A stretch of DNA of 64,000 nucleotides from Raphanus sativus (lineage: Eukaryota; Streptophyta; Magnoliopsida; Brassicales; Brassicaceae): assembly GCF_000801105.2 (NCBI RefSeq), contig NC_079515.1, positions 8,060,001-8,124,000 on the forward strand, written 5' to 3'. The position numbers and the translations under genes were made by a program. Below are positions 1 through 64,000 of this stretch, in pieces. A model generated the notes under the pieces. The model saw only the letters and a list, made by a program, of their open reading frames with translations. It searched no databases and was not told the DNA's origin. Each line of letters starts with the position of its first letter. Positions within the stretch are counted from its first letter, which is position 1.

Positions 1-1
1 T

Positions 2-88
2 GTTGTACCTCCCAAGCAACCTGATATCCTCGCTTCTGTCGAAGAGATGAATGATAAGTTGATAACTCTCCCGTCTATTTACCGTTAG
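2..88 (+). CDS. 3' terminal exon of an unidentified gene (partial)
   Basis: The only open frame entering the window at its left edge runs from base 2 to a TAG at 86-88 and encodes 28 residues ending in ...LPSIYR. Its composition looks coding. A GT lies at 84-85 and a CAG acceptor precedes base 627, where a second coding-looking stretch (reads TLEFVRTDVEALEES, then TAA at about 672-674) begins. However, splicing 83 to 627 does not keep that second frame; it would give a short different tail. So either the stop at 86 is used and the 627 segment is 3' UTR, or my junction is wrong. I do not recognise the family. A poly(A)-signal-like AATAAA lies at 773-778. Confidence 0.35.
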   Translation, partial: VVPPKQPDILASVEEMNDKLITLPSIYR

Positions 89-772
89 TGACTTTTTTTT
101 CTGTTTGCATGAAGTCACGACTTGTTAAGCATATATTGCAACCCCTGTATTATTTTAGCCTTAACGACCTTCCTTCACTCATAAGTTATGGCCTTTTGTC
201 TGCTAACATGTGGTAAATACTCTATTTTAAGTTCTTGACTTCTTGTGAATTACTTGTGAATGTGTCACTGACTCGTGAATGGTTGTGTTTGGCATGTGTA
301 ACACAGACTGTGTCTCTCAGTTTTTTTTCTGTGACAAGCTTGTTGCTGTCTCCTTTGAATGTGTGACTGGAGTTTGGAGTTTCTAACTAAGTTGCTATGT
401 GGTCTCTTAGTTCTTTTTAAACAGCATTCAGAAACATCAGTTTTATCTATTTTGTTAAGCTAAAGGAATTAGTCAGGCGTATTGATAGTAAGCTAAGTTG
501 CTATGTGGTCTCTTAGTTTTTTGTTATGCTATTGTTGTTTGTTAGTGACTCAGTAACATAACAGTTTGTATAGCGAATGTGTAAGTGTGCTCTTTGACTT
601 TGTTGAGTGAATATTTTGTTGTTGCAGACTTTAGAGTTCGTGAGAACAGATGTTGAAGCCTTGGAGGAGAGCTAACATGTTGGAGATTTGGAATCTTGGA
701 AGAGTATAACTTTGGGTTTTTAGTTTTGTAAACTTTGAATTTTTAATTTCTTGATGAACATATACAAGTATA

Positions 773-778
773 AATAAA
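773..778 (+). terminator. Poly(A) signal-like AATAAA of the left-edge gene
   Basis: AATAAA lies about 100 bases after the last coding-looking segment and after a T-rich stretch. This is the expected place for a plant 3' end. The assignment rests only on position and motif. Confidence 0.35.
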
Positions 779-1523
779 AAAATATGTAAGCATTGGGTTT
801 TTAATTTCATGCTTAATTAAAGACAAGGCAATCCATGTCCTAAGAAAAAAAAAATGTACTACTAGGTTTATCAGCTATTACTAAGACAAAAACATTGTCA
901 ACACTTCATGAAAATAAAAAAGTAAACCTAAGACACATGTCTAAAACGTGTAAAACATTGTAAAATATATATATATATGGCACATGTCTAAAACGTGTAA
1001 AAGATAATTTTAAACAAACATGTTTGACTATTAAAGTGATATTTATCTTATTCTTAGTAGTACTCAAGGTGGTAGTAATATTTCACTCTTCATAGTAATA
1101 TTTTTGTAAATTATAACATTTTTTTAGTAATACAACGTCATTAAACTAAATTAATTAGTAATACCAATATATTTAGACAGTTTTAGATTGTATATAACAC
1201 ATTGGCAGAAAAAAATTCAGAAAATATGTGTTTTCTGAAATTCATCTCATGATGGCCTTCCCATCAAGACATTAACTAGGAAGTATAAGAGTGTTTTCTA
1301 TTGAAATGAGAATTTTTCTAACAATTTGAGATTTTAAGAGTATTTTATGTCTATTTTGACAAATAAACACATGCATGGACATATAATCACGTAATATACG
1401 AGATACATCTTTTAAAAATAAATAATAAGAAGAAAATTAAGGTTCTTAGAAACATGCATAACAAATAGTAATACATAGTAGTTTTCTGGTAGTTCAGGGT
1501 AGTACATAGTAGTTCCTAGTAGT

Positions 1524-1799
1524 TCATATTACACATAGTATTTCTAGCATTACTAGTAGTTCACGCTTGTTTGAATACAATACCAATGGAAAGTAACTAA
1601 TCTTCACTATTCCATCTTCATTTGCCTTAATCTTTCTGCATATACACTCGACCAATTCAGAATATGTAACCTCTTCCACAGATGTTTTCATCACTAGAGT
1701 GTGGATTTGATCTTCTCCTAAGACCCACTTAATCTCAGCCCCATCCTTGATGTAACTTTCTCCATAGTCAAAATATATGATTGTAATAGGAAAAATCAT
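1524..1799 (-). pseudogene. Probable Mutator-like (MuDR) transposase N-terminal fragment
   Basis: The 91-residue minus-strand frame starts MIFPITIIYFDYG. It contains TYSELVECICRKI and VKISYFPLVLYSNK, a pattern typical of the N-terminal region of plant MuDR-type transposases (general knowledge, not a search result). It ends early, and no zinc-finger or catalytic DDE region follows. It is therefore a broken relic at best. The surrounding DNA is rich in the repeated words AGTAATAC and AGTAGTTC, which could be subterminal repeats of the same element. I could not find convincing terminal inverted repeats. Confidence 0.45.
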
Positions 1800-2789
1800 A
1801 TAATTCCCTGAAAAAAATAAAATTATGATTATTTAAAAAATCTAAGTTGTCCAAGATCTTTGGTACTTAGTCGATACAGTAATACAAGTAATACATGCAT
1901 CACTTTAGTAATACCAGTAGTTCCAGTAGTTCTTATAAATTTTGCTTTTGTTGATTTAACACTTTTAATTGACCAAGAGGGTATACAACCCACAATATCG
2001 TCTACCACTATTGTAATGCATTATTTTGCTTTAAAACAGTGGTAAACAAGAACAAATATACAAAATCGCCCTTAAACATCCATTTTTATAACAAAATACC
2101 TAAAACTTTCATTTTTACCTAAAACTTTAGTTTTTCATCTTTTAAGTCTTTTAAATCAGCTAATAATGTGTTACATAATCCAGATTATCGTCTAACACAA
2201 ATTTCAGGTTTTTTTTTCTTTCAAAACCGTGTTAAAAATAGAGAAAAATACATAATCATTTTTCAAACATGATTTTCATTCTTCTTTAAAAACTCTCACG
2301 AATTTTACAGGAATACATTTATATTTTTCGTTACACATAATACATAGAACATAAGTAGTATTAATATGAAAATTCGTGAAAAAACGAACCAATTTACTTC
2401 AAAAGATCCTTCAAAATCGTCAATGAAGCTAAGAAGAGGAAAAGGTTTTCGAAATTGGTTGGGAAAAAGGGAACCAGATGGAGAAAAGGGGACAAGAAGG
2501 ACAGCTGTCGGCAGGAGAGAGGTAGGTTGGGTGTTAGGTGGTCCAATTGATGGGATAATTTATGTGGGAAAGAGGGATCCGCGGGTTGATTAAAAAAATA
2601 GGTAGATGGAGTTGTGTGGGGACCGCGATTTTGAGATAATATTATATAATTGAGGGTAATAAGGAGAAGAGAAATATGAAAAAAAAAAGTGGGATGGTGA
2701 GAATTTTGGTAGGGTATTGAGAATAGTTTTTTTTTTTATTTGGGTCTAATTAGAATAATTTCTTTGTTTTTGGGATGGAAATGCGTTTG

Positions 2790-3115
2790 TGTTGGAACCA
2801 TGTTTTGATATAAAAATGAATATTTTGGATTGCAAAGAACATGGAGAATTCAATCCGAATCGAATCAAATGAAAGAGCAGGTAAACGAGTTTTAGTTTAG
2901 TGCCCAAGGCGGCGGCTAAACCATGTTGAGCAGGAGGAATGTTATAAACTACATACTATTTTTTTAATTATTTAAGAAGGGCTTGGGAGATCTTAATCTC
3001 ATTTAATCTTGAATAGTGTAACGTAATACTAAAAACATGGCACAAAATATGTTTTTTCACCAGGTTCTGTAGACATCCTGAGGTTGTAGTTTCTTCCCAT
3101 ATTGATATCAGAGCC
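2790..3115 (+). repeat. LTR-like relic with a primer-binding-site-like motif
   Basis: TGTTGGAACCA at 2790 resembles the start of many plant LTRs. TTGATATCAGAGCC at about 3102-3115 resembles the initiator-Met-tRNA binding site (TATCAGAGC core) that follows a 5' LTR. No second LTR copy or recognisable gag/pol is seen downstream, so this would be a solo or heavily decayed fragment. Confidence 0.25.
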
Positions 3116-4427
3116 GTGATGTTCCGACGTCTATTTTTGCTATGATGTTCCTATCGGCTATCACATACCAAGAATACCCTGCAAAGAAGTTCAAAACAGA
3201 GAACATAAGTTTTAGAAGCAGAGTAAAGAACAGAACACTTGAAATGAGAAAACAAGACACAGAGCAAATGTTAATCCAATTACACCTGTTAATGAGGGTA
3301 TTAGTTTGGGTCGGAATCTATCTTCTGGAATCTACTAGATCAGAGGTAAGAGAATATTCACAACGCGAACATATTTCATTTTTTATTATGCGCGAACTAA
3401 ATCACATTTCACCTAATGTAGATATGAATCCATATTTTAGAATCTATTTGAAAACCATGGAGAAAAGCTTTATCGCGTATTTAGTGTCTCTTGGATATTG
3501 GGTTGAAACTCAGTAACCGGCAACTCTGGCAAGGGTTGAGTAACCAAATGATGATCATGTGTGTGTGGTCATGAATGGTGATGATTACATTAACTTGTAT
3601 TGAGACTGTATCATGGTTTTATTATGCTCACTCTAGTAACGTCGGCCTAACGTGACAAAAGTAGATGTTTCTTTGAATATAAAACAGAAATCAAAAGCAA
3701 AAATTGTAATTAATTTCCAAATGAGGAAATAGTTTAAATTTCTGTATCTGGAAGTGATGATCTTAGAGTCCACGCAACAGTGCTCTTTACTGTTTTGTTT
3801 TAGACGACTGGTGTGATATATACATTGGCTTGTAACAAAAATGGGCACTCAGAAAGAAAGCACCACCACTTCTATATGATAAAAAGAGACGCTTTCAAGA
3901 ATTAAACAATTTGAGATCCTTCATGATGATATAAATAAAGTTAACACAGAATAATGTAAATATATTATCCTAGATCACATGATTCACATCGATACTTAAA
4001 CTAATCCATATCATAAATCTATATTATCATCTGGTTAACATTAATCACTTTTGTGCCAAATAAAAAAATCACTTTTGTGAGATTTATAGTCTTCTCCCTT
4101 TTCTATCTGGTATGGATATTAATATCTCATCTAATATGGATATTTATGTATGGTCTTATCCAAAGGATGAAATTAGCAAATTGTTGAAAACAGATCCATC
4201 CTTATCGTCAACCATTTTGAGATGTATATATATATATATATATTTTTGTCAACTATTTATATAAGTTTCTAAAACATTAAGTAATTTAGTAAATGTTATT
4301 AATAGACTGAAAATAATGAATGTTCAACATTATGATTTAACTGAGAAAAAAAAATCCAAGCCCGATCTCCAACCACTCGAATCCGCAATGTCAGAAGGCA
4401 AAAACAAAACGAACGGCCAATAATTTG

Positions 4428-4506
4428 CCACGTAACGCGACATAAATGGTTAACATATTAAAAGCATCAAAATGTTTAAGACTCTTTTATCATTGGTCCA
4501 CGTAGC
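4428..4506 (+). promoter_or_regulatory. ACGT-core elements upstream of ABF4
   Basis: CCACGTAAC at 4428-4436 and CCACGTAGC at 4498-4506 both contain the ACGT core recognised by bZIP factors. They lie 230-310 bases upstream of the donor of the 5' UTR intron. As ABF proteins bind ACGT-core ABREs, autoregulation is conceivable, but this is inferred from motif and position only. Confidence 0.35.
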
Positions 4507-4739
4507 ACCACTAGACGCAAATAATGAATATCTAATTATAAATTATAATGTTAAAGATATAATAAAAATAATTAAGAAAAATAAAAAAAAAATGGGAGAA
4601 AAAAAAGAAGAAAAGCTTTAACCCTTTAAAATGGCTGATCGTGTCGAGACAGCAACAACACACTTGTCGTCTCGCCCAGCAGCTTCTCTGGTCTGTTCGC
4701 AGTAGTAGCGAATCTAAATTCCTCGAGAAATTTAATTAG

Positions 4740-5593
4740 GTAAGATGTATATATTATTGAGACCTGGTCCGATCTGTCTTTGTCGGATTATCCACTTCGC
4801 ATGTCTCTTCTCTGCTTAACATCTGTTCTTTGTTTTGTTGTTTGCGTGTGTTTTGAATCAGATTAAAGTACTAACCCTTTGGTAGTGAAATTACAGTCAA
4901 AGAGAGAGTCTTTTCGATCTGATTCTCGTAGCTATTAGGTTTCATTTTTTCTAGGTTTTTTTATTTATTTATTCAATCGATTTACATAAGAGAAATGGGG
5001 TTTGCTTTTCCTCTGGATCTTGGAATAGATCTTTCTCATGCTTTGTTCATGAGATGTTTATAGCAATCGAGTTTGTTCCTGCACTAACTTCGCTTGATTA
5101 GTGTAATTTGAGTATCCTCTGAAGATACAGACAAGATGTGACAAGTGTTCTGTGCAATTTATCTCTGTAATAATTTTGCTGATATGTTCATATTCATGGT
5201 CTTTGAGAAGACACTGTATCTGGTATGAACTCATTTTGCTCAAAAAGTCTTTTTTTTTATATTGCATAATAACGTTATCTCACCCCATATATATTAAAGC
5301 GTTTCAAAAAAAAAAAAAAAAACGTTATCTAAAGATCTTCTATTATTGATTTGACTTTCATTTACTTTTACATGTGTGCACACACATTAATGTGGGTTTG
5401 TTGCTTTGCTTCTCTTTACTTACTCTAGATATGGCTTGTGAACATGCAATACAGCTCAGTCTTTTCTAAATGTCCTTGAAACTTCTCTAGTTCATGGATT
5501 CTTAGCATTGTGTTACTATCTACTCTTAACTTCTTTACCTTTGACTCTGTTTTTTTTAATGGTCTTTTCACCTCTCAAAAAGAAGCGATTTAG
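4740..5593 (+). other. 5' UTR (leader) intron of ABF4
   Basis: TTAG|GTAAG at 4739/4740 is a strong donor after a leader-like exon containing CT-rich and CAA-rich DNA (about 4640-4739). GATTTAG|AG at 5593/5594 is an acceptor 22 bases before the start codon. The intervening 854 bases contain stops and long T-runs typical of plant introns. A long leader intron fits what I recall of the Arabidopsis gene. The reading frame can be extended upstream of 5616 only through this intron, which argues for the ATG at 5616. Confidence 0.6.
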
Positions 5594-5615
5594 AGTGAAC
5601 CAACACAAAGGAAAA

Positions 5616-7183
5616 ATGGGAACTCACATAAATTTCAACAACTTAGGAGGAGGTGGTGATCCTGGTGGGGAAGGATTTAACCAGATGAAGCCAACAGATA
5701 GTGCCTATCCCTTGGCGAGACAGTCTTCCCTTTATTCCCTAACGTTTGATGAGCTCCAGACCACACTACTAGGTGGACCGGGAAAAGATCTCGGGTCGAT
5801 GAACATGGATGAACTCTTGAAGAGCATATGGACTGCTGAAGAATCTCAGGCCATGGCCATGACCATGACTTCTTCAGCTCAGGCTACAGCAGTAACACAG
5901 CAACCCGGTGGTGGTGGTGGTGGTGGGAATCTCCAGAGGCAAGGCTCGTTGACATTGCCTAGAACAATTAGTCAGAAGACTGTTGATGAGGTCTGGAAAT
6001 TTTTGATCACCAAAGACGAGGGAGGTAGCAGTGGAGGAGGCGGTGGCGAGTCTAATGCGCCTCAGAGGCAACAGACTTTAGGGGAAATGACACTTGAGGA
6101 GTTTCTGTTCCGCGCTGGAGTGGTAAGAGAAGATAACAACTCTTCACAGCAGATGGGTCAGGTTGGAAACAACAACAACAGCAACGGGTTTTATGGTAAC
6201 AACGGAGCTCCTGTGGGATTAGGCTTTGAGTTTGGTCAGCAAAATCACAACAGCATATCATTCAACAATGGTGCTAATGATTCTATGATCTTGAATCAGC
6301 CACCTGGTTTAGGCCTCAAAGTGGGCGGGACAATGCAGCAGCAGCAGCAGCTGAATCAGCCACATCCACAGCAGCAGCGAGTGCCTCAAATCATCTTTCC
6401 AAAACAAGCAAATTTTGCATTTGCTGCGCCTGGGGTTACTGCTGCAGCAACGTCTCCAGGGACAAGCAGCGCAGAAAACAACTCTCTGTCGCCGGTTGAT
6501 TATGTGCTTAATCGAGGAAGAAGAAGTAATACGGGTCTAGAGAAGGTTATCGAGAGGAGGCAAAGGAGAATGATCAAGAACCGAGAATCAGCTGCTAGAT
6601 CAAGAGCTCGAAAGCAGGTGACTGTTACATAGCTTATCTGTTTGGTTTTGAATTCGTGTCTTGCAACCAGCAAAGCTTTTTTTCTGATCCTTAACCACTT
6701 GTAGTAGTACTAAGATGTTTTTATCTTCCACTCTCCGTTAATTGCAGGCTTATACCTTGGAACTGGAAGCTGAAATTGAAAAGCTCAAGAAAGCGAATCA
6801 AGAACTGCGGAGAAAACAGGTATCTTATCAATGTTTTTTTTTGCTTCATCTTAGAATATAATAGCTGCTTGGTTCTGAAACTGCGATATTCCTAATGTCG
6901 CAGGCTGAAATGGTGGAAATGCAGAAGAATGAGGTAGCTGTTTGAGGACTTTATTTGTTTTTATAAGTTAAATCTACAAAACGAACATCTCTCTGGCTGC
7001 AGCTCAATCTCTTATAGTTCTTCTTCTCCCCCTCTTCTCTTTTGAGTGACCTCATACTGAATTTGATTATGTTGCTCACTACTACTACTGCTTTTTTTGA
7101 ATTAGCAGCTGAAGGAATCCTCGAAGAAACCGTGGGGCAGCAAAAGGCAATGTTTGAGAAGGACACTAACCGGTCCATGGTAA
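5616..7183 (+). CDS. ABF4: ABA-responsive element binding factor ABF4/AREB2, bZIP transcription factor
   Basis: Nuclear group A bZIP that binds ABRE (ACGT-core) promoters downstream of ABA and SnRK2 kinases. Coding exons are 5616-6617, 6748-6819, 6904-6933 and 7109-7183, all phase 0, giving 392 residues (the Arabidopsis protein is about 430). The start is MGTHINFNN. Conserved blocks follow in order: ARQSSLYSLTFDEL, MDELLKSIWTAEE, LQRQGSLTLPRTISQKTVDEVW and GEMTLEEFLFRAG. Each carries the R-x-x-S/T sites known as SnRK2 targets in the family. Gly and Gln/Asn-rich linkers separate them. The basic region (RRQRRMIKNRESAARSRARK) ends exon 1, the leucine zipper is in exons 2-3, and the last exon ends RRTLTGPW. 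The shorter length comes from the Gln-rich and middle linkers. KKPWGSKRQ near the C-terminus and the neighbours favour ABF4 over ABF1. The gene looks intact. Confidence 0.95.
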
Positions 7184-7518
7184 TATCAGAACGAACCAAT
7201 CAAACCAGACACCACTTGGCATGGATTATTAAATGTAATAGGAGATAGTGCTACCTGTACAGGAGATTTATTGAGCGAAATCTAGGTTACAGTGTAGAAG
7301 AAGTTTTCATTATGCATATCAAAACATATTTTGTTCATTGGCCTTCATTAGTATATGTTAAGATGATAATCCTCTCTTTGTGTTTTCTAGTTTATAAAAG
7401 ACATAGTTGTTTATATATTATATCACTCTTGACTTTGTTAGAAAACATATATATCTTCCAAAATTTGCAATTAGAAAACAAGTTGATCATTATCCAAAAT
7501 GCCAAATTTACTAAAGAC

Positions 7519-10244
7519 TCAAAAGGAGAGACCATTTGGTGGAGAGCCAGTCTCAAGCAGGAAACTCCTGCTACAATGCGACCTTGAAGTAGTACTAGAT
7601 GAAGAAGCCAAGCCTGAGTCACCACCTCTCAGTGACCTCCCTTTGTGCTCTTCAACCGCCATTGCAAGCTCCAGATGCAACGGATCACAGCTCTCGCAAA
7701 GCAGCCTCAGGACTTGCTTGATCGATGGCCTAGCCACGCCTTCTTTCTCCGTGCACCATCTCACAACCGCCACCACTGTTTCCAGCTGCTCTCCATCTAT
7801 GCAGTCTTTGATTCTAGAATCCACAAGATCTACCCGTCTTGATTCTGATACCAGTAAAGGCTGAGACATCTCCACAAGGTTCCTACCTTCATCGACAGCT
7901 CTTCTCCCTGTTATGATCTCTAGCAACACCACTCCGTAGCTGTACACGTCGCTCTTCTCCGTCAGTTCTTGTGTTACAACGTACTCTGGATCTACATAGC
8001 CTGAAAAAACTCACTGTTTTAGTCTTTTTATATTTGAACTTTTGCTCAGATTTCAAGACACGAATAGGTGATGTTCCTTTGAAATCCAGACCTGGAGTTC
8101 CACGGATATCAGTGTTAACAGGTTCAAAACAAATGGAGCCATCTCTGGAAGCATGTGCAAGGCCAAAATCTGCAAGCTGCATGGTAGAAGCCAAAAGGAA
8201 ATTCACTTTCCTTATTAGGTGAAACTAATAGACAAGTCAATGAGCAAGATATGTGAGACAGACACACCTTGGCAACAAAGTTCTCGTCGAGTAATATGTT
8301 GCTCGACTTTATGTCTCTGTGACAGAGAGGTGGGTCACAGTAGAGATGAAGGTATTCCTGAAGGAACAGAAAACACATACAGCCAAGAACTAAGAACAGT
8401 TATAAGAACCATAGCATTGTAGATGAAGAAGGCTTTGGAAATATACCAGAGCATTAGCCACATCAATTGCGATTTTCATCCTTGTTGCCCAACTAAGTGG
8501 AGGTTTCTCTGTGGCTACACAGAAGTAGTGAAGAACAAGGTTCAAGATTCTGAAGCAAAGTCAATAACATAGCACAAGAAAATCTGAAAATCATTATTAG
8601 CATACAATGTAGATGATCCGTCAGGCTCCCATTTGCCATATACTCGTACACAAGGAACCTGGAAGTTTCTCAGGTTAGATAAGCAGAGAACAATCCAAAT
8701 ATCTTCCACATAAATGAAGAGAAAGAAAGAGTAATAATAATAAGAAGTCACCTCTCATTCTTCTTAGTACAAAAGCCTTTCAAAGCAACAAGATGGCGGT
8801 GATGCAGCCTGGCTAGAAGCTCTATCTCTCTGCAAAACTCATCATCTGCTTGTTCAGAGCTCCTGTTCATCCTTTTCACAGCTGCAACCAACCCATTACT
8901 AAACTCAGCTCTGTGAACAGTCCCAAATCCCCCACTGCCAATCACCTCGCTGAAATCTTTAGTTGCTTTCCTTATCTCCTTGTAGCTGAATTTCCTAAAA
9001 GCCAAAGAATGACCTGCAAAAAAAGATAAAAACCACATGTTTGTTTCTTTTAACATGCTCAAATCATCTCACTAGAAGAACTTCACACACCTTCATGAAT
9101 CATCATTACTTTAGGGCGGGGAGAAGAAGAAGGAAGCGTCTTTGTTGGATTATGATCCTTCCCCTCGGAGTCATCATCATCATCATCAAGTTCCCGTTTC
9201 TTTCTTTGGATAAGAACCATTAGGACAGCGAGCATCACAACGGAGAAAGCTGTAACAGCGATCCCAATAGCCGGAACCACTGTCAAGTGATATGAATGGT
9301 GACTTTTCCTCGGAGACAAAACAAGATCATCGCCACTTGGACTATCAGCTACCACTGGAACTGGAGAAGCTTCTGGACTCAACGGAAACTCTGAGCAGAC
9401 AGACAGACATCAAACAACTCAACAAAGATTCAACATTGACCAGTGTATGCATACACACCTACCTGGAGTGGTGCTGAGCTCAGTCACATTAAAGAAGCAG
9501 CTAGCGAGCCCAAGAGCCGAAGAGCTATCAACACGGCTAGCCAAAGCAGCATAGGTTGCATCACGACAAGTACTCATCTTAATGTTATTCCCTCTATCCA
9601 CCAAACTACGAAGGTAAGTGATACCCGAGTTCAAGCAACCTCTGCACTGGTCTCCCGGCGAGAGAGGCAGCTTGCAGTTTCTTGAAACATCTCCAAACTT
9701 CGGGGACTGGAGCATTTGAGTTACAGTGGTGAGACCTTCGCAGTCGTAGCTGACGAGAATCTTGGTGCCTAGACCGCAGAAGAGGGTTGCGTACGTTGGG
9801 ATGCCGTAGAGCTCCATGGTTCTGGAGATGGTGGTAATGCAGATGGAGGTTGAGTCCGGTGTGACTCCGAGATCTGATGTGTGGTTAGCGTAGCGGGAGA
9901 CGGATACAGCGACGAAGGCGTTCATGTAGCGGCAGCATTTGGCTCTGTCGGTGTTGTTGGAGCAGACGGAGGCCACGAGAGTGAAGTTTGATGAAGTCAA
10001 GTCCAATGGGCACTCTGTAAAAACAAAAGGCATTTAACTGAATGCAACATTGAGATTCGCAAAACCATAAAGGCTAAAACTTTTTTTCAAGAAATCAAAG
10101 ATTAGGATCAATTTTCTCTCATAAATGCTAGTTAGGAATCTATAAGGGTGAGAGGGACGAACCTGCTTCTGTTGGTAAAGGCAGTTGGTGGATTCCGAGA
10201 AGTGCGATGAATGTGAGGAAGAGAGCTTGACTGTGAAGGAACAT
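7519..10244 (-). CDS. SPARK-type receptor-like protein kinase (At3g19300-like)
   Basis: Predicted plasma-membrane receptor kinase of 657 residues. Nine exons on the minus strand are 10244-10163, 10014-9463, 9390-9091, 9013-8752, 8658-8606, 8514-8447, 8357-8268, 8176-8092 and 8000-7519. All junctions are GT-AG and in phase. The signal peptide is residues 1-26. A cysteine-rich ectodomain (about 27-210, exon 2, with N-x-S/T sites) matches the SPARK domain. A Ser/Pro-rich linker and one membrane segment (about 247-270) are followed by RKKREL. The kinase shows the glycine loop GSGGFGTV, lysine in [22 protein letters not shown] and GTPGYVDPEY, so all catalytic residues are present. The Ser-rich tail ends PPNGLSF. 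An upstream in-frame ATG at 10349 exists, but 10244 starts directly before the hydrophobic signal. The 5' leader holds a GA/CT run (about 10360-10373). The ligand is unknown. Confidence 0.93.
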
Positions 10245-10379
10245 GGCCAAGAACAGAGGTGGAGAAAAGAGAGAGACTTTATGAGAGAGGTCAATGGCAA
10301 GAGTCGCCTGAGAGAATGACAGTTGAAGGCTGTGTTGAGTAAGTGACAACGAGACTTAAGAGAGAGAGAGAGAGCTCAG

Positions 10380-11087
10380 ATTTGCCTATTTTGCTTTTTT
10401 CTTATGAAAACGACGAAACTACAGGAGATACCCCTAATTTACCATTTTCTTACGTTTTCATCCGTAAGTTATTTAAATTGCTTAAACACCCCATGAGTAT
10501 ATTTTTTTTTTTTCTTGGTTCTACTTCTCAAACTTTGAGAACCTTTTTCTGTGTGATGCTTATCTGTGTGAAGCTTATAAGATAAGCAATGTTTTCTATT
10601 TTTTTTTTTGTAGAAAAAGATCAACTTTATTTACATGAAAAAAGAACTTTTTGTGTGTGCATATAAGATGAGCATTGTTTTCTACTTTTTGTCAAAAAAA
10701 AACTCAACTTTATTTACATGAAAAAGACTTTATATATGTACAGCATCATCAAAAATAATGATGGCAATGGATTGTTGTTTAGTAGTTTTTCTATTCATCA
10801 AACTGGTCGCATGATTTGGTTTCACAAATTTTCATATCATCACTTACAGCAATATTACTTTGTCAAATCAGAAACCATGGTGTTATTAATCTCAGGACAT
10901 AACTTCTCTTAAACAATAAGCTAATAGCTATGTTGTAGAGGAATCTCCAATGATTCATCTATCTGAAGACTTTCTGTATATCTAACTCTTTCCGTATATC
11001 TAATTTATGACTCTCTTACATCATAAAACACCTCTAGTATCCTAACATGCAGACACCTATACAAGATAATGATCATATAATGTAGTA
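10380..11087. other. Intergenic spacer with a short tandem duplication
   Basis: Spacer upstream of the kinase gene. A segment of about 95 bases is present twice: around 10565-10648 and 10660-10735, sharing ...AAGAT(A/G)AGCA...GTTTTCTA... and CAACTTTATTTACATGAAAAA. I see no gene or other structured feature. Confidence 0.5.
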
Positions 11088-12229
11088 CTAGGGATAAGAC
11101 CTGCGCAAAGCGCAGGGTGAAAGGCGCATGGTGAATTTATATGAAAATTATTTAAAAAATATTGTATGAAAAAATAAATTTATATTTTTGATCGAATTAA
11201 TATTTTTGATCCTTAAACAATTTTTTTAATTTTTGTGTTAATTACATAATTTGTTTACTGATGAGCTGATCTAATTTTATAAAATATTTTGTCTATGTAT
11301 ATTATGTATATTTAAATTTAAGTTATATTAACATAGATATATAGTATACTCTTAATATGAATATTTATTAAATGAGGTTTCTACTCATATGATTTTATGA
11401 TTATTTGCATATTGTGTAACAAAATTTTACACCAACGAATTGTTTTTAAATGTGGGATGTTTAGCTATTTCAATATAAGTATGTATTTATAATCATTTTA
11501 AAAAAATGAAGATTTCAAAATTAAAATATTAACTTTTCAACATATCTCCAATGCAAATATCAAAATATAAGTATGTGTTTTCATATGATGTAACACCTAT
11601 TAAATAAAATTATTATTCATATGATTTTATAATCATTGTATTTTATTACACAAAAAAATTAAATTTTGATCACAAAAGTTTATGTGACACTTTTAACAGT
11701 TTTATTAATTTATACTCGTTTAAAAAATCAAAATATGACATATAAAAAAATCTTCTATATATGATTAATGTAATAGTATCATTTATTTTAATAATAAATA
11801 ATTAAACATAATTATAGAAAGTATATAGATTGTTAGCAAATATTTATTATTTAAAATCATTAATTATCATATATATTTTAATCAAATTAGATAATTCCGT
11901 AGATTTTATTTAATGAAGAACATATAATAAATTTCAATTTGATAAATGTCTATAATGAACTAACTATATAATATAATATTCCGTAACAATTTAATTTTAG
12001 AACAACAAATTCTCAAGCCGCTACGTAAGAAAAATTAACATTTCAATTACATGACAACTCATCAAATACATTTTTTTTTAATTAGTACAAACTAAATGTT
12101 ATAATTTTTTAAATTCTTCTCGTATATAGGGGATTTAACATTAGATGTATACATGAGTTTTGGATTTTTTTTCTTTATAAACACAATTAAAATGGCCTAC
12201 ATCTTAAATAATTAACATTTTTCGATCAA

Positions 12230-12347
12230 GATTTTTAAAGTTGGATGACATTGCGGCTGAGTATTGTTTCCACAACCGGATAACCTTCACCTTGATCTTC
12301 CACATGGTCTTAAAAGGCTTAACATCAGAAACATGATTGATAGACAT
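12230..12347 (-). pseudogene. Exon 1 fragment of an RPA1-like/DUF223 OB-fold gene
   Basis: Minus strand ATG at 12347-12345 begins MSINHVSDVKPFKTMWKIKV and continues VKVIRLWKQYSAA. This pattern resembles the N-terminus of plant DUF223/replication-protein-A-70-like OB-fold proteins, which are common passengers of plant Helitrons (family knowledge). After QYSAA the similarity stops and the frame soon closes, so it is a truncated remnant. A TATATAAGG box on the same strand lies about 85 bases upstream, suggesting the original promoter was carried along. Confidence 0.5.
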
Positions 12348-12427
12348 TGTGCTAGCTATGGAACGTTTTTTTTTGCTTTTTAGATTGTTGCAAGATGATG
12401 AGAAACGATGATGGGAAGAGAGATCCT

Positions 12428-12436
12428 TATATAGTA
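12428..12436 (-). promoter_or_regulatory. TATA box of the DUF223-like fragment
   Basis: Plus-strand CCTTATATA reads TATATAAGG on the minus strand, about 85 bases upstream of the ATG of the DUF223-like fragment. This spacing fits a plant core promoter. Activity is not implied. Confidence 0.35.
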
Positions 12437-12727
12437 GTAATGTATAGGTTGTGATCTTACAATAATGACCAATAAATGAAACGAATCTATAATATTTTTA
12501 TTTTTTTATACCATTTAGAAATTAACTTTTTCGAAAACTTGGGGTCAAAGTTAACGTGGTCGTCAATCTACAATTAATGTTTGTGAAATCGATTACATAT
12601 ATTTTTTCCTTTTCACCAGAAGAAAAATATTTTTTCCCTTTGGTATCTCGAGTTATCTAAAAACTTCCTTTAATGTGGAAAACATAATTCTAACTTCCTG
12701 TATTGTCGAGTTAGTAATAACGATATA

Positions 12728-13488
12728 CTAGATTTTGACCCGCACGCCCGTGCGGGTGTATATTTCAAAATATATTGCTATTTATTTTTCATGTTAATAT
12801 CAAAGTTGGATAAACAATTCAAATCTGAATAACCGAACCGATCAAAATTATTCAAAATTTTGATATTTAGACAACCGAAACCATAACCAATTCGAACCGA
12901 AGTATTTTGGATATCAAAATGTATCCGAAGAAATTATATACTTATATACATATTAATTATTTTTAGTTTTATTATATATAAAACATACAGAATATATATG
13001 ATACTTTTAGGTTGATTTAAATATTTGAAAATATATAAAAATAGTCAAATATAAATATCTAACATAGATGATTAGCATTTAGACAGTGGCATATGATGGT
13101 GAATATCAAGAAATTTCATTTGATATGTTTTTTTTTTTTTTGGTTTTCACAAAAAAACAACTTTTCTTCATTGAAAATTTATGGACATTAATAAACCTAT
13201 CAATTCACAGTGAATGTACCTTCGCCTGACGTGATCTCATAATATTTTCAGAGAATCAAGAGTATATGAACAATACATAATAGTTGATTTATAAATTAAT
13301 TTTGAACCAATTCTTTTGGTAACAGATTAATTGCAACTGAGTCAGCCGCATTTGTCGTCCGTATGGCAAGTTTTAAGGTAATTTACTTTTATTTAAAATA
13401 AAAATATTAACTCAATGGCAAAGGTTGGTAAATATTGAGCAAAACTCAGGGTCAAATACAAAATGTACTTCCCCTTTAATAGATTAGA
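12728..13488 (-). mobile_element. Non-autonomous Helitron, 761 bp
   Basis: The minus-strand 3' end is a hairpin (CCCGCACG..CGTGCGGG, 12739-12755) followed by TCAAAATCTAG, ending at 12728 and flanked by T. The 5' end is TCTAATCTATTAAAG, starting at 13488 and flanked by A. Both termini fit Helitron rules (TC...CTAG, insertion between A and T). No coding capacity. It is a sister of the element at 15924-17442: ends and internal blocks (for example around 12860-12925 and 16105-16170) are nearly the same. Confidence 0.7.
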
Positions 13489-15923
13489 TAACTTGGTACC
13501 AAAGTATAGGGTTTCTACAAATAAATCCAAAACGATTTCACAAATACTTATAATGTCAAAACATTAAAAACTATCATCTCAGTTTCGATTTCAAAAATTT
13601 TTCATCATTCACAAATTGTAGATACACTTTGAACTGAAGTTATTACAATAAACCATATTTGAATTTTAACTTTGACGATTAAACAAATACTTATAATGTC
13701 AAAACAGTCAAAATATTAGAGGATAATATTTCACAAATTTTTCATCGACATTGGAACAAATTTTTAAACCTCATAGTTTCATCGACATTGGAACAAATTT
13801 TTTAAAGCTCCAAAACTAAAAACAAAATTGACATTGGAACAAATTTTTGTGGAAGCTTTTTTGTACAATAAACCATATTTGAATTTTAACTTTGACGATT
13901 AAACAAATCATTGTCTCTCACAAATGAAACGAACCCATTCATCATATTTGAATGTTTGTATGGAAGACCATATAAGACCATTCATTTTCGTGTTTGTATG
14001 GAAGATCAAAATGAACCCATCATTTTCACATATGGAAACGAACCCATTCTTCATACTACTTATTCAATTTCGGTTGTCATATGGAATTTGGTATAAGACA
14101 ATTCTAAATTGTATGAACGAATCTTAATAATTGAAGAATTGTGTAACATGGAATATACGATTGTGTTGGCGTTGAACATCAAGCTTTTGTATCAAAAGAA
14201 AAGAATGTATTTCGATTTACAGAGACTAATAGATTTCAAAGAGTTTGCCTACTATATTCAAATCGTTTATTTTTACATTAGCAATGTCTGGAAATTATAT
14301 TAGCGGTTGAGGATAGGATTATTTCGATATAATCAACTTCGTGAAGATTTAATTGATGTAACAGAAACATTTTAATGATATTACATATAGCATGTATTCT
14401 GTTAATTTATATGATGTAATACAACTTTTATATTTCCCTAGGATGATTATTTTTAAAGTATGCTCTAAATATGTTGCTCTATTAATCCGCCACGTAGGAT
14501 TTTTCAGAGTTTAAAATTATGCTACGTAAAAAGGGGCATTTTTAAATTAATACAAACTTGAGATTCAATCTTTTTAAAAAATCTTCAATTAATATATAAG
14601 GGATTGTTATCCCTCATGTGAGGTTGCCTTTCTATCATTAATTTGGGGTCCGACACCAACGTAACTTTCAGAAGATCAATAAAGCAATTTTAAAATGTAG
14701 CTGGCATGTTATTTATTACTTGTCATTTTGTTATACGATGATGATGACGGTCTCATCTAATTTTCCATTTTTGGGAGATATATATCCCCTTATCCAGAAG
14801 TAGTTTGAAAAAATAATTTTGAAGAATAAATTTATTACAATGTTATCATTATTCATATGTGTCTTCCTCACAAGTTTTCTCAACCTTAACCTAAAATTGT
14901 CCTTAATATTCTAGATTTATTACATAGACTGCCACTAGTACTACTAATGTTTACTATATTGTATTTTGTAACATATTTTCCGGGGTAGTATATCGCGTAT
15001 GTTAAATCACTTACATGTGATTTTAAACTATTTTCTTCGTATCTGCATATAACAAATATTTCAGCCTGAAAACTAAAGATATAAACGACACTATCACTGA
15101 TATTACTATAGTTTATATTAATTACATATGTACGAAATATACAATATTATATCTCTCATATTGGAACATGTTCAACTGTGATTAGAAAAATGATATATTC
15201 CATTAGTGTATACTTTATATAAACGTCTAATCTTGGCTGATCCAATATTTTCGAATTCCATAAAATATCGTATATCCTGGGTGATCCTATATTTTAGGAT
15301 TTCATATACTATTTTCAATGGCTTTTTAGAATGTAATTAAAAAAACATACAATAAACGAATAGAATTAAATGTAGCAAAATATCTTCAAGAACACGTAAT
15401 ATAGAAGATTACTTATTTGATTCCCCTTTTGATTTTCATGAAAATTTAATTAGAATGCAATTCTTAATTGATTGAACACACAAGACCGGCGATGGATTTA
15501 GCAATCATATAAAAGTATCTTCGTAATTGTAGATTGTCTCTAAGATCTACCGTTTTAGTTAGAAAGTAATAAATATATATTTTGATCATCATGACAATAT
15601 ATAGAAATATAATAGTTGTCATGCAAGTTCATATTAATAATAATTATACATGGATTCGAAATGCAATAAATTATTTTTAGAATCTAAATAAATAGGGAGA
15701 GTATTTCAAGGTACGCTAGAATCAATTACATTCTAATTGCATATACATTACTTTCCATAGAAATCTTGGTATTAATTATAGTTGACCGCACATTGATCCT
15801 TTTCGACTAAATATGGATAGAAGGTATACATATTATAATGTTATGAATTTTGACGTACGTTAATTATGGAAATTTTACTATTACTTCACACACCATTTAT
15901 TAATTAGAGATTATAACATTATA
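13489..15923. other. AT-rich intergenic DNA with local direct repeats
   Basis: No gene supported. A block of about 44 bases (ACAATAAACCATATTTGAAT...) occurs at about 13647-13690 and again at 13864-13907. ACATTGGAACAAATTTTT occurs three times between 13748 and 13850. GTTTGTATGGAAGA occurs twice at about 13953 and 13993. These are local tandem duplications. Short open frames at 13911-14303 fall in this repetitive DNA and are not convincing genes. Confidence 0.5.
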
Positions 15924-17442
15924 CTAGATTTTGACCCGCACGTCCGTGCGGGTGTATATTTCAAAAATATATTGTTATTTATTTTTTATATCAATATCAA
16001 AATAGATAAAAAAAATTAAATCTAAAGAACTGAACCGATCACGATCCAAAAGAGTAATACAAAATCCGAACAAAAATTGATTAAATATCCAAATTATTCA
16101 AAATTTTGATATTTAGACAACCGAAACGACAACCAATTCAAACCGAAGTATTTTGGATATCAAAATGTATCCGAAAGTTTTATATACTTATATATATTAA
16201 CTTTTTTTAGGTTTAATGTATATAAAAACATCCAAAATATATATGATACTTTTAAATTGGTTTAAATACTTGAAAATATATAAAACTAGTCAAATATAAA
16301 TATCTAACATAGTGGAAGTACACTCAAAACACCAAAAATATTTTTAAAAATTATTGATTTTTGATCCAAAATTTAAACTAAACCAATTTATATGTTAAGT
16401 TTAGGTATTCTGACATATGTTATTCAGATCTATATACAATATATTATTTTACTTATAGATTTTAAGAAATTCAAAATATATAATGAATTTAAAAAAAAAT
16501 AAATAAATGGGTTATCCGAACCCGAACTGAATAGAGCTGAAATCTTTGACCCCGAAAACCCAAAACCCAAACAGATCCGAAACGAATCCGAATGGATACC
16601 TGAACGCCCAGTCCTAATCATAATTCGAACTGAAATTTAGAAATATATAAATAGGACTGAAATCATTGACTTCGAAAACCTGAAACTCAAACAGATCCGA
16701 AACGAATTAGAATGGATACCTGAATGCCAATCCTAGTCACTATTATGTATCATATATGTCATCATATAATTAATTGTATTGGTCCATCATATAAATAATC
16801 ATATAATTAATAGTATTTTATATGCACCATCTTATAAAAATACATAATTAGATGACATAATAATATTAATTACTCTATATATTGCCATATTATAGCCTTC
16901 ACAAAATGGATTTTAAAAAAAAATATATATATATATATCACAGTGATTTTACTGATGCAATTTATTTTTTATGTATATAATAGTTAGATATTTCCAAAAA
17001 TAAAAGTCAGATATTTAGGGATTTTATGGCCTATATCGAAGGCCCTTAATCACGCACACATAAGATTGGAATGTTGCTGGTAGATTAAATCGTATCTATA
17101 TAAAATTTTAACAGAAAAAGGAATTTGAATGATGGTGAATCACGCTGAAGTTAATGATAGTGTAAACTTTAGGAATTACTCATATCAAGACATCAAGCTT
17201 TATTCTATTTCTACATGTTATTTAATGCTAAGTGCCATAAGAAGGGTGTGTGAATATGTGATTGTCAAATTTAAGTAATTAAATTCTCAACCGAACGGAA
17301 TGGTTTAGCGTTATTTGTGGTATACGAATTTTTTGACTTAAAAATGTAAAACTACTGTATTTTGATCAGTGGCATTCTTTTGTAATTATTGAGGAAAATT
17401 AAGGGTTAATTCATAGTTGTACTTCAGTTTTAATAGATTAGA
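15924..17442 (-). mobile_element. Non-autonomous Helitron, 1519 bp
   Basis: The minus-strand 3' end has the hairpin CCCGCACG..CGTGCGGG and TCAAAATCTAG, ending at 15924. The 5' end TCTAATCTATTAAAAC starts at 17442. Flanks are T and A as expected. It shares ends and inner blocks with the 761-bp copy at 12728 and looks like a longer relative. It includes Arg/Pro-like short frames without meaning and CCGAAC-rich stretches (16500-16740). No Rep/helicase gene. Confidence 0.7.
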
Positions 17443-18205
17443 TATATCCCCAACCTAAAAGACCTTGCAACCTATGTTTTTTGAAAACATTACGGTGTCT
17501 AATTTTCTATTCAACTGCCGAACTTTCAAAGTCATAGAGATTATACCAACTTTAGAAATGATTAAAGATTTCGGTCTTAACCAACAACATAAGATATGTA
17601 ATTCTGCTATACTACACTTTTTCCTATTTGTGTGTCTACTTGGAAGACATGAAATTATATATTTGTTATTTCTAATGCATGTTTATGTGTGCTTCTATTT
17701 ACAATTTTTATCACTTTACGTCCGCAGATCGTATATAATATCCTATTTATTTTCATAATGATATATTAACTTCTCTCTATTTCTACTTATATATATATAT
17801 ATATATTACATATCCTGTACATGAAATATTTTTTTATCCTCTCATTTTGTGCAAGGCGCGGATCAAATCCTAGTATATATTATTTTAAAACATTTTTTAT
17901 AAAAAGCATGAAGCAATCCATCAATGCAAAACGAGAAACCAAAAAAAGCATCTTCTCCTCTGGTAGCTATTAATATGATCATTGTCTCCGAGATGCCCGC
18001 AACCTCTTTCCCCTTTTCAAGAGAAGAGATAAATTTAGACATAAGCTTTATATTGTCTTTTGTTGGTTGGTTGGTGCATTGCAAATTACGGTTGAAAGTC
18101 TTTAGGGTTACAAAGTAGTTTCTTCTTCCCAAAGTCTTTGGGGCTTATTAAATTATTTTTCTCTTTTCAAAAGTTTTATGGGATTTTGTAGCAAGAAAGA
18201 AGACA
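17443..18205 (+). other. Spacer with a second Helitron-like 3' end, then promoter region of the PLC-like gene
   Basis: GGCGCGGATCAAATCCTAG ending at 17873 and followed by T resembles a degenerate plus-strand Helitron 3' end, but its hairpin is poor and no matching 5' end was found. From about 17875 to 18205 the DNA is non-repetitive and is the likely promoter and leader of the downstream gene. A (TA)n run lies at 17789-17806. Confidence 0.4.
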
Positions 18206-20439
18206 ATGTTTCAGAAACTCACCTTCTTTCTAACTGTTCTTCTCATTCCATGTTTTCTCATCTTTAGCCCTTCTTCTGCCCTTAAGGTAAAGAATAACAA
18301 TATGTGTATTCTCAAGAATTTTATCATAAATGTGGTTTGAATGTATCATAAATGTGTTGATATTTGTGTTGATTATTAGGAAGGAGAAACATGCATCGTG
18401 AGCAAGAATTGTGATCCAGGACTTCACTGTGAATCATGTCTCTCAAGCGATAATTTCCGACCTAGATGCTCCCGAATGCAAACCGTTAACCCCACCTCTA
18501 AGGTTCTTCTTTTTTTTTTTTCCTCTCTTTTCGTTTGACCATTTTTAGATGATAGTATATATTTGATTAATCGATTGATTCTTTATTTGTTTCAAAAGGT
18601 GAAAGGGTTGCCTTACAACAAATACACATGGTTGATGACACACAATTCATATGCTCGAATAGGTGCAAAATCAGCCACAGGGTCTATGATTCTTGCTCCT
18701 TCCAACCAACAAGATTCAATCACAAGCCAACTTATTGTAAACATTCTTCAATATATAACTCATTTCAGAAGTTCCATTCTTTCCTAAGGAAAAGAAGTTT
18801 AATTCTTTTGATAAACCCATTTCAAAAGCATCATTCTTTAAATTTTGATGCTCTTTTATTTTTGAATTTAAGCTTTAGTGATTATAGTTTAGTATTTTTG
18901 AGTTGTGAGTGAATAATGTTTTGAGTTAAAACTAATTTAGTTACCTTTTAATAAATGATATTTGTAAGCTATCTAAAGGATTCGTCTTTTATTCTCTCAT
19001 GTGGGTTTGCAGAATGGTGTTAGAGGTTTTATGCTTGACATGTACGACTTCCAAAACGATATATGGCTTTGCCATTCTTACGGCGGAAATTGCTTCAATT
19101 ACACGGCCTTCGTAAGTTCGATAGATTCTCACACATGAGTCCATCGGTTCCAATATGCATGTTTCTTATCGTGTTTTTGGTTCATATGTAGCAACCGGCG
19201 CTTAACATTTTACGCGAGTTTCAAGTGTTTTTAGACAAGAACAAGGATGTGATTGTGACGCTTATCATCGAGGACTACGTGAAATCTCCCAATGGTTTAG
19301 GCAGACTGTTTGATGCATCCGGCTTGCGAAATTTCTGGTTTCCGGTAGCAAGTATGCCTAAGAACGGAGAAGATTGGCCTACCATCGATGAAATGGTAAC
19401 TAAGAACCAACGGTTGCTGGTTTTTACGTCAAATCCTCAAAAGGAAGCTACTGAAGGAATCGCATTTTTATGGAAATACATGGTAGAGAATCAATGTGAG
19501 TCCATCTCTATATTTTCCTAATAGATTTATTTATACACTTTATTATTATTAGCATTTTAAAACTGATATGATGTTTTGTTTTTAGATGGAGATGGAGGCA
19601 TGAGGCCTGGAGTATGTACCAATAGACCAGAGTCAGCTGGTATGGGAGATACATCGAGATCACTAGTTCTTGTAAACTATTTTCCGGACACTGCGAATTT
19701 GATGGGATCTTGTAAACAGAACTCTGCTCCTCTTCTTGACACCATCATGAAATGTCAAGAAGCCTCGGGACAACGCTGGCCTAACTTCATTGCAGTTGAT
19801 TTCTACAAGGTATGTATAATGTGGTTAGGGTTTGGTGAGATTTGATCCGGTTTAAGTAATGTTATGTATATGTGTGGTTTAGAAAAGCGATGGTGGAGGA
19901 GCTCCAAAAGCAGTAGATGTTGCAAACGGCCGTTCACTTTGCGGCTGTGACGACATAGCCGCTTGTAAGGTTAGTATTCCTTCTTCTTCTTTTTAACTAC
20001 TAGAAGGTTCTGAGTCCCAAAGGTTCGTAAATCCTCTAGAGTGAACTCCAGACTATATTAAATCTAACTCTCATTAGAAGAGAAAACTTCTCCCAAACGG
20101 AAATCGAAAATATGACCCATTAGATCCATACTAGATGATTTTTAACTAATAGGAACAGGCCAACTCATCGTTGCTAAATAGAAAGATATAATGGTTATAG
20201 GTTTCAAACCTGTGATCTTCGCGTTATTATGGATTTTGCATGTTATTGACAAATGTTTAACGTTGTGTATGCAGGAGAACATGCCGTATGGGACGTGTGA
20301 GAAACGTGAAGAAGAGCCGAGCAAACTTGATTCGAAACTCATGATGATTGCTAAACTTACAGCCGATGCTACCAAACCGACCCAACTTGGGCTTTCTGTG
20401 TTTGTTGTAACCTTTGTCTCACTTCTCTCATTTTTTTGA
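18206..20439 (+). CDS. PI-PLC X-domain-containing protein (PLC-like phosphodiesterase, At3g19310-like)
   Basis: Secreted or cell-surface protein of 406 residues. Eight exons are 18206-18286, 18380-18502, 18599-18736, 19013-19111, 19192-19495, 19586-19809, 19883-19969 and 20275-20439; all junctions are in phase. An N-terminal signal peptide (about 1-25) is followed by a Cys-rich segment ([16 protein letters not shown]). The X domain has WLMTHNSYA (first catalytic-type His), [27 protein letters not shown] and [13 protein letters not shown]. The tail is hydrophobic ([17 protein letters not shown]), suggesting a GPI-anchor signal. It lacks the EF-hand, Y and C2 domains of true plant phosphoinositide PLCs; its substrate is unknown. 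The Arabidopsis protein is about the same length. The gene appears intact and is convergent with the LRR gene. Confidence 0.9.
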
Positions 20440-20641
20440 CATTGATGGTTACGTTTTATACTAACTAATATATGTTCCGGTTTCGGTTCGCAAAGAATCA
20501 AACCCGATTAAACTCGGTACCAAGTCAAAACTTATTTTACTTGTAATGATACACACACATTGCATTTATTCAGCAAATCACATTTGCAATATAAAAATAA
20601 ACATTAATATCCATAATTACGTAAAAACAATTTGGTTTTGT

Positions 20642-22458
20642 CTAGAGATTCCGAATCCGGTTCGGGTTAAGAGCACGGTAAGATACCGGTGGCGAAGCCT
20701 GACCGTCTAACTTTTCTTGCTCCGGTTTAATCCGGTGCGGAGCTTTGTCACAAGGCATATTAAAGAAAGACTTAGAGTTGGGACACTTCTGTTTCCGCAT
20801 GAAGAATTTTGCGCACTCCCATGGCGTTCTCTGATAAGGAAGATCTAGAATACAGTTCATGCGAACGTCTAGAATCTTCTTCTTGATAAGATCTCTACAT
20901 TTTGGACCAACCTGCGTGAAGTAATTGAACGAGAGTGAAACGTTCTTGAGAGCTGAGAGCTCGCACACGATCTCCGGTATGGTACCGTAGAACTTGTTTC
21001 TAGCCAAGTTGAGCTGTTCCATCTTGTCTAGGCACCCGAAAGAGTACGGAATCGGACCGGTTAGCTGGTTAAACTCGACGTCAAAAACCGTAGCTTGGTT
21101 AAGCTTCCCGATTTGGTATGGCAAGCAACCGGTTAACTTGTTATTTAAGAAAAGGACTTCTTGTAGGGACTTGATGTCACCTATGCTTTCGGGAATAGGA
21201 CCCGTGAATCTGCATCACGTCACATGAAAGTCCAAAGAAACCCCTTTAGATAATTAAATTCTATAGACATACATACCTAACCTACTCTCTGGTCTGTTCT
21301 TTCTAACAAAACAGACTAACTAACCTATTTAAATGAAGAATTTTGGATTACATATATAACGGTTAAACACAATACTCTTTCTTTTTCAAAAATATAAGAT
21401 TTTTGATTAAAATCCGAAATGTTTTCAAATTTTTGGTAATTTTAACTTTACTAAAAATGTGAAACCAATTATTCTTTATGGTGTATTTTCTAACTGGGTG
21501 AATGTATATTTTTAAGGTAGAAGTAAATTTCTTAGCATGTTTTACCTAAATATCATATATTTCGGAACATACTGTATGAAGTAGATTTTTGAAACCTTTT
21601 TAGATTTCATTCAATGAAAATAAAGAAAGAGTGAAGCTTTTGTGACCTGTTATTAGCGAATGTGAGGTAAAGAGCAGTGATGGATCCAAGATTCTCGGGC
21701 AGTCTCTGAACAAGATTGTTGTGGTTGATGAACAAGACGTCTAGGTTAAGATTGAAAACCTGAGGAGGAACACAACCGGAGAAAGAGTTGAATCTGAGAT
21801 CTAGGAACGTGAGATTTGTTGCTTTTAAGACAGAGCTTGGAAACTCTCCTGAGAGCTTGTTGTTGCTGAGATCAAGCTCGAATAGGTACTTCAAGTTGCC
21901 GACTTCGGGAACAGAACCCACGAAATTGTTGCTGTTTGCGTGGAAGATGGTGACTTCTTCTAACTTGTTGAGAAAGTTATCTAGCCTCAGTTGCTTGCCT
22001 CCCAAGTTAAACTGGTTGAACTGGATGCTCGCGAGTGCGAGATCGTTTGTTCCCGGGAACTTTGCGCACTCGAGTCCTATGTATTTATCCTCGGCGCAAA
22101 TATCGGTGCCTACCCATGTTTTGAGTATCTTCTTTGGATCATGTTCGACCAGGTTTTGGAACTTCTTGATTACTGGATACACTTTCTCTATTAATGGACT
22201 AGAGAATTGTGGCGGCGGTGGCGGTGGCGGTGGAGGAGGAGGACAGTGTTCTGGCTCTGGAGGGGGCGGTGGAGGACAGTCTTCTGGCCTCGGAGACGGC
22301 GCAGGAGAATAGTCATTGGAGCTTTCACCACCGCCGATGATGATTTCGAGAGCGTTTCTGTCGGTGATGTGGCTGTTTGCTGTGGCTAGTTTTGAAAGAA
22401 AGTGAAGAGACAGAAGCAAGAAAATGAAAGAAGAGGAGTGGTGATAATTTGAAGCCAT
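20642..22458 (-). CDS. Leucine-rich repeat protein with proline-rich N-terminus (At3g19320/At4g06744-like)
   Basis: Predicted extracellular or wall protein of 459 residues. Exon 1 is 22458-21647 and exon 2 is 21209-20642, joined in frame within an LRR (NR|FTGPIP). A signal peptide (about 1-27) precedes a proline-rich stretch with runs such as DCPPPPPP and HCPPPPPPPPPPP (about residues 50-85), reminiscent of extensins. A short helical linker carrying WVGTDICAEDKYIGLECAKF resembles an LRR N-cap with paired cysteines. About nine LRRs of plant type (LDLSNNKLSGEFPSS, FNQLTGPIPYSFGCL) and a basic Cys-containing tail ending NPNRIRNL follow. There is no membrane segment or kinase domain. The Arabidopsis homologue is described only as an LRR-family protein. 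Its 3' end faces the PLC-like gene across about 200 bases. Confidence 0.9.
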
Positions 22459-23225
22459 TGGTGACAGATTGATGCAAGCTTTGAGTATTGGCTTAGAGAT
22501 AGATTATATAGAAATAGTGGTTGCTAAAGTGAAGCTGGAGAAGTCAATGCGGATGTATTATTCTTGTTGGCAGCTTTAGAGAGCATATAATTAGTAAAAT
22601 CTAAAATTGAATTATTCGTTAGAATGAAAAAATATTAATGTAACTAAATGTCAATATTATAATGCCAAAGGGTGTTTGCATACATGTGTACCTTCGTTGG
22701 TGTTATCATTTTTCTTCCGTCAACGGCTATTCTAAATGATTGTCCTACTAATATTAAAAAAGGTGACATTATTCTTTAGTACGAGTGGCAAAAATATGAG
22801 TAATTAATATGTGCAGAAACTAAATTATTCACGTTAGGTGATTATAAAATTATAAACGTTAGGTTGAATCGAGCAGAGAACCAGTAACCAAGGTGATTAT
22901 AAAATTATAAACGTTAGGTTGAACCGGGCAGAGAACCAGTAACCAAATTGATTTTAAAATGACGTCAATCGGTTCAACGTGAATAACCAAACCCAAACCG
23001 AAAACTTTGGTTTGGTTCGTTTTGGTAGTAAGACTTTATCTTGAAACATCGTTAAATTCATTTTTTTACAAAAAAAAATAATTAAATTCACTTTTTCAAA
23101 TCTTTTCTTTTTAATATATAGAGTATATATGTGTATGTAATAATTTATTTTTTTTTGAAAATTTAATTTGTGATTTTATTTTATTATTAATAGAAATCTA
23201 TTGTAGAAAAAGCTTTATTTAACTA
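22459..23225. other. Intergenic spacer with a 55-bp tandem duplication
   Basis: Upstream of the LRR gene. A 55-base unit beginning GGTGATTATAAAATTATAAA is present twice in tandem (22837-22891 and 22892-22947) with two or three differences. After that the DNA is AT-rich (22960-23220). I see no gene. In Arabidopsis, At3g19330 and At3g19340 lie at this position; no trace is visible here. Confidence 0.55.
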
Positions 23226-23475
23226 ACGCGTGTTGGCATAGTAGTAAAGGAACTCCGGCTGGAGTGCCCGCCCTGGGTTCGATCCGCGTTGGCCACAAGA
23301 GAATTTACATGGGCTTCTCTCGCCCTCCAGACCACTTTGCGTAACCAGGAGCCCTTAAGTGGAGGCTTAAAAATTTCTGTAATGGCATGGGCATAAGCCC
23401 GGTGGGCTAGTCGATACTCAAAACTAGCCACAGCAATAATGTTTTGTAAAAATAAAAAGCAAAAAAAAAAATTGT
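23226..23475 (+). mobile_element. tRNA-derived SINE (Brassica type)
   Basis: An internal RNA polymerase III promoter is visible: A box TGGCATAGTAGTAAAGG (23234-23250) and B box GGTTCGATCC (23276-23285), 26 bases apart as in tRNA genes. A non-tRNA body and an A-rich tail (about 23448-23475) follow. The total of about 250 bases fits Brassicaceae SINEs. It is not a tRNA gene: no acceptor-stem pairing or anticodon arm is formed. It sits about 55 bases before the broken 5' end of the PAB fragment. Confidence 0.75.
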
Positions 23476-23531
23476 AAACTGGGGCCCCACAAGATGGGGG
23501 CCCAATCAAATGTTTCACATACATCTGCTCA

Positions 23532-24075
23532 AGCCCGGCTCTGCAAAAGGCTTTGGTTTTGTGCAGTATGACAATGAAGAATCAGCTCTCAAAGCCATTG
23601 GTTATTTGAACGGAATGCTTCTTAACGATGAGGCAGTATACGTTGGACCGTTTCTTCAGAAAGATTCTCCCCACGACAAGGGGTTCTTCACTGATATTTA
23701 CGTCAAGAATCTCTCCAAGTCATTGGATGATGAAGAGCTTGAGAAGATTTTTGGAGAGTTTGGACCGACGACGAACTGTCTGATCATAAGGGAAGGTGAA
23801 GTTCGTCAAGGAAAGTCTAGAGGCTATGGCTTTGTTAGCTTTGAAAAACCAGAGGATGCTGAGAAAGCTGTTTGAGGACAAGGAGTGGTTTGTCATGAAA
23901 TCGAAAATGACGTATAAGAATGGATATAATTTGAAGCGAGGTTTGAAATATTCTATCAACAAATCTCAGGGGTTGAACTACTTGTGTGTTAGGACTTAGG
24001 AAGCTGCATAAAAGTGTAACTGATGACACCCTCAAAGACTATTTCTCTCCCTATGGAACTATAATATCATGCAAG
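23532..24075 (+). pseudogene. 5'-truncated, frameshifted poly(A)-binding protein fragment (end of RRM2, RRM3, start of RRM4)
   Basis: The DNA encodes the RNP1 end of RRM2 (KGFGFVQYDNEESALKAI), the linker YVGPFLQKD, and RRM3 with RNP2 DIYVKNL and RNP1 RGYGFVSFEKPEDAEKAV. A deletion and frameshift at about 23873 follows (a stop appears). Similarity continues in another frame (EDKEWFV, KSQGLN), shifts again near 23990, and reaches RRM4 (SVTDDTLKDYF...TIISCK) up to a donor at 24075/24076. The order and wording match cytosolic plant PABs (PAB2/PAB8). The first RRM and part of RRM2 are missing, so no functional product is expected. The next PAB exon is at 29052, beyond a Helitron. In Arabidopsis, MPC lies at the matching place. 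Confidence 0.88.
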
Positions 24076-24549
24076 GTTTGTTTGTACATTTATAGAAAAT
24101 CTTGAGGATATATCTCTATATATTAAAAGAGATGCATTCGTAATTAATGCATTCACACTGTATTTTCTGAATTTGTTGACGTGTCGCATTCACAATCGTT
24201 TAATATTTAATGCGTTCACACACTAAGTTTTAAACTATACTCGAGACAATTTAATGTGTTTGCATTCTATTTTTTCAATAAGCTCTTTTGGTTCATACAT
24301 TTTTAACATTTGTAATAGTGAATTGAAATTATTTAAAGTTCTCTATGTACAACTACTGAATAATAGCATTTTAAAAAATATCATTAAGATTCGCATCAAC
24401 TAAAATGCTTGAGCGAGAATGTTTTAGAAATAGAACGTTTCATATTTAACTTGGTTTCTTGAAAAGAGACATGTGACATATACGGTGATGAGTAGGGTCC
24501 AACGCTATACTCTAAGTGTATAGATTGTTTCAAAATGTTACTTTTGGCA

Positions 24550-25003
24550 AATGTGATATCAAATAGCGTCTACACAACTCATGGAGGTCTCTTTCAAAGC
24601 TCTTCTCGGATCTATGAAGATAACACTTTACTATTGGGTTTTTTAGACGAATTTGACAAGATTGAGAGGAGGAGACAGGTTGGTGAGAATGATGATGATG
24701 ATGATGATGATGATGGGAATATAACTCTAAACCATGTTTTATGGTCGTGTCCATGGATGGCTGATGGTTTTAACGAGAGTGACTACAAGGGATGTCTTTG
24801 GGGAACTAATTGCACCGAGAGTTTTCTAAAACAATCAAAGTTAAAGGCAAGTGGTTAACTTCTAATGATGTTTTCGTATGTGATCATTTAAATTTGATGT
24901 GTTTTTTCTACCGTTTTAGATGATCATAAGATCACATGAAGGACCTGATGCAAGATCAGATCGAGAAGACATGGGAAACATGCTATGCGGATACTCACAT
25001 TAA
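24550..25003 (+). pseudogene. Captured fragment of a PP7-like Ser/Thr phosphatase gene
   Basis: Two exon-like pieces. The first (about 24550-24846) includes VYTTHGGLF, the conserved metal-site His motif of PPP phosphatases, then [13 protein letters not shown], an Asp run, NHVLWSCPW and [22 protein letters not shown] donor (AAG|GCAAGT, 24847) and a TTTTAG acceptor (24919) join it to MIIRSHEGPDARSDREDMGN, MLCGYS and a stop at 25001-25003. The layout matches the last third of plant PP7-type phosphatases (VFTTHGGLF ... WG.. FL ... IIR.HEGPD.R ... GYS). The catalytic N-terminal motifs and the end of the domain are absent. It lies wholly inside the Helitron, so gene capture is the simplest reading. 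No function is expected. Confidence 0.65.
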
Positions 25004-25740
25004 CACTAATCAAAATTTATATTATTAAACTCAATAAAAACCAATTTCTATGAGTATAAATATACAATTTTTTATATTATGTCTAAGTTCAAACAACAAA
25101 AATAATAATAGATTATCTTATATAAAATACAAAATCTTAAAATGTCATCAACATTGTTTGTACAAACAATACAAATAATATTGGATGTCCTTTTTCTTAA
25201 ACTATTATTTAGAATTTATTTGATTTTCCAAGCATTTAGAAACTTAAAAATGAAACCATTGGTTCGACATAAAAACTGTCGAAAATTCATATAACATGAA
25301 ACCAAACAAATATAATAGTTTTAGGTTTATCACCGAAAAATAAAAAACCTCGATCACTTCAACCGAACAAAACAAAATAAATATGGATTTAGAATGGTAT
25401 TTATATTTTAGGAGGTTTAAAAAAATAACGTAATACCGAACGAATATCCAGATTAAACAGATATAATATTTTTATCTTAAAAAGTAGGGCTGAACAAAAT
25501 ATCTGGAACTGAAGAACCAAGCCGAAACTGAACCGAAATTCAAGGTCCCGAACTCGATCAGACAAGGGTAAATAACCGAATGGTTCCTAAACTGATGTGT
25601 CCGAAGAACCGGTACTCAACCTGATCCGAACCGAGAACCGAATGAGTATCCGAAGATTTCCGAAATGTAAATATATATTTAAAATATTATTTATAATTAT
25701 ATGTATAATTATTTTAAAAATTAAAATCAAAATTATATAT

Positions 25741-28591
25741 GAGTTTATTGGCCAAATAGCCATATTTCAGAGTGAAATTAAGTGAATAACTTTGATTTTG
25801 ACATAATTAAGTGTCTGACTTTTTACTCACATTTTCTCCGGTTCTACCCCTTCTTATAAACGGTTGCCAGTTGCTATTCTTATAGTAAGGAACGTGTTTG
25901 GTTTTGTGACATATAATTATACAGAGTGTTTAATCTATCTCTAATTAATACAGAAGATGAAAGCATACAAAAGATGAAAGAGAATGCTGAATGAGTGAAT
26001 AACAGTTGTACGCGTTACACAATTTATGTTACCATAACAGACAAATAAAGTTATTGGAATTGTTATTCTATATGGAAAATAGTATAGATCTCAAAATAAA
26101 CTGTATTTTATCAACTAAGAACTAAACACTGTATGAAAATGTAAATCATAAACTAAAAATATATAATTTCTTAAACTGTGTTTACACGATCCAATTTTTA
26201 AATTAAACATACACAATGTAAATCCAAAACATCTTTAAATTAAACATACACAATTTCTTAAACTGTGTTTAGACGAAACATGCATTACTATTCTATATGA
26301 CAAAATAGTATAACTCAAGAAATAAAGGCAAATAGAATGGAAATACGAAAAAAATCCCAAATGATAATCTCAAGCGTACATAAACTAACCCCTAACAATT
26401 AAGCACTAAACCCTACACAGAAATATAAACTCTAATCCAATGTAACTCCAAACTTTGAATGAAGACCATAAACTAATCAGTAAACCACACACAATAATAT
26501 AAACGACACCCTATAAACTAATCACTAAACCCTAGACAAAAATATGAACCTTAATCTAATGTCAAGTTTAATCTTCCATAAACTAAACATTGTCCACTAA
26601 TCACGCAAACTAATAGAAAATATAAACCCTTATCCAATGTCAAACCAATCTTACATAAACTAAACATAAGTTTCGAGCTGATAGTAAAAATGCATTTTCA
26701 TTCTATATGAGGCATATAGAATACATAAAAATAAAATGTAACTGCAATGTAACGATAATGTACAATGTATCTCAAATGTTGATATGAGTATGCCTTCATG
26801 GAATGTGGTAATGCCTGTCTCAATGTCAACACAATCGTACATAAATTAAACCCTACATGGAAATATAAACCCTAATCCAATGGCAACCTCAATCTTACAT
26901 AAACTAAACACTAGCCACTAATCACTAAACCATACATGGAAATATAAACCCTAATCCAATGTCAACCCCAATCTTTCATAAACTATGAAAATATGAAATA
27001 TATACTAGTACCAAGTGGTAAGCAACAGTAAGTGATAGTCCATTGCATGGTATAAACCAGAATATTGAGAATGTACATTTCCATTCTATGTATAGTATGT
27101 AGAATAGAAAGATGGTAATTTTAGTTGAATTCGAAAGAGCATATTCTTATTTTTTGCAACATTTGAAACGTCTATCATTCAGTGGAAGTAGGTAATGATT
27201 TTCCAGAAAATAAACACCTATCCAATCATCACTAAACCCTATACGGAAATATAAACCCTAACCCAAGTAGTAAAATACGTAAATTTAAATACATGATGAA
27301 TAAAGAAGCTAAAGAATGTGATATTAAACGTTCCAATTTATAGCAGGTATGGAAATAAGATGAATTTCCATTTTGCATGGTCCAAATAGAATAGAAACAT
27401 GTAATAGGTATGGCCCTCCACATACAATACTTTGTGAAACTATGATGCGTTCAGCCTCGCCAAGTTCTCATCCTATAATGCACCCTTGATCACCCCAATC
27501 AAGCGGAGGTTGAAATAGTTGTTAAATAATTTCTTTCCAGTGGATTTAAAATCTGTCACAAACAATCTACTCGGAAGATCTAAATCGTCCATGTCAAACC
27601 TGAAGAATGAAGGTAAGAGGTAAACACGGCTAAGACAAAGTATTATATTAAACAAGTAGATATGAATTTTTATAGTGCAAACAAGTAGAATTAAAGCCAA
27701 AATAGTGGAGTATTAAACCATTCAATTCAATCTCAAGTACAATAGTTTTACATGTAGTTATTCTGTACCATTTTGAATAGAATAGGAATGAAAGATCTCA
27801 TACTATGTCTAAACCCAGAAAACTATACCATTTCGAGTAGAATAGAAGAGGAATGAAAGACTGCATATTATGTCAACACACAGACAAACCTATCGATTGC
27901 ATATGTTATTCCATACAACAAACTATATTACTATACTATGTACTATATATATCCACTAAAAATCACAATTCAAATTTAAGAAAGACTAAGAACAATCGGG
28001 GAAACCCCATCCCCAAATCACCTCAACCCTAAATCAATTGGCGAACTTCGTCACTGAAAACAGATACGACAACGAGGCTATAGATTTACCAAAAGATTAT
28101 CCAAGTTTCGACTATATTGCAAATAGGAAATAAAACAGCATCAGAAGAAGAGAATCGAAAGTAAAATCCAAAACATACCGTAATTGAGAGATCTGAATCA
28201 ACAGTGGTAATTGGAATAGATACAGATTCACACTATTTCCTGCTGCAACTGTAACGCTGTCGTCTGGCTGAAAATTCTAGAAGAGTAGTAAAGCGCGCAT
28301 TTGCAACCAGTGAAGAAGAAAAAAAATATGATTAATCCAACGAAGGTGACGATGTGGAGCAACTCGATATCGAAGATGAAGATAACTAAAAAGAAAAGAT
28401 GTGAAAACAGTTAAGCCACGATTTACTTTTACAAATTGTAATTTATAAAAAAATTCTTCAGGTTACGCCGGTTACAGGAAGGGGTAATACTGTATTTATA
28501 TATATAGATAACGGCGTGTATTAGAAAAGTTAGGGATATTGGTTAGACAGTGAATTAGACGTTTTTTCATGGTCATACGACCAAATTTCCC
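25741..28591. mobile_element. Mutator-like element (2851 bp) with 9-bp target duplication
   Basis: ATTATATAT occurs directly at both borders (25732-25740 and 28592-28600), the 9-bp duplication typical of Mutator elements. The termini are imperfect inverted repeats: left GAGTTTATTGGCCAAATAGC, right (reverse complement) GGGAAATTTGGTCGTATGAC, aligning without gaps at 13 of the first 23 positions. No transposase is recognisable. From about 26350 to 27260 the body carries a degenerate repeat with the phrase ATAAACCCTAATCCAATGTC in at least eight copies. It is nested in the Helitron. Confidence 0.6.
26350..27260. repeat. Degenerate tandem repeat with AAACCCTAATCCAATGTCAA units
   Basis: The phrases ATATAAACCCTAATCCAATG, TCTTACATAAACTAAACA and CACTAATCACTAAACC recur with spacings of roughly 60-130 bases (for example near 26405, 26545, 26622, 26868, 26945 and 27248). 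It is a diverged array internal to the Mutator-like element. The CCCTAA words resemble plant telomere units but are not in tandem. Confidence 0.5.
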
Positions 28592-29051
28592 ATTATATAT
28601 TAAATATATTAATTATTTTGTGTATTTTCAGATAAAATATGATAGTTTGTATAGAAATACTCAAAAAACCGTGTCCAATGAGTAATTTTAGTTTTTTTTG
28701 GTATATTTGGGTAGTTTGGATAGAAAATACCCGAACCGAATCAGGTAATATGGTTAATTTGAGTATGAACCAGTTTCAGATATATTAGTTATTTAGTTAT
28801 TTTAAGTTTTTTTACATCAAAACCGAATCTACTCGAACTCGGGAGGACTCGACTCGAACCTGACTCGGAATTTTGTAATATCCAAATGATACTTAATTTT
28901 CAAACTTGAGAAATCTGGTATCCGAAAAAACGACGGATACCTGAATATTCATGCCTATTAAAAAGATAACAAAATCAATAATTTCATTCTTCCGTGAAAG
29001 ACACGGGTTATTACCTAATATTCTAGGTATAATACGTGTGGGTGTGGATAG

Positions 29052-29898
29052 GTCATGCGAGACTCTAGTGAAGTGAGTAGAGGATCAGGTTTTGTTGCGT
29101 TTTCGAAACCTGAGGAAGCTTCTAAAGCTGTAAGTTTCTTAGATACACACACATGCATGATGCATGCACATGTAAAATGCATCACGTTACTTGAAATGGA
29201 GAAACTAATTAGTGGTTTTGTTTTCATGTATTCAGATGGAGGAGATTAATGGAAAAATGAAGATAAGAAAACAAGTTTACATGGATCTAGCTATATCACT
29301 TGCAAATGCAACTCCAGACCAGCAGAAAACCGTAAGTAAATATGTTAAAAAAAAATTAAGTAAATATGTTTTGTTTAACTTCATAACTATATACTTGTCT
29401 CTTTGTTTTTGTTGTGTTATTCTTCTAAGAAATGAAATATGATTTGTACAGAAGCTAGGTGAGAATCTTTACCCAATGGTGGAGCAATTTGAGCCAGAGT
29501 CAGCAGCAAAGATCACAGGAATGCTTCTTGAAATGGACCAAACCAAAGTTCTTCACTTCCTTGAATCCTTAGCTGCTCTCGAATCCAAAGTCGCAGAGGC
29601 AATGGAGATCCTGAGGATTGTAAAAGAGCAGCAGCAACAATATAGAGGTGGGTCTGAATCTGCGAGTGACTCAAAACCCTCTCTAAGCACTGACTCAAGA
29701 CCCTCTCTAAGTTCAAGTTTTATAAGCCCAAAGCTCAAGTCTCTAGCGTGTGAACAGAGGTGGGTCTGCATCTGCGAGTGGCTCAAAACCCTCTTTAAGC
29801 TCAAGTTTTATAAGCCCAAAGCCCAAGTCACTAGCGCGTGTGAACAGTCGACTATCGATTGGCGAGAGGTCGGTCATGTTGCTGACCTACAGATTTGA
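29052..29898 (+). CDS. PAB C-terminal (MPC-like) gene: half RRM4 plus PABC/MLLE domain
   Basis: Three exons, 29052-29129, 29236-29331 and 29452-29898, splice in phase into one open frame. From the first ATG (29055) this gives 205 residues. Exon 1 is the RNP1 half of RRM4 (SRGSGFVAFSKPEEASKA). Exon 2 holds EINGKMK and then, with the usual Pro/Gln-rich linker missing, LANATPDQQKT. Exon 3 holds the PABC peptide-binding domain (LGENLYPMVEQFEPESAAKI, TGMLLEMDQTKVLHFLE), including the KITGMLLE signature that binds PAM2 peptides. The position equals Arabidopsis At3g19350 (MPC, an imprinted gene encoding only the PAB C-terminus). The tail after the MLLE domain comes from a tandem duplication read in two frames. 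It could be a living short gene or a pseudogene whose frame has not yet broken. Upstream PAB exons are broken, so transcription must start in or near the Helitron end. Confidence 0.65.
29646..29850 (+). repeat. Tandem duplication in the MPC-like last exon
   Basis: A unit starting GAGGTGGGTCTGAATCTGCG (about 29646) and running through AAGTTTTATAAGCCCAAAGC to GTGTGAACAG recurs at about 29757-29850, with an internal 20-base difference. The two copies are translated in different frames, giving first a Ser-rich and then a Trp/Lys-rich tail. Confidence 0.7.
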
Positions 29899-30349
29899 TT
29901 CCTTAGAAGAAGTCGGGGAATGATGTGGTTTCAGGAACAAGTCTCAATATCTGTGGTTGATAGTGCTAATCTCCCTAAATCATTTGCAACATAGTAGCAA
30001 ACATTGAATTCTATAATGAAAATACTTCATATTCCTCACAAAATTTGGCGAGTATGTGTATAAACTATACATACCAAAGAAGAAGAAAAGGAGATTATGT
30101 AAAACATTTTTTTTTGCAACCTAAAGTTTCAAACTTTCAATGGTATGATATCTATTTGCTAACTTGGTGTTATAGGATCTAACTAAATAATTTAACATAT
30201 ATTCATGTTACATTTACTTCGGATAATGTTGATAAATATCTTTCAAATATCAGATTAGTTTAAACAATTTACTAAAAGCATAAAGATTAATGATTTTATA
30301 CAAATTAGCATGATTAGATATTGTTGCCAAATCTCTTTCGTATATCAGA
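29899..30349. other. Spacer downstream of the MPC-like gene
   Basis: AT-rich DNA, presumably the 3' UTR and flank of the MPC-like gene. No gene or clear repeat is seen. Confidence 0.4.
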
Positions 30350-32118
30350 TCTATACTATTAAAGCAGAATTCTTCGTAGGATTCTTCCATTGATTTTCTA
30401 AAAAATTACAATGCTATGTCACTAATAAATTATATATTATAATTTGTTTCTACCTAAATTTTTTTGAACGATTTTTCTACCTAAATCTAAACAAACGCAT
30501 TATAGAATTTGGAAAGAAATGATTACCATATATTCTATTCCTTGCTCTGTTATAACTCTAACCATAAATTGTATACTGTCAATTATGTCTTTAATGTTTT
30601 GCAGTATAAAATCAAAACATTTTTTTTTTTGAAAAATATAGAAAATCAAGACGTTTTGCAGTAGTATATAATTTGTAAAATATTCTAATTTTAAAATCTT
30701 TTGTGCAACCTAAATATGAATATTGGTTTAGCCTCTTAATATATTACCTTTTCCGAAATACTATAATAGCATTCATAATTTTAGATATTTTCAATTTTTT
30801 TTTTAATTTACGAGTTTCAAACTTGTGCAACAATCAAAACCATTTAATACCGGTTTGTAAATAGAATAATATTTACGATGTATCTAATTTCAATATATAC
30901 AAAAGGTTTGTAAATCAACTTTAATAAATACTAAAAACTCAATGTGACTAAAAGATTTTTATTCTAAACAATATTATTTTCAGAATAGATACATGTCTCC
31001 AAACCATATCAAAATATGCATGTAACTACACATATGTTTCTGTTAAAAATTTGTCTTTCTCAAAAAAAAAAAACTACACATATGTTAATCATTAATCATA
31101 TCATCATTACACACAATTGTTTCATCAATATACTGAGAGGACCAGATATTTATATACCTACATTATTATAACGAACTAATTCACTCCACAAATATATTTT
31201 TCATCGAAATGAAATGTTCAACACATACTTTGTTGAAATTTTATTTGCATATCATTGTTCTTCCATTTATATAAATTAACAATCAAACTTATAACTTAGT
31301 TAATTTAAGATTTGATCTTAAGTTAGAAATCTTTTTATCTGAAATATACTATTGTTATTTTGTACGAGTTATTTTAAAAGGTAAGCATAATATTTATTAA
31401 AATGCAAGATAGGTTGAACCAACATAGCAATCATTTTATTATAACAAGAAATTTTCTCATTTCAATTTTGAATCATTAAAAATGTAAAATGAGTTAAATA
31501 AGATAATTATTCTATTTTGATCTTCATATAATTAAATATTTATATTTTAATTTGATTATAAAATAATTAAACATAAATACATTTTACAAATGAATATATT
31601 GTCCCATGTAATTTTAGTATTATAAAACAACAGTATATATATTAAATTGCAACAATATTTTCTTAAAAATACTACATTTATTTTTAAACTATGATCTTTT
31701 GTGGTAGCATAGATTATTTATTAACATAAATTAAGTTTATATATATTTTTCGGTTTGTACTGAAAGTGACACTTCAAATGCCAAACAATGAATATATTTG
31801 ACATTTGAAAATAATAATTTGGCTTCGATTAGTAAACTTATTATTGAAAAGCTAAATTTTAAAAACTGTAATTGTAATAGACGATTTTCATTTAATTTTT
31901 AATTATATTGTGTAAAAATCAAAAGTGTTACAAAATAATATAAATCAATATGTATTCAAATTCTCATCAAAATCAAAATTTTGTTCTATTGAAAAATTAA
32001 ATATATAATTTAAAAAATAAAAAAAATGTGGATTATGTAAAACATTTAAATTATCATCAATTAATTTGTTTTCAAACAAAAAATAATCCCGCGCTTTTAA
32101 AGCGCGGGTCAAATCTAG
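30350..32118 (+). mobile_element. Non-autonomous Helitron, 1769 bp
   Basis: The 5' end TCTATACTATTAAAGCAGAA begins at 30350 after A. The 3' end has a perfect 10-bp stem hairpin (CCCGCGCTTT T AAAGCGCGGG, 32088-32108) followed by TCAAATCTAG ending at 32118 and then T. The interior is AT-rich without coding capacity. Confidence 0.75.
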
Positions 32119-32921
32119 TTTGTTTTATAAAATTACTACTAAGGATTTGATTGGCAGAAAATTAGCATAAACATTATATTCGTTATTATCCTATCAACAC
32201 TTCTCACAAAAACATTTACAATATATTAATGTTCTCCAAATATTTTAACTTTTTAAAAAGAACAATATTTCACAATAAAAATATAATATAATTTATATAA
32301 TTACTAAGGATTTGATTGGCAGAAAATTAACTTTTTAAAAATAACAATATTTCATTATTTTTAATAAAAACATAAAAGAATATATATTTATATATTATAA
32401 AATAAACATATCTATATTACTTACAAAAAAAAATTATATGTCATATATTATTTTTATGATAATATTATATATGAATCATTTACTGCTCTTCCAATAAATA
32501 ATAATGATAATTTATACATAAATTATATATAATTGATTTATTTTAGTTAATAATATCAAAAAATATTTTTATATCCAAAAATAAATTTTATCTTTTAAAA
32601 TAAATTTTACATTGATTTTTCAAAGATAATAATATTTCACATTTAAAAATTAATTAAATTTATATAATTAAATAAGATTCATTATTTTTAATAAAATGTA
32701 TTATTAATATAGATTATAATTTAATATATATATATATATATATATTATTTATAAATATATTATATAGTAACTTTTATGATAATTTTAAACTTGTATAATG
32801 TTATTGCTCTACCAATTAATTTATTCAAAATTTTAAGGAGGGCATACACTTTCTGCAAGATACTTCTTTTACGACATAATAGTATTGCTTCTTCAATAAA
32901 TGTATCAATTGAGGCCTAAGA
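32119..32921. other. AT-rich intergenic DNA
   Basis: The phrase ACTAAGGATTTGATTGGCAG AAAATTA occurs twice (about 32139 and 32304). A (TA)n run lies at about 32728-32747. No gene is supported. Confidence 0.4.
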
Positions 32922-33621
32922 CTATGTATATTGGTATAGAAGATTCAACGCCCTAATTTTTACTTTTTACATTCCAAATTATCTTCTTTTTCTTCCACCT
33001 AACAATTCAACACTCATTCATTTTTTATACTCTATAACAGTTTTGTTTAATAAACTTTAACATCCAATCTCATTTTTTATATTAATAAAAAATCTCAATT
33101 AGTTTAATTAAAATTTTAATGAATAAAATATATATTTTTAATTTTAGTTTCACTTTTATAAATAACAAAATAGAAAATATAGATATTCCTTAAATATTTA
33201 TAAGATTCATATTACTGAAAAAGTTTTAAAGAAATATTTAAAAATATAATCAAGAATTTAAGGTTATAATGATAGAAAATATACTATAAATATAAGTTAT
33301 TTTCGTATCCAAATCAAATGAACCAAATCTCTACTTATAGAGTTTAAAAAGTTATAAATTTTGATATATAAAAAATAAATTTACAAAATAATTAGTTGTA
33401 AATAATTGTTGTTTAATAATTGAGATAAAAAATAAATCCAAAATATATACAACCCAATAATAAAGTAACGCATGTGAAAAACGGGTCCCATTCTTTTTTT
33501 ATTCAACGGTTGAATTTTTTTGACCTGCTGAGTCCCAATCAGCATTAAACATCCCTATTGTTTTGTCTCTTGTTTTTTCAACTGTTGAATTTTTTTTTTC
33601 AACAGGCTCAATGTACATAGC
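32922..33621. mobile_element. Small TIR element (MITE-like), about 700 bp
   Basis: The left end CTATGTATATTGG and the reverse complement of the right end CTATGTACATTGA match at most positions. CCTAA lies just outside both ends, but the duplication length is uncertain. The body is AT-rich with no coding capacity. A diverged relative follows at about 33770-34480: both share a stretch like AACAC(C/T)CAT TTTTATTTTCTACA and TTTTGTTTAA. Confidence 0.4.
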
Positions 33622-33769
33622 CTAAATAAATAGTCAAAGAATAGGATCTTTCTTGTCCTATCACCTATTATTTATTGATACTATCTTTAAACTATACTTG
33701 TGGGTTGTGTGTGTATAATTATCTTTTGTTTCTGATTTTGTTTTGTTGATTAAAAACTCTGAACACAGT

Positions 33770-34061
33770 AGCGTGTGAGGGTAAACAAACAGTGGTGTGC
33801 CTACATTGTTTAGATATTTACAACACTTTATTTTCACTTCACATCATCTTCTATTTCCTCCATATCATCTTTTCTTTTTCCACATCACAGTTTAACACCC
33901 ATTTAATTTTTATTTTCTACAATGGTTTTGTTTAAAAAAAATTACAAAACCCTATCCCACTAATAGCAAAAATATAGTAAAAATGAGTTTTTTCTGTCTC
34001 CAAATGAAAAAAACAAGTTTATATTTACAGAGTATAGAAAATGATGAAGTTTGATATAAAA

Positions 34062-34111
<50 letters not shown>

Positions 34112-34480
34112 TAATCATATGCAATAATTGAGATAAAAAAACAAAGTTAGAAAAAATGAGCATCCAATCAATTTCTTACACTTGTCATCATCCACATATT
34201 TACATAGAATATAAACTGAGAAACATACATAATATTTTGGTCTGTGTTTAAAAAAAAAAATAATATTTTGGTCCAATCAACATTTGCCACGTCATACAAG
34301 AAGAGCACATATTTTTTATCAATGCTATTGATAAGTGTTAATACTGAATTTGCCACATCATATATATTTTACTTTTACAATAAACCATTGTAATCTTATC
34401 AGCTGTTGATTGTAATCTTATCAACTGTTGTTAATATTTATCAAAAGTTGATAAATCTCCCATTGTAAGTAGTCTAAGAA
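33770..34480. repeat. Diverged relative of the 32922 element, with a (TA)n microsatellite
   Basis: The internal sequence (TTCCACATCACAGTTTAACA, then CCATTTAATTTTTATTTTCT) parallels 32990-33060. The ends resemble each other only weakly as inverted repeats, so its borders are approximate. It contains a pure (TA)n run at 34073-34107. Confidence 0.35.
34073..34107. repeat. (TA)n microsatellite
   Basis: Uninterrupted TA repeat of about 17 units. Confidence 0.9.
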
Positions 34481-35968
34481 CCTACAAACATTTAAAGTAT
34501 TTGCAATAAAACCTACTGCACAAGGAACATGAGATTCTTGTAGCCTTAAACGATGAAAGGGGACGAAAGAAGTGTTTGTTCAAGTGGAGCGACTGCAAAA
34601 AGTAATAATTGAATTAATGGAGACTGGATCAATGGTTTATCGTTTATTGTGTAATATTTCAACCGACCATGGTAATGGATTTTCTGGTTCGTGAGTCCTT
34701 CTAAATAAGAATTAGCCAATCCATGAGTACACCATGAACAACAAGATATATACATCATTTTGTGGTAACCTTTGATTACATAGGTGGTTTGCATCTTCAA
34801 CTTTTAATAAATTATTTAGAAATCAATTAATACTATTAAAACAAAATTACAACATATATTACTAACTATATATCATTAAATATAGCTTAAATATGGTAAG
34901 GTTTAAATAAGTAAACATAAACAAATATTGAGTTGATTACATTAAATAACATTTTTGTCATTTTTTACAATGAGAAACACTTCTCACATTTGACACACAT
35001 TTTTAGTGGGACCTAGACGTTTTTTGACAAATTTGTCTTTAATGAGAAGAACGAGATGTTTGTAGACATGGATGGATACATGAATGTTTGTGGACATAGA
35101 TACATAAATATTTGTGGAGAGAGTATGATATATCTCCTTTTTATGCATATCATTTCTTTACATCCTAACTAACAATTCTAACTATAATTAACTTTCAATT
35201 TGTTTTTTACTCTCAAAATTAATTATTTATAATTATAGCATACATATGAGGTATGGATGGAACAATTATGGATAAATGAACTCTCAGGAGAAAATTGTGG
35301 ATGATGTATTAAAAATAAGTCAGTTTTGGACTACGAGTTCTGGATGAGAATTGTGGATGGCTGACTTGTAGTTGTGGATGAAGACTTGTAGTTGTTGATG
35401 AAGACTTGTGGACGATTTGAGTTGCAGATCTGGATGACTGACTTGTAGTTGTGATCACGGGTAAGTCTCCAACAGATCTGTGTACAGCGGTTTGAAAGAT
35501 GAGATATAATGAGTTGGAACTGGAACTCGATCGTGGTGGTGGTGTTGGCGGTGCAAGTAATGGTGGGAGTAATGGTGGAAACATGGTTAATGGGTTTCTT
35601 ATTCCCAGAGACTATGGTGAAGAAGAAACTCTTAAAAAGTCTCAGCTAACCACCATCGTGTTAAGATATTCATGTCCACAACTAGTCTATAATTTTACTA
35701 TTCACGGTTGGTGTTCACCTTTTAACTTTGTTTACATGTTTATATATATTATATATATATATATGAAAATAGATCTTAAAAGATAGAGAAATTAATATAT
35801 AATTTATTATGATAATTATTTTTGTTTAATATATTTTAGAATTTGAGATAAAAACAAATGAAAAATAAAGTGGAATAAGAATAGGAGAGAGATAGCTAAA
35901 AGAGAATGGGACAATGAAACATGGGACAAGAAACATGTTCATTTCATTGTCTTGTAGTATAATTAAAA
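34481..35968. other. Intergenic DNA with short tandem repeats at 35330-35460
   Basis: Words GACTTGTAGTTGTGGATGA and close variants recur four or five times between about 35360 and 35455. The flanking GTTTGTGGACATAGATACAT-type words recur at 35055-35115. The open frame at 35499-35786 is Gly-rich and short and matches no family I know. No host gene is supported. Confidence 0.45.
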
Positions 35969-37230
35969 CTAGATTTTGATCTGCGCTTCGAAAGCGCGGA
36001 TATTTTTTTTTTTACTTTTATGAAATATATTATTTGTTTGTAATTATTGAATGTATTTATCTTAGTAAAATTTTTTTATAGTAAATTCGACACATAGAGT
36101 ATCTCTGGTAAACCATGTGTTTTTCTGGCTTTATTTTATTCTCTCTCCAATCAACATATTTATTTTGCTTGTTGTTTAAATAAATGATTTAGAACGCAAT
36201 TGTACAATACTTTTACATAGATATTTTATTTAAATAATGTGACATATTTCTATATTAATTAAATATTTACATTTTAATTTAAATTTGTATACAAATCAAC
36301 ATATTTGTTTAGTTTGTTGTTAAAATAAATGATTTTGAATCCAAATGTACAGTATCTTTATATTGATTTTTTCAGTTAATATAATTTTTTAAATATATTT
36401 ATTTCAACTGAACCAACTAATATTTTGTTAAATTGGCCACTGAAACATATTTTTATACATCGATATTTATTTTTCATAATTAGTGTTATATATTTAGATG
36501 TATCATAGTATAACTAACGATATTCAAAAGACAACTGAATTAGGTTGTATGGCTATTTTTGTTATAAATATCCAAACCCGTTTTAGATACCCGAAAAGAA
36601 CAACATGTACCTAAATGGACAGATAATGTTCATGTCTAACTGATTTTATAAATTAATTAAAAAACTATTTCTATGTATTTGGCTAAATTAAATGAAATAG
36701 AAAGAGTCTTTTCATCAAGTAAAATAATTATATGGAGTGAAAAATTAAGTGGCAATAAATGTAGCACATTTTAATTATTTTGATTTAAGTTATTATTTTA
36801 TTCACAAAAACATATCTTTGAACTATATTTTTGAGTACGTAATTTTCCACCGATTGAAACTAAAATAAAAATATTTTATTAAATAAAAACTAAACCAAAC
36901 GTTTAATCATATGAAAAACCTAATTATTTAACATTTTTGATTTTATAATTGGCACAAAGCTAATATTGATTAATTAATAAATAAAAATATGCACGATTAT
37001 TATTATGGTAATATAATTAATGATTTAAGTTATTATTAAGATAACATAATTAATTAAATTGTTAAATTAAGTGAAATATGGAAACACAATTAATAGATAC
37101 TACTATTCATGTATCCGAACAAATTTAATTAAGACCACTGTTCAAGTTTCCAAACACACCAAAATTTTTTAATCATTCTATTCAAGTTTCCAAACACTCC
37201 GATTTTGTACTTCAGATTTAATAATATAGA
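35969..37230 (-). mobile_element. Non-autonomous Helitron, 1262 bp
   Basis: On the minus strand the 3' end is a hairpin of GCGCTTTCGAAGCGC (about 35982-35997) followed by AGATCAAAATCTAG, ending at 35969. The 5' end TCTATATTATTAAATC starts at 37230, flanked by A. Size and right-end sequence match the Helitron at about 53017-60555 once its Copia insertion is removed. Confidence 0.75.
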
Positions 37231-37282
37231 TGTGAAAAAGTGTCGTTAGGTGTAAAAATTCAGAAATATTTCTGTTAGTTAT

Positions 37283-38078
37283 GGAAAAAAATGTTAAACA
37301 AATCCTCAACTTTGCGATTTGGACCATTATAATCTACAGCTTTCAAAATAACCACAAAAATCACATTTATTATCAATTATCTAAAAAACCTCTAACTTTT
37401 CGTTGAATGGATCAATTTAAACCCGACGTTAATTACACTAAAAAAATATTTAAACTCAGTTAATTCTCGTCGTTAACCAAAACGATGCCGTATTTTGTCG
37501 ATTAAAGAAACACTTCTCCTCTCATTATTTCTCAAATCGATTTGGGGGTTTTCTCTCAATCACGAACCCTAAATCACGAATCACCACCAAAAATCTTCGA
37601 CGAACCAGATCGTAGAGAGAAGAGATGGGTAATCAAAAGAATAAGAAGTCTCGACAAGGGAAACTCGGTGGTGCCAGCTCTGTAGCCCTATGTCAGCGGC
37701 GTCGGGACAATCTCGTGGCGAGCTTCTCGGAGAATCATCCAAAGCCTTTGGGTCCAAAGTGGATCGAAAATAAAAAGTGGAGTCGACGATGTAGGTAAGA
37801 TGAAAAAGAGCAAAACAGATGCTCTCGGCGGGGAAGAAAAAAAAAAGAAGTGTTTTTTAATTGATAAATATGGCGTCATTTTGGTTAACGAAGAGAACTA
37901 TCTTAGTTTAAATGTTCTGTCAGTGTAATTAACGTCGGGTTTAAATTGATCTATTCAAAGAAAAGTTATAAGTATTTTAGATAACTGATAATAAATGTGT
38001 TATTTTTGTGATTATTTTGAAAGTTTGGGATTATAATGGTCCAAATCGTAAAGTTGAGGATTTGTTTAACATTTTTCC
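37283..38078. mobile_element. Mutator-type element with long terminal inverted repeats, 796 bp
   Basis: The 9-bp duplication GTTAGTTAT flanks the element (37274-37282 and 38079-38087). The termini are inverted repeats of about 220-240 bp, starting GGAAAAA(AA)TGTTAAACAA. They share AATCCTCAACTTT, GATTTGGACCATTATAATC and AAACCCGACGTTAATTACAC. The centre (about 37500-37860) contains a small frame, ATG at 37625, encoding 57 basic residues (MGNQKNKKSRQGKLGG...). It matches no transposase. The structure fits a long-TIR non-autonomous MULE. Confidence 0.8.
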
Positions 38079-38087
38079 GTTAGTTAT

Positions 38088-39568
38088 GTCTTGATTAAAG
38101 TTTTCTATATCAGTTTTCATTTAATGCAATCTAAAAAAATATATTGTAGAAGTTAGTGCTAACAACTAGGGATGTTAAACACAGATATCGTTTTGATTAT
38201 TTTTTCGGTATTTAGGTATTTTGGTTTGTAAAAATATATTAAAATATATTTACTCTGGTTTGGTTTAGTTTATGTACCATCGGTTTTCGATTATTTGGTT
38301 TATACCATAAAATAATAAATTTATTTATCTTTAAATTTTTTATGAATTTGAATTTTATATAATTAGATATCTGCTTTTACATAACATGAAGATATTTTGG
38401 GTGTTAAATAACTTAATTTTCTTTTTCTTTTACTATTTTTAAAAAGTTTGTAAACATGTTAAGTTAATAATTATAATATTTTATAGAATAAAATAATAAA
38501 AATACATATTATATAATAACTTAATATTAGCACACATATTTGTTACAAAAAGGTAAAAATTTATGTATTATTTAATTTGATCAAAATGAAACATAACTCT
38601 TAACTTAAAATAAAATATTCAATCAATAAAATCAACATTTAAATATGAAAATCATATCAATAAAATATATTATGTGTATATTCCTAATGATCTTATATAA
38701 TTTACATATATAGTTATACTACTGTATTTTAATTGATCAGTTTATTCGGTTTATATATTAATTCATATCTATATACCACGGTTTTTTTATAAAATAAAAT
38801 CTATTTGATATATTCGGTATTACCAAATCAAACCACTTTCTCTATTTTGGTTCAGTTCGATTTTAATTTGTTTCAGTTTTACCGTAACAACTTTTTTCAT
38901 ATGTATTAGACATTATATATCAATTTTGTAATAAGGTTTACCAAAGAATATGTGATGTTAAATAAACGAATATGGAATGTTCGATTATTGATTACCAATT
39001 TTGTTATAAGGTTTACACAAAATTTATGTAATTTATCTTGTTTATATAAAATAGCATTAAATAAAACTAGTTTAACCAATGAAAAAGATACGCTATTTTG
39101 TGATTGGTTAAAATTTTTAAGTGACATTAAATTTTGTATAAAAAAAATGAGAACATCACTTATTTTGAAATAAATTAAAATCTTAAAAAACCAGTTAAAG
39201 TGATACAGAGGGAGTGCATAACTAAAACTATGTATAAACACGATGTACATTAACATTAACATTTGTAAAAACGTCAACACATTAAATAAATATTCACAAC
39301 ACTTACATATTATATGATTGATCTAATTTATTAAGCTTAAGATACAAATGAATAATTATGCGTTGATCATTAATGTTTTTATTCAAATATATATGTTGGA
39401 GCAGAAAGGAAAAATTATCAAATTTTCATATTAAAATAATGTTGCATATTCAAACAAAATTTTTAAAAACATTACAAATGTTTGTAAATCATAAATATTC
39501 TGCTAAAACAATACTAAGTAATTTTAGATAAAATCTAGAGTATATAGATCCAACATTTCTTAAAAATC
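38088..39568. other. AT-rich intergenic DNA with repeat fragments
   Basis: From about 38160 to 38880 the DNA is rich in TTCGGTTT/ATTTTGGTT words of the same type as other CCGAAC-rich repeats in this window. Near 39205-39220, ACAGAGGGAGTG resembles one end of a Stowaway-type MITE, but I could not pair it. No gene is seen. Confidence 0.4.
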
Positions 39569-39879
39569 AATAGTGTTGTGAATGTGTATATTATTAATGT
39601 CGAATATGAACTCCTTATATAGGGAGTTACAATGTCTGAAATCTTAATGGGCCGGTTACAAGATGGGCCACTAATGGGCCAAAGCCTAGTAAGTATCTTT
39701 TGGATAAACATCCATCTGAACCAGTCGGTTCATAACACTTCCCCTGGATGTTGAATCCATCTTGAGTTCGCCAGATACCAAATCCTTTTTGGGCTCGTGA
39801 TACACTTTACCAATTACTTGGTGTTGCCTCATTAAAACCTTACCAGGAAAACCCGGTGGGACAAAACATGGTGAAAGAA

Positions 39880-42800
39880 AAAAAGTACAACATGTATCAC
39901 TTCCCCTGATTTGTACCTCCGTATATGCTCTTGAGGTTAGCGCATGAGTAGACTGGTGGGAATTTTATGGACGCCAAGTCTCTGAGCTGGTCTTCATAAT
40001 TGCACGTCCTGGACTGATAGGAAGGTCTCATGGACGTGGTGCTGATGTAGACATGGTGAAGAAGCCGGTTGACATGTCTTTGGTTGGACTTGTACTTCTT
40101 CATATTTGTTTTCCAACGTGTGCATACTGCTTGTTTGAGAACTATCCATGTATGGATCCAATTTATAACCTGTATCATAATCAAACTAAAACCAAGCAAA
40201 CACATCTTTGGGTTTGGTTAGTATAAAATAATCTCAAACATTAGTAAAAGGATATTTCAATCCTGTCCCATTGCCTTTATATTTAGAAATAACATAAGCT
40301 TAGTTCAATGCTTATGTTCGGATGTGTGTAACAAACACATTAAGGCAAGGCGCCAATGGCACCTTTGGCAAGGGACATGTATGGCTTTATTTCCAATGCC
40401 TCATGGTCTGATCATTTAACAACATATATGATCATATTACACTTTGGAGTAATTTGGACATATACTATTAAGTTTAGACTTAACTATGGTTTCACTTATG
40501 TGTATTTACATCTGGATGTGGCTTGAGTCTTTTCTAGACCAAAGACATATGTCTCTGTCCAATTTAGGATCAAAGGACCCGTGACCTATCTCAGATGGCC
40601 TCGTGACCATGTTCCTTCTTAGAACAAAGTGAGTCAGTACTTGGACCAAGTGAAAACCATTCGACCATAAGTCTTGCATTGGATTGTATACAGACTAAGG
40701 CACAACTTTCTTGTCGTCCTTATGACCAAATGGGTCTATGTCCAGATATAGGGACTATGGGACTATGTTACCATACAGTGGGGCGAGCCATAGACTTTAT
40801 AGTAAGCATTTAGGGTCAATGAACCTTATAGGCTTTACATAATGGTTCATGCCTATCGTTAATCTATGCCTTATTCATGCACAAGGATTTCATCTTTAAG
40901 TATATTTAAGATACTTACTTTGTAGTCCCAAACAATCTTTGTTTGTCCCAAAACTTAATCTTTCCCAAAATATTCATTTCAATGCTTTCTTTAGATAGTC
41001 TTTTGGGAAGTGTCTCCAGAGGTTCCTAGGATATTTTCTTTAGATCAAAATATTCATGTATACTCTGGTTCTCGAGAACTTTGTTGCTTTAGACAACTCT
41101 ATATCCTCTGAGACTTATATATATTATCCAGTGGACTTATATAATCAGGCGGTTTACATCCTTGAACCACAAGTATAAGTTTTCTTATGTGCCAGACTTA
41201 TCGAGGAATCTCAATGTTTGTTGCATCCACCATAAGGAGCTTATCTCCTTTTAATTGATTCCTGGTCTTTGTGATAATCCTTGTGCACATGACCATGCTT
41301 AATATTATGCATATGGTCGTGCCTTACATTAAGTGTATCTCGCCATAGAAATTTCTTTCACAAAGATTGTTTTATGTCCAACTGGTTTAACATCTAGAGG
41401 TGTCCGTACTTATGGGACATATCCTCTCTTAACTCCACGTCTACTTTCTTATTTGATCTTAATCTCATATGTTTGAATGCATTCATATGGACGTGGGTTT
41501 CATGATCCTCATTGATCTCATGATCTCAAGTGCTACATTGCGCATATTATATCATTAGTTTCGAGTACTCGTCTGTTCCTTTGTGTCCTAGACATGACAT
41601 CTTATTGAGGTTTTATTATGTCCTTCAATACCCTGAAGCTTGGCGTCCCAAGCATCATTAGGTACCTTAGGTACAACCATATCTTATGGTTTCCTCATCC
41701 GTGGCCACAGCTTTTAGGTTTGTCCATCTTTGGATCGACTATGTCTAGGAGTCCCTCATCCACGGTTTCATTTGCACCTTTCTATATTTATCTGAGGGAT
41801 CTTATCTTTAGAACATATTAATCTAACTTGTTTAGATTCAGTAGCAACTTGATTGTGTTCTATTGAACATCAAATCTTACTTGGTGCATTCATAGCTGGT
41901 AGAAATGACTTAGTCATTCTATTCGGGTCAGGAATCTGGCAATTGTATTAAGCTAGCTTCTGTATAAACTTTATGGACTTCTAGAAATCATTCTAGAGTC
42001 TGAGGATCTTGCCAATATAAGGATGTTTTGATTCCATATAATTTTCTATTATCCAGCTTCCCCTTAATGTTGGATGTTCGGATTCACTGAGGTGACTATC
42101 CGTGTACCTAGGCTTTAAACAACTTGTCCGTGGATAGCTCAAGGTATTTAGAAACGTGGGGAACTTATATAAAAACATATCCAACATCTATTCCCATCCT
42201 CTCATCTTATATTTCTGTGGTGGAGCGATAGAATTTATAAGTGGCACTTCTTTATGTGCTAAGATGAGGTGTGTCTGGCCTTTGACCCGTTTCAATCAAT
42301 AGGATGGGTATCAATATTCATTTCTGTGTGTGTATGTCCATGTAGAATAAAATGTGGTTTTTTTTATCCTTCCCCCATGGACATATCATACATTTTTAAA
42401 ATACTTTTAGAATGTGAATTATTTAAAGATATGTAGTCTTTTTAGGCGATTTTTTCTTTCTGTTCTTGTCCTTTCTTTATGAATATCCGTGTCCTCATTG
42501 AGTCATGAGATGTTTTTCTACATTCTCTATGATCATATAATGTTAATCAAACCCTTTGGGACGTGAGCACTTTAATCTATATTCACTTGGACGTTTTGAA
42601 GTAACATGTTTTCCTTTATCCTTAGTTTAGTCCGAATGGGATAAGACTATCTTTGTTCTTGTGAACTCTTTGATGTTTCAATATTGTGTATGTCCATGTT
42701 ACACGGAGTGATTAACACTTACCCCCATGGACATATATACTTTTAGACGTGAGTTCACTTAGCTTTTACCAAGACTTGTAGTCTTTGCCATCATACAATC

Positions 42801-43190
42801 TTCTTTTGGGCGGTTTCTCTTTAATGAAAATACTTTGTTTCATTTCTGCCCATGGTTTCAATTTGAAACTATCCATTCATCAATTCTTAAGTCTTTCACT
42901 TATAAGAATGAGTAGTGTACACGTCCTCTCTTTGTGTACATAACCCAAATGTGAATGCAGTGCACACGACCCTAGTGTGTCCAAACATGTACTTCTTTAG
43001 GAAATAGGTACACGTTATGGTCGTGTGTAATCTTAAGATTGTATGGTTTGATCTTGTAAGATCATCTATGTTTTTAAAAACAAGAGTGGACATTTTATTT
43101 TTAGAAAATAAAACTTTCATTAATTCAAAGATAGTAAAACTAGGAAGTGAATAATGTTAAAGGAATAACAGAAAGGTATGAAATAACTAA
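39880..43190 (-). pseudogene. Decayed Copia pol region
   Basis: The stretch corresponds piece by piece to the pol region of the intact Copia at 54-60 kb. For example, the segment around 41510-41600 resembles 55925-56010 on the plus strand. It is shorter and full of stops and indels, so no continuous protease, integrase, reverse transcriptase or RNase H remains. Confidence 0.75.
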
Positions 43191-43199
43191 GTAAGAACA

Positions 43200-44090
43200 C
43201 TAAGAGCTTGATGTCGAGTCATCATGGTGATATATTCTCTTATGCTTCACTGGATTAATCTTTCTTGTGATCCATCCGACCACACTCTCCTTGATCCATG
43301 AGAATATCTTTGACAATTTTTCTTCATCTTTCCGAACCATCTTGGCTTTTCTTTTAAAGCTTTTCTGATAAAGAACAGTTAGATACTTGGGAGTTCTGCA
43401 TCTCTGCCCCGAATGGTTTTTTATTCCACAATTATTGCACAGTTTAGACCATCCCCCACGTCCATATCCTCTCTTGACATGGTTGGTTTCTAAATCAGCC
43501 TTGTCGGCTGGTAGTGCAATAGCCAATGGCAATGGAGTTGATCCCGTACTCTTTCTTTCACTACTGCTCATTAGAAACTCATGATTTTGCTCAGCTTGCA
43601 ACAATCTTGCTATTAGAGATGTATAGGTAGTAGAACCCATCTCTCTATGTTGTTGTACTAACAACAAGTTGGTAGGGTGAAAGGTGGAGAATGTCTTTTC
43701 CAACATATCTTCATCAGTCACTACCTCACCACATTGTTTCATTTCGAAAACTATTCTGAGCAGTGTAAAGTTATATTCTCCCACATACTTATAGTCTCGG
43801 AATCTGAGGTTGATACATTCTTGTAAAGCTTTGGTTTGTATAACCTCTTGGACACAATTTCTATTTTCTAGATCTGTCCAAAGCTTTGAGGGATCATCGG
43901 TCAGATATAGACTTTTGAGTTTTAGACAGAGATGATGGCGAGTGTTCAGGAGTTCTATCTTCCTTGCAATGTTACCCTTTGTGAAGCGTTCACATAGTTT
44001 ATCAGACTCAAGTACGGTCTTAATATCTTGTGCCCATTGCACACATTGCAAGTAGTTTTCTCCTGATATTATGATGGAGAAATTCGACAT
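43200..44090 (-). CDS. Copia gag-like protein with CCHC zinc knuckle
   Basis: Capsid/nucleocapsid protein of the old Copia element: 296 residues, uninterrupted. It starts MSNFSIIISGENYLQCVQWA, the SG.NY..W pattern of plant Copia gag N-termini. It carries the UBN2-type core (DLENRNCVQEVIQTKALQEC ... LRFRDYKYVGEYN) and ends with a CCHC knuckle (CNNCGIKNHSGQRC, about residues 217-230) and a basic tail. It lacks the RGG-rich region seen in the gag of the young element. That its frame is open while pol is dead is unusual; it may be chance or mobilisation in trans. Confidence 0.8.
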   Translation of the reverse strand: MSNFSIIISGENYLQCVQWAQDIKTVLESDKLCERFTKGNIARKIELLNTRHHLCLKLKSLYLTDDPSKLWTDLENRNCVQEVIQTKALQECINLRFRDYKYVGEYNFTLLRIVFEMKQCGEVVTDEDMLEKTFSTFHPTNLLLVQQHREMGSTTYTSLIARLLQAEQNHEFLMSSSERKSTGSTPLPLAIALPADKADLETNHVKRGYGRGGWSKLCNNCGIKNHSGQRCRTPKYLTVLYQKSFKRKAKMVRKDEEKLSKIFSWIKESVVGWITRKINPVKHKRIYHHDDSTSSS

Positions 44091-44174
44091 CTGAAATATT
44101 TAGTGTTTCATAAGCTAGAACTTAGTAATATGTTCTGAGGAACTGATTTCAAAAGTTTTCAAGAAAATTCTATA

Positions 44175-44398
44175 AAAAGAAACTTTCTAAAAGTAGAAAC
44201 TTTCTAGAAATGGAAACTTCCTAGAAATGGAAACTTCCTAGAAATGGAAACTTTTAAAAATGGAAACTTTATAAAAATGGAAACTTTCTAAAAATAGAAA
44301 CTTTCTAGAAATGGAAACTTTCTACAGATGATAACTTTCTAAAAATAGAAATTTTTTAGAAATGGAAACTTTCTAAAAAAAAAGAAACTTTCTATCTA
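44175..44398. repeat. 18-bp minisatellite in the old Copia leader
   Basis: About 13 copies of a unit like GAAACTTTCTAAAAATG, with variants CTAGAAATG and CTAAAAATA, run from 44175 to 44398. They lie between the gag start and the 5' LTR. Confidence 0.85.
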
Positions 44399-44969
44399 CC
44401 AAAAAAGGTTTATAATATTGATTGGTTTAGGGATTTATAAACTGATTTGGTTTAATGTTTTCACAATTCGGATTTGTTTTTTTTATAAGTTTCACAAACC
44501 GGTTTAGATTAGGGTTTAATAATCCGATATTGTTTAAAGGGTTTCATAATCCGATTCGGTTTGGGGTTTTATACAAGTTTTAAATTTCATGAATTTTAGG
44601 GTTTGTTTATTAAACAAATTTATTATATCAAATCTAGCAACCTAATGATTCAATCAATCAGGGTATACAGGTTCTCTAGATTTCTAATCTCAATCGATCA
44701 AAATATAAACTTAAACATTTCTTTTATGAAATCGGATCTATCAAACAACTAGGGTTTGATGACTTACTTTTAGATCTCGATTTGCTCATTGTTTCCTTTG
44801 GAAATCTCAACCTCAATTGATCTGATTAGATTTGATCCTTTGTTTTCTTTAAACAAATTGATCAAAGGAAGTTAGTAAGATCAAATAATAAATCGGCTAT
44901 AAACAAACTAGAAAGAGAAGTTAACAGCCTTAGGTTTTCTTTTGACGGCACGGCTTTTAGATGGCGGTG

Positions 44970-45265
44970 AGGGCGCGTCTATGATCTGATCGCGGCGCGG
45001 TCTGCGGCGCTGGATTCTCCTCGTCCAGATCTTCAAATTGGTATATCGCACGTCGTCTGGATCGTTATGGTTTGAGAGAACAATCGATTTGAAGTTGCGT
45101 TAAAGTTAGAGTTCTTGAGCAATTAACGGCGCGTACTAAAACAGAGCGTGCCGGCGCGTCTGAGATCGGATCCTCGCGTAGTTAGTGGCGCTGACTTCGT
45201 CTCGTCGTGATCTTCAGATTGATAGGTGGCTCGCCGTCTAGGTCGTTACAGTTATGGAGATATGA
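44970..45265. repeat. GC-rich tandem duplication in the old Copia leader
   Basis: Segments around 44970-45070 and 45145-45250 share the order GGCGCGTCT, GGCGCTG, CTCGTC, GATCTTCA, GATT/AATTG, CGTCTGG/CGTCTAG and CGTTA in line, so they are diverged copies about 175 bases apart. GC content is well above the surroundings. Confidence 0.6.
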
Positions 45266-45733
45266 CTGTTTTAAGATGCGGCTAGTTTTTAAGGTTTTTG
45301 GTGACCTACGAATTTTGATAGGGTTTTGAGCTTAGCTCGTGCTGATAACGTGTTGTGAATGTGTATATTATTAATGTCGAATATGAGCTTTTTATATAGG
45401 GAGTTACAATGTCTAAAACCTTAATGGGCCGGTTACAAGATGGGCCACTAATGGACCAAAGCCAAGTAAGTATCTTTTGGATAAACATCCATCCATCGAA
45501 CCAGTCGGTTCATAACAAATAGTATTAAAACATAAATAATTTTTATCTACTTACAAATAGTTTAGGTTGAACCATTACATTTAATTAGCTTTCCTTTTAT
45601 TTTTACTAATACCTAATTTAGTTATTATTAAATATATATCGAAGGCTAAAACTAAAGAACTAAATAACTAATCTATTATTTAAATAATGAATTCAAATTA
45701 TATTACCACCAAATTTAAGTAATTAATCAATTA

Positions 45734-45967
45734 CTCCCTCTGTTTCTTAATATATGATGATTTGGCTGAATGAACAAAGATTAAGACATTTAAATTTTTC
45801 TAAAAAGTAAAAGAAATAATTTTAAACCAATTATGAAAAATATTGTAAAATCTTATTGGTTGAAATAGTTTCCAATAAAGTTAAAGTTAACCTTAAAACC
45901 TCAAAAAAATTTATATTTTGAAACAACAAAACCTTCTAAAACATCATATAATTTGAAATGAAAGGTG
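45734..45967. mobile_element. Stowaway-type MITE
   Basis: It starts after TA with CTCCCTCTGTTTCTTAATAT and ends before TA with an imperfect inverted copy (CATCATATAATTTGAAATGA AAGG). CTCCCTCYGTTYC is the known Stowaway (Tc1/mariner) terminal consensus in plants. About 234 bases, non-coding. Confidence 0.65.
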
Positions 45968-45969
45968 TA

Positions 45970-47051
45970 TATTTTATTTATTATATGCCTATTAATTTGT
46001 ATATACACAATTGTACTTTAATCCAAATGCAAGATCGAAATTCTTCAAAACCCTAACAAAATACATAATAATATAATTTTATAGATAGAGTATTAAAATT
46101 ATATATATATATATATATGATAAAATGAATATTAGTAGTTATCTAGTATTACTATTTAATGATATGCTGACACATGTTATTATTTATATTTTATGAGTAT
46201 AATTTTACTAGTTAAACATGTAAAATATTTATCAAATATAAAACTAATTGAGAAAACATAAAACGCACATTAAGTTAGGATTGGATGTTTAGATATCCGT
46301 TGGGATATGGGTTAGTTATTTTGAATTTAAGTTCTAAGTACAGATCATGTTTAATGTAAAACCTCGATTTTGGTTCTAATTTATATCAATCTTAAAACTC
46401 ATAAAGTAACTATATGTCGTTTGGATTCGGATTATATTGGTTCGGCTCAGATATATCTGAAAGTTAAATCTAAAATTTAAAAGTAAAACATAAGAAATAA
46501 ATACTTATTTATATATAGCTGAATATTTAAGGTACTTATTTAAAATTTAAATACATAATTTTAAATATCATTTCAAAATAAATATTGAATTGAATATTTG
46601 AAATACATATTTCTATTTCAAATATTTATATTTGCGATTAATTTGCACATTCGGATTGGTTTTTTATATTTTTGGGGTTTTCTGTTTTTCGGATTATATG
46701 TTCGGTTTGGTTAATAATACTTCAGATTTGAATATGTTTTATACCATCTTAGAAGATCCATTCTGGTATTTATTACCTTTTGTTCCAGATTCAAATTGTT
46801 TTCTTTGTTTGGTTCGATTTGGATTTTGGATTACAGATTTTTATGTCAAGGTCTATTTTATAAAGGAAAATGTGATTATATAAAAATTCTGATGAAAAAT
46901 TATTTTCCATTTTGAAAATAAGGATCAAAATCTAATTATTATATTAAAGTACCTTACTCAAAAGGCCAATCCTTTAAACAGAACCTAAGGGCAAATCTTC
47001 GGATATATTACCTGTTAAACTAACCTTTTAACCGATTCACTTGTGGTACAC
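45970..47051. other. AT-rich spacer with CCGAA-type repeat DNA
   Basis: No gene. From about 46270 the DNA contains GGTTCGG/GGATTCGG words typical of the dispersed repeats in this window. The open frame at 46632-46883 is a hydrophobic translation of this repeat and is not a gene. Confidence 0.4.
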
Positions 47052-47574
47052 TAGGGCTGGACAAAATATCCATAAATTTTTATTTGATTTGTTATTTGTC
47101 TCGATTTGAACCGAAAAATTTGGATATCTATAACTTTACGAAGTAAAGTAAATATTAAATTACAATATCTGTAAGAAATGAAGCAAATCACAAATACTAA
47201 TATTTTTATAAACATATATCCGATCCGATCTGTTATATGTATATACATATATTTAAAGAATTATATATAAGTTATATAAATATTATATTTTATATAAGTT
47301 TACATTATTTTTATTTACTAAATTTATCAAATTATTTATTATAATTTTAAAAGGTATATAAAATTTTCTTTTGTAATAAAAATATTACTTTTCTAATTTT
47401 TTATTTGTTTTTTACTGATCGGAATCGTATATTCAGTCAAAAACCAAAAAAATTATATATATCTGGAACACCAAATATCCGGACGAAAATAGATCGAATC
47501 AAATAGGATAATTGATTATTCGGACGAAACGAATCAGATGAATACCTCGAAAAATTCGGATATCACCCCTACTA
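47052..47574. repeat. Dispersed 0.5-kb repeat with inverted ends (TAGGGCTGG...ATATCC)
   Basis: The left end TAGGGCTGGACAAAATATCC faces a right end that reads TAGTAGGGGTGATATCCG in reverse complement. The interior is filled with CGATTTGAAC, CGAACC and ATCCGATCCGATC words. Related heads occur at about 25485 and, in opposing orientation, at 63562 and 63600. The family is recognisable only by its own copies here. Confidence 0.5.
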
Positions 47575-49155
47575 AACATGACCGTCCAGAGATTTATAAA
47601 AATATTATAATTACTATTTGCAAGCCAAATGGTCTAATATATAATATAATTTAAAACTACATATTAACAACTTAAAATTAAGATAAATGTTCTTCATCAG
47701 GATCGATCCTCACATAGAGCTTGATATATTTAGTACTTGGATTCCTGAATATTTTTGCTCTCTTATAGTTATCAGTATTAAATAAATACTTGATAAATAA
47801 AATGAATGCTTCTGGTTAGGTTCAACCGATGCAAATAATGCAGAGTAAATCCATTTGAAAACTATATAACAGATCTTTATACCAAGTACCAGCAAAAGAT
47901 CATTGTGGCTTCTTCCCCTACAACACGACAATTAAGAAATATATCGATTTAACGGCTTAAGGTGGATTTAATATTTTGGTTATATCTTCATTAGTTTTAT
48001 AAATCATAGCTTTATTCTTTTCATAGACATCACATAAATTATATGGCCCCCCAAACTTAATATTTTCGCAACGTCTCCTTTACTATTATATTCCCCACTT
48101 CTCCGTTCCATTTTGTGAACTTTTGTGATATTATTTTTTCTTTTTCTTTTCAACAAGACATGATGGGTAATTAAAGAATGGTTGTGGTAGTAAAAACTGT
48201 CGGTGGAGACTGGAGAGCATTTGGAATCCTATGGCCAGCCAAGAAAATCAAAAAGAAAGAAAATAATACTTGTCTTGCTAGTGACATGGTGATTGCCTAA
48301 CCATGATTAACTTATAATATAATTTACTCGGAAATAATAAAAGTAGGTAGAATCAATGTTTAGGCCAAACATTTTTTGTATACTTCTTTTCAAAGGGTCG
48401 ACACTTCTATATATGGTTTATCAATAATCATGATTGTTGAAATTCTAACGTTGGAAATGTTTATTTTTCTTTTAGGCAACCTTTGGAACTGTTTCTTTAT
48501 TATCGTCTAGCAATATAATTTGCTTGTTAGAAACCTACAAGAAAAAGAAGAACCGAAAGAAGAAGAAGAAACCCCATTAAAAGAAGAGAAATGGCAAAAA
48601 GTAATTATCAAAGGAAAAGTTACAAGACAAATGTCATTGTCATTAGGTAGCACTAAATGTCTTCTGGACTTAATTAAACCCCTTAGTTAATTTGCAGGCA
48701 TTCTTTTTTAATATTTGCCCTCTCTTTCATTTTTTTATGTGCCCTCTCTTTCATTTAAGGGTAGATATTATCATATTAATAGCCTAATGCAAAAACAAAA
48801 TGATTGTCAAGTGTTGAAATGGTATTGTTAATAGGTGAATTTTATTTTCTTATGATTGTTTCTTTAGTAAAATTTATGAAAGGCAAGGTTTTAAAACAGT
48901 TTCTTCATAAATAAAAACATTGTACTATAACTTCAGAATAAAAACAATTGAATAAAGCCTATAATCTTTGGCCTCTTTAATGCTTATTTATGAGTTGTAA
49001 CGTAAACAATTAATATCAGTCATATAGATATAGTCACTTTGATGCTTCTCTCTACCTTATTTCCTTGTGAAGATTCATCTCTCCTCTTCTTCTTATTTTG
49101 TTGTTGCAGATACTAGTCACACACTTGTTCAAGCTGGGAACTAACATAAAACTAT
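47575..49155. other. Intergenic DNA and promoter/leader of the filament-like gene
   Basis: No gene is supported. A purine-rich AAGAAGAAGAAG stretch lies at about 48540-48590. The likely transcription start is near 49040-49110, followed by a leader exon ending at 49155. Confidence 0.4.
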
Positions 49156-49279
49156 GTAAGAACTTGCATCCTGACCTTCCTTTGATCATTTACATTTTCT
49201 TGGGTCTTGATCTTTGATTATTCTCAGTTCAATGCAAAGTTTTATGTTTAAGTTTATGCTCTATCCCAAAATCTTACAG
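49156..49279 (+). other. 5' UTR intron of the filament-like gene
   Basis: Donor ACTAT|GTAAG at 49156 and acceptor CTTACAG at 49279 enclose a T-rich 124-base segment ending five bases before the ATG at 49285. Confidence 0.55.
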
Positions 49280-49284
49280 AGAGA

Positions 49285-51815
49285 ATGGATGCAAACCAGT
49301 GGCGATCGAAGAAGAAAATAGAATCTGCAGCAGAAACACTTCAAGTTTCTTCTAGAAGAAACATCAAACCACAGGTAAATAAATAAAAACTCTTGCAGAA
49401 GTAGCCAAGTTTGCTTCAAATGTTTTTGTCGTTTTATAACTCATGTTCTGTCTTTATTTGCTTTTCAACTTCAAGAGAGCTTAACAAAATGTCTTTTGAG
49501 TGATGATTGTTGATTTGATTTTTTTGGTATTTAGGCACGTACTGTTCCTCAAGTAAATGGAGGAACTAGACCCGAGAGAGCTCGAAAAAGTCTAAACGAG
49601 AAGCTAGAAACTGTAGCCTTAAACTCTCCCAAGAAAGATTCTCGTGTGAATCTCTACGGCGACAAAGATGTAGCTGATGAGATTTTCTTGAAAGATGAAG
49701 AAATGAGTCTTGAAACTGGGTTGTTGGATGGAGATTCATCTCCCTTTTGTGATAAGCTCCTCCAGCGAATGGAGCTTCTTGGGAGAGATCACGAGGCAAA
49801 GAGACTCGATCACCACAACAACATTAGCTCAAGACAAGATGAATCTGCGTTTGATGATGTGATCGAGATGAAGAGAAAGATTCACACGTTAACCGCTGAG
49901 AACACTCAGCTCAAGAAGTCTCTTGTGGCGAAAGAAGAGCTCGCGGTAAGCCTACAAGAGCGTAAGCATCAGGTGGAATCAGAGTTCGAAGCGCTGATGA
50001 CGAGATTAGACTCAACGGAGAAAGAGAACGCGTTCTTGAGATACGAGTACACGGTTCTTGAAAAGGATCTCGAAGTAAAAACAGAGGAAACAGAGTATAC
50101 TCGCAAGTCTATGGAGCTAACGCATAAACAGCAGCTCAGGAACGTGAACAAGATCGTGGAGCTCGAAGGTGAGTGCAAAAGACTAAGACTTCTGTTTCGT
50201 AAGAAGTTTCCTGATAGGTCAATCTCCTCGGTGAGGAACGAAGGGGAAGAGATGAAAAGAAGAAACGCGAACAATAAGAGCGATCTGATGATGAGAGATG
50301 AAGCTCAGAGCCGGAAGCTTAAGTACGATCTGTTGATGGAGCAGATAGGTAACGTTAGAGCAGAGAACAAGAACCTGATGGACATTATTATGAGGAAAAA
50401 CATGGAGATTAAAGATCTTAGCCGCGGGCAGAAACCGTTGAGCGCTTCTAGTGAGAGTAGTGTCATTAGCCCTTCTGGTTCAAAGGAGATGAAGTTGCTT
50501 ATGGATGACTTTAATGAGATGGAGAAGTTAGCTATTGTTTGTACTGAGAAAGCTTCGAGAGAGGATGATGATGATGAGAAAGACGACGGGTCTTTCGATT
50601 GGATTCAAGTTGTTTTGAGTGCTGTATCAAAGCAAGAGAGGATATCGAAACGCGGTGTTAAAGATTTGTTACAAGACATCAAGATTGCTTTGGGATGTAT
50701 GGATGATGATGATCCTCTCTGCCTCACATGGAAATCTAATGTGGAATCAGGTCCAATGACAAAGGATGAGATCAAGAGACATTTGGGTCTAACAGCAGCG
50801 GATAAAGTTGAAACCGAACTGAGAGGTAAGCTTCAGGAAGCTGAGGCAAAGATCAGGAGCTTAGAGGGAGAGGTCAAAAAGTTGAGAGAGAGTATGGAGA
50901 AGGTAGAGGGTGAGATGGAAGCTGAGAAATCGATGAAGGAAGATCTTGATACAAAGCTACACATAGCTGAAGCTAAGCTCAACGAGACGCAAAAGAAACT
51001 GTCTTCTCTTGAAGTAGAGTTTGATTACAGAAAGAGTTGCTGTGAAGAACTCGAAGGGACGTGCATCGAGCTTCAGCTTCAGTTAGAAAGGTAACCAAAA
51101 CCGTAACCACTTCTAAAGATCTCAATCGTTTCTCTCTTTTGCTATTGAAATTTTCATCACTTTTGTATGAGTTTTTTGCAGTGTTGAAACAAAGAAACCA
51201 ATGCAGAGGAACAGAAGCGTGAGTAGAAAGGTACATAAATTCACAGACTTAATAAATCAAAATTTAATGTTCATAGGTGTTTATTATTTGTTGTCTATAA
51301 ACTTTGAGAGAAAAACGTATCGAGGCAAATATCCGTTTAGGATTTGTATATTGATTATGTGAACGAATAAATTTATAATTTCAACAAATGCTGGCCTTTT
51401 CAAGACACTTCCAAAATTAACAGTTTTTGTGTTGTAGGGATGGGATATTGCAGCAGCTTCTGTGAAGTTATCAGAGTGTCAAGAAACAATAACTAATTTA
51501 AGGAAGCAACTAAGAGCTTTATCGACAACAGAAACAAACAACAATGTGAAATTTCTACACAAAAGACCTTCTCTCCGGGAAAGTATTGAAGACTCAACGG
51601 GAAAAGACTCATCATCTTACAAAGCAGAGGATGATAATAACAATGTCACTCATGATGGTAGTAACAATAACAACGCCTTGATCGTGTACGAACCAGTGGA
51701 GGCGAAAGGTGAGAAGATGGTTCCAAGAAAGAAGCAAGGGGTAGGGTTCTTGAAGAGGCTGTTGTTCAGGAAGAAAAGAGTGAGCAGCAAGAAATATCTT
51801 GCCTTGACTATGTGA
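49285..51815 (+). CDS. Filament-like plant protein (FPP, DUF869; At3g19370-like)
   Basis: Long coiled-coil protein of 690 residues. Exons 49285-49374, 49535-51090, 51182-51230 and 51438-51815 join in phase. It starts MDANQWRSKKK, as FPP members usually start with a short basic W-R-S-K-K motif. Acidic linkers (NLYGDKDVADEIFLKDEEMS) lead into heptad-rich segments: about residues 100-220, 270-300 and 460-570. The block SFDWIQVVLSAVSKQERISK, GVKDLLQDIKIALG (about 385-430) is a hallmark of the family. The C-terminal part ends with a basic stretch (KKQGVGFLKRLLFRKKR), also typical. FPPs are known as plant-specific coiled-coil proteins with links to the MAF1/nuclear-envelope and cytoskeletal field; the exact job of this member is not established. 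The Arabidopsis protein has about 700 residues. The gene is intact, with a leader intron, and its 3' UTR runs into a Helitron. Confidence 0.92.
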
Positions 51816-51964
51816 TGAATAAATTAAAAGAGAAAAGGGTTCTTACAAGGGCTTTGGTTTGTGTTTGTGTATATATTGGGTGACTAATGATCTGTGTGTG
51901 TATGCTTTGTGTTTCTGAGATGTGATGAGTGTATACTCTTTCTGATTTTGATAATAAAACGAAA

Positions 51965-53016
51965 CTAGATCTTGACCTTGACCTGTGCGACCGCACGGAT
52001 ATTAATTTTCAGTTTTAATTTTTATTTATTTATATTAAATAGTATATTTATAATATTTGATCGTTTTATAATGATTAAGCTAGGGATAAGTATTTGGGTA
52101 TCCACTCGAATTCAGCTAAAATTTATTCGGATTTGAGATTTTCGAGTTTAAAGATTCTAGCTCTATTCGGATATTTATAAACTTTGGTTCCGGTTTGATT
52201 TAGATCTTTGCGGGTTTGATAACCCATTTAAATTATTTTTAAATTTTCAAAATTTATATATATTTAAATATCCTTCAATCTAAAAAATATAACATGTAAA
52301 TTTGAGTAATGTAAGCTAAAGTACCTAAATTAAAAATTAAAATAAATTTAACTTGAATATTTGGACGAAGAATAAATATATATATATATAAAGTATTTTT
52401 GGTGTTTTGATTATTGTTTATCTACTTTAAATGTTTACTTTTGACTATTTTTTATATTTCAAATCAACTTAAAATAGCTTATATCTTAGATATTAACTCG
52501 AAAAATAGCTAACATATTAAAGTATATAAATGTTATTTAAATACATTCGAATATCCGAAACATTTCGTTCAGATAAGGTTTAGTTATGGTTCTCTAGATA
52601 CCAAAATGGTAAATCCGTTTGGATATTATCTAGTTTCAGTTTAAATTTGGTAATATTTTTTTGTTCAGATTTATTCAATGAAGAGTTGATATTGTAATTT
52701 CCATGAATTGTTTGTCCAATAAAAATGTAATTTTTTGAATTTGACATTGATTTAATTGAGAAGTTAATGAAGTGTAATTAATATAGATTTAATTTTAGAA
52801 AACACATTAATGTAAGTGAAAAAGACAAAATATTAAAATATGAAGTATTATTTAATTGTGTATGTAATTCAATTTGAATTTTGGAAAACATATTAATCAA
52901 AATGAAAAAGACAACATTAAAATAAGAAATATTATTTAATGTCAGTGGCATAAAAGTGTAAATAACACTGAAAATTAATGGGCATTCTATATATGAACTT
53001 CTCTTTTAATAATATA
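51965..53016 (-). mobile_element. Non-autonomous Helitron, about 1.05 kb
   Basis: The minus-strand 3' end is a hairpin (CCGTGCGGTCGCACAGG, about 51982-51998) followed by TCAAGGTCAAGATCTAG, ending at 51965. The right end (CTTCTCTTTTAATAATATA, reverse complement of a Helitron 5' start) lies at about 52999-53016, but the terminal TC is mutated. It begins about 150 bases after the stop of the filament-like gene, so it probably lies at or in its 3' UTR. Confidence 0.6.
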
Positions 53017-54300
53017 CCTTATGACCCGCGCTTAAAAAGCGCGGGATTTTTGAATTATAAATAAATTTTGATACCAATTAATATTTTGAGATTATTGTAC
53101 ATTATTGTGTTCTAAAACCGTATTATATTAAAGAAAAGAATTTTGTTTAAAATTATATAGTTTATGAATTAGTTTATTTGAGATTTTGTATATACATTTT
53201 ATATAACTTTTTCTTAGATCTTGGTATTTTACCGGACCTGAAAAACCTAACAAAAACGACTCGAAAATACATGTGCAGTTCATATCCGAATCTTATATAA
53301 GTACCTATTTAATATATTTTTTGGACCCGTAGGTCTCTGTTTGAGCTCGGGTCTTCCCCGAAATCCGATTGGGTGCGCAAAGTATCTGAAACATTTTGTA
53401 TATATTTGGTATGGGTATTTCAGACATGTTTTTGGGTAAATTTTAAATTTAAAAATATATTTCAGGTCGGTAAAAATTTTGGGTACATTTTAGTTTCATC
53501 AGGTTAGATTACGGGTAAATGTTTGGACATTTTGAGTATTTTTTTCATGTTTCGGATACATTGAGTCTTTTTCTGGGTTCTAAATAGACTAACCAATCCA
53601 AAGCCATAACATACCCAAAATTATATTTATTTTACAAATATTTGAATTATGAACGCGTATCAACTCAGATATGAAAGAAACCAACATATACAATACGAAT
53701 ATGTTTGCATGTCACGTAATTGCAATAGGAGGTGGACCTGAGATGTTATAATATGAACGTCTAACTTTATACATAATTAAGAACATTATAATATTTTATA
53801 GTTCTCGTGTGAATATTATATATTCTAGATGTCTCACCATTTTGTAATGCAATTGTATCGTGATATTAATTTTTTTTTGTTTTATAAATTTTTATTTGTT
53901 TTCCGTTTTAAGTGGTCTATATTTTTTTATATATTTACAATGCAGATGTATCATGTATTTGTCATAATAGTTTATTAATAATTCTTTTATTGTTTCCATA
54001 TTTAAAAGTGTGTTGATCTAAAGCGTAATCTTTATTGAGTTTAAACCACCATATATATACATGATCTTATAGTTATCTATCTATAAGATAAACACCAATA
54101 TAACATAGAGATAATGATAAGGGAATATGTCGATCATATATTCTCGGATCACAACACTCCCCCTTGATCGACACTTCTGGTTCAGGGTTCATTCATGCTT
54201 TTGATGTTGCCTCATTAAAACCTTTCCAGGAAAACCCAGTGGGACAAAACCGTGGATAAGGAAAAAGAGTACAACACATGAACTCCCCCTGATGAATGCA

Positions 54301-57300
54301 TCACCGTAGATCCTTCAGTCGACGCATGCCTATCTGATGCACGAGCTTCTTGAACACTGATGTGGCTAAGGACTTGGTGAAGAGATCGGCTGAATTCTCA
54401 CTTGAACTGACTTGTAGCACTTGGACCTCTCCTGCCTTCTGGAGCTCGTGGGTAAAGAAGAACTTTGGAAGAATGTGCTTCGTCCGATCTCCTTTGATGT
54501 ATCCATCTTTAAGCTGAGCAATGCAGGCTGTGTTATCTTCGTATATGATGGTAGGTGGATCCTTTCCTTTGGTTATACCACAAGTGGTACTGATGTGTTG
54601 TGTCATGGATCTCAACCATACACTCTCTCGACTGGCCTCATGCATCGCCAATATTTCTGCATGATTTGAGGAAGTAGCTGCCATGGTCTGTTTCATGGAC
54701 CGCCAAGATATTGCTGTCCCTCCATGTGTAAAAACATATCCAGTCTGAGATCTACCAAAATGTGGATCAGATAGGTAACCTGCATCAGCAAAACCAATTA
54801 AACCTTCCTTAGATTGGTTAGTAAACATAAGACCCAAATCCTTCGTTCCTTGTAGACAACGAAGTACATGTTTTATCCCATTCCAGTGCCTTTGGGTCGG
54901 ACATGAGCTGAACCTAGATAGTAAGTTCACAGCAAAACTGATGTCTGGTCGTGTATGGCCAGCTAAGTACATCAGAGCTCCTATGGCACTGAGATATGGC
55001 ACCTCTGGACCAAGGATCTCTTCATCGTCCCTCTTTGGACCAAATGGATCCGTGTCCGGACCAAGGCTTCTCACGACCATGGGGCTGTTTAATGGGTGAG
55101 ATTTGTCCATATTAAATTTCTTGAGTATCTTTTCTGTATATGTTTCTTGATGCACAAGGATTCCATCTTTTACATACTCAAATTGTAAACCCAAACAAAA
55201 CTTTGTTTTCCCGAGATCTTTCATCTCGAATTCTTTCTTGAGATATTCAACAGTTTGGGAAATTTCTCCAGATGTTCCTAGGATATTTAAATCATCTACA
55301 TATACTGCAATGATTACAAAACCCTTATTGAACTTCTTTATGAAAATACATGGGCAAACCTGGTCATTTTTGTATCCTTCTTTCAGGAGATATTCAGATA
55401 GTCTATTGTACCACATTCGACCCGATTGCTTTAATCCATAAAGAGACTTGTTCAATTTGATACAATGTTGTTCTCGAGAACTCTCTTTGTTTTTCATTTC
55501 AATACCATCTGGAATTTTCATGTATATCTCATTATCCAGTGGACCATACAAGTAGGCAGTTACAACATCCATTAACCGCATATCTAGACCTTCTCTTATA
55601 GCCAGACTTATTAAAAATCTCAAGGTCGTAGCATCCACCACAGGGGAATAAGTTTCCTCATAATCTATTCCTGGTCTTTGTGAGAATCCTTGTGCAACAA
55701 GTCGTGCTTTGTATCTCACAACTTCACCTTTCTCATTTCTTTTTCTCACAAAAACCCATTTGTATCCCACTGGTTTTATATCATGGGGTGTCCGGATGAT
55801 CAGTCCAAATACACCTCTCTTTTTCAATGATTCTAACTCCACATTAATGGCTTCTTTCCATTTTAACCAATCTGGTCGTTGCATGCATTCATATATAGAT
55901 GTGGGTTCTAGATCCTCATTTTCCATCAATTCAAGTGCTACATTGTATGCAAATATATCATCCATGTCGACATGTTTTCTGTTCCATTCCCTTCCAGACA
56001 TGACATAATTTATTGAGATCTCATTATTGTCAGGAACCTCAGTACCTTGATCCTTGGCGTCCCAAGTTTCTTTTGATGGTACATGAGTTCCCTTTTCCAT
56101 GTCTAGGGTTTCAAAGGATTCGGATTTCTTTGCACCTTTTCTTTTCCGAACTTCTTTGTCTTTGGAACCTGATGGTCTACCACGTTTTAACTGTGGTTTA
56201 GACGTAGTAGCAGCTTGATTATGTCCCTCATGGACATCAAGTCTTATTGGTGCATTGGCAGCTGGTATATATGACTTGGTTACTCTATTTGGGTCAGCAA
56301 AGGAATCTGGCAATTTATTAGCTAGCTCTTGCAAATGTATTATTTTCTGGACTTCTAGATCACAATCTCTAGTCCGAGGATCCTGCCATGTTAAGGATGT
56401 TTGATTCCATTTTATATCTTTTTCCAGCTTACCAAAATATCCCCCTAATGCTGGATACTTAGATTCATCAAAATGACAATCCGCAAACCTGGCCTTAAAC
56501 AAATCACCAGTTGTTGGCTCTAGGTATTTAATAATAGTGGGGGAATCGTAACCAACATATACTCCCATCCTCCTTTGAGGTCCCATCTTTGTTCTCTGTG
56601 GTGGTGCTATAGGCACTTGGACTGCACATTCAAAAACTCTTAGATGGGAAATATCTGGCTCATGACCCGTAATTAGTTGGGATGGCGAGTATTTATGCTC
56701 ACTTGATGGCCTGAGTCTAATTAACTCGGCTGCATGTAGCACAGCATGTCCCCAAGCTGATATTGGGAGTTTGGTATTCATTAAGAGTGGTCGGGCAATC
56801 CACTGAATTCTCTTTATAAAAGATTCAGCCAGACCGTTCTGAGTATGGACATGTGCTACAGAATGTTCCACACTTACCCCCATGGACATACAGTAGTCAT
56901 TAAAAGCCTGGGAAGTGAATTCACTAGCATTGTCAAGACGTATAGTCTTTAAAGGAAAATCTGGAAAGTGTGCTCTAAGTCTTATAATCTGAGCCAGCAA
57001 CCTCGCAAGTGCTAGATTACGAGTTGATAAGAGACAAACGTGTGACCATCTTGTAGATGCATCAATTAAGACCATAAAATATCTGAAAGTCCCACAGGGT
57101 GGGTGTATCGGTCCACAAATATCAACTTGTATTCTTTCCAGAAAATTTATCATTTCCTTATTCACTTTGGCTGGTGATGGCCTAGTGATTAATTTCCCTT
57201 GTGAACATGCTTCACATGTGAGGTATTTAGGAATAACTCTTTTATTTTTCCAATTGTGGCCATTTGAATTTGTTATGATTTTTCTCATCATCACTGATCC

Positions 57301-57765
57301 GGGGTGACCCAACCTGTCATGCCAAAGAGTGAACTCTTCTTTGAGTTCTTTGTTCATCACGGCATTAGCCTCAACCAGACTAGTCTTAACATAGTAAAGT
57401 CCAGTCCCACATGCTGGTATAGTCTCAAGGACTCTTTTATTGCCTTGGGTGATATTATAAATCTGAAGAAATTCTTTATTTCCTTCACCCTTGGTTTCAA
57501 TATGAAAACCATTGAGTCTTATGTCTTTGAAACTTAACAAGCTCCTATTAGAGCTAGGTGAGTACAATGCATCATCTATCTCTAGATGTGTACCATTAGG
57601 CAATAAAATGCATGCTTGGCCGCAGCCTTCGATTAGATTAGCTGTACCAGCTATGGTTGTGATGTCGGCTGTTTTATTAATCAGGTTTATGAAGTATCGT
57701 TTGTCTCTCAGGATGGTATGGCTGGTGCCACTGTCTACCACAAATGAGTCCATTCCACTTTTCAT
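54301..57765 (-). CDS. Copia pol polyprotein: protease, integrase, reverse transcriptase, RNase H
   Basis: 1154 residues, unbroken. Order of domains by motif: aspartic protease active site (VDSGTSHTIL, about residues 10-20); GAG-pre-integrase with zinc-binding WHDRLGHPG and CEACSQGK (about 145-195); integrase core with VDICGPI, LIDASTRW, RLDNASEF and QNGLAESFIKR (about 205-330); a basic linker (KRGRPSGSKDKEVRKRKGAK); reverse transcriptase starting near VGYKWVFVRKRN, with AYLYGPL and the catalytic YVDDL (about 660-900); RNase H with GFADAGYLSD and IYEDNTACI (about 1000-1150). This order (integrase before RT) defines Copia. The N-terminal methionine lies just before the protease, so gag is not fused to it. 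All catalytic motifs look intact. Confidence 0.95.
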   Translation of the reverse strand: MKSGMDSFVVDSGTSHTILRDKRYFINLINKTADITTIAGTANLIEGCGQACILLPNGTHLEIDDALYSPSSNRSLLSFKDIRLNGFHIETKGEGNKEFLQIYNITQGNKRVLETIPACGTGLYYVKTSLVEANAVMNKELKEEFTLWHDRLGHPGSVMMRKIITNSNGHNWKNKRVIPKYLTCEACSQGKLITRPSPAKVNKEMINFLERIQVDICGPIHPPCGTFRYFMVLIDASTRWSHVCLLSTRNLALARLLAQIIRLRAHFPDFPLKTIRLDNASEFTSQAFNDYCMSMGVSVEHSVAHVHTQNGLAESFIKRIQWIARPLLMNTKLPISAWGHAVLHAAELIRLRPSSEHKYSPSQLITGHEPDISHLRVFECAVQVPIAPPQRTKMGPQRRMGVYVGYDSPTIIKYLEPTTGDLFKARFADCHFDESKYPALGGYFGKLEKDIKWNQTSLTWQDPRTRDCDLEVQKIIHLQELANKLPDSFADPNRVTKSYIPAANAPIRLDVHEGHNQAATTSKPQLKRGRPSGSKDKEVRKRKGAKKSESFETLDMEKGTHVPSKETWDAKDQGTEVPDNNEISINYVMSGREWNRKHVDMDDIFAYNVALELMENEDLEPTSIYECMQRPDWLKWKEAINVELESLKKRGVFGLIIRTPHDIKPVGYKWVFVRKRNEKGEVVRYKARLVAQGFSQRPGIDYEETYSPVVDATTLRFLISLAIREGLDMRLMDVVTAYLYGPLDNEIYMKIPDGIEMKNKESSREQHCIKLNKSLYGLKQSGRMWYNRLSEYLLKEGYKNDQVCPCIFIKKFNKGFVIIAVYVDDLNILGTSGEISQTVEYLKKEFEMKDLGKTKFCLGLQFEYVKDGILVHQETYTEKILKKFNMDKSHPLNSPMVVRSLGPDTDPFGPKRDDEEILGPEVPYLSAIGALMYLAGHTRPDISFAVNLLSRFSSCPTQRHWNGIKHVLRCLQGTKDLGLMFTNQSKEGLIGFADAGYLSDPHFGRSQTGYVFTHGGTAISWRSMKQTMAATSSNHAEILAMHEASRESVWLRSMTQHISTTCGITKGKDPPTIIYEDNTACIAQLKDGYIKGDRTKHILPKFFFTHELQKAGEVQVLQVSSSENSADLFTKSLATSVFKKLVHQIGMRRLKDLR

Positions 57766-58200
57766 TCTTCAAAAACAATACATATAATTAATAATATTTT
57801 TATGTATGGTATAAATATATATTAATTTATTTTTTCTTTTCGTATATACTTAATATATATTTATAATTCTGAAGAATAATTGTTTGATATATAATCGGTT
57901 TATATATATATACGATTATATTTTTTTTTTTTTTTATTATTATACGATTATATATATATATATTTTTTTTATTATACGATTATATATATATATATATTTT
58001 TATACGATTATATATATATTTTTATGTATGTTTGGTTTTTTTTTTTTTTTTTTTATTTAGGCGTATCAATATATATATATATATAATAAAAAGAATTTAT
58101 TAATGCATAATATAATGTTTAACACCAAAACCAAACATAAAAAAAATAAGAAAACACCAAAACTGGGGGAAAATAAAAAAAACTATGGAATTTTAATTCC
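57766..58200 (-). other. AT-rich interval between gag and pol
   Basis: This 435-base interval separates gag stop from pol start and is dominated by TA runs and four variants of ATACGATTATATATATA (57895-58020), plus poly-T tracts. On the element strand an acceptor-like TTTTTGAAG lies just before the first pol ATG. It could be an intron joining gag to pol, a re-initiation spacer, or an expanded microsatellite; the sequence does not decide. Confidence 0.4.
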
Positions 58201-59235
58201 TTATTTCAGAATGTCTGAAGTCTGAAACTCCATCTCGGTATCTTGGTTTGATCCTTCCTCTTTGTTCTGGACATATTCTGTGTCCTCTTCGTCATCATCT
58301 CCTTCATATCCTGAGTCTCGAACCATATGAGCTTCTGGTTTCTCTGTTAGACTTTTGATATAAAGTTCACATAGGTGCTTAGGAGTACGGCAGTTCTTTG
58401 CCCAATGGTTCCCCATACCACAACGATGGCACAAATCAGTCTTGATCTGAGGTTTAAACGACACACTACGGCCACGACCACGACCACGGCTGAAACCTGG
58501 TGTGTTCCCGCGACCACGTCCTCGCCTGTGTGCGTTAAACGTGCCACCTCGTCCCCTACCTCTACCACGGAATGAGCCGGGTTGGTTATTATGGTGGACA
58601 AGGTTACTTTCTTTCTTTTGCTCTATAGCAAGCTTAGAGATGTCAGGTAATGGAGCCGTTCCCGGAGGCCTCATCTCACTGTTTTTCATTAACAGTTCAT
58701 TATTGGCTTCAGCCAACAAAAGACATTCGATCAACTCAGTGTATGTGGTGAACTTTCTTTCTCTGTATTGCTGTTGCAATACCATGTTACTGGAATGCAT
58801 AGTCGAGAAAGTCTTATTAAGCATCTCGAGTTCAGTAACTTTTTCACCACATAATTCCATCATGGAAACAATTTTAAACAGGACAGAGTTGTACTCGTCA
58901 ACTGTTTTATAGTCCTGGAACCTCAAGTGTTTCCAGTCATATTGAGCTCTTGGAAGCATCACCGTTTTCTGGTGGTCATAACGTCGCTGTAAAGCGTTCC
59001 AAAGGTCCAATGGATTTTCCATGGTTCTGTACTGAGTTTTCAAACTCTCTTGGAGATGATGGCGTATTATGTAAATAGCACTGTATCGATCTTTATCACT
59101 GGACTTATTGTCACTTATGATCGTATCACCAAGTCCCTTTGATCGTAGCATGATCCTTGCATCAAGTGCCCAATCAAGGAAATTTTCACCATTGCTTTTC
59201 AAAACAGGGAAGTCGAGATTTGCTAATTTAGACAT
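58201..59235 (-). CDS. Copia gag (capsid/nucleocapsid) with RGG-rich stretch and CCHC knuckle
   Basis: 344 residues. It begins MSKLANLDFPVLKSNGENFL, followed by the UBN2-type capsid core (LWNALQRRYDHQKTVMLPRA, LRFQDYKTVDEYNSVLFKIV). An Arg/Gly-rich stretch with repeated RGRGRG (about residues 222-258) leads to the zinc knuckle CHRCGMGNHWAKNC (about 272-285). A highly acidic tail (DDDEEDTEYV) follows. RGG plus CCHC indicate RNA packaging. It ends with its own stop and is not fused to protease. Confidence 0.92.
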   Translation of the reverse strand: MSKLANLDFPVLKSNGENFLDWALDARIMLRSKGLGDTIISDNKSSDKDRYSAIYIIRHHLQESLKTQYRTMENPLDLWNALQRRYDHQKTVMLPRAQYDWKHLRFQDYKTVDEYNSVLFKIVSMMELCGEKVTELEMLNKTFSTMHSSNMVLQQQYRERKFTTYTELIECLLLAEANNELLMKNSEMRPPGTAPLPDISKLAIEQKKESNLVHHNNQPGSFRGRGRGRGGTFNAHRRGRGRGNTPGFSRGRGRGRSVSFKPQIKTDLCHRCGMGNHWAKNCRTPKHLCELYIKSLTEKPEAHMVRDSGYEGDDDEEDTEYVQNKEEGSNQDTEMEFQTSDILK

Positions 59236-60555
59236 CTGAAAATTTTATTTCCCCCATTAGATATAATCATATGACATATATATATATATAAAAAATTCAG
59301 TTATATTATAATGAGTTATGCATGATAACGAGTTGTACTAAAAACAAAACGAGATATGCATGGTCATTTAAACGAGCTATGCATTCTTAATTAAATAAGA
59401 CAAACGTGCTATGCATAAATATTAAACGGTCGGTTTGAATAAATGAATCAGAGCAATATTTATATATGTTGTACGGTACGTATCAAACGAAACAGAATAA
59501 ATTATGCATGAGAAACAGAGCACGTTAACAGATTAAAACGAACAAGATGAACAAAACGATATATATATACGAACATGACAAACGGACAGAACGATATATA
59601 TATACAAAAACAGAGTATGCGATCGGAGAAGAATTCAGTTCGGATCAATATGAACGAGAGATGGCGTACGGTTTGAACAAAGTAAACAAACTCAAAATCA
59701 AAACGAACAGAGCGATGCGTTTTATACGAACCAAAGCAAGCGAGCAAGATGATATTTTTTTTTTTTGAGCGAAACAGAGCATAACGTGATGGTGAATCTA
59801 TCTTAAAAAAAATAAACGATGATGACGATAGCATTGAATCAAGACAGAGACAAGAAACGATTGAGAAATCACGCTATATCTGATATAAAATTTCGGTTTT
59901 TATTATGTTTTCTTTGCAAGACATGTTGGCTAAGTGTAGCCACATGTATGCGGTTAGGGTTTTAAGATTTGTACTCGGGTTCTAGCATAGTTATCGAGGA
60001 TACCTTCTCCTTTTGATGGGTTGATCGGTCTATGAGATCGTCGAAGCTTTACTTCTCGTCGCACAGTTCACTTCTCGTCCGGAGCTTTGCTTCTCTTCGT
60101 CAACGAACCGGGAAGAGGAGGCTATTTGGCTATTAGCTAGGGTTTCTAAAGGCAACGAGCTGATAACGTGTGTTGATCTAAAGCGTAATCTTTATTGAGT
60201 TTAAACCACCATATATATACATGATCTTATAGTTACCTATCTATAAGATAAACACCAATATAACATAGAGATAATGATAAGGGAATATGTCGATCATATA
60301 TTCTCGGATCACAACAAAAAGTAAGATATTTTCTCTGGAATTTATTACATGTATTTGAGTTATGGTAACTGAATATATTTGATGAGATATTGATTACAAA
60401 TCGATTTTTCTTTTTATATTGCTAAAAAACCATAATTGTATTTTTAATGCTATCCATATTTTCATGCTATCCTATAGTCAAACACTCCAAAATTTTTAAT
60501 TCCTATTCTAGTTTCCAAACAACTCCTTAGAGTACTTCAACTTTAATAATATAGA

Positions 60556-61035
60556 TAGATGTATCCCACGTCAACCTGGAAACTAAACTGAGTTTCTTTT
60601 TTTAATACTTATTGGGCTGGACCATATTAAGCTTCGGCCCTTACCTAAGCCCATAAATAAGATAAACCAACAAGAGCTCTGCAATCAATATAAAGCAGAG
60701 AATACTATAATGACATTTCATTAGAAAACTCATGGCCACTCAACAAGAGAGTTGTACATCATATAAAGAATGACTTCAAAGGCTTTTAGCATAGCTTCCA
60801 TTTGCTTTTTAACACCTTTTCCCAGCTCCAAAAGCCAATCAATAAGAAGAGAAATTGGTTACACACACTGGAGAAAAAATCATTATATAAATTATGATCA
60901 TCAAACCTTTTTGAATTTTTAATTCACAATTTTTCATAAACAATGACCATTTCACAAGTTTTTTTTTTCTACTAATTAAAAAACATATAGAAGACTAAAA
61001 ATAATTACTGTGTAACACAATAAATAAAAAAAGAA
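60556..61035. other. 3' flank of PUB25
   Basis: Single-copy-looking AT-rich DNA downstream of the minus-strand PUB25 stop. No gene is seen. The plant 3' UTR of PUB25 should lie in about 60700-61035. Confidence 0.4.
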
Positions 61036-62313
61036 TCAAAAGGGGACCACTTCGCTGCAGGCGAGACCATCGGAGTTAGCGAAGGAGTAGTCATGCCACG
61101 AGTCTCTCACAAGAAGCTTCAGCAGCTTCTGTCCTTTCCTCTTCGCCCTCTCCGTACACTCACTCTGCACCATCAGCAGCAACCGCACCACCACTCCCTC
61201 CGCCACCGCCTCCTCTCTCCACCGCTCCTCCGCCGCGCAGAGCGCTAATAACGCTCCCGCCGCGCACTCCGTCGCGCGATCCGATACCCTCAGAATCGTC
61301 TTCACGAGCACCGGCACCGTCAGAGCGTGCTCGCCGAACGCCGCGCACCCCTCCGGCGTCCGGCACAGCAGCTCCACCGTGGCCAGAGCTCGCTCGGCGT
61401 CGCACCTGTCGAAATCCTCCGACGCGAGCCTGTCGATCAGAATCTCCGGCGCGCCGGAGGAGACGGCGATGCGGCGCGTGTTTTTCGCTAGGCAGAGCGC
61501 GAACAGAGCTTTGGTTCCGATCTTGAGAGCTCGCCGTGACTGCGACGTAACCGGATCACCACGTAGGAGATCGACAACTCCTTCGAATATGGACTCAGAG
61601 TTCGTAATCGTAACCGTTCCTTTCGATCCTGTCAACGCCATCTCTAACAACGCCGCGGCGTTAACGCGCGTTTCGACGAAAGAATCAAACAGCAACCGGG
61701 TTAAAAACTCGACCCGACCCGGATCCGAAATTATAGACACGCACTGAGCAGACTCCTTCATCGGGAACATAACTAGAAGAGCGAGAGATTCGGAGACCAG
61801 CTCATGAGCCTCCTCGTCGGAGGAGAACAGAATCCTGATCAGAATCTCCTTACCGTTGTTCCCCGCGATCAAAACGCGGTTTTTCTCGGAATCGCGCGCG
61901 AACCCACGCAAGCGTCGGAGAGCGGCGGCGCGGGAGCGGACGGAGACGTGGGCTCCGGAGGTTGCGGAGGCTTGGCTGAGGAGAGCTCGGACGGAGGTGG
62001 GATCAGCGGGCTGTTTGGGAGTGGGGATGCGCTCGACGCCGTTGGAGCGGTTAGCGACGCACCATTCTTGGATGAGGCGGCGGAGAGTGTGGTTCGGGAT
62101 GAGAGTGAAGTCGGACAAGGGGGCACGTGTGACTGGGCATGTCGTGTTGTTGTTGTTGTTTCCTGTGGAGACCCATGACTCGATGCTTGTTCGGTCGTAG
62201 GTTTGACCGGTGCAGACGGTTACCGGGTCGCGCATCAGCTCTAGCGAGATTGGACATCTGAAATGGTACGGTATCTGGATTCCTAGATCCAACGGCTCTA
62301 AGCTTCTCGGCAT
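61036..62313 (-). CDS. PUB25: U-box E3 ubiquitin ligase PUB25 (U-box plus ARM repeats)
   Basis: Single-exon gene of 425 residues. The U-box (about residues 13-88) reads IPYHFRCPISLELMRDPVTV, TGQTYDR, IESWVSTG, TCPVTRAPL and LIPNHTLRRLIQEWC. That is the full E2-docking fold with an Asn run inserted (GNNNNNTTCP). A Ser/Pro linker is followed by about six armadillo-type repeats (110-400), for example VSVRSRAAALRRLRGFARDS and RAALKIG/ALFALCLAKN-type helices. The class II PUB-ARM architecture and length equal Arabidopsis PUB25 (At3g19380), which with PUB26 marks regulators of immunity and cold signalling for degradation (established knowledge). The chromosomal neighbours support PUB25 rather than PUB26. 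GC content is well above the surrounding DNA, a normal trait of intronless PUB genes. No defects are seen. Confidence 0.93.
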   Translation of the reverse strand: MPRSLEPLDLGIQIPYHFRCPISLELMRDPVTVCTGQTYDRTSIESWVSTGNNNNNTTCPVTRAPLSDFTLIPNHTLRRLIQEWCVANRSNGVERIPTPKQPADPTSVRALLSQASATSGAHVSVRSRAAALRRLRGFARDSEKNRVLIAGNNGKEILIRILFSSDEEAHELVSESLALLVMFPMKESAQCVSIISDPGRVEFLTRLLFDSFVETRVNAAALLEMALTGSKGTVTITNSESIFEGVVDLLRGDPVTSQSRRALKIGTKALFALCLAKNTRRIAVSSGAPEILIDRLASEDFDRCDAERALATVELLCRTPEGCAAFGEHALTVPVLVKTILRVSDRATECAAGALLALCAAEERWREEAVAEGVVVRLLLMVQSECTERAKRKGQKLLKLLVRDSWHDYSFANSDGLACSEVVPF

Positions 62314-62754
62314 TTAAACGAGTTTCGAATGTAAGAGAGAAAGCTCAAAGTCTGGAGGTAGAAGAAGAGGGAGCTTATCTGGCTATGGGCGCACACGTGT
62401 GCCATTTATAACTTTGTAAGAAAACTGCTGGAATTTTTAATTAAATAAATATGTTAGTAGAATATGATTAAGATGCCATCTACGTAATGTATCTTGTGTG
62501 GAAAGTCACATCTTAGAAGTGAAGCTTAAGCTTTATGTGAATGATATACAATTATTATACATCTCGTTATGATAATCTTACAAGTTTATTTATGCTGTAT
62601 TGGGATTTCTAGTCTTATACATACCTTAACGCCCGAGCCTGATGCATTAAGCTTGTATATTATACTAAAAAAATTTAAGAACACTAAATACTTCATCTTC
62701 AACCTTTCATATGACGTATGTTTTTTTTTCTGTTTTTTTTAGCTGAAATCAAGC
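62314..62754. other. Upstream (promoter) region of PUB25
   Basis: About 440 bases between the PUB25 start codon and the hairpin. It contains an ACACGTGTGCC-type G-box-like palindrome (ACACGTGT at about 62392-62399), a possible bZIP/bHLH site some 80 bases upstream of the start codon. No gene. Confidence 0.45.
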
Positions 62755-62838
62755 ATTGTATATCTAACAAACTAATATTAATACCTTGTTTTTAAAACTA
62801 AAAACAAGGTATTAATATTAGTTTGTTAGATATACAAT
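62755..62838. repeat. Perfect 39-bp inverted repeat with a 6-base loop
   Basis: The arms 62755-62793 and 62800-62838 are perfect reverse complements (ATTGTATATCTAACAAACTA ... ending ACCTTGTTTTT), separated by AAAACT. It lies about 440 bases upstream of PUB25. The structure would form a perfect hairpin in DNA or RNA. It could be a foldback or MITE remnant, a young small-RNA precursor, or a recent inverted duplication. Confidence 0.95.
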
Positions 62839-63167
62839 CTTCGAGTTACAATCGCTTTTAATCACTATTCACTAATAGGTCACTAATAGGTCTGCACACG
62901 GATCAAATATCCAAATTTTTAAAATTATTTGTGATTTGTTTCGTATGTTAGAAATATCTAATTTTCGATTTGTTTTGTTTTAGAAAAATACAGATATTCG
63001 GAAAACGGACACAAAAAATAAATAGATATTTGTGGATATTTACGAATATTTACAGATATCCCATAAGTTTTGATTAATACAAATAATCTTAAAAATTCAA
63101 TACAAATTTGTTTTGTAAAATAATTTTTTGCATGGTACATAAGATAAAAGTTAAAAAAGTAGTGAAT

Positions 63168-63998
63168 CCATATTTTGTAATTTTTTTTAAATTAGTAAAC
63201 AATTATAATAACAAAACTAAAAAAGGTTATAATTATCATAATTTTTCTCTCTTACTTTTAAGTAATATTTTATATAAGTAATATTGTGAATAGAATTTGT
63301 CAAATCATATGTTAGAATAATAATTATATAATCTATACATTTAAAACTTTAAATATAATCAAAATATACATGTATTTAATATATTTCTGGATCGGATATC
63401 CGCTTCCTAAAATTTTAATATATGTGATTTGTTTCGATGTTAACAAATACTGGTTTTTAGTATCTGCTTTGCTTCGAAATTTTACAGATATCTTGAATTT
63501 TCGGATCGAATCAAAACAAATAACAAAGCGAATCAAATCAAATTTAATGAATAAATGCCCAGCCCTACCAACAACCACAAAACATTGATGTATAGAGAGA
63601 GCTGAGCATTTTATCCGTTAAATTTGATTTGATTTATTATTCGTTTCAATTCGATCCAAAAGTTCCAGATATTCGTAAACTTTTGAAGTAAAGCAAATAC
63701 TAAAAATCAATATCCGTTAAAATCGAAGTAAATCACAAATATTAAAAATTTGGAAAGTGGATATCTGATCCGGTAATAGATAAATACATGTATATCTTGA
63801 TTATATTTAAGGTTTTAAATGTACAAAATTATATAATTATATTCTAATATATGATTTGATAAATTCTATTCACATTATTACTTATATAAAAGTAGTACAT
63901 AAAAGGAGGAGAAAAAAAACATGACAATTATAAAATTTTCTTAAATTTGTGTTTTTATAATTGTTAACTAAGTTTAAAAAATTTACAAATATATATAG
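63168..63998. repeat. Large inverted repeat (about 400-bp arms, truncated by window end)
   Basis: The left arm (about 63168-63568) and right arm (about 63598-63998) are reverse complements at roughly 80% identity over their length, with a spacer of about 30 bases around 63570-63597. Each arm begins at the centre with AGGGCTGGGCATTTAT / AGAGCTGAGCATTTTA. Each then runs through CAAATTTGATTTGATT, ATACATGTATAT.TTGATTATATTTAA and CAAATTCTATTCACA words. It appears to be two copies of the dispersed AGGGCTGG repeat in head-to-head orientation. Confidence 0.75.
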
Positions 63999-64000
63999 AT

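What the first reader, a model, noticed from the sequence alone, without database searches (positions are those of the whole stretch)
23532..29898. Fossil of a full poly(A)-binding protein gene behind an MPC-like locus: PAB8 ohnolog caught in decay
Seen: in one orientation and in the right order lie the end of RRM2, all of RRM3, both halves of RRM4 and the PABC domain. The first part has two frameshifts and is cut at its 5' end. The last three exons splice into one open frame of 205 residues (half RRM4 plus PABC, Pro/Gln linker deleted). Known: Arabidopsis MPC (At3g19350) at this syntenic spot encodes only the PAB C-terminus and is imprinted. The duplicate block on chromosome 1 carries PAB8 at the equivalent place between an LRR gene and PUB26. 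Inference: MPC was born by 5' degeneration of a PAB8 whole-genome duplicate, and this genome still shows the intermediate.
Basis: partly seen in the sequence, partly recalled or inferred. Interest (0 to 1): 0.88.

Follow-up and report, generated by a model that had tools for sequence, protein, structure and literature searches.

The report
Broken poly(A)-binding protein gene, tail open
In a plant that looks like a member of the cabbage family, one gene for a poly(A)-binding protein has lost its front, is broken in its middle and swollen by mobile DNA, yet its last exons still read as a short protein like the imprinted Arabidopsis MPC, whose origin from such a gene was already published.

Summary
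One strand carries, in order, the end of RRM2, most of RRM3, RRM4 and the PABC (MLLE) domain of one PABP gene. The two RRM4 halves belong together: joined across a 4,976-nt intron they match positions 291-357 of the PABP model, 77.6 bits. Frameshift-aware alignment to recalled references finds two frameshifts and no stop. The last three exons are in phase and give 205 residues from the RRM4 Met. Corrections: the intron holds mobile DNA, including a 2,851-nt MULE-like stretch between perfect 9-nt repeats; the PAB homology begins where a hAT-like end stops; the last 49 residues are read out of register between tandem copies. That MPC is a truncated alpha-WGD partner of PAB8 is already published (PMC4122942); new is the 5' remnant. 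Comparison with PAB2/4/8 rests on recalled sequences: RRM segments group with PAB8 (92, 89), PABC does not resolve. The lesions look younger than the duplication, which fits independent decay as well as a preserved intermediate.

The parts
23528..23543 (-). Mobile-element-like end (hAT-like by recalled resemblance) that abuts the PAB homology; 5' truncation point
   Evidence: CAGAGCCGGGCTTGAG on the minus strand, no second copy in the window within 3 mismatches; no convincing target duplication
23544..23872 (+). Exon A, open part: end of RRM2 and most of RRM3
   Evidence: TIGR01628 128-236, 108.6 bits; RRM_1 E 5.1e-28 for 23510-23872; no stop, one 3-residue deletion and one 3-residue insertion against the recalled references
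23873..24075 (+). Exon A, broken part: RRM3 end, linker and first half of RRM4, with frameshifts near 23861-23870 and 23982
   Evidence: frameshift-aware alignment; the 28-aa piece at 23995-24075 matches the PABP model, E 7.2e-05, there at the RRM2 positions 94-119; joined to exon B it moves to RRM4, 291-357
24076..29051 (+). Intron of 4,976 nt within RRM4 (GT-AG), swollen by mobile DNA
   Evidence: junction; joining its two sides gives one RRM4 match of 77.6 bits
25741..28591 (.). MULE-like stretch without transposase, 2,851 nt, flanked by ATTATATAT at 25732-25740 and 28592-28600
   Evidence: the 9-mer occurs twice on the plus strand of 24001-29100, at these two places; weak subterminal inverted repeat I17; no transposase domain in six frames of 24080-29041
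29052..29129 (+). Exon B: second half of RRM4; ATG at 29055 starts the 205-aa frame
29236..29331 (+). Exon C: end of RRM4 fused to the start of PABC, Pro/Gln linker missing
   Evidence: model positions 358-526 missing; splice sites GT-AG
29452..29898 (+). Exon D: rest of PABC (MLLE) and a long C-terminal tail
   Evidence: MLLE E 9.6e-16 for 29476-29895; PABC 2dyd E 1.5e-24 for the spliced protein
29644..29845 (+). Tandem duplication in the tail (copies 29644-29755 and from 29756); a 2-nt indel puts copy 2 out of register
   Evidence: which copy carries the change is not known

Best explanation
It is the remnant of one class II, PAB8-type poly(A)-binding protein gene at the MPC locus of a Brassicaceae genome, most likely the alpha-WGD partner of PAB8. 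Shown here: one gene; RRM1 to mid-RRM2 absent from the window; RRM3/RRM4 broken by two frameshifts; the RRM4 intron 5 kb long with a MULE-like stretch; the linker missing with the frame kept; the last three exons open with GT-AG splice sites. Inferred: a full PABP can no longer be made. If transcription starts inside the swollen intron, translation from the RRM4 methionine gives a 205-residue PABC-only protein like MPC, which would bind PAM2-motif partners without binding RNA and so compete with whole PABPs. Whether that product is made is open (I give it about 45%); otherwise it is a plain pseudogene.
For: Collinear matches to one PABP model and the split RRM4 rejoined across a GT-AG intron; RRM parts nearest PAB8 (alignment score 466 against 390 for PAB2 and 378 for PAB4; bootstrap 92 and 89; recalled references); flanking ABF4-like, SPARK, LRR, FPP and U-box/ARM genes (that this is the order of the MPC block is recalled); MPC/PAB8 published as an alpha-WGD pair with MPC covering only the 3' quarter (PMC4122942); 205-aa frame and splice sites; the stretch KITGMLLEMDQT kept against wheat and human PABC.
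Against: PABC does not group with PAB8 alone. At sites where recalled PAB8 differs from PAB2 = PAB4 the RRM2/3 part agrees with PAB8 at 7, with PAB2/4 at 4, with neither at 4 of 15, a modest lead. Class I and III PABs were not compared. PABC is not visibly better preserved than the RRM part: 20 of 73 against 38 of 106 residues differ from recalled PAB8 (Fisher P 0.26), whereas PAB2 and PAB8 differ at 8 of 73 against 31 of 109 (P 0.005). 8 of 38 PABC sites shared by wheat and human are changed, one proline-to-leucine among them. The tail carries a register change. No expression data; no Brassicaceae relative could be fetched.
Confidence: 0.72

Rival explanations
1. Independent decay (about when, not exclusive with the origin above). 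The ancestor of this locus still coded a whole, fast-evolving PABP after the split from Arabidopsis; 5' loss happened separately here and in the MPC line. What is seen is then a recent pseudogene (perhaps one of several copies after a later polyploidy), not a preserved stage of MPC's birth.
For: No stop in 110 codons of RRM2/RRM3; under neutrality at an assumed 0.35 substitutions per site since the duplication the chance is 0.01-0.04, at 0.2 it is 0.08-0.15 (rates assumed). The two indels before the first frameshift are whole codons. The 19 changes at 63 sites shared by recalled PAB2, PAB4 and PAB8 are conservative (mean BLOSUM +0.84 against -0.40 for random missense, P 0.00075). The 9-nt repeats around the MULE-like stretch are still identical.
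Against: At 0.1 substitutions per site a stop-free frame is unremarkable (0.28-0.39). Sites invariant in four references are changed at 8 of 41, hardly less than variable sites take new residues, 16 of 66, so constraint was weak. The Arabidopsis references are recalled.
Confidence: 0.45
2. Plain pseudogene, nothing made: the 3' exons are open only because too little time has passed.
For: Out-of-register tail, changed conserved PABC residues, long intron and absent 5' part. The single-sequence fold of exon D found MLLE only weakly (best Foldseek E 0.055, rmsd 8.0, none of 12 matches at E 0.001 or better; inconclusive).
Against: GT-AG splice sites and 205 open codons; stop-free chance for the 363 nt from ATG 29055 to 29643 is 0.003-0.007 at 0.35 and 0.04-0.06 at 0.2 substitutions per site (assumed rates); Arabidopsis MPC is expressed in siliques (PMC4122942), though another seed RNA-seq study had only 6 and 30 reads and no SNP for it (PMC3157454).
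Confidence: 0.4
3. Two unrelated insertions: the RRM fragment was copied in from another PAB gene beside a separate MPC-like gene.
For: A 5-kb stretch with mobile DNA lies between them.
Against: RRM4 is split exactly at a GT-AG boundary and rejoins to one RRM4 match; same strand, right order; the RRM2/3 and RRM4 segments both have PAB8 as nearest of the three PABs compared.
Confidence: 0.04

Closest known systems
Arabidopsis MPC (At3g19350)
   Same: Similar surroundings (Arabidopsis gene order recalled); C-terminal PABC part is what stays open; alpha-WGD partner of PAB8 according to PMC4122942
PAB8 (At1g49760) and other class II plant PABPs
   Same: Domain order; RRM segments nearest PAB8 (recalled references)
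   Different: RRM1 and most of RRM2 missing, two frameshifts, linker missing, lengthened C-terminus; intron positions were not compared, the figures of PMC4252990 are not held
PAB1 and PAB6 of Arabidopsis (PABPs lacking domains, PMC4252990, passages)
   Same: PABP family members that have lost domains
   Different: They lack PABC (PAB1 also RRM1) and keep RRMs; here the RRM side is lost

Membership tests
Poly(A)-binding protein (PABP) gene | Four RRMs followed by a PABC/MLLE domain in one gene | tested here: not met
   RRM1 and the start of RRM2 absent from the window, RRM3/RRM4 frameshifted; so a broken PABP gene, not a working one
Poly(A)-binding protein (PABP) gene | Collinear homology to the PABP model | tested here: met
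   TIGR01628 128-236, 291-357, 527-595; each piece below the model's curated cut-off of 497.1 bits, which is for a whole protein
PAB8 lineage | All segments group with PAB8 rather than PAB2/PAB4 | tested here: inconclusive
   RRM2/3 92, RRM4 89; PABC unresolved (PAB8+PAB2 59; PAB4 left out); Arabidopsis references recalled, unverified; class I and III not compared
MPC locus | Lies between the LRR and FPP/PUB25 genes of the alpha-WGD block | tested here: met
   LRR domains in 21607-22458 (-), FPP in 49646-51091 (+), U-box and ARM_PUB in 61036-62313 (-); the Arabidopsis order is recalled, not fetched
MPC | Open PABC-only reading frame without a whole RNA-binding domain | tested here: met
   205 aa from ATG 29055, half of RRM4 plus PABC
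MPC | Maternal (imprinted) expression | not testable with these tools
   no RNA or methylation data
MPC | Sequence orthology with At3g19350 | not tested
   the MPC sequence could not be fetched
Mutator-like (MULE) element in the intron | 9-nt target duplication and terminal inverted repeats | tested here: inconclusive
   9-nt repeat met; inverted repeat only weak and subterminal (19 nt, 84%), terminal similarity by eye; no transposase

The most novel reading that the evidence does not exclude
Parallel birth of PABC-only genes: the PAB8 duplicate stayed a whole, fast-evolving PABP well after the radiation of Brassicaceae, and was reduced to a bare PABC more than once, here with mobile DNA swelling the RRM4 intron and lying where a new start of transcription would be needed. 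Truncation and imprinting would then be separable steps that can be ordered across living species.
Probability: 0.2. Interest if true: 0.62.

Novelty: new member of a known kind. Interest (0 to 1): 0.36.

Why it matters
MPC was among the imprinted genes found in Arabidopsis before the sequencing studies of 2011 and is a whole-genome duplicate that kept only its 3' quarter (PMC4122942). A relative that still shows the RRM exons, broken but readable, lets one ask whether loss of the RNA-binding half came before or after imprinting and whether it happened once. That is useful to specialists but does not change the published account of MPC's origin.

Tried and rejected
Two-insertion origin: rejected because RRM4 rejoins at an intron boundary. 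Coding gene inside the 5-kb intron: six-frame Pfam scan of 24080-29041 gave one sub-threshold metallophosphatase-like match (E 0.0016, 19.3 bits against a cut-off of 21.5). Missing 5' part elsewhere in the window: not found. Target duplication of the hAT-like element: the 8-mer right of its end occurs at four places in the window, and no second such end was found. Other genes in 30000-39992 and 44150-49142: no Pfam match at E 0.01 in six frames; 10-20 kb was not scanned. ARAGORN and Rfam (gathering) on the window: nothing. Relatives in viral and prokaryote collections: none confirmed. Structure of part of exon D (29452-29643) from one sequence: pLDDT 85, pTM 0.50, MLLE chains only as weak first matches; inconclusive. 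A first conservativeness test (P 0.0078) took the best of three references and so favours the result; I use only the second one. In one search three gap columns had been counted as differences (41 of 109); one search corrects this to 38 of 106.

Papers: passages and section 15 of PMC4122942; passages and section 11 of PMC4252990; passages of PMC5790229, PMC3174879, PMC3157454 and PMC7968328; the others only as search listings. Tiwari et al. 2008 (MPC) is not held; I know it only through citing papers and recall. That a 5' PAB remnant at the MPC locus is not in print is not claimed: my answered searches show none, but cover open-licence papers only.

Full report
What is there. The window has 32.6% GC and, by the resemblance of its genes to recalled Arabidopsis proteins, comes from a Brassicaceae plant; no call names the species. 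Around the finding lie an ABF4-like bZIP frame (5508-6632; Pfam bZIP below its cut-off, name by recall), a SPARK domain (9419-10033, minus) followed by kinase-like frames read by eye (8748-9062, 7519-7947), LRR domains (21607-22458, minus), a filament-like plant protein (49646-51094, plus), a Copia element (54301-59235, minus) and a U-box/ARM gene of the PUB25/26 type (61036-62313, minus). From memory this is the order of the MPC region of Arabidopsis chromosome 3; I could not fetch that region.

The PAB gene. The open frame 23510-23872 matches RRM_1 and, of NCBIfam models, the PABP model best. The piece from 23540 covers model positions 128-236; the RRM4 halves joined cover 291-357; exons B-D have their best stretch at 527-595. 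The linker, 358-526, is missing; the 43 residues between the frameshifts give no match on their own and are placed only by the alignment to recalled PABs. The RRM4 halves meet at GCAAG|GT...TAG|GTCATG, an intron of 4,976 nt (24076-29051). The other two introns (106 and 120 nt) have GT-AG ends, and the exons are in phase 0. So this is one gene, not two loci side by side.

Damage. Frameshift-aware alignment to three recalled references gives two frameshifts each time, at 23861 or 23870 (with about seven codons lost) and at 23982, and no stop. The 5' part is absent from the window. The PAB homology begins next to CTCAAGCCCGGCTCTG, which resembles, from memory, the end of a hAT-like element; a mate or target duplication was not found. 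The intron holds a 2,851-nt stretch flanked by a perfect 9-nt repeat, as Mutator-like elements leave, with a weak subterminal inverted repeat. In exon D a tandem duplication lengthens the tail. The copies differ by a 2-nt indel, so that copy 2 is read out of register; in the other register the frame would end ...SLEEVGE. Which copy changed is not known.

Origin. With recalled Arabidopsis sequences the RRM2/3 segment groups with PAB8 at 92 and RRM4 at 89; PABC falls next to PAB8 plus PAB2 without resolution. In RRM2/3 the window shares 69 of 107 residues with PAB8, 63 with PAB2 and 57 with PAB4; at 15 sites where PAB8 differs from PAB2 = PAB4 it agrees with PAB8 at 7, with the others at 4, with neither at 4; in RRM4 it is 3 of 3 for PAB8. 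Class I and III PABs were not compared. PMC4122942 (passages and section 15) states that MPC and PAB8 are an alpha-WGD pair, that MPC is a quarter as long and aligns only at the 3' end, that its Ka/Ks is about twice that of PAB8, and repeats the idea that MPC competes for PAM2 partners.

Timing. If the RRM part had been free of selection since the duplication, a stop-free stretch of 110 codons would be unlikely (0.01-0.04 at an assumed 0.35 substitutions per site), less so at 0.2 (0.08-0.15), and ordinary at 0.1 (0.28-0.39). Of 63 sites shared by the three recalled PABs 19 are changed, and these changes are more conservative than random missense (P 0.00075). Against this, sites invariant in four references are changed at 8 of 41, hardly less than new residues appear at variable sites, 16 of 66; between the frameshifts it is 8 of 14 against 10 of 27, in RRM4 10 of 32 against 9 of 38. 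I read this as weak constraint for a good part of the time and a recent break. That is compatible with an intermediate only if MPC's own truncation was late; otherwise truncation happened more than once.

Does the 3' part work? For: splice sites, 205 codons, the MLLE signature. Against: PABC has not visibly been spared relative to the RRMs (20 of 73 against 38 of 106 differences from recalled PAB8, P 0.26), 8 of 38 sites common to wheat and human are changed, and the tail is out of register. The AlphaFold model of 29452-29643 from one sequence showed one long last helix where other MLLE domains have a proline, but its confidence (pTM 0.50) and its match to MLLE structures (E 0.055, rmsd 8.0) are too poor to decide.

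Verdict. A real and well-seen feature; a new member of a known kind, with a known origin.

Noticed in passing
window 24499-24847 (+): Metallophosphatase-like fragment, sub-threshold Pfam match (E 0.0016), in the swollen intron and overlapping an ATG-repeat run; perhaps a gene piece carried by a mobile element.
   Followed up: partly
window 23220-23440: tRNA-derived SINE-like stretch (A and B box by eye) just upstream of the truncation point; ARAGORN finds no tRNA in the window.
   Followed up: no
window 26353-27266: Diverged, dispersed repeats (TAAACCCTA...AATATAAACCCTAATCCAATG) inside the MULE-like stretch.
   Followed up: no
window 54301-59235 (-): Copia retrotransposon with long gag and pol frames between the FPP and PUB25/26-like genes; LTRs not examined.
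   Followed up: no
window 43200-44090 (-): 296-aa frame that looks by eye like a Copia gag (CCHC-like NCGIKNHSGQRC) but has no Pfam match at E 0.001.
   Followed up: no
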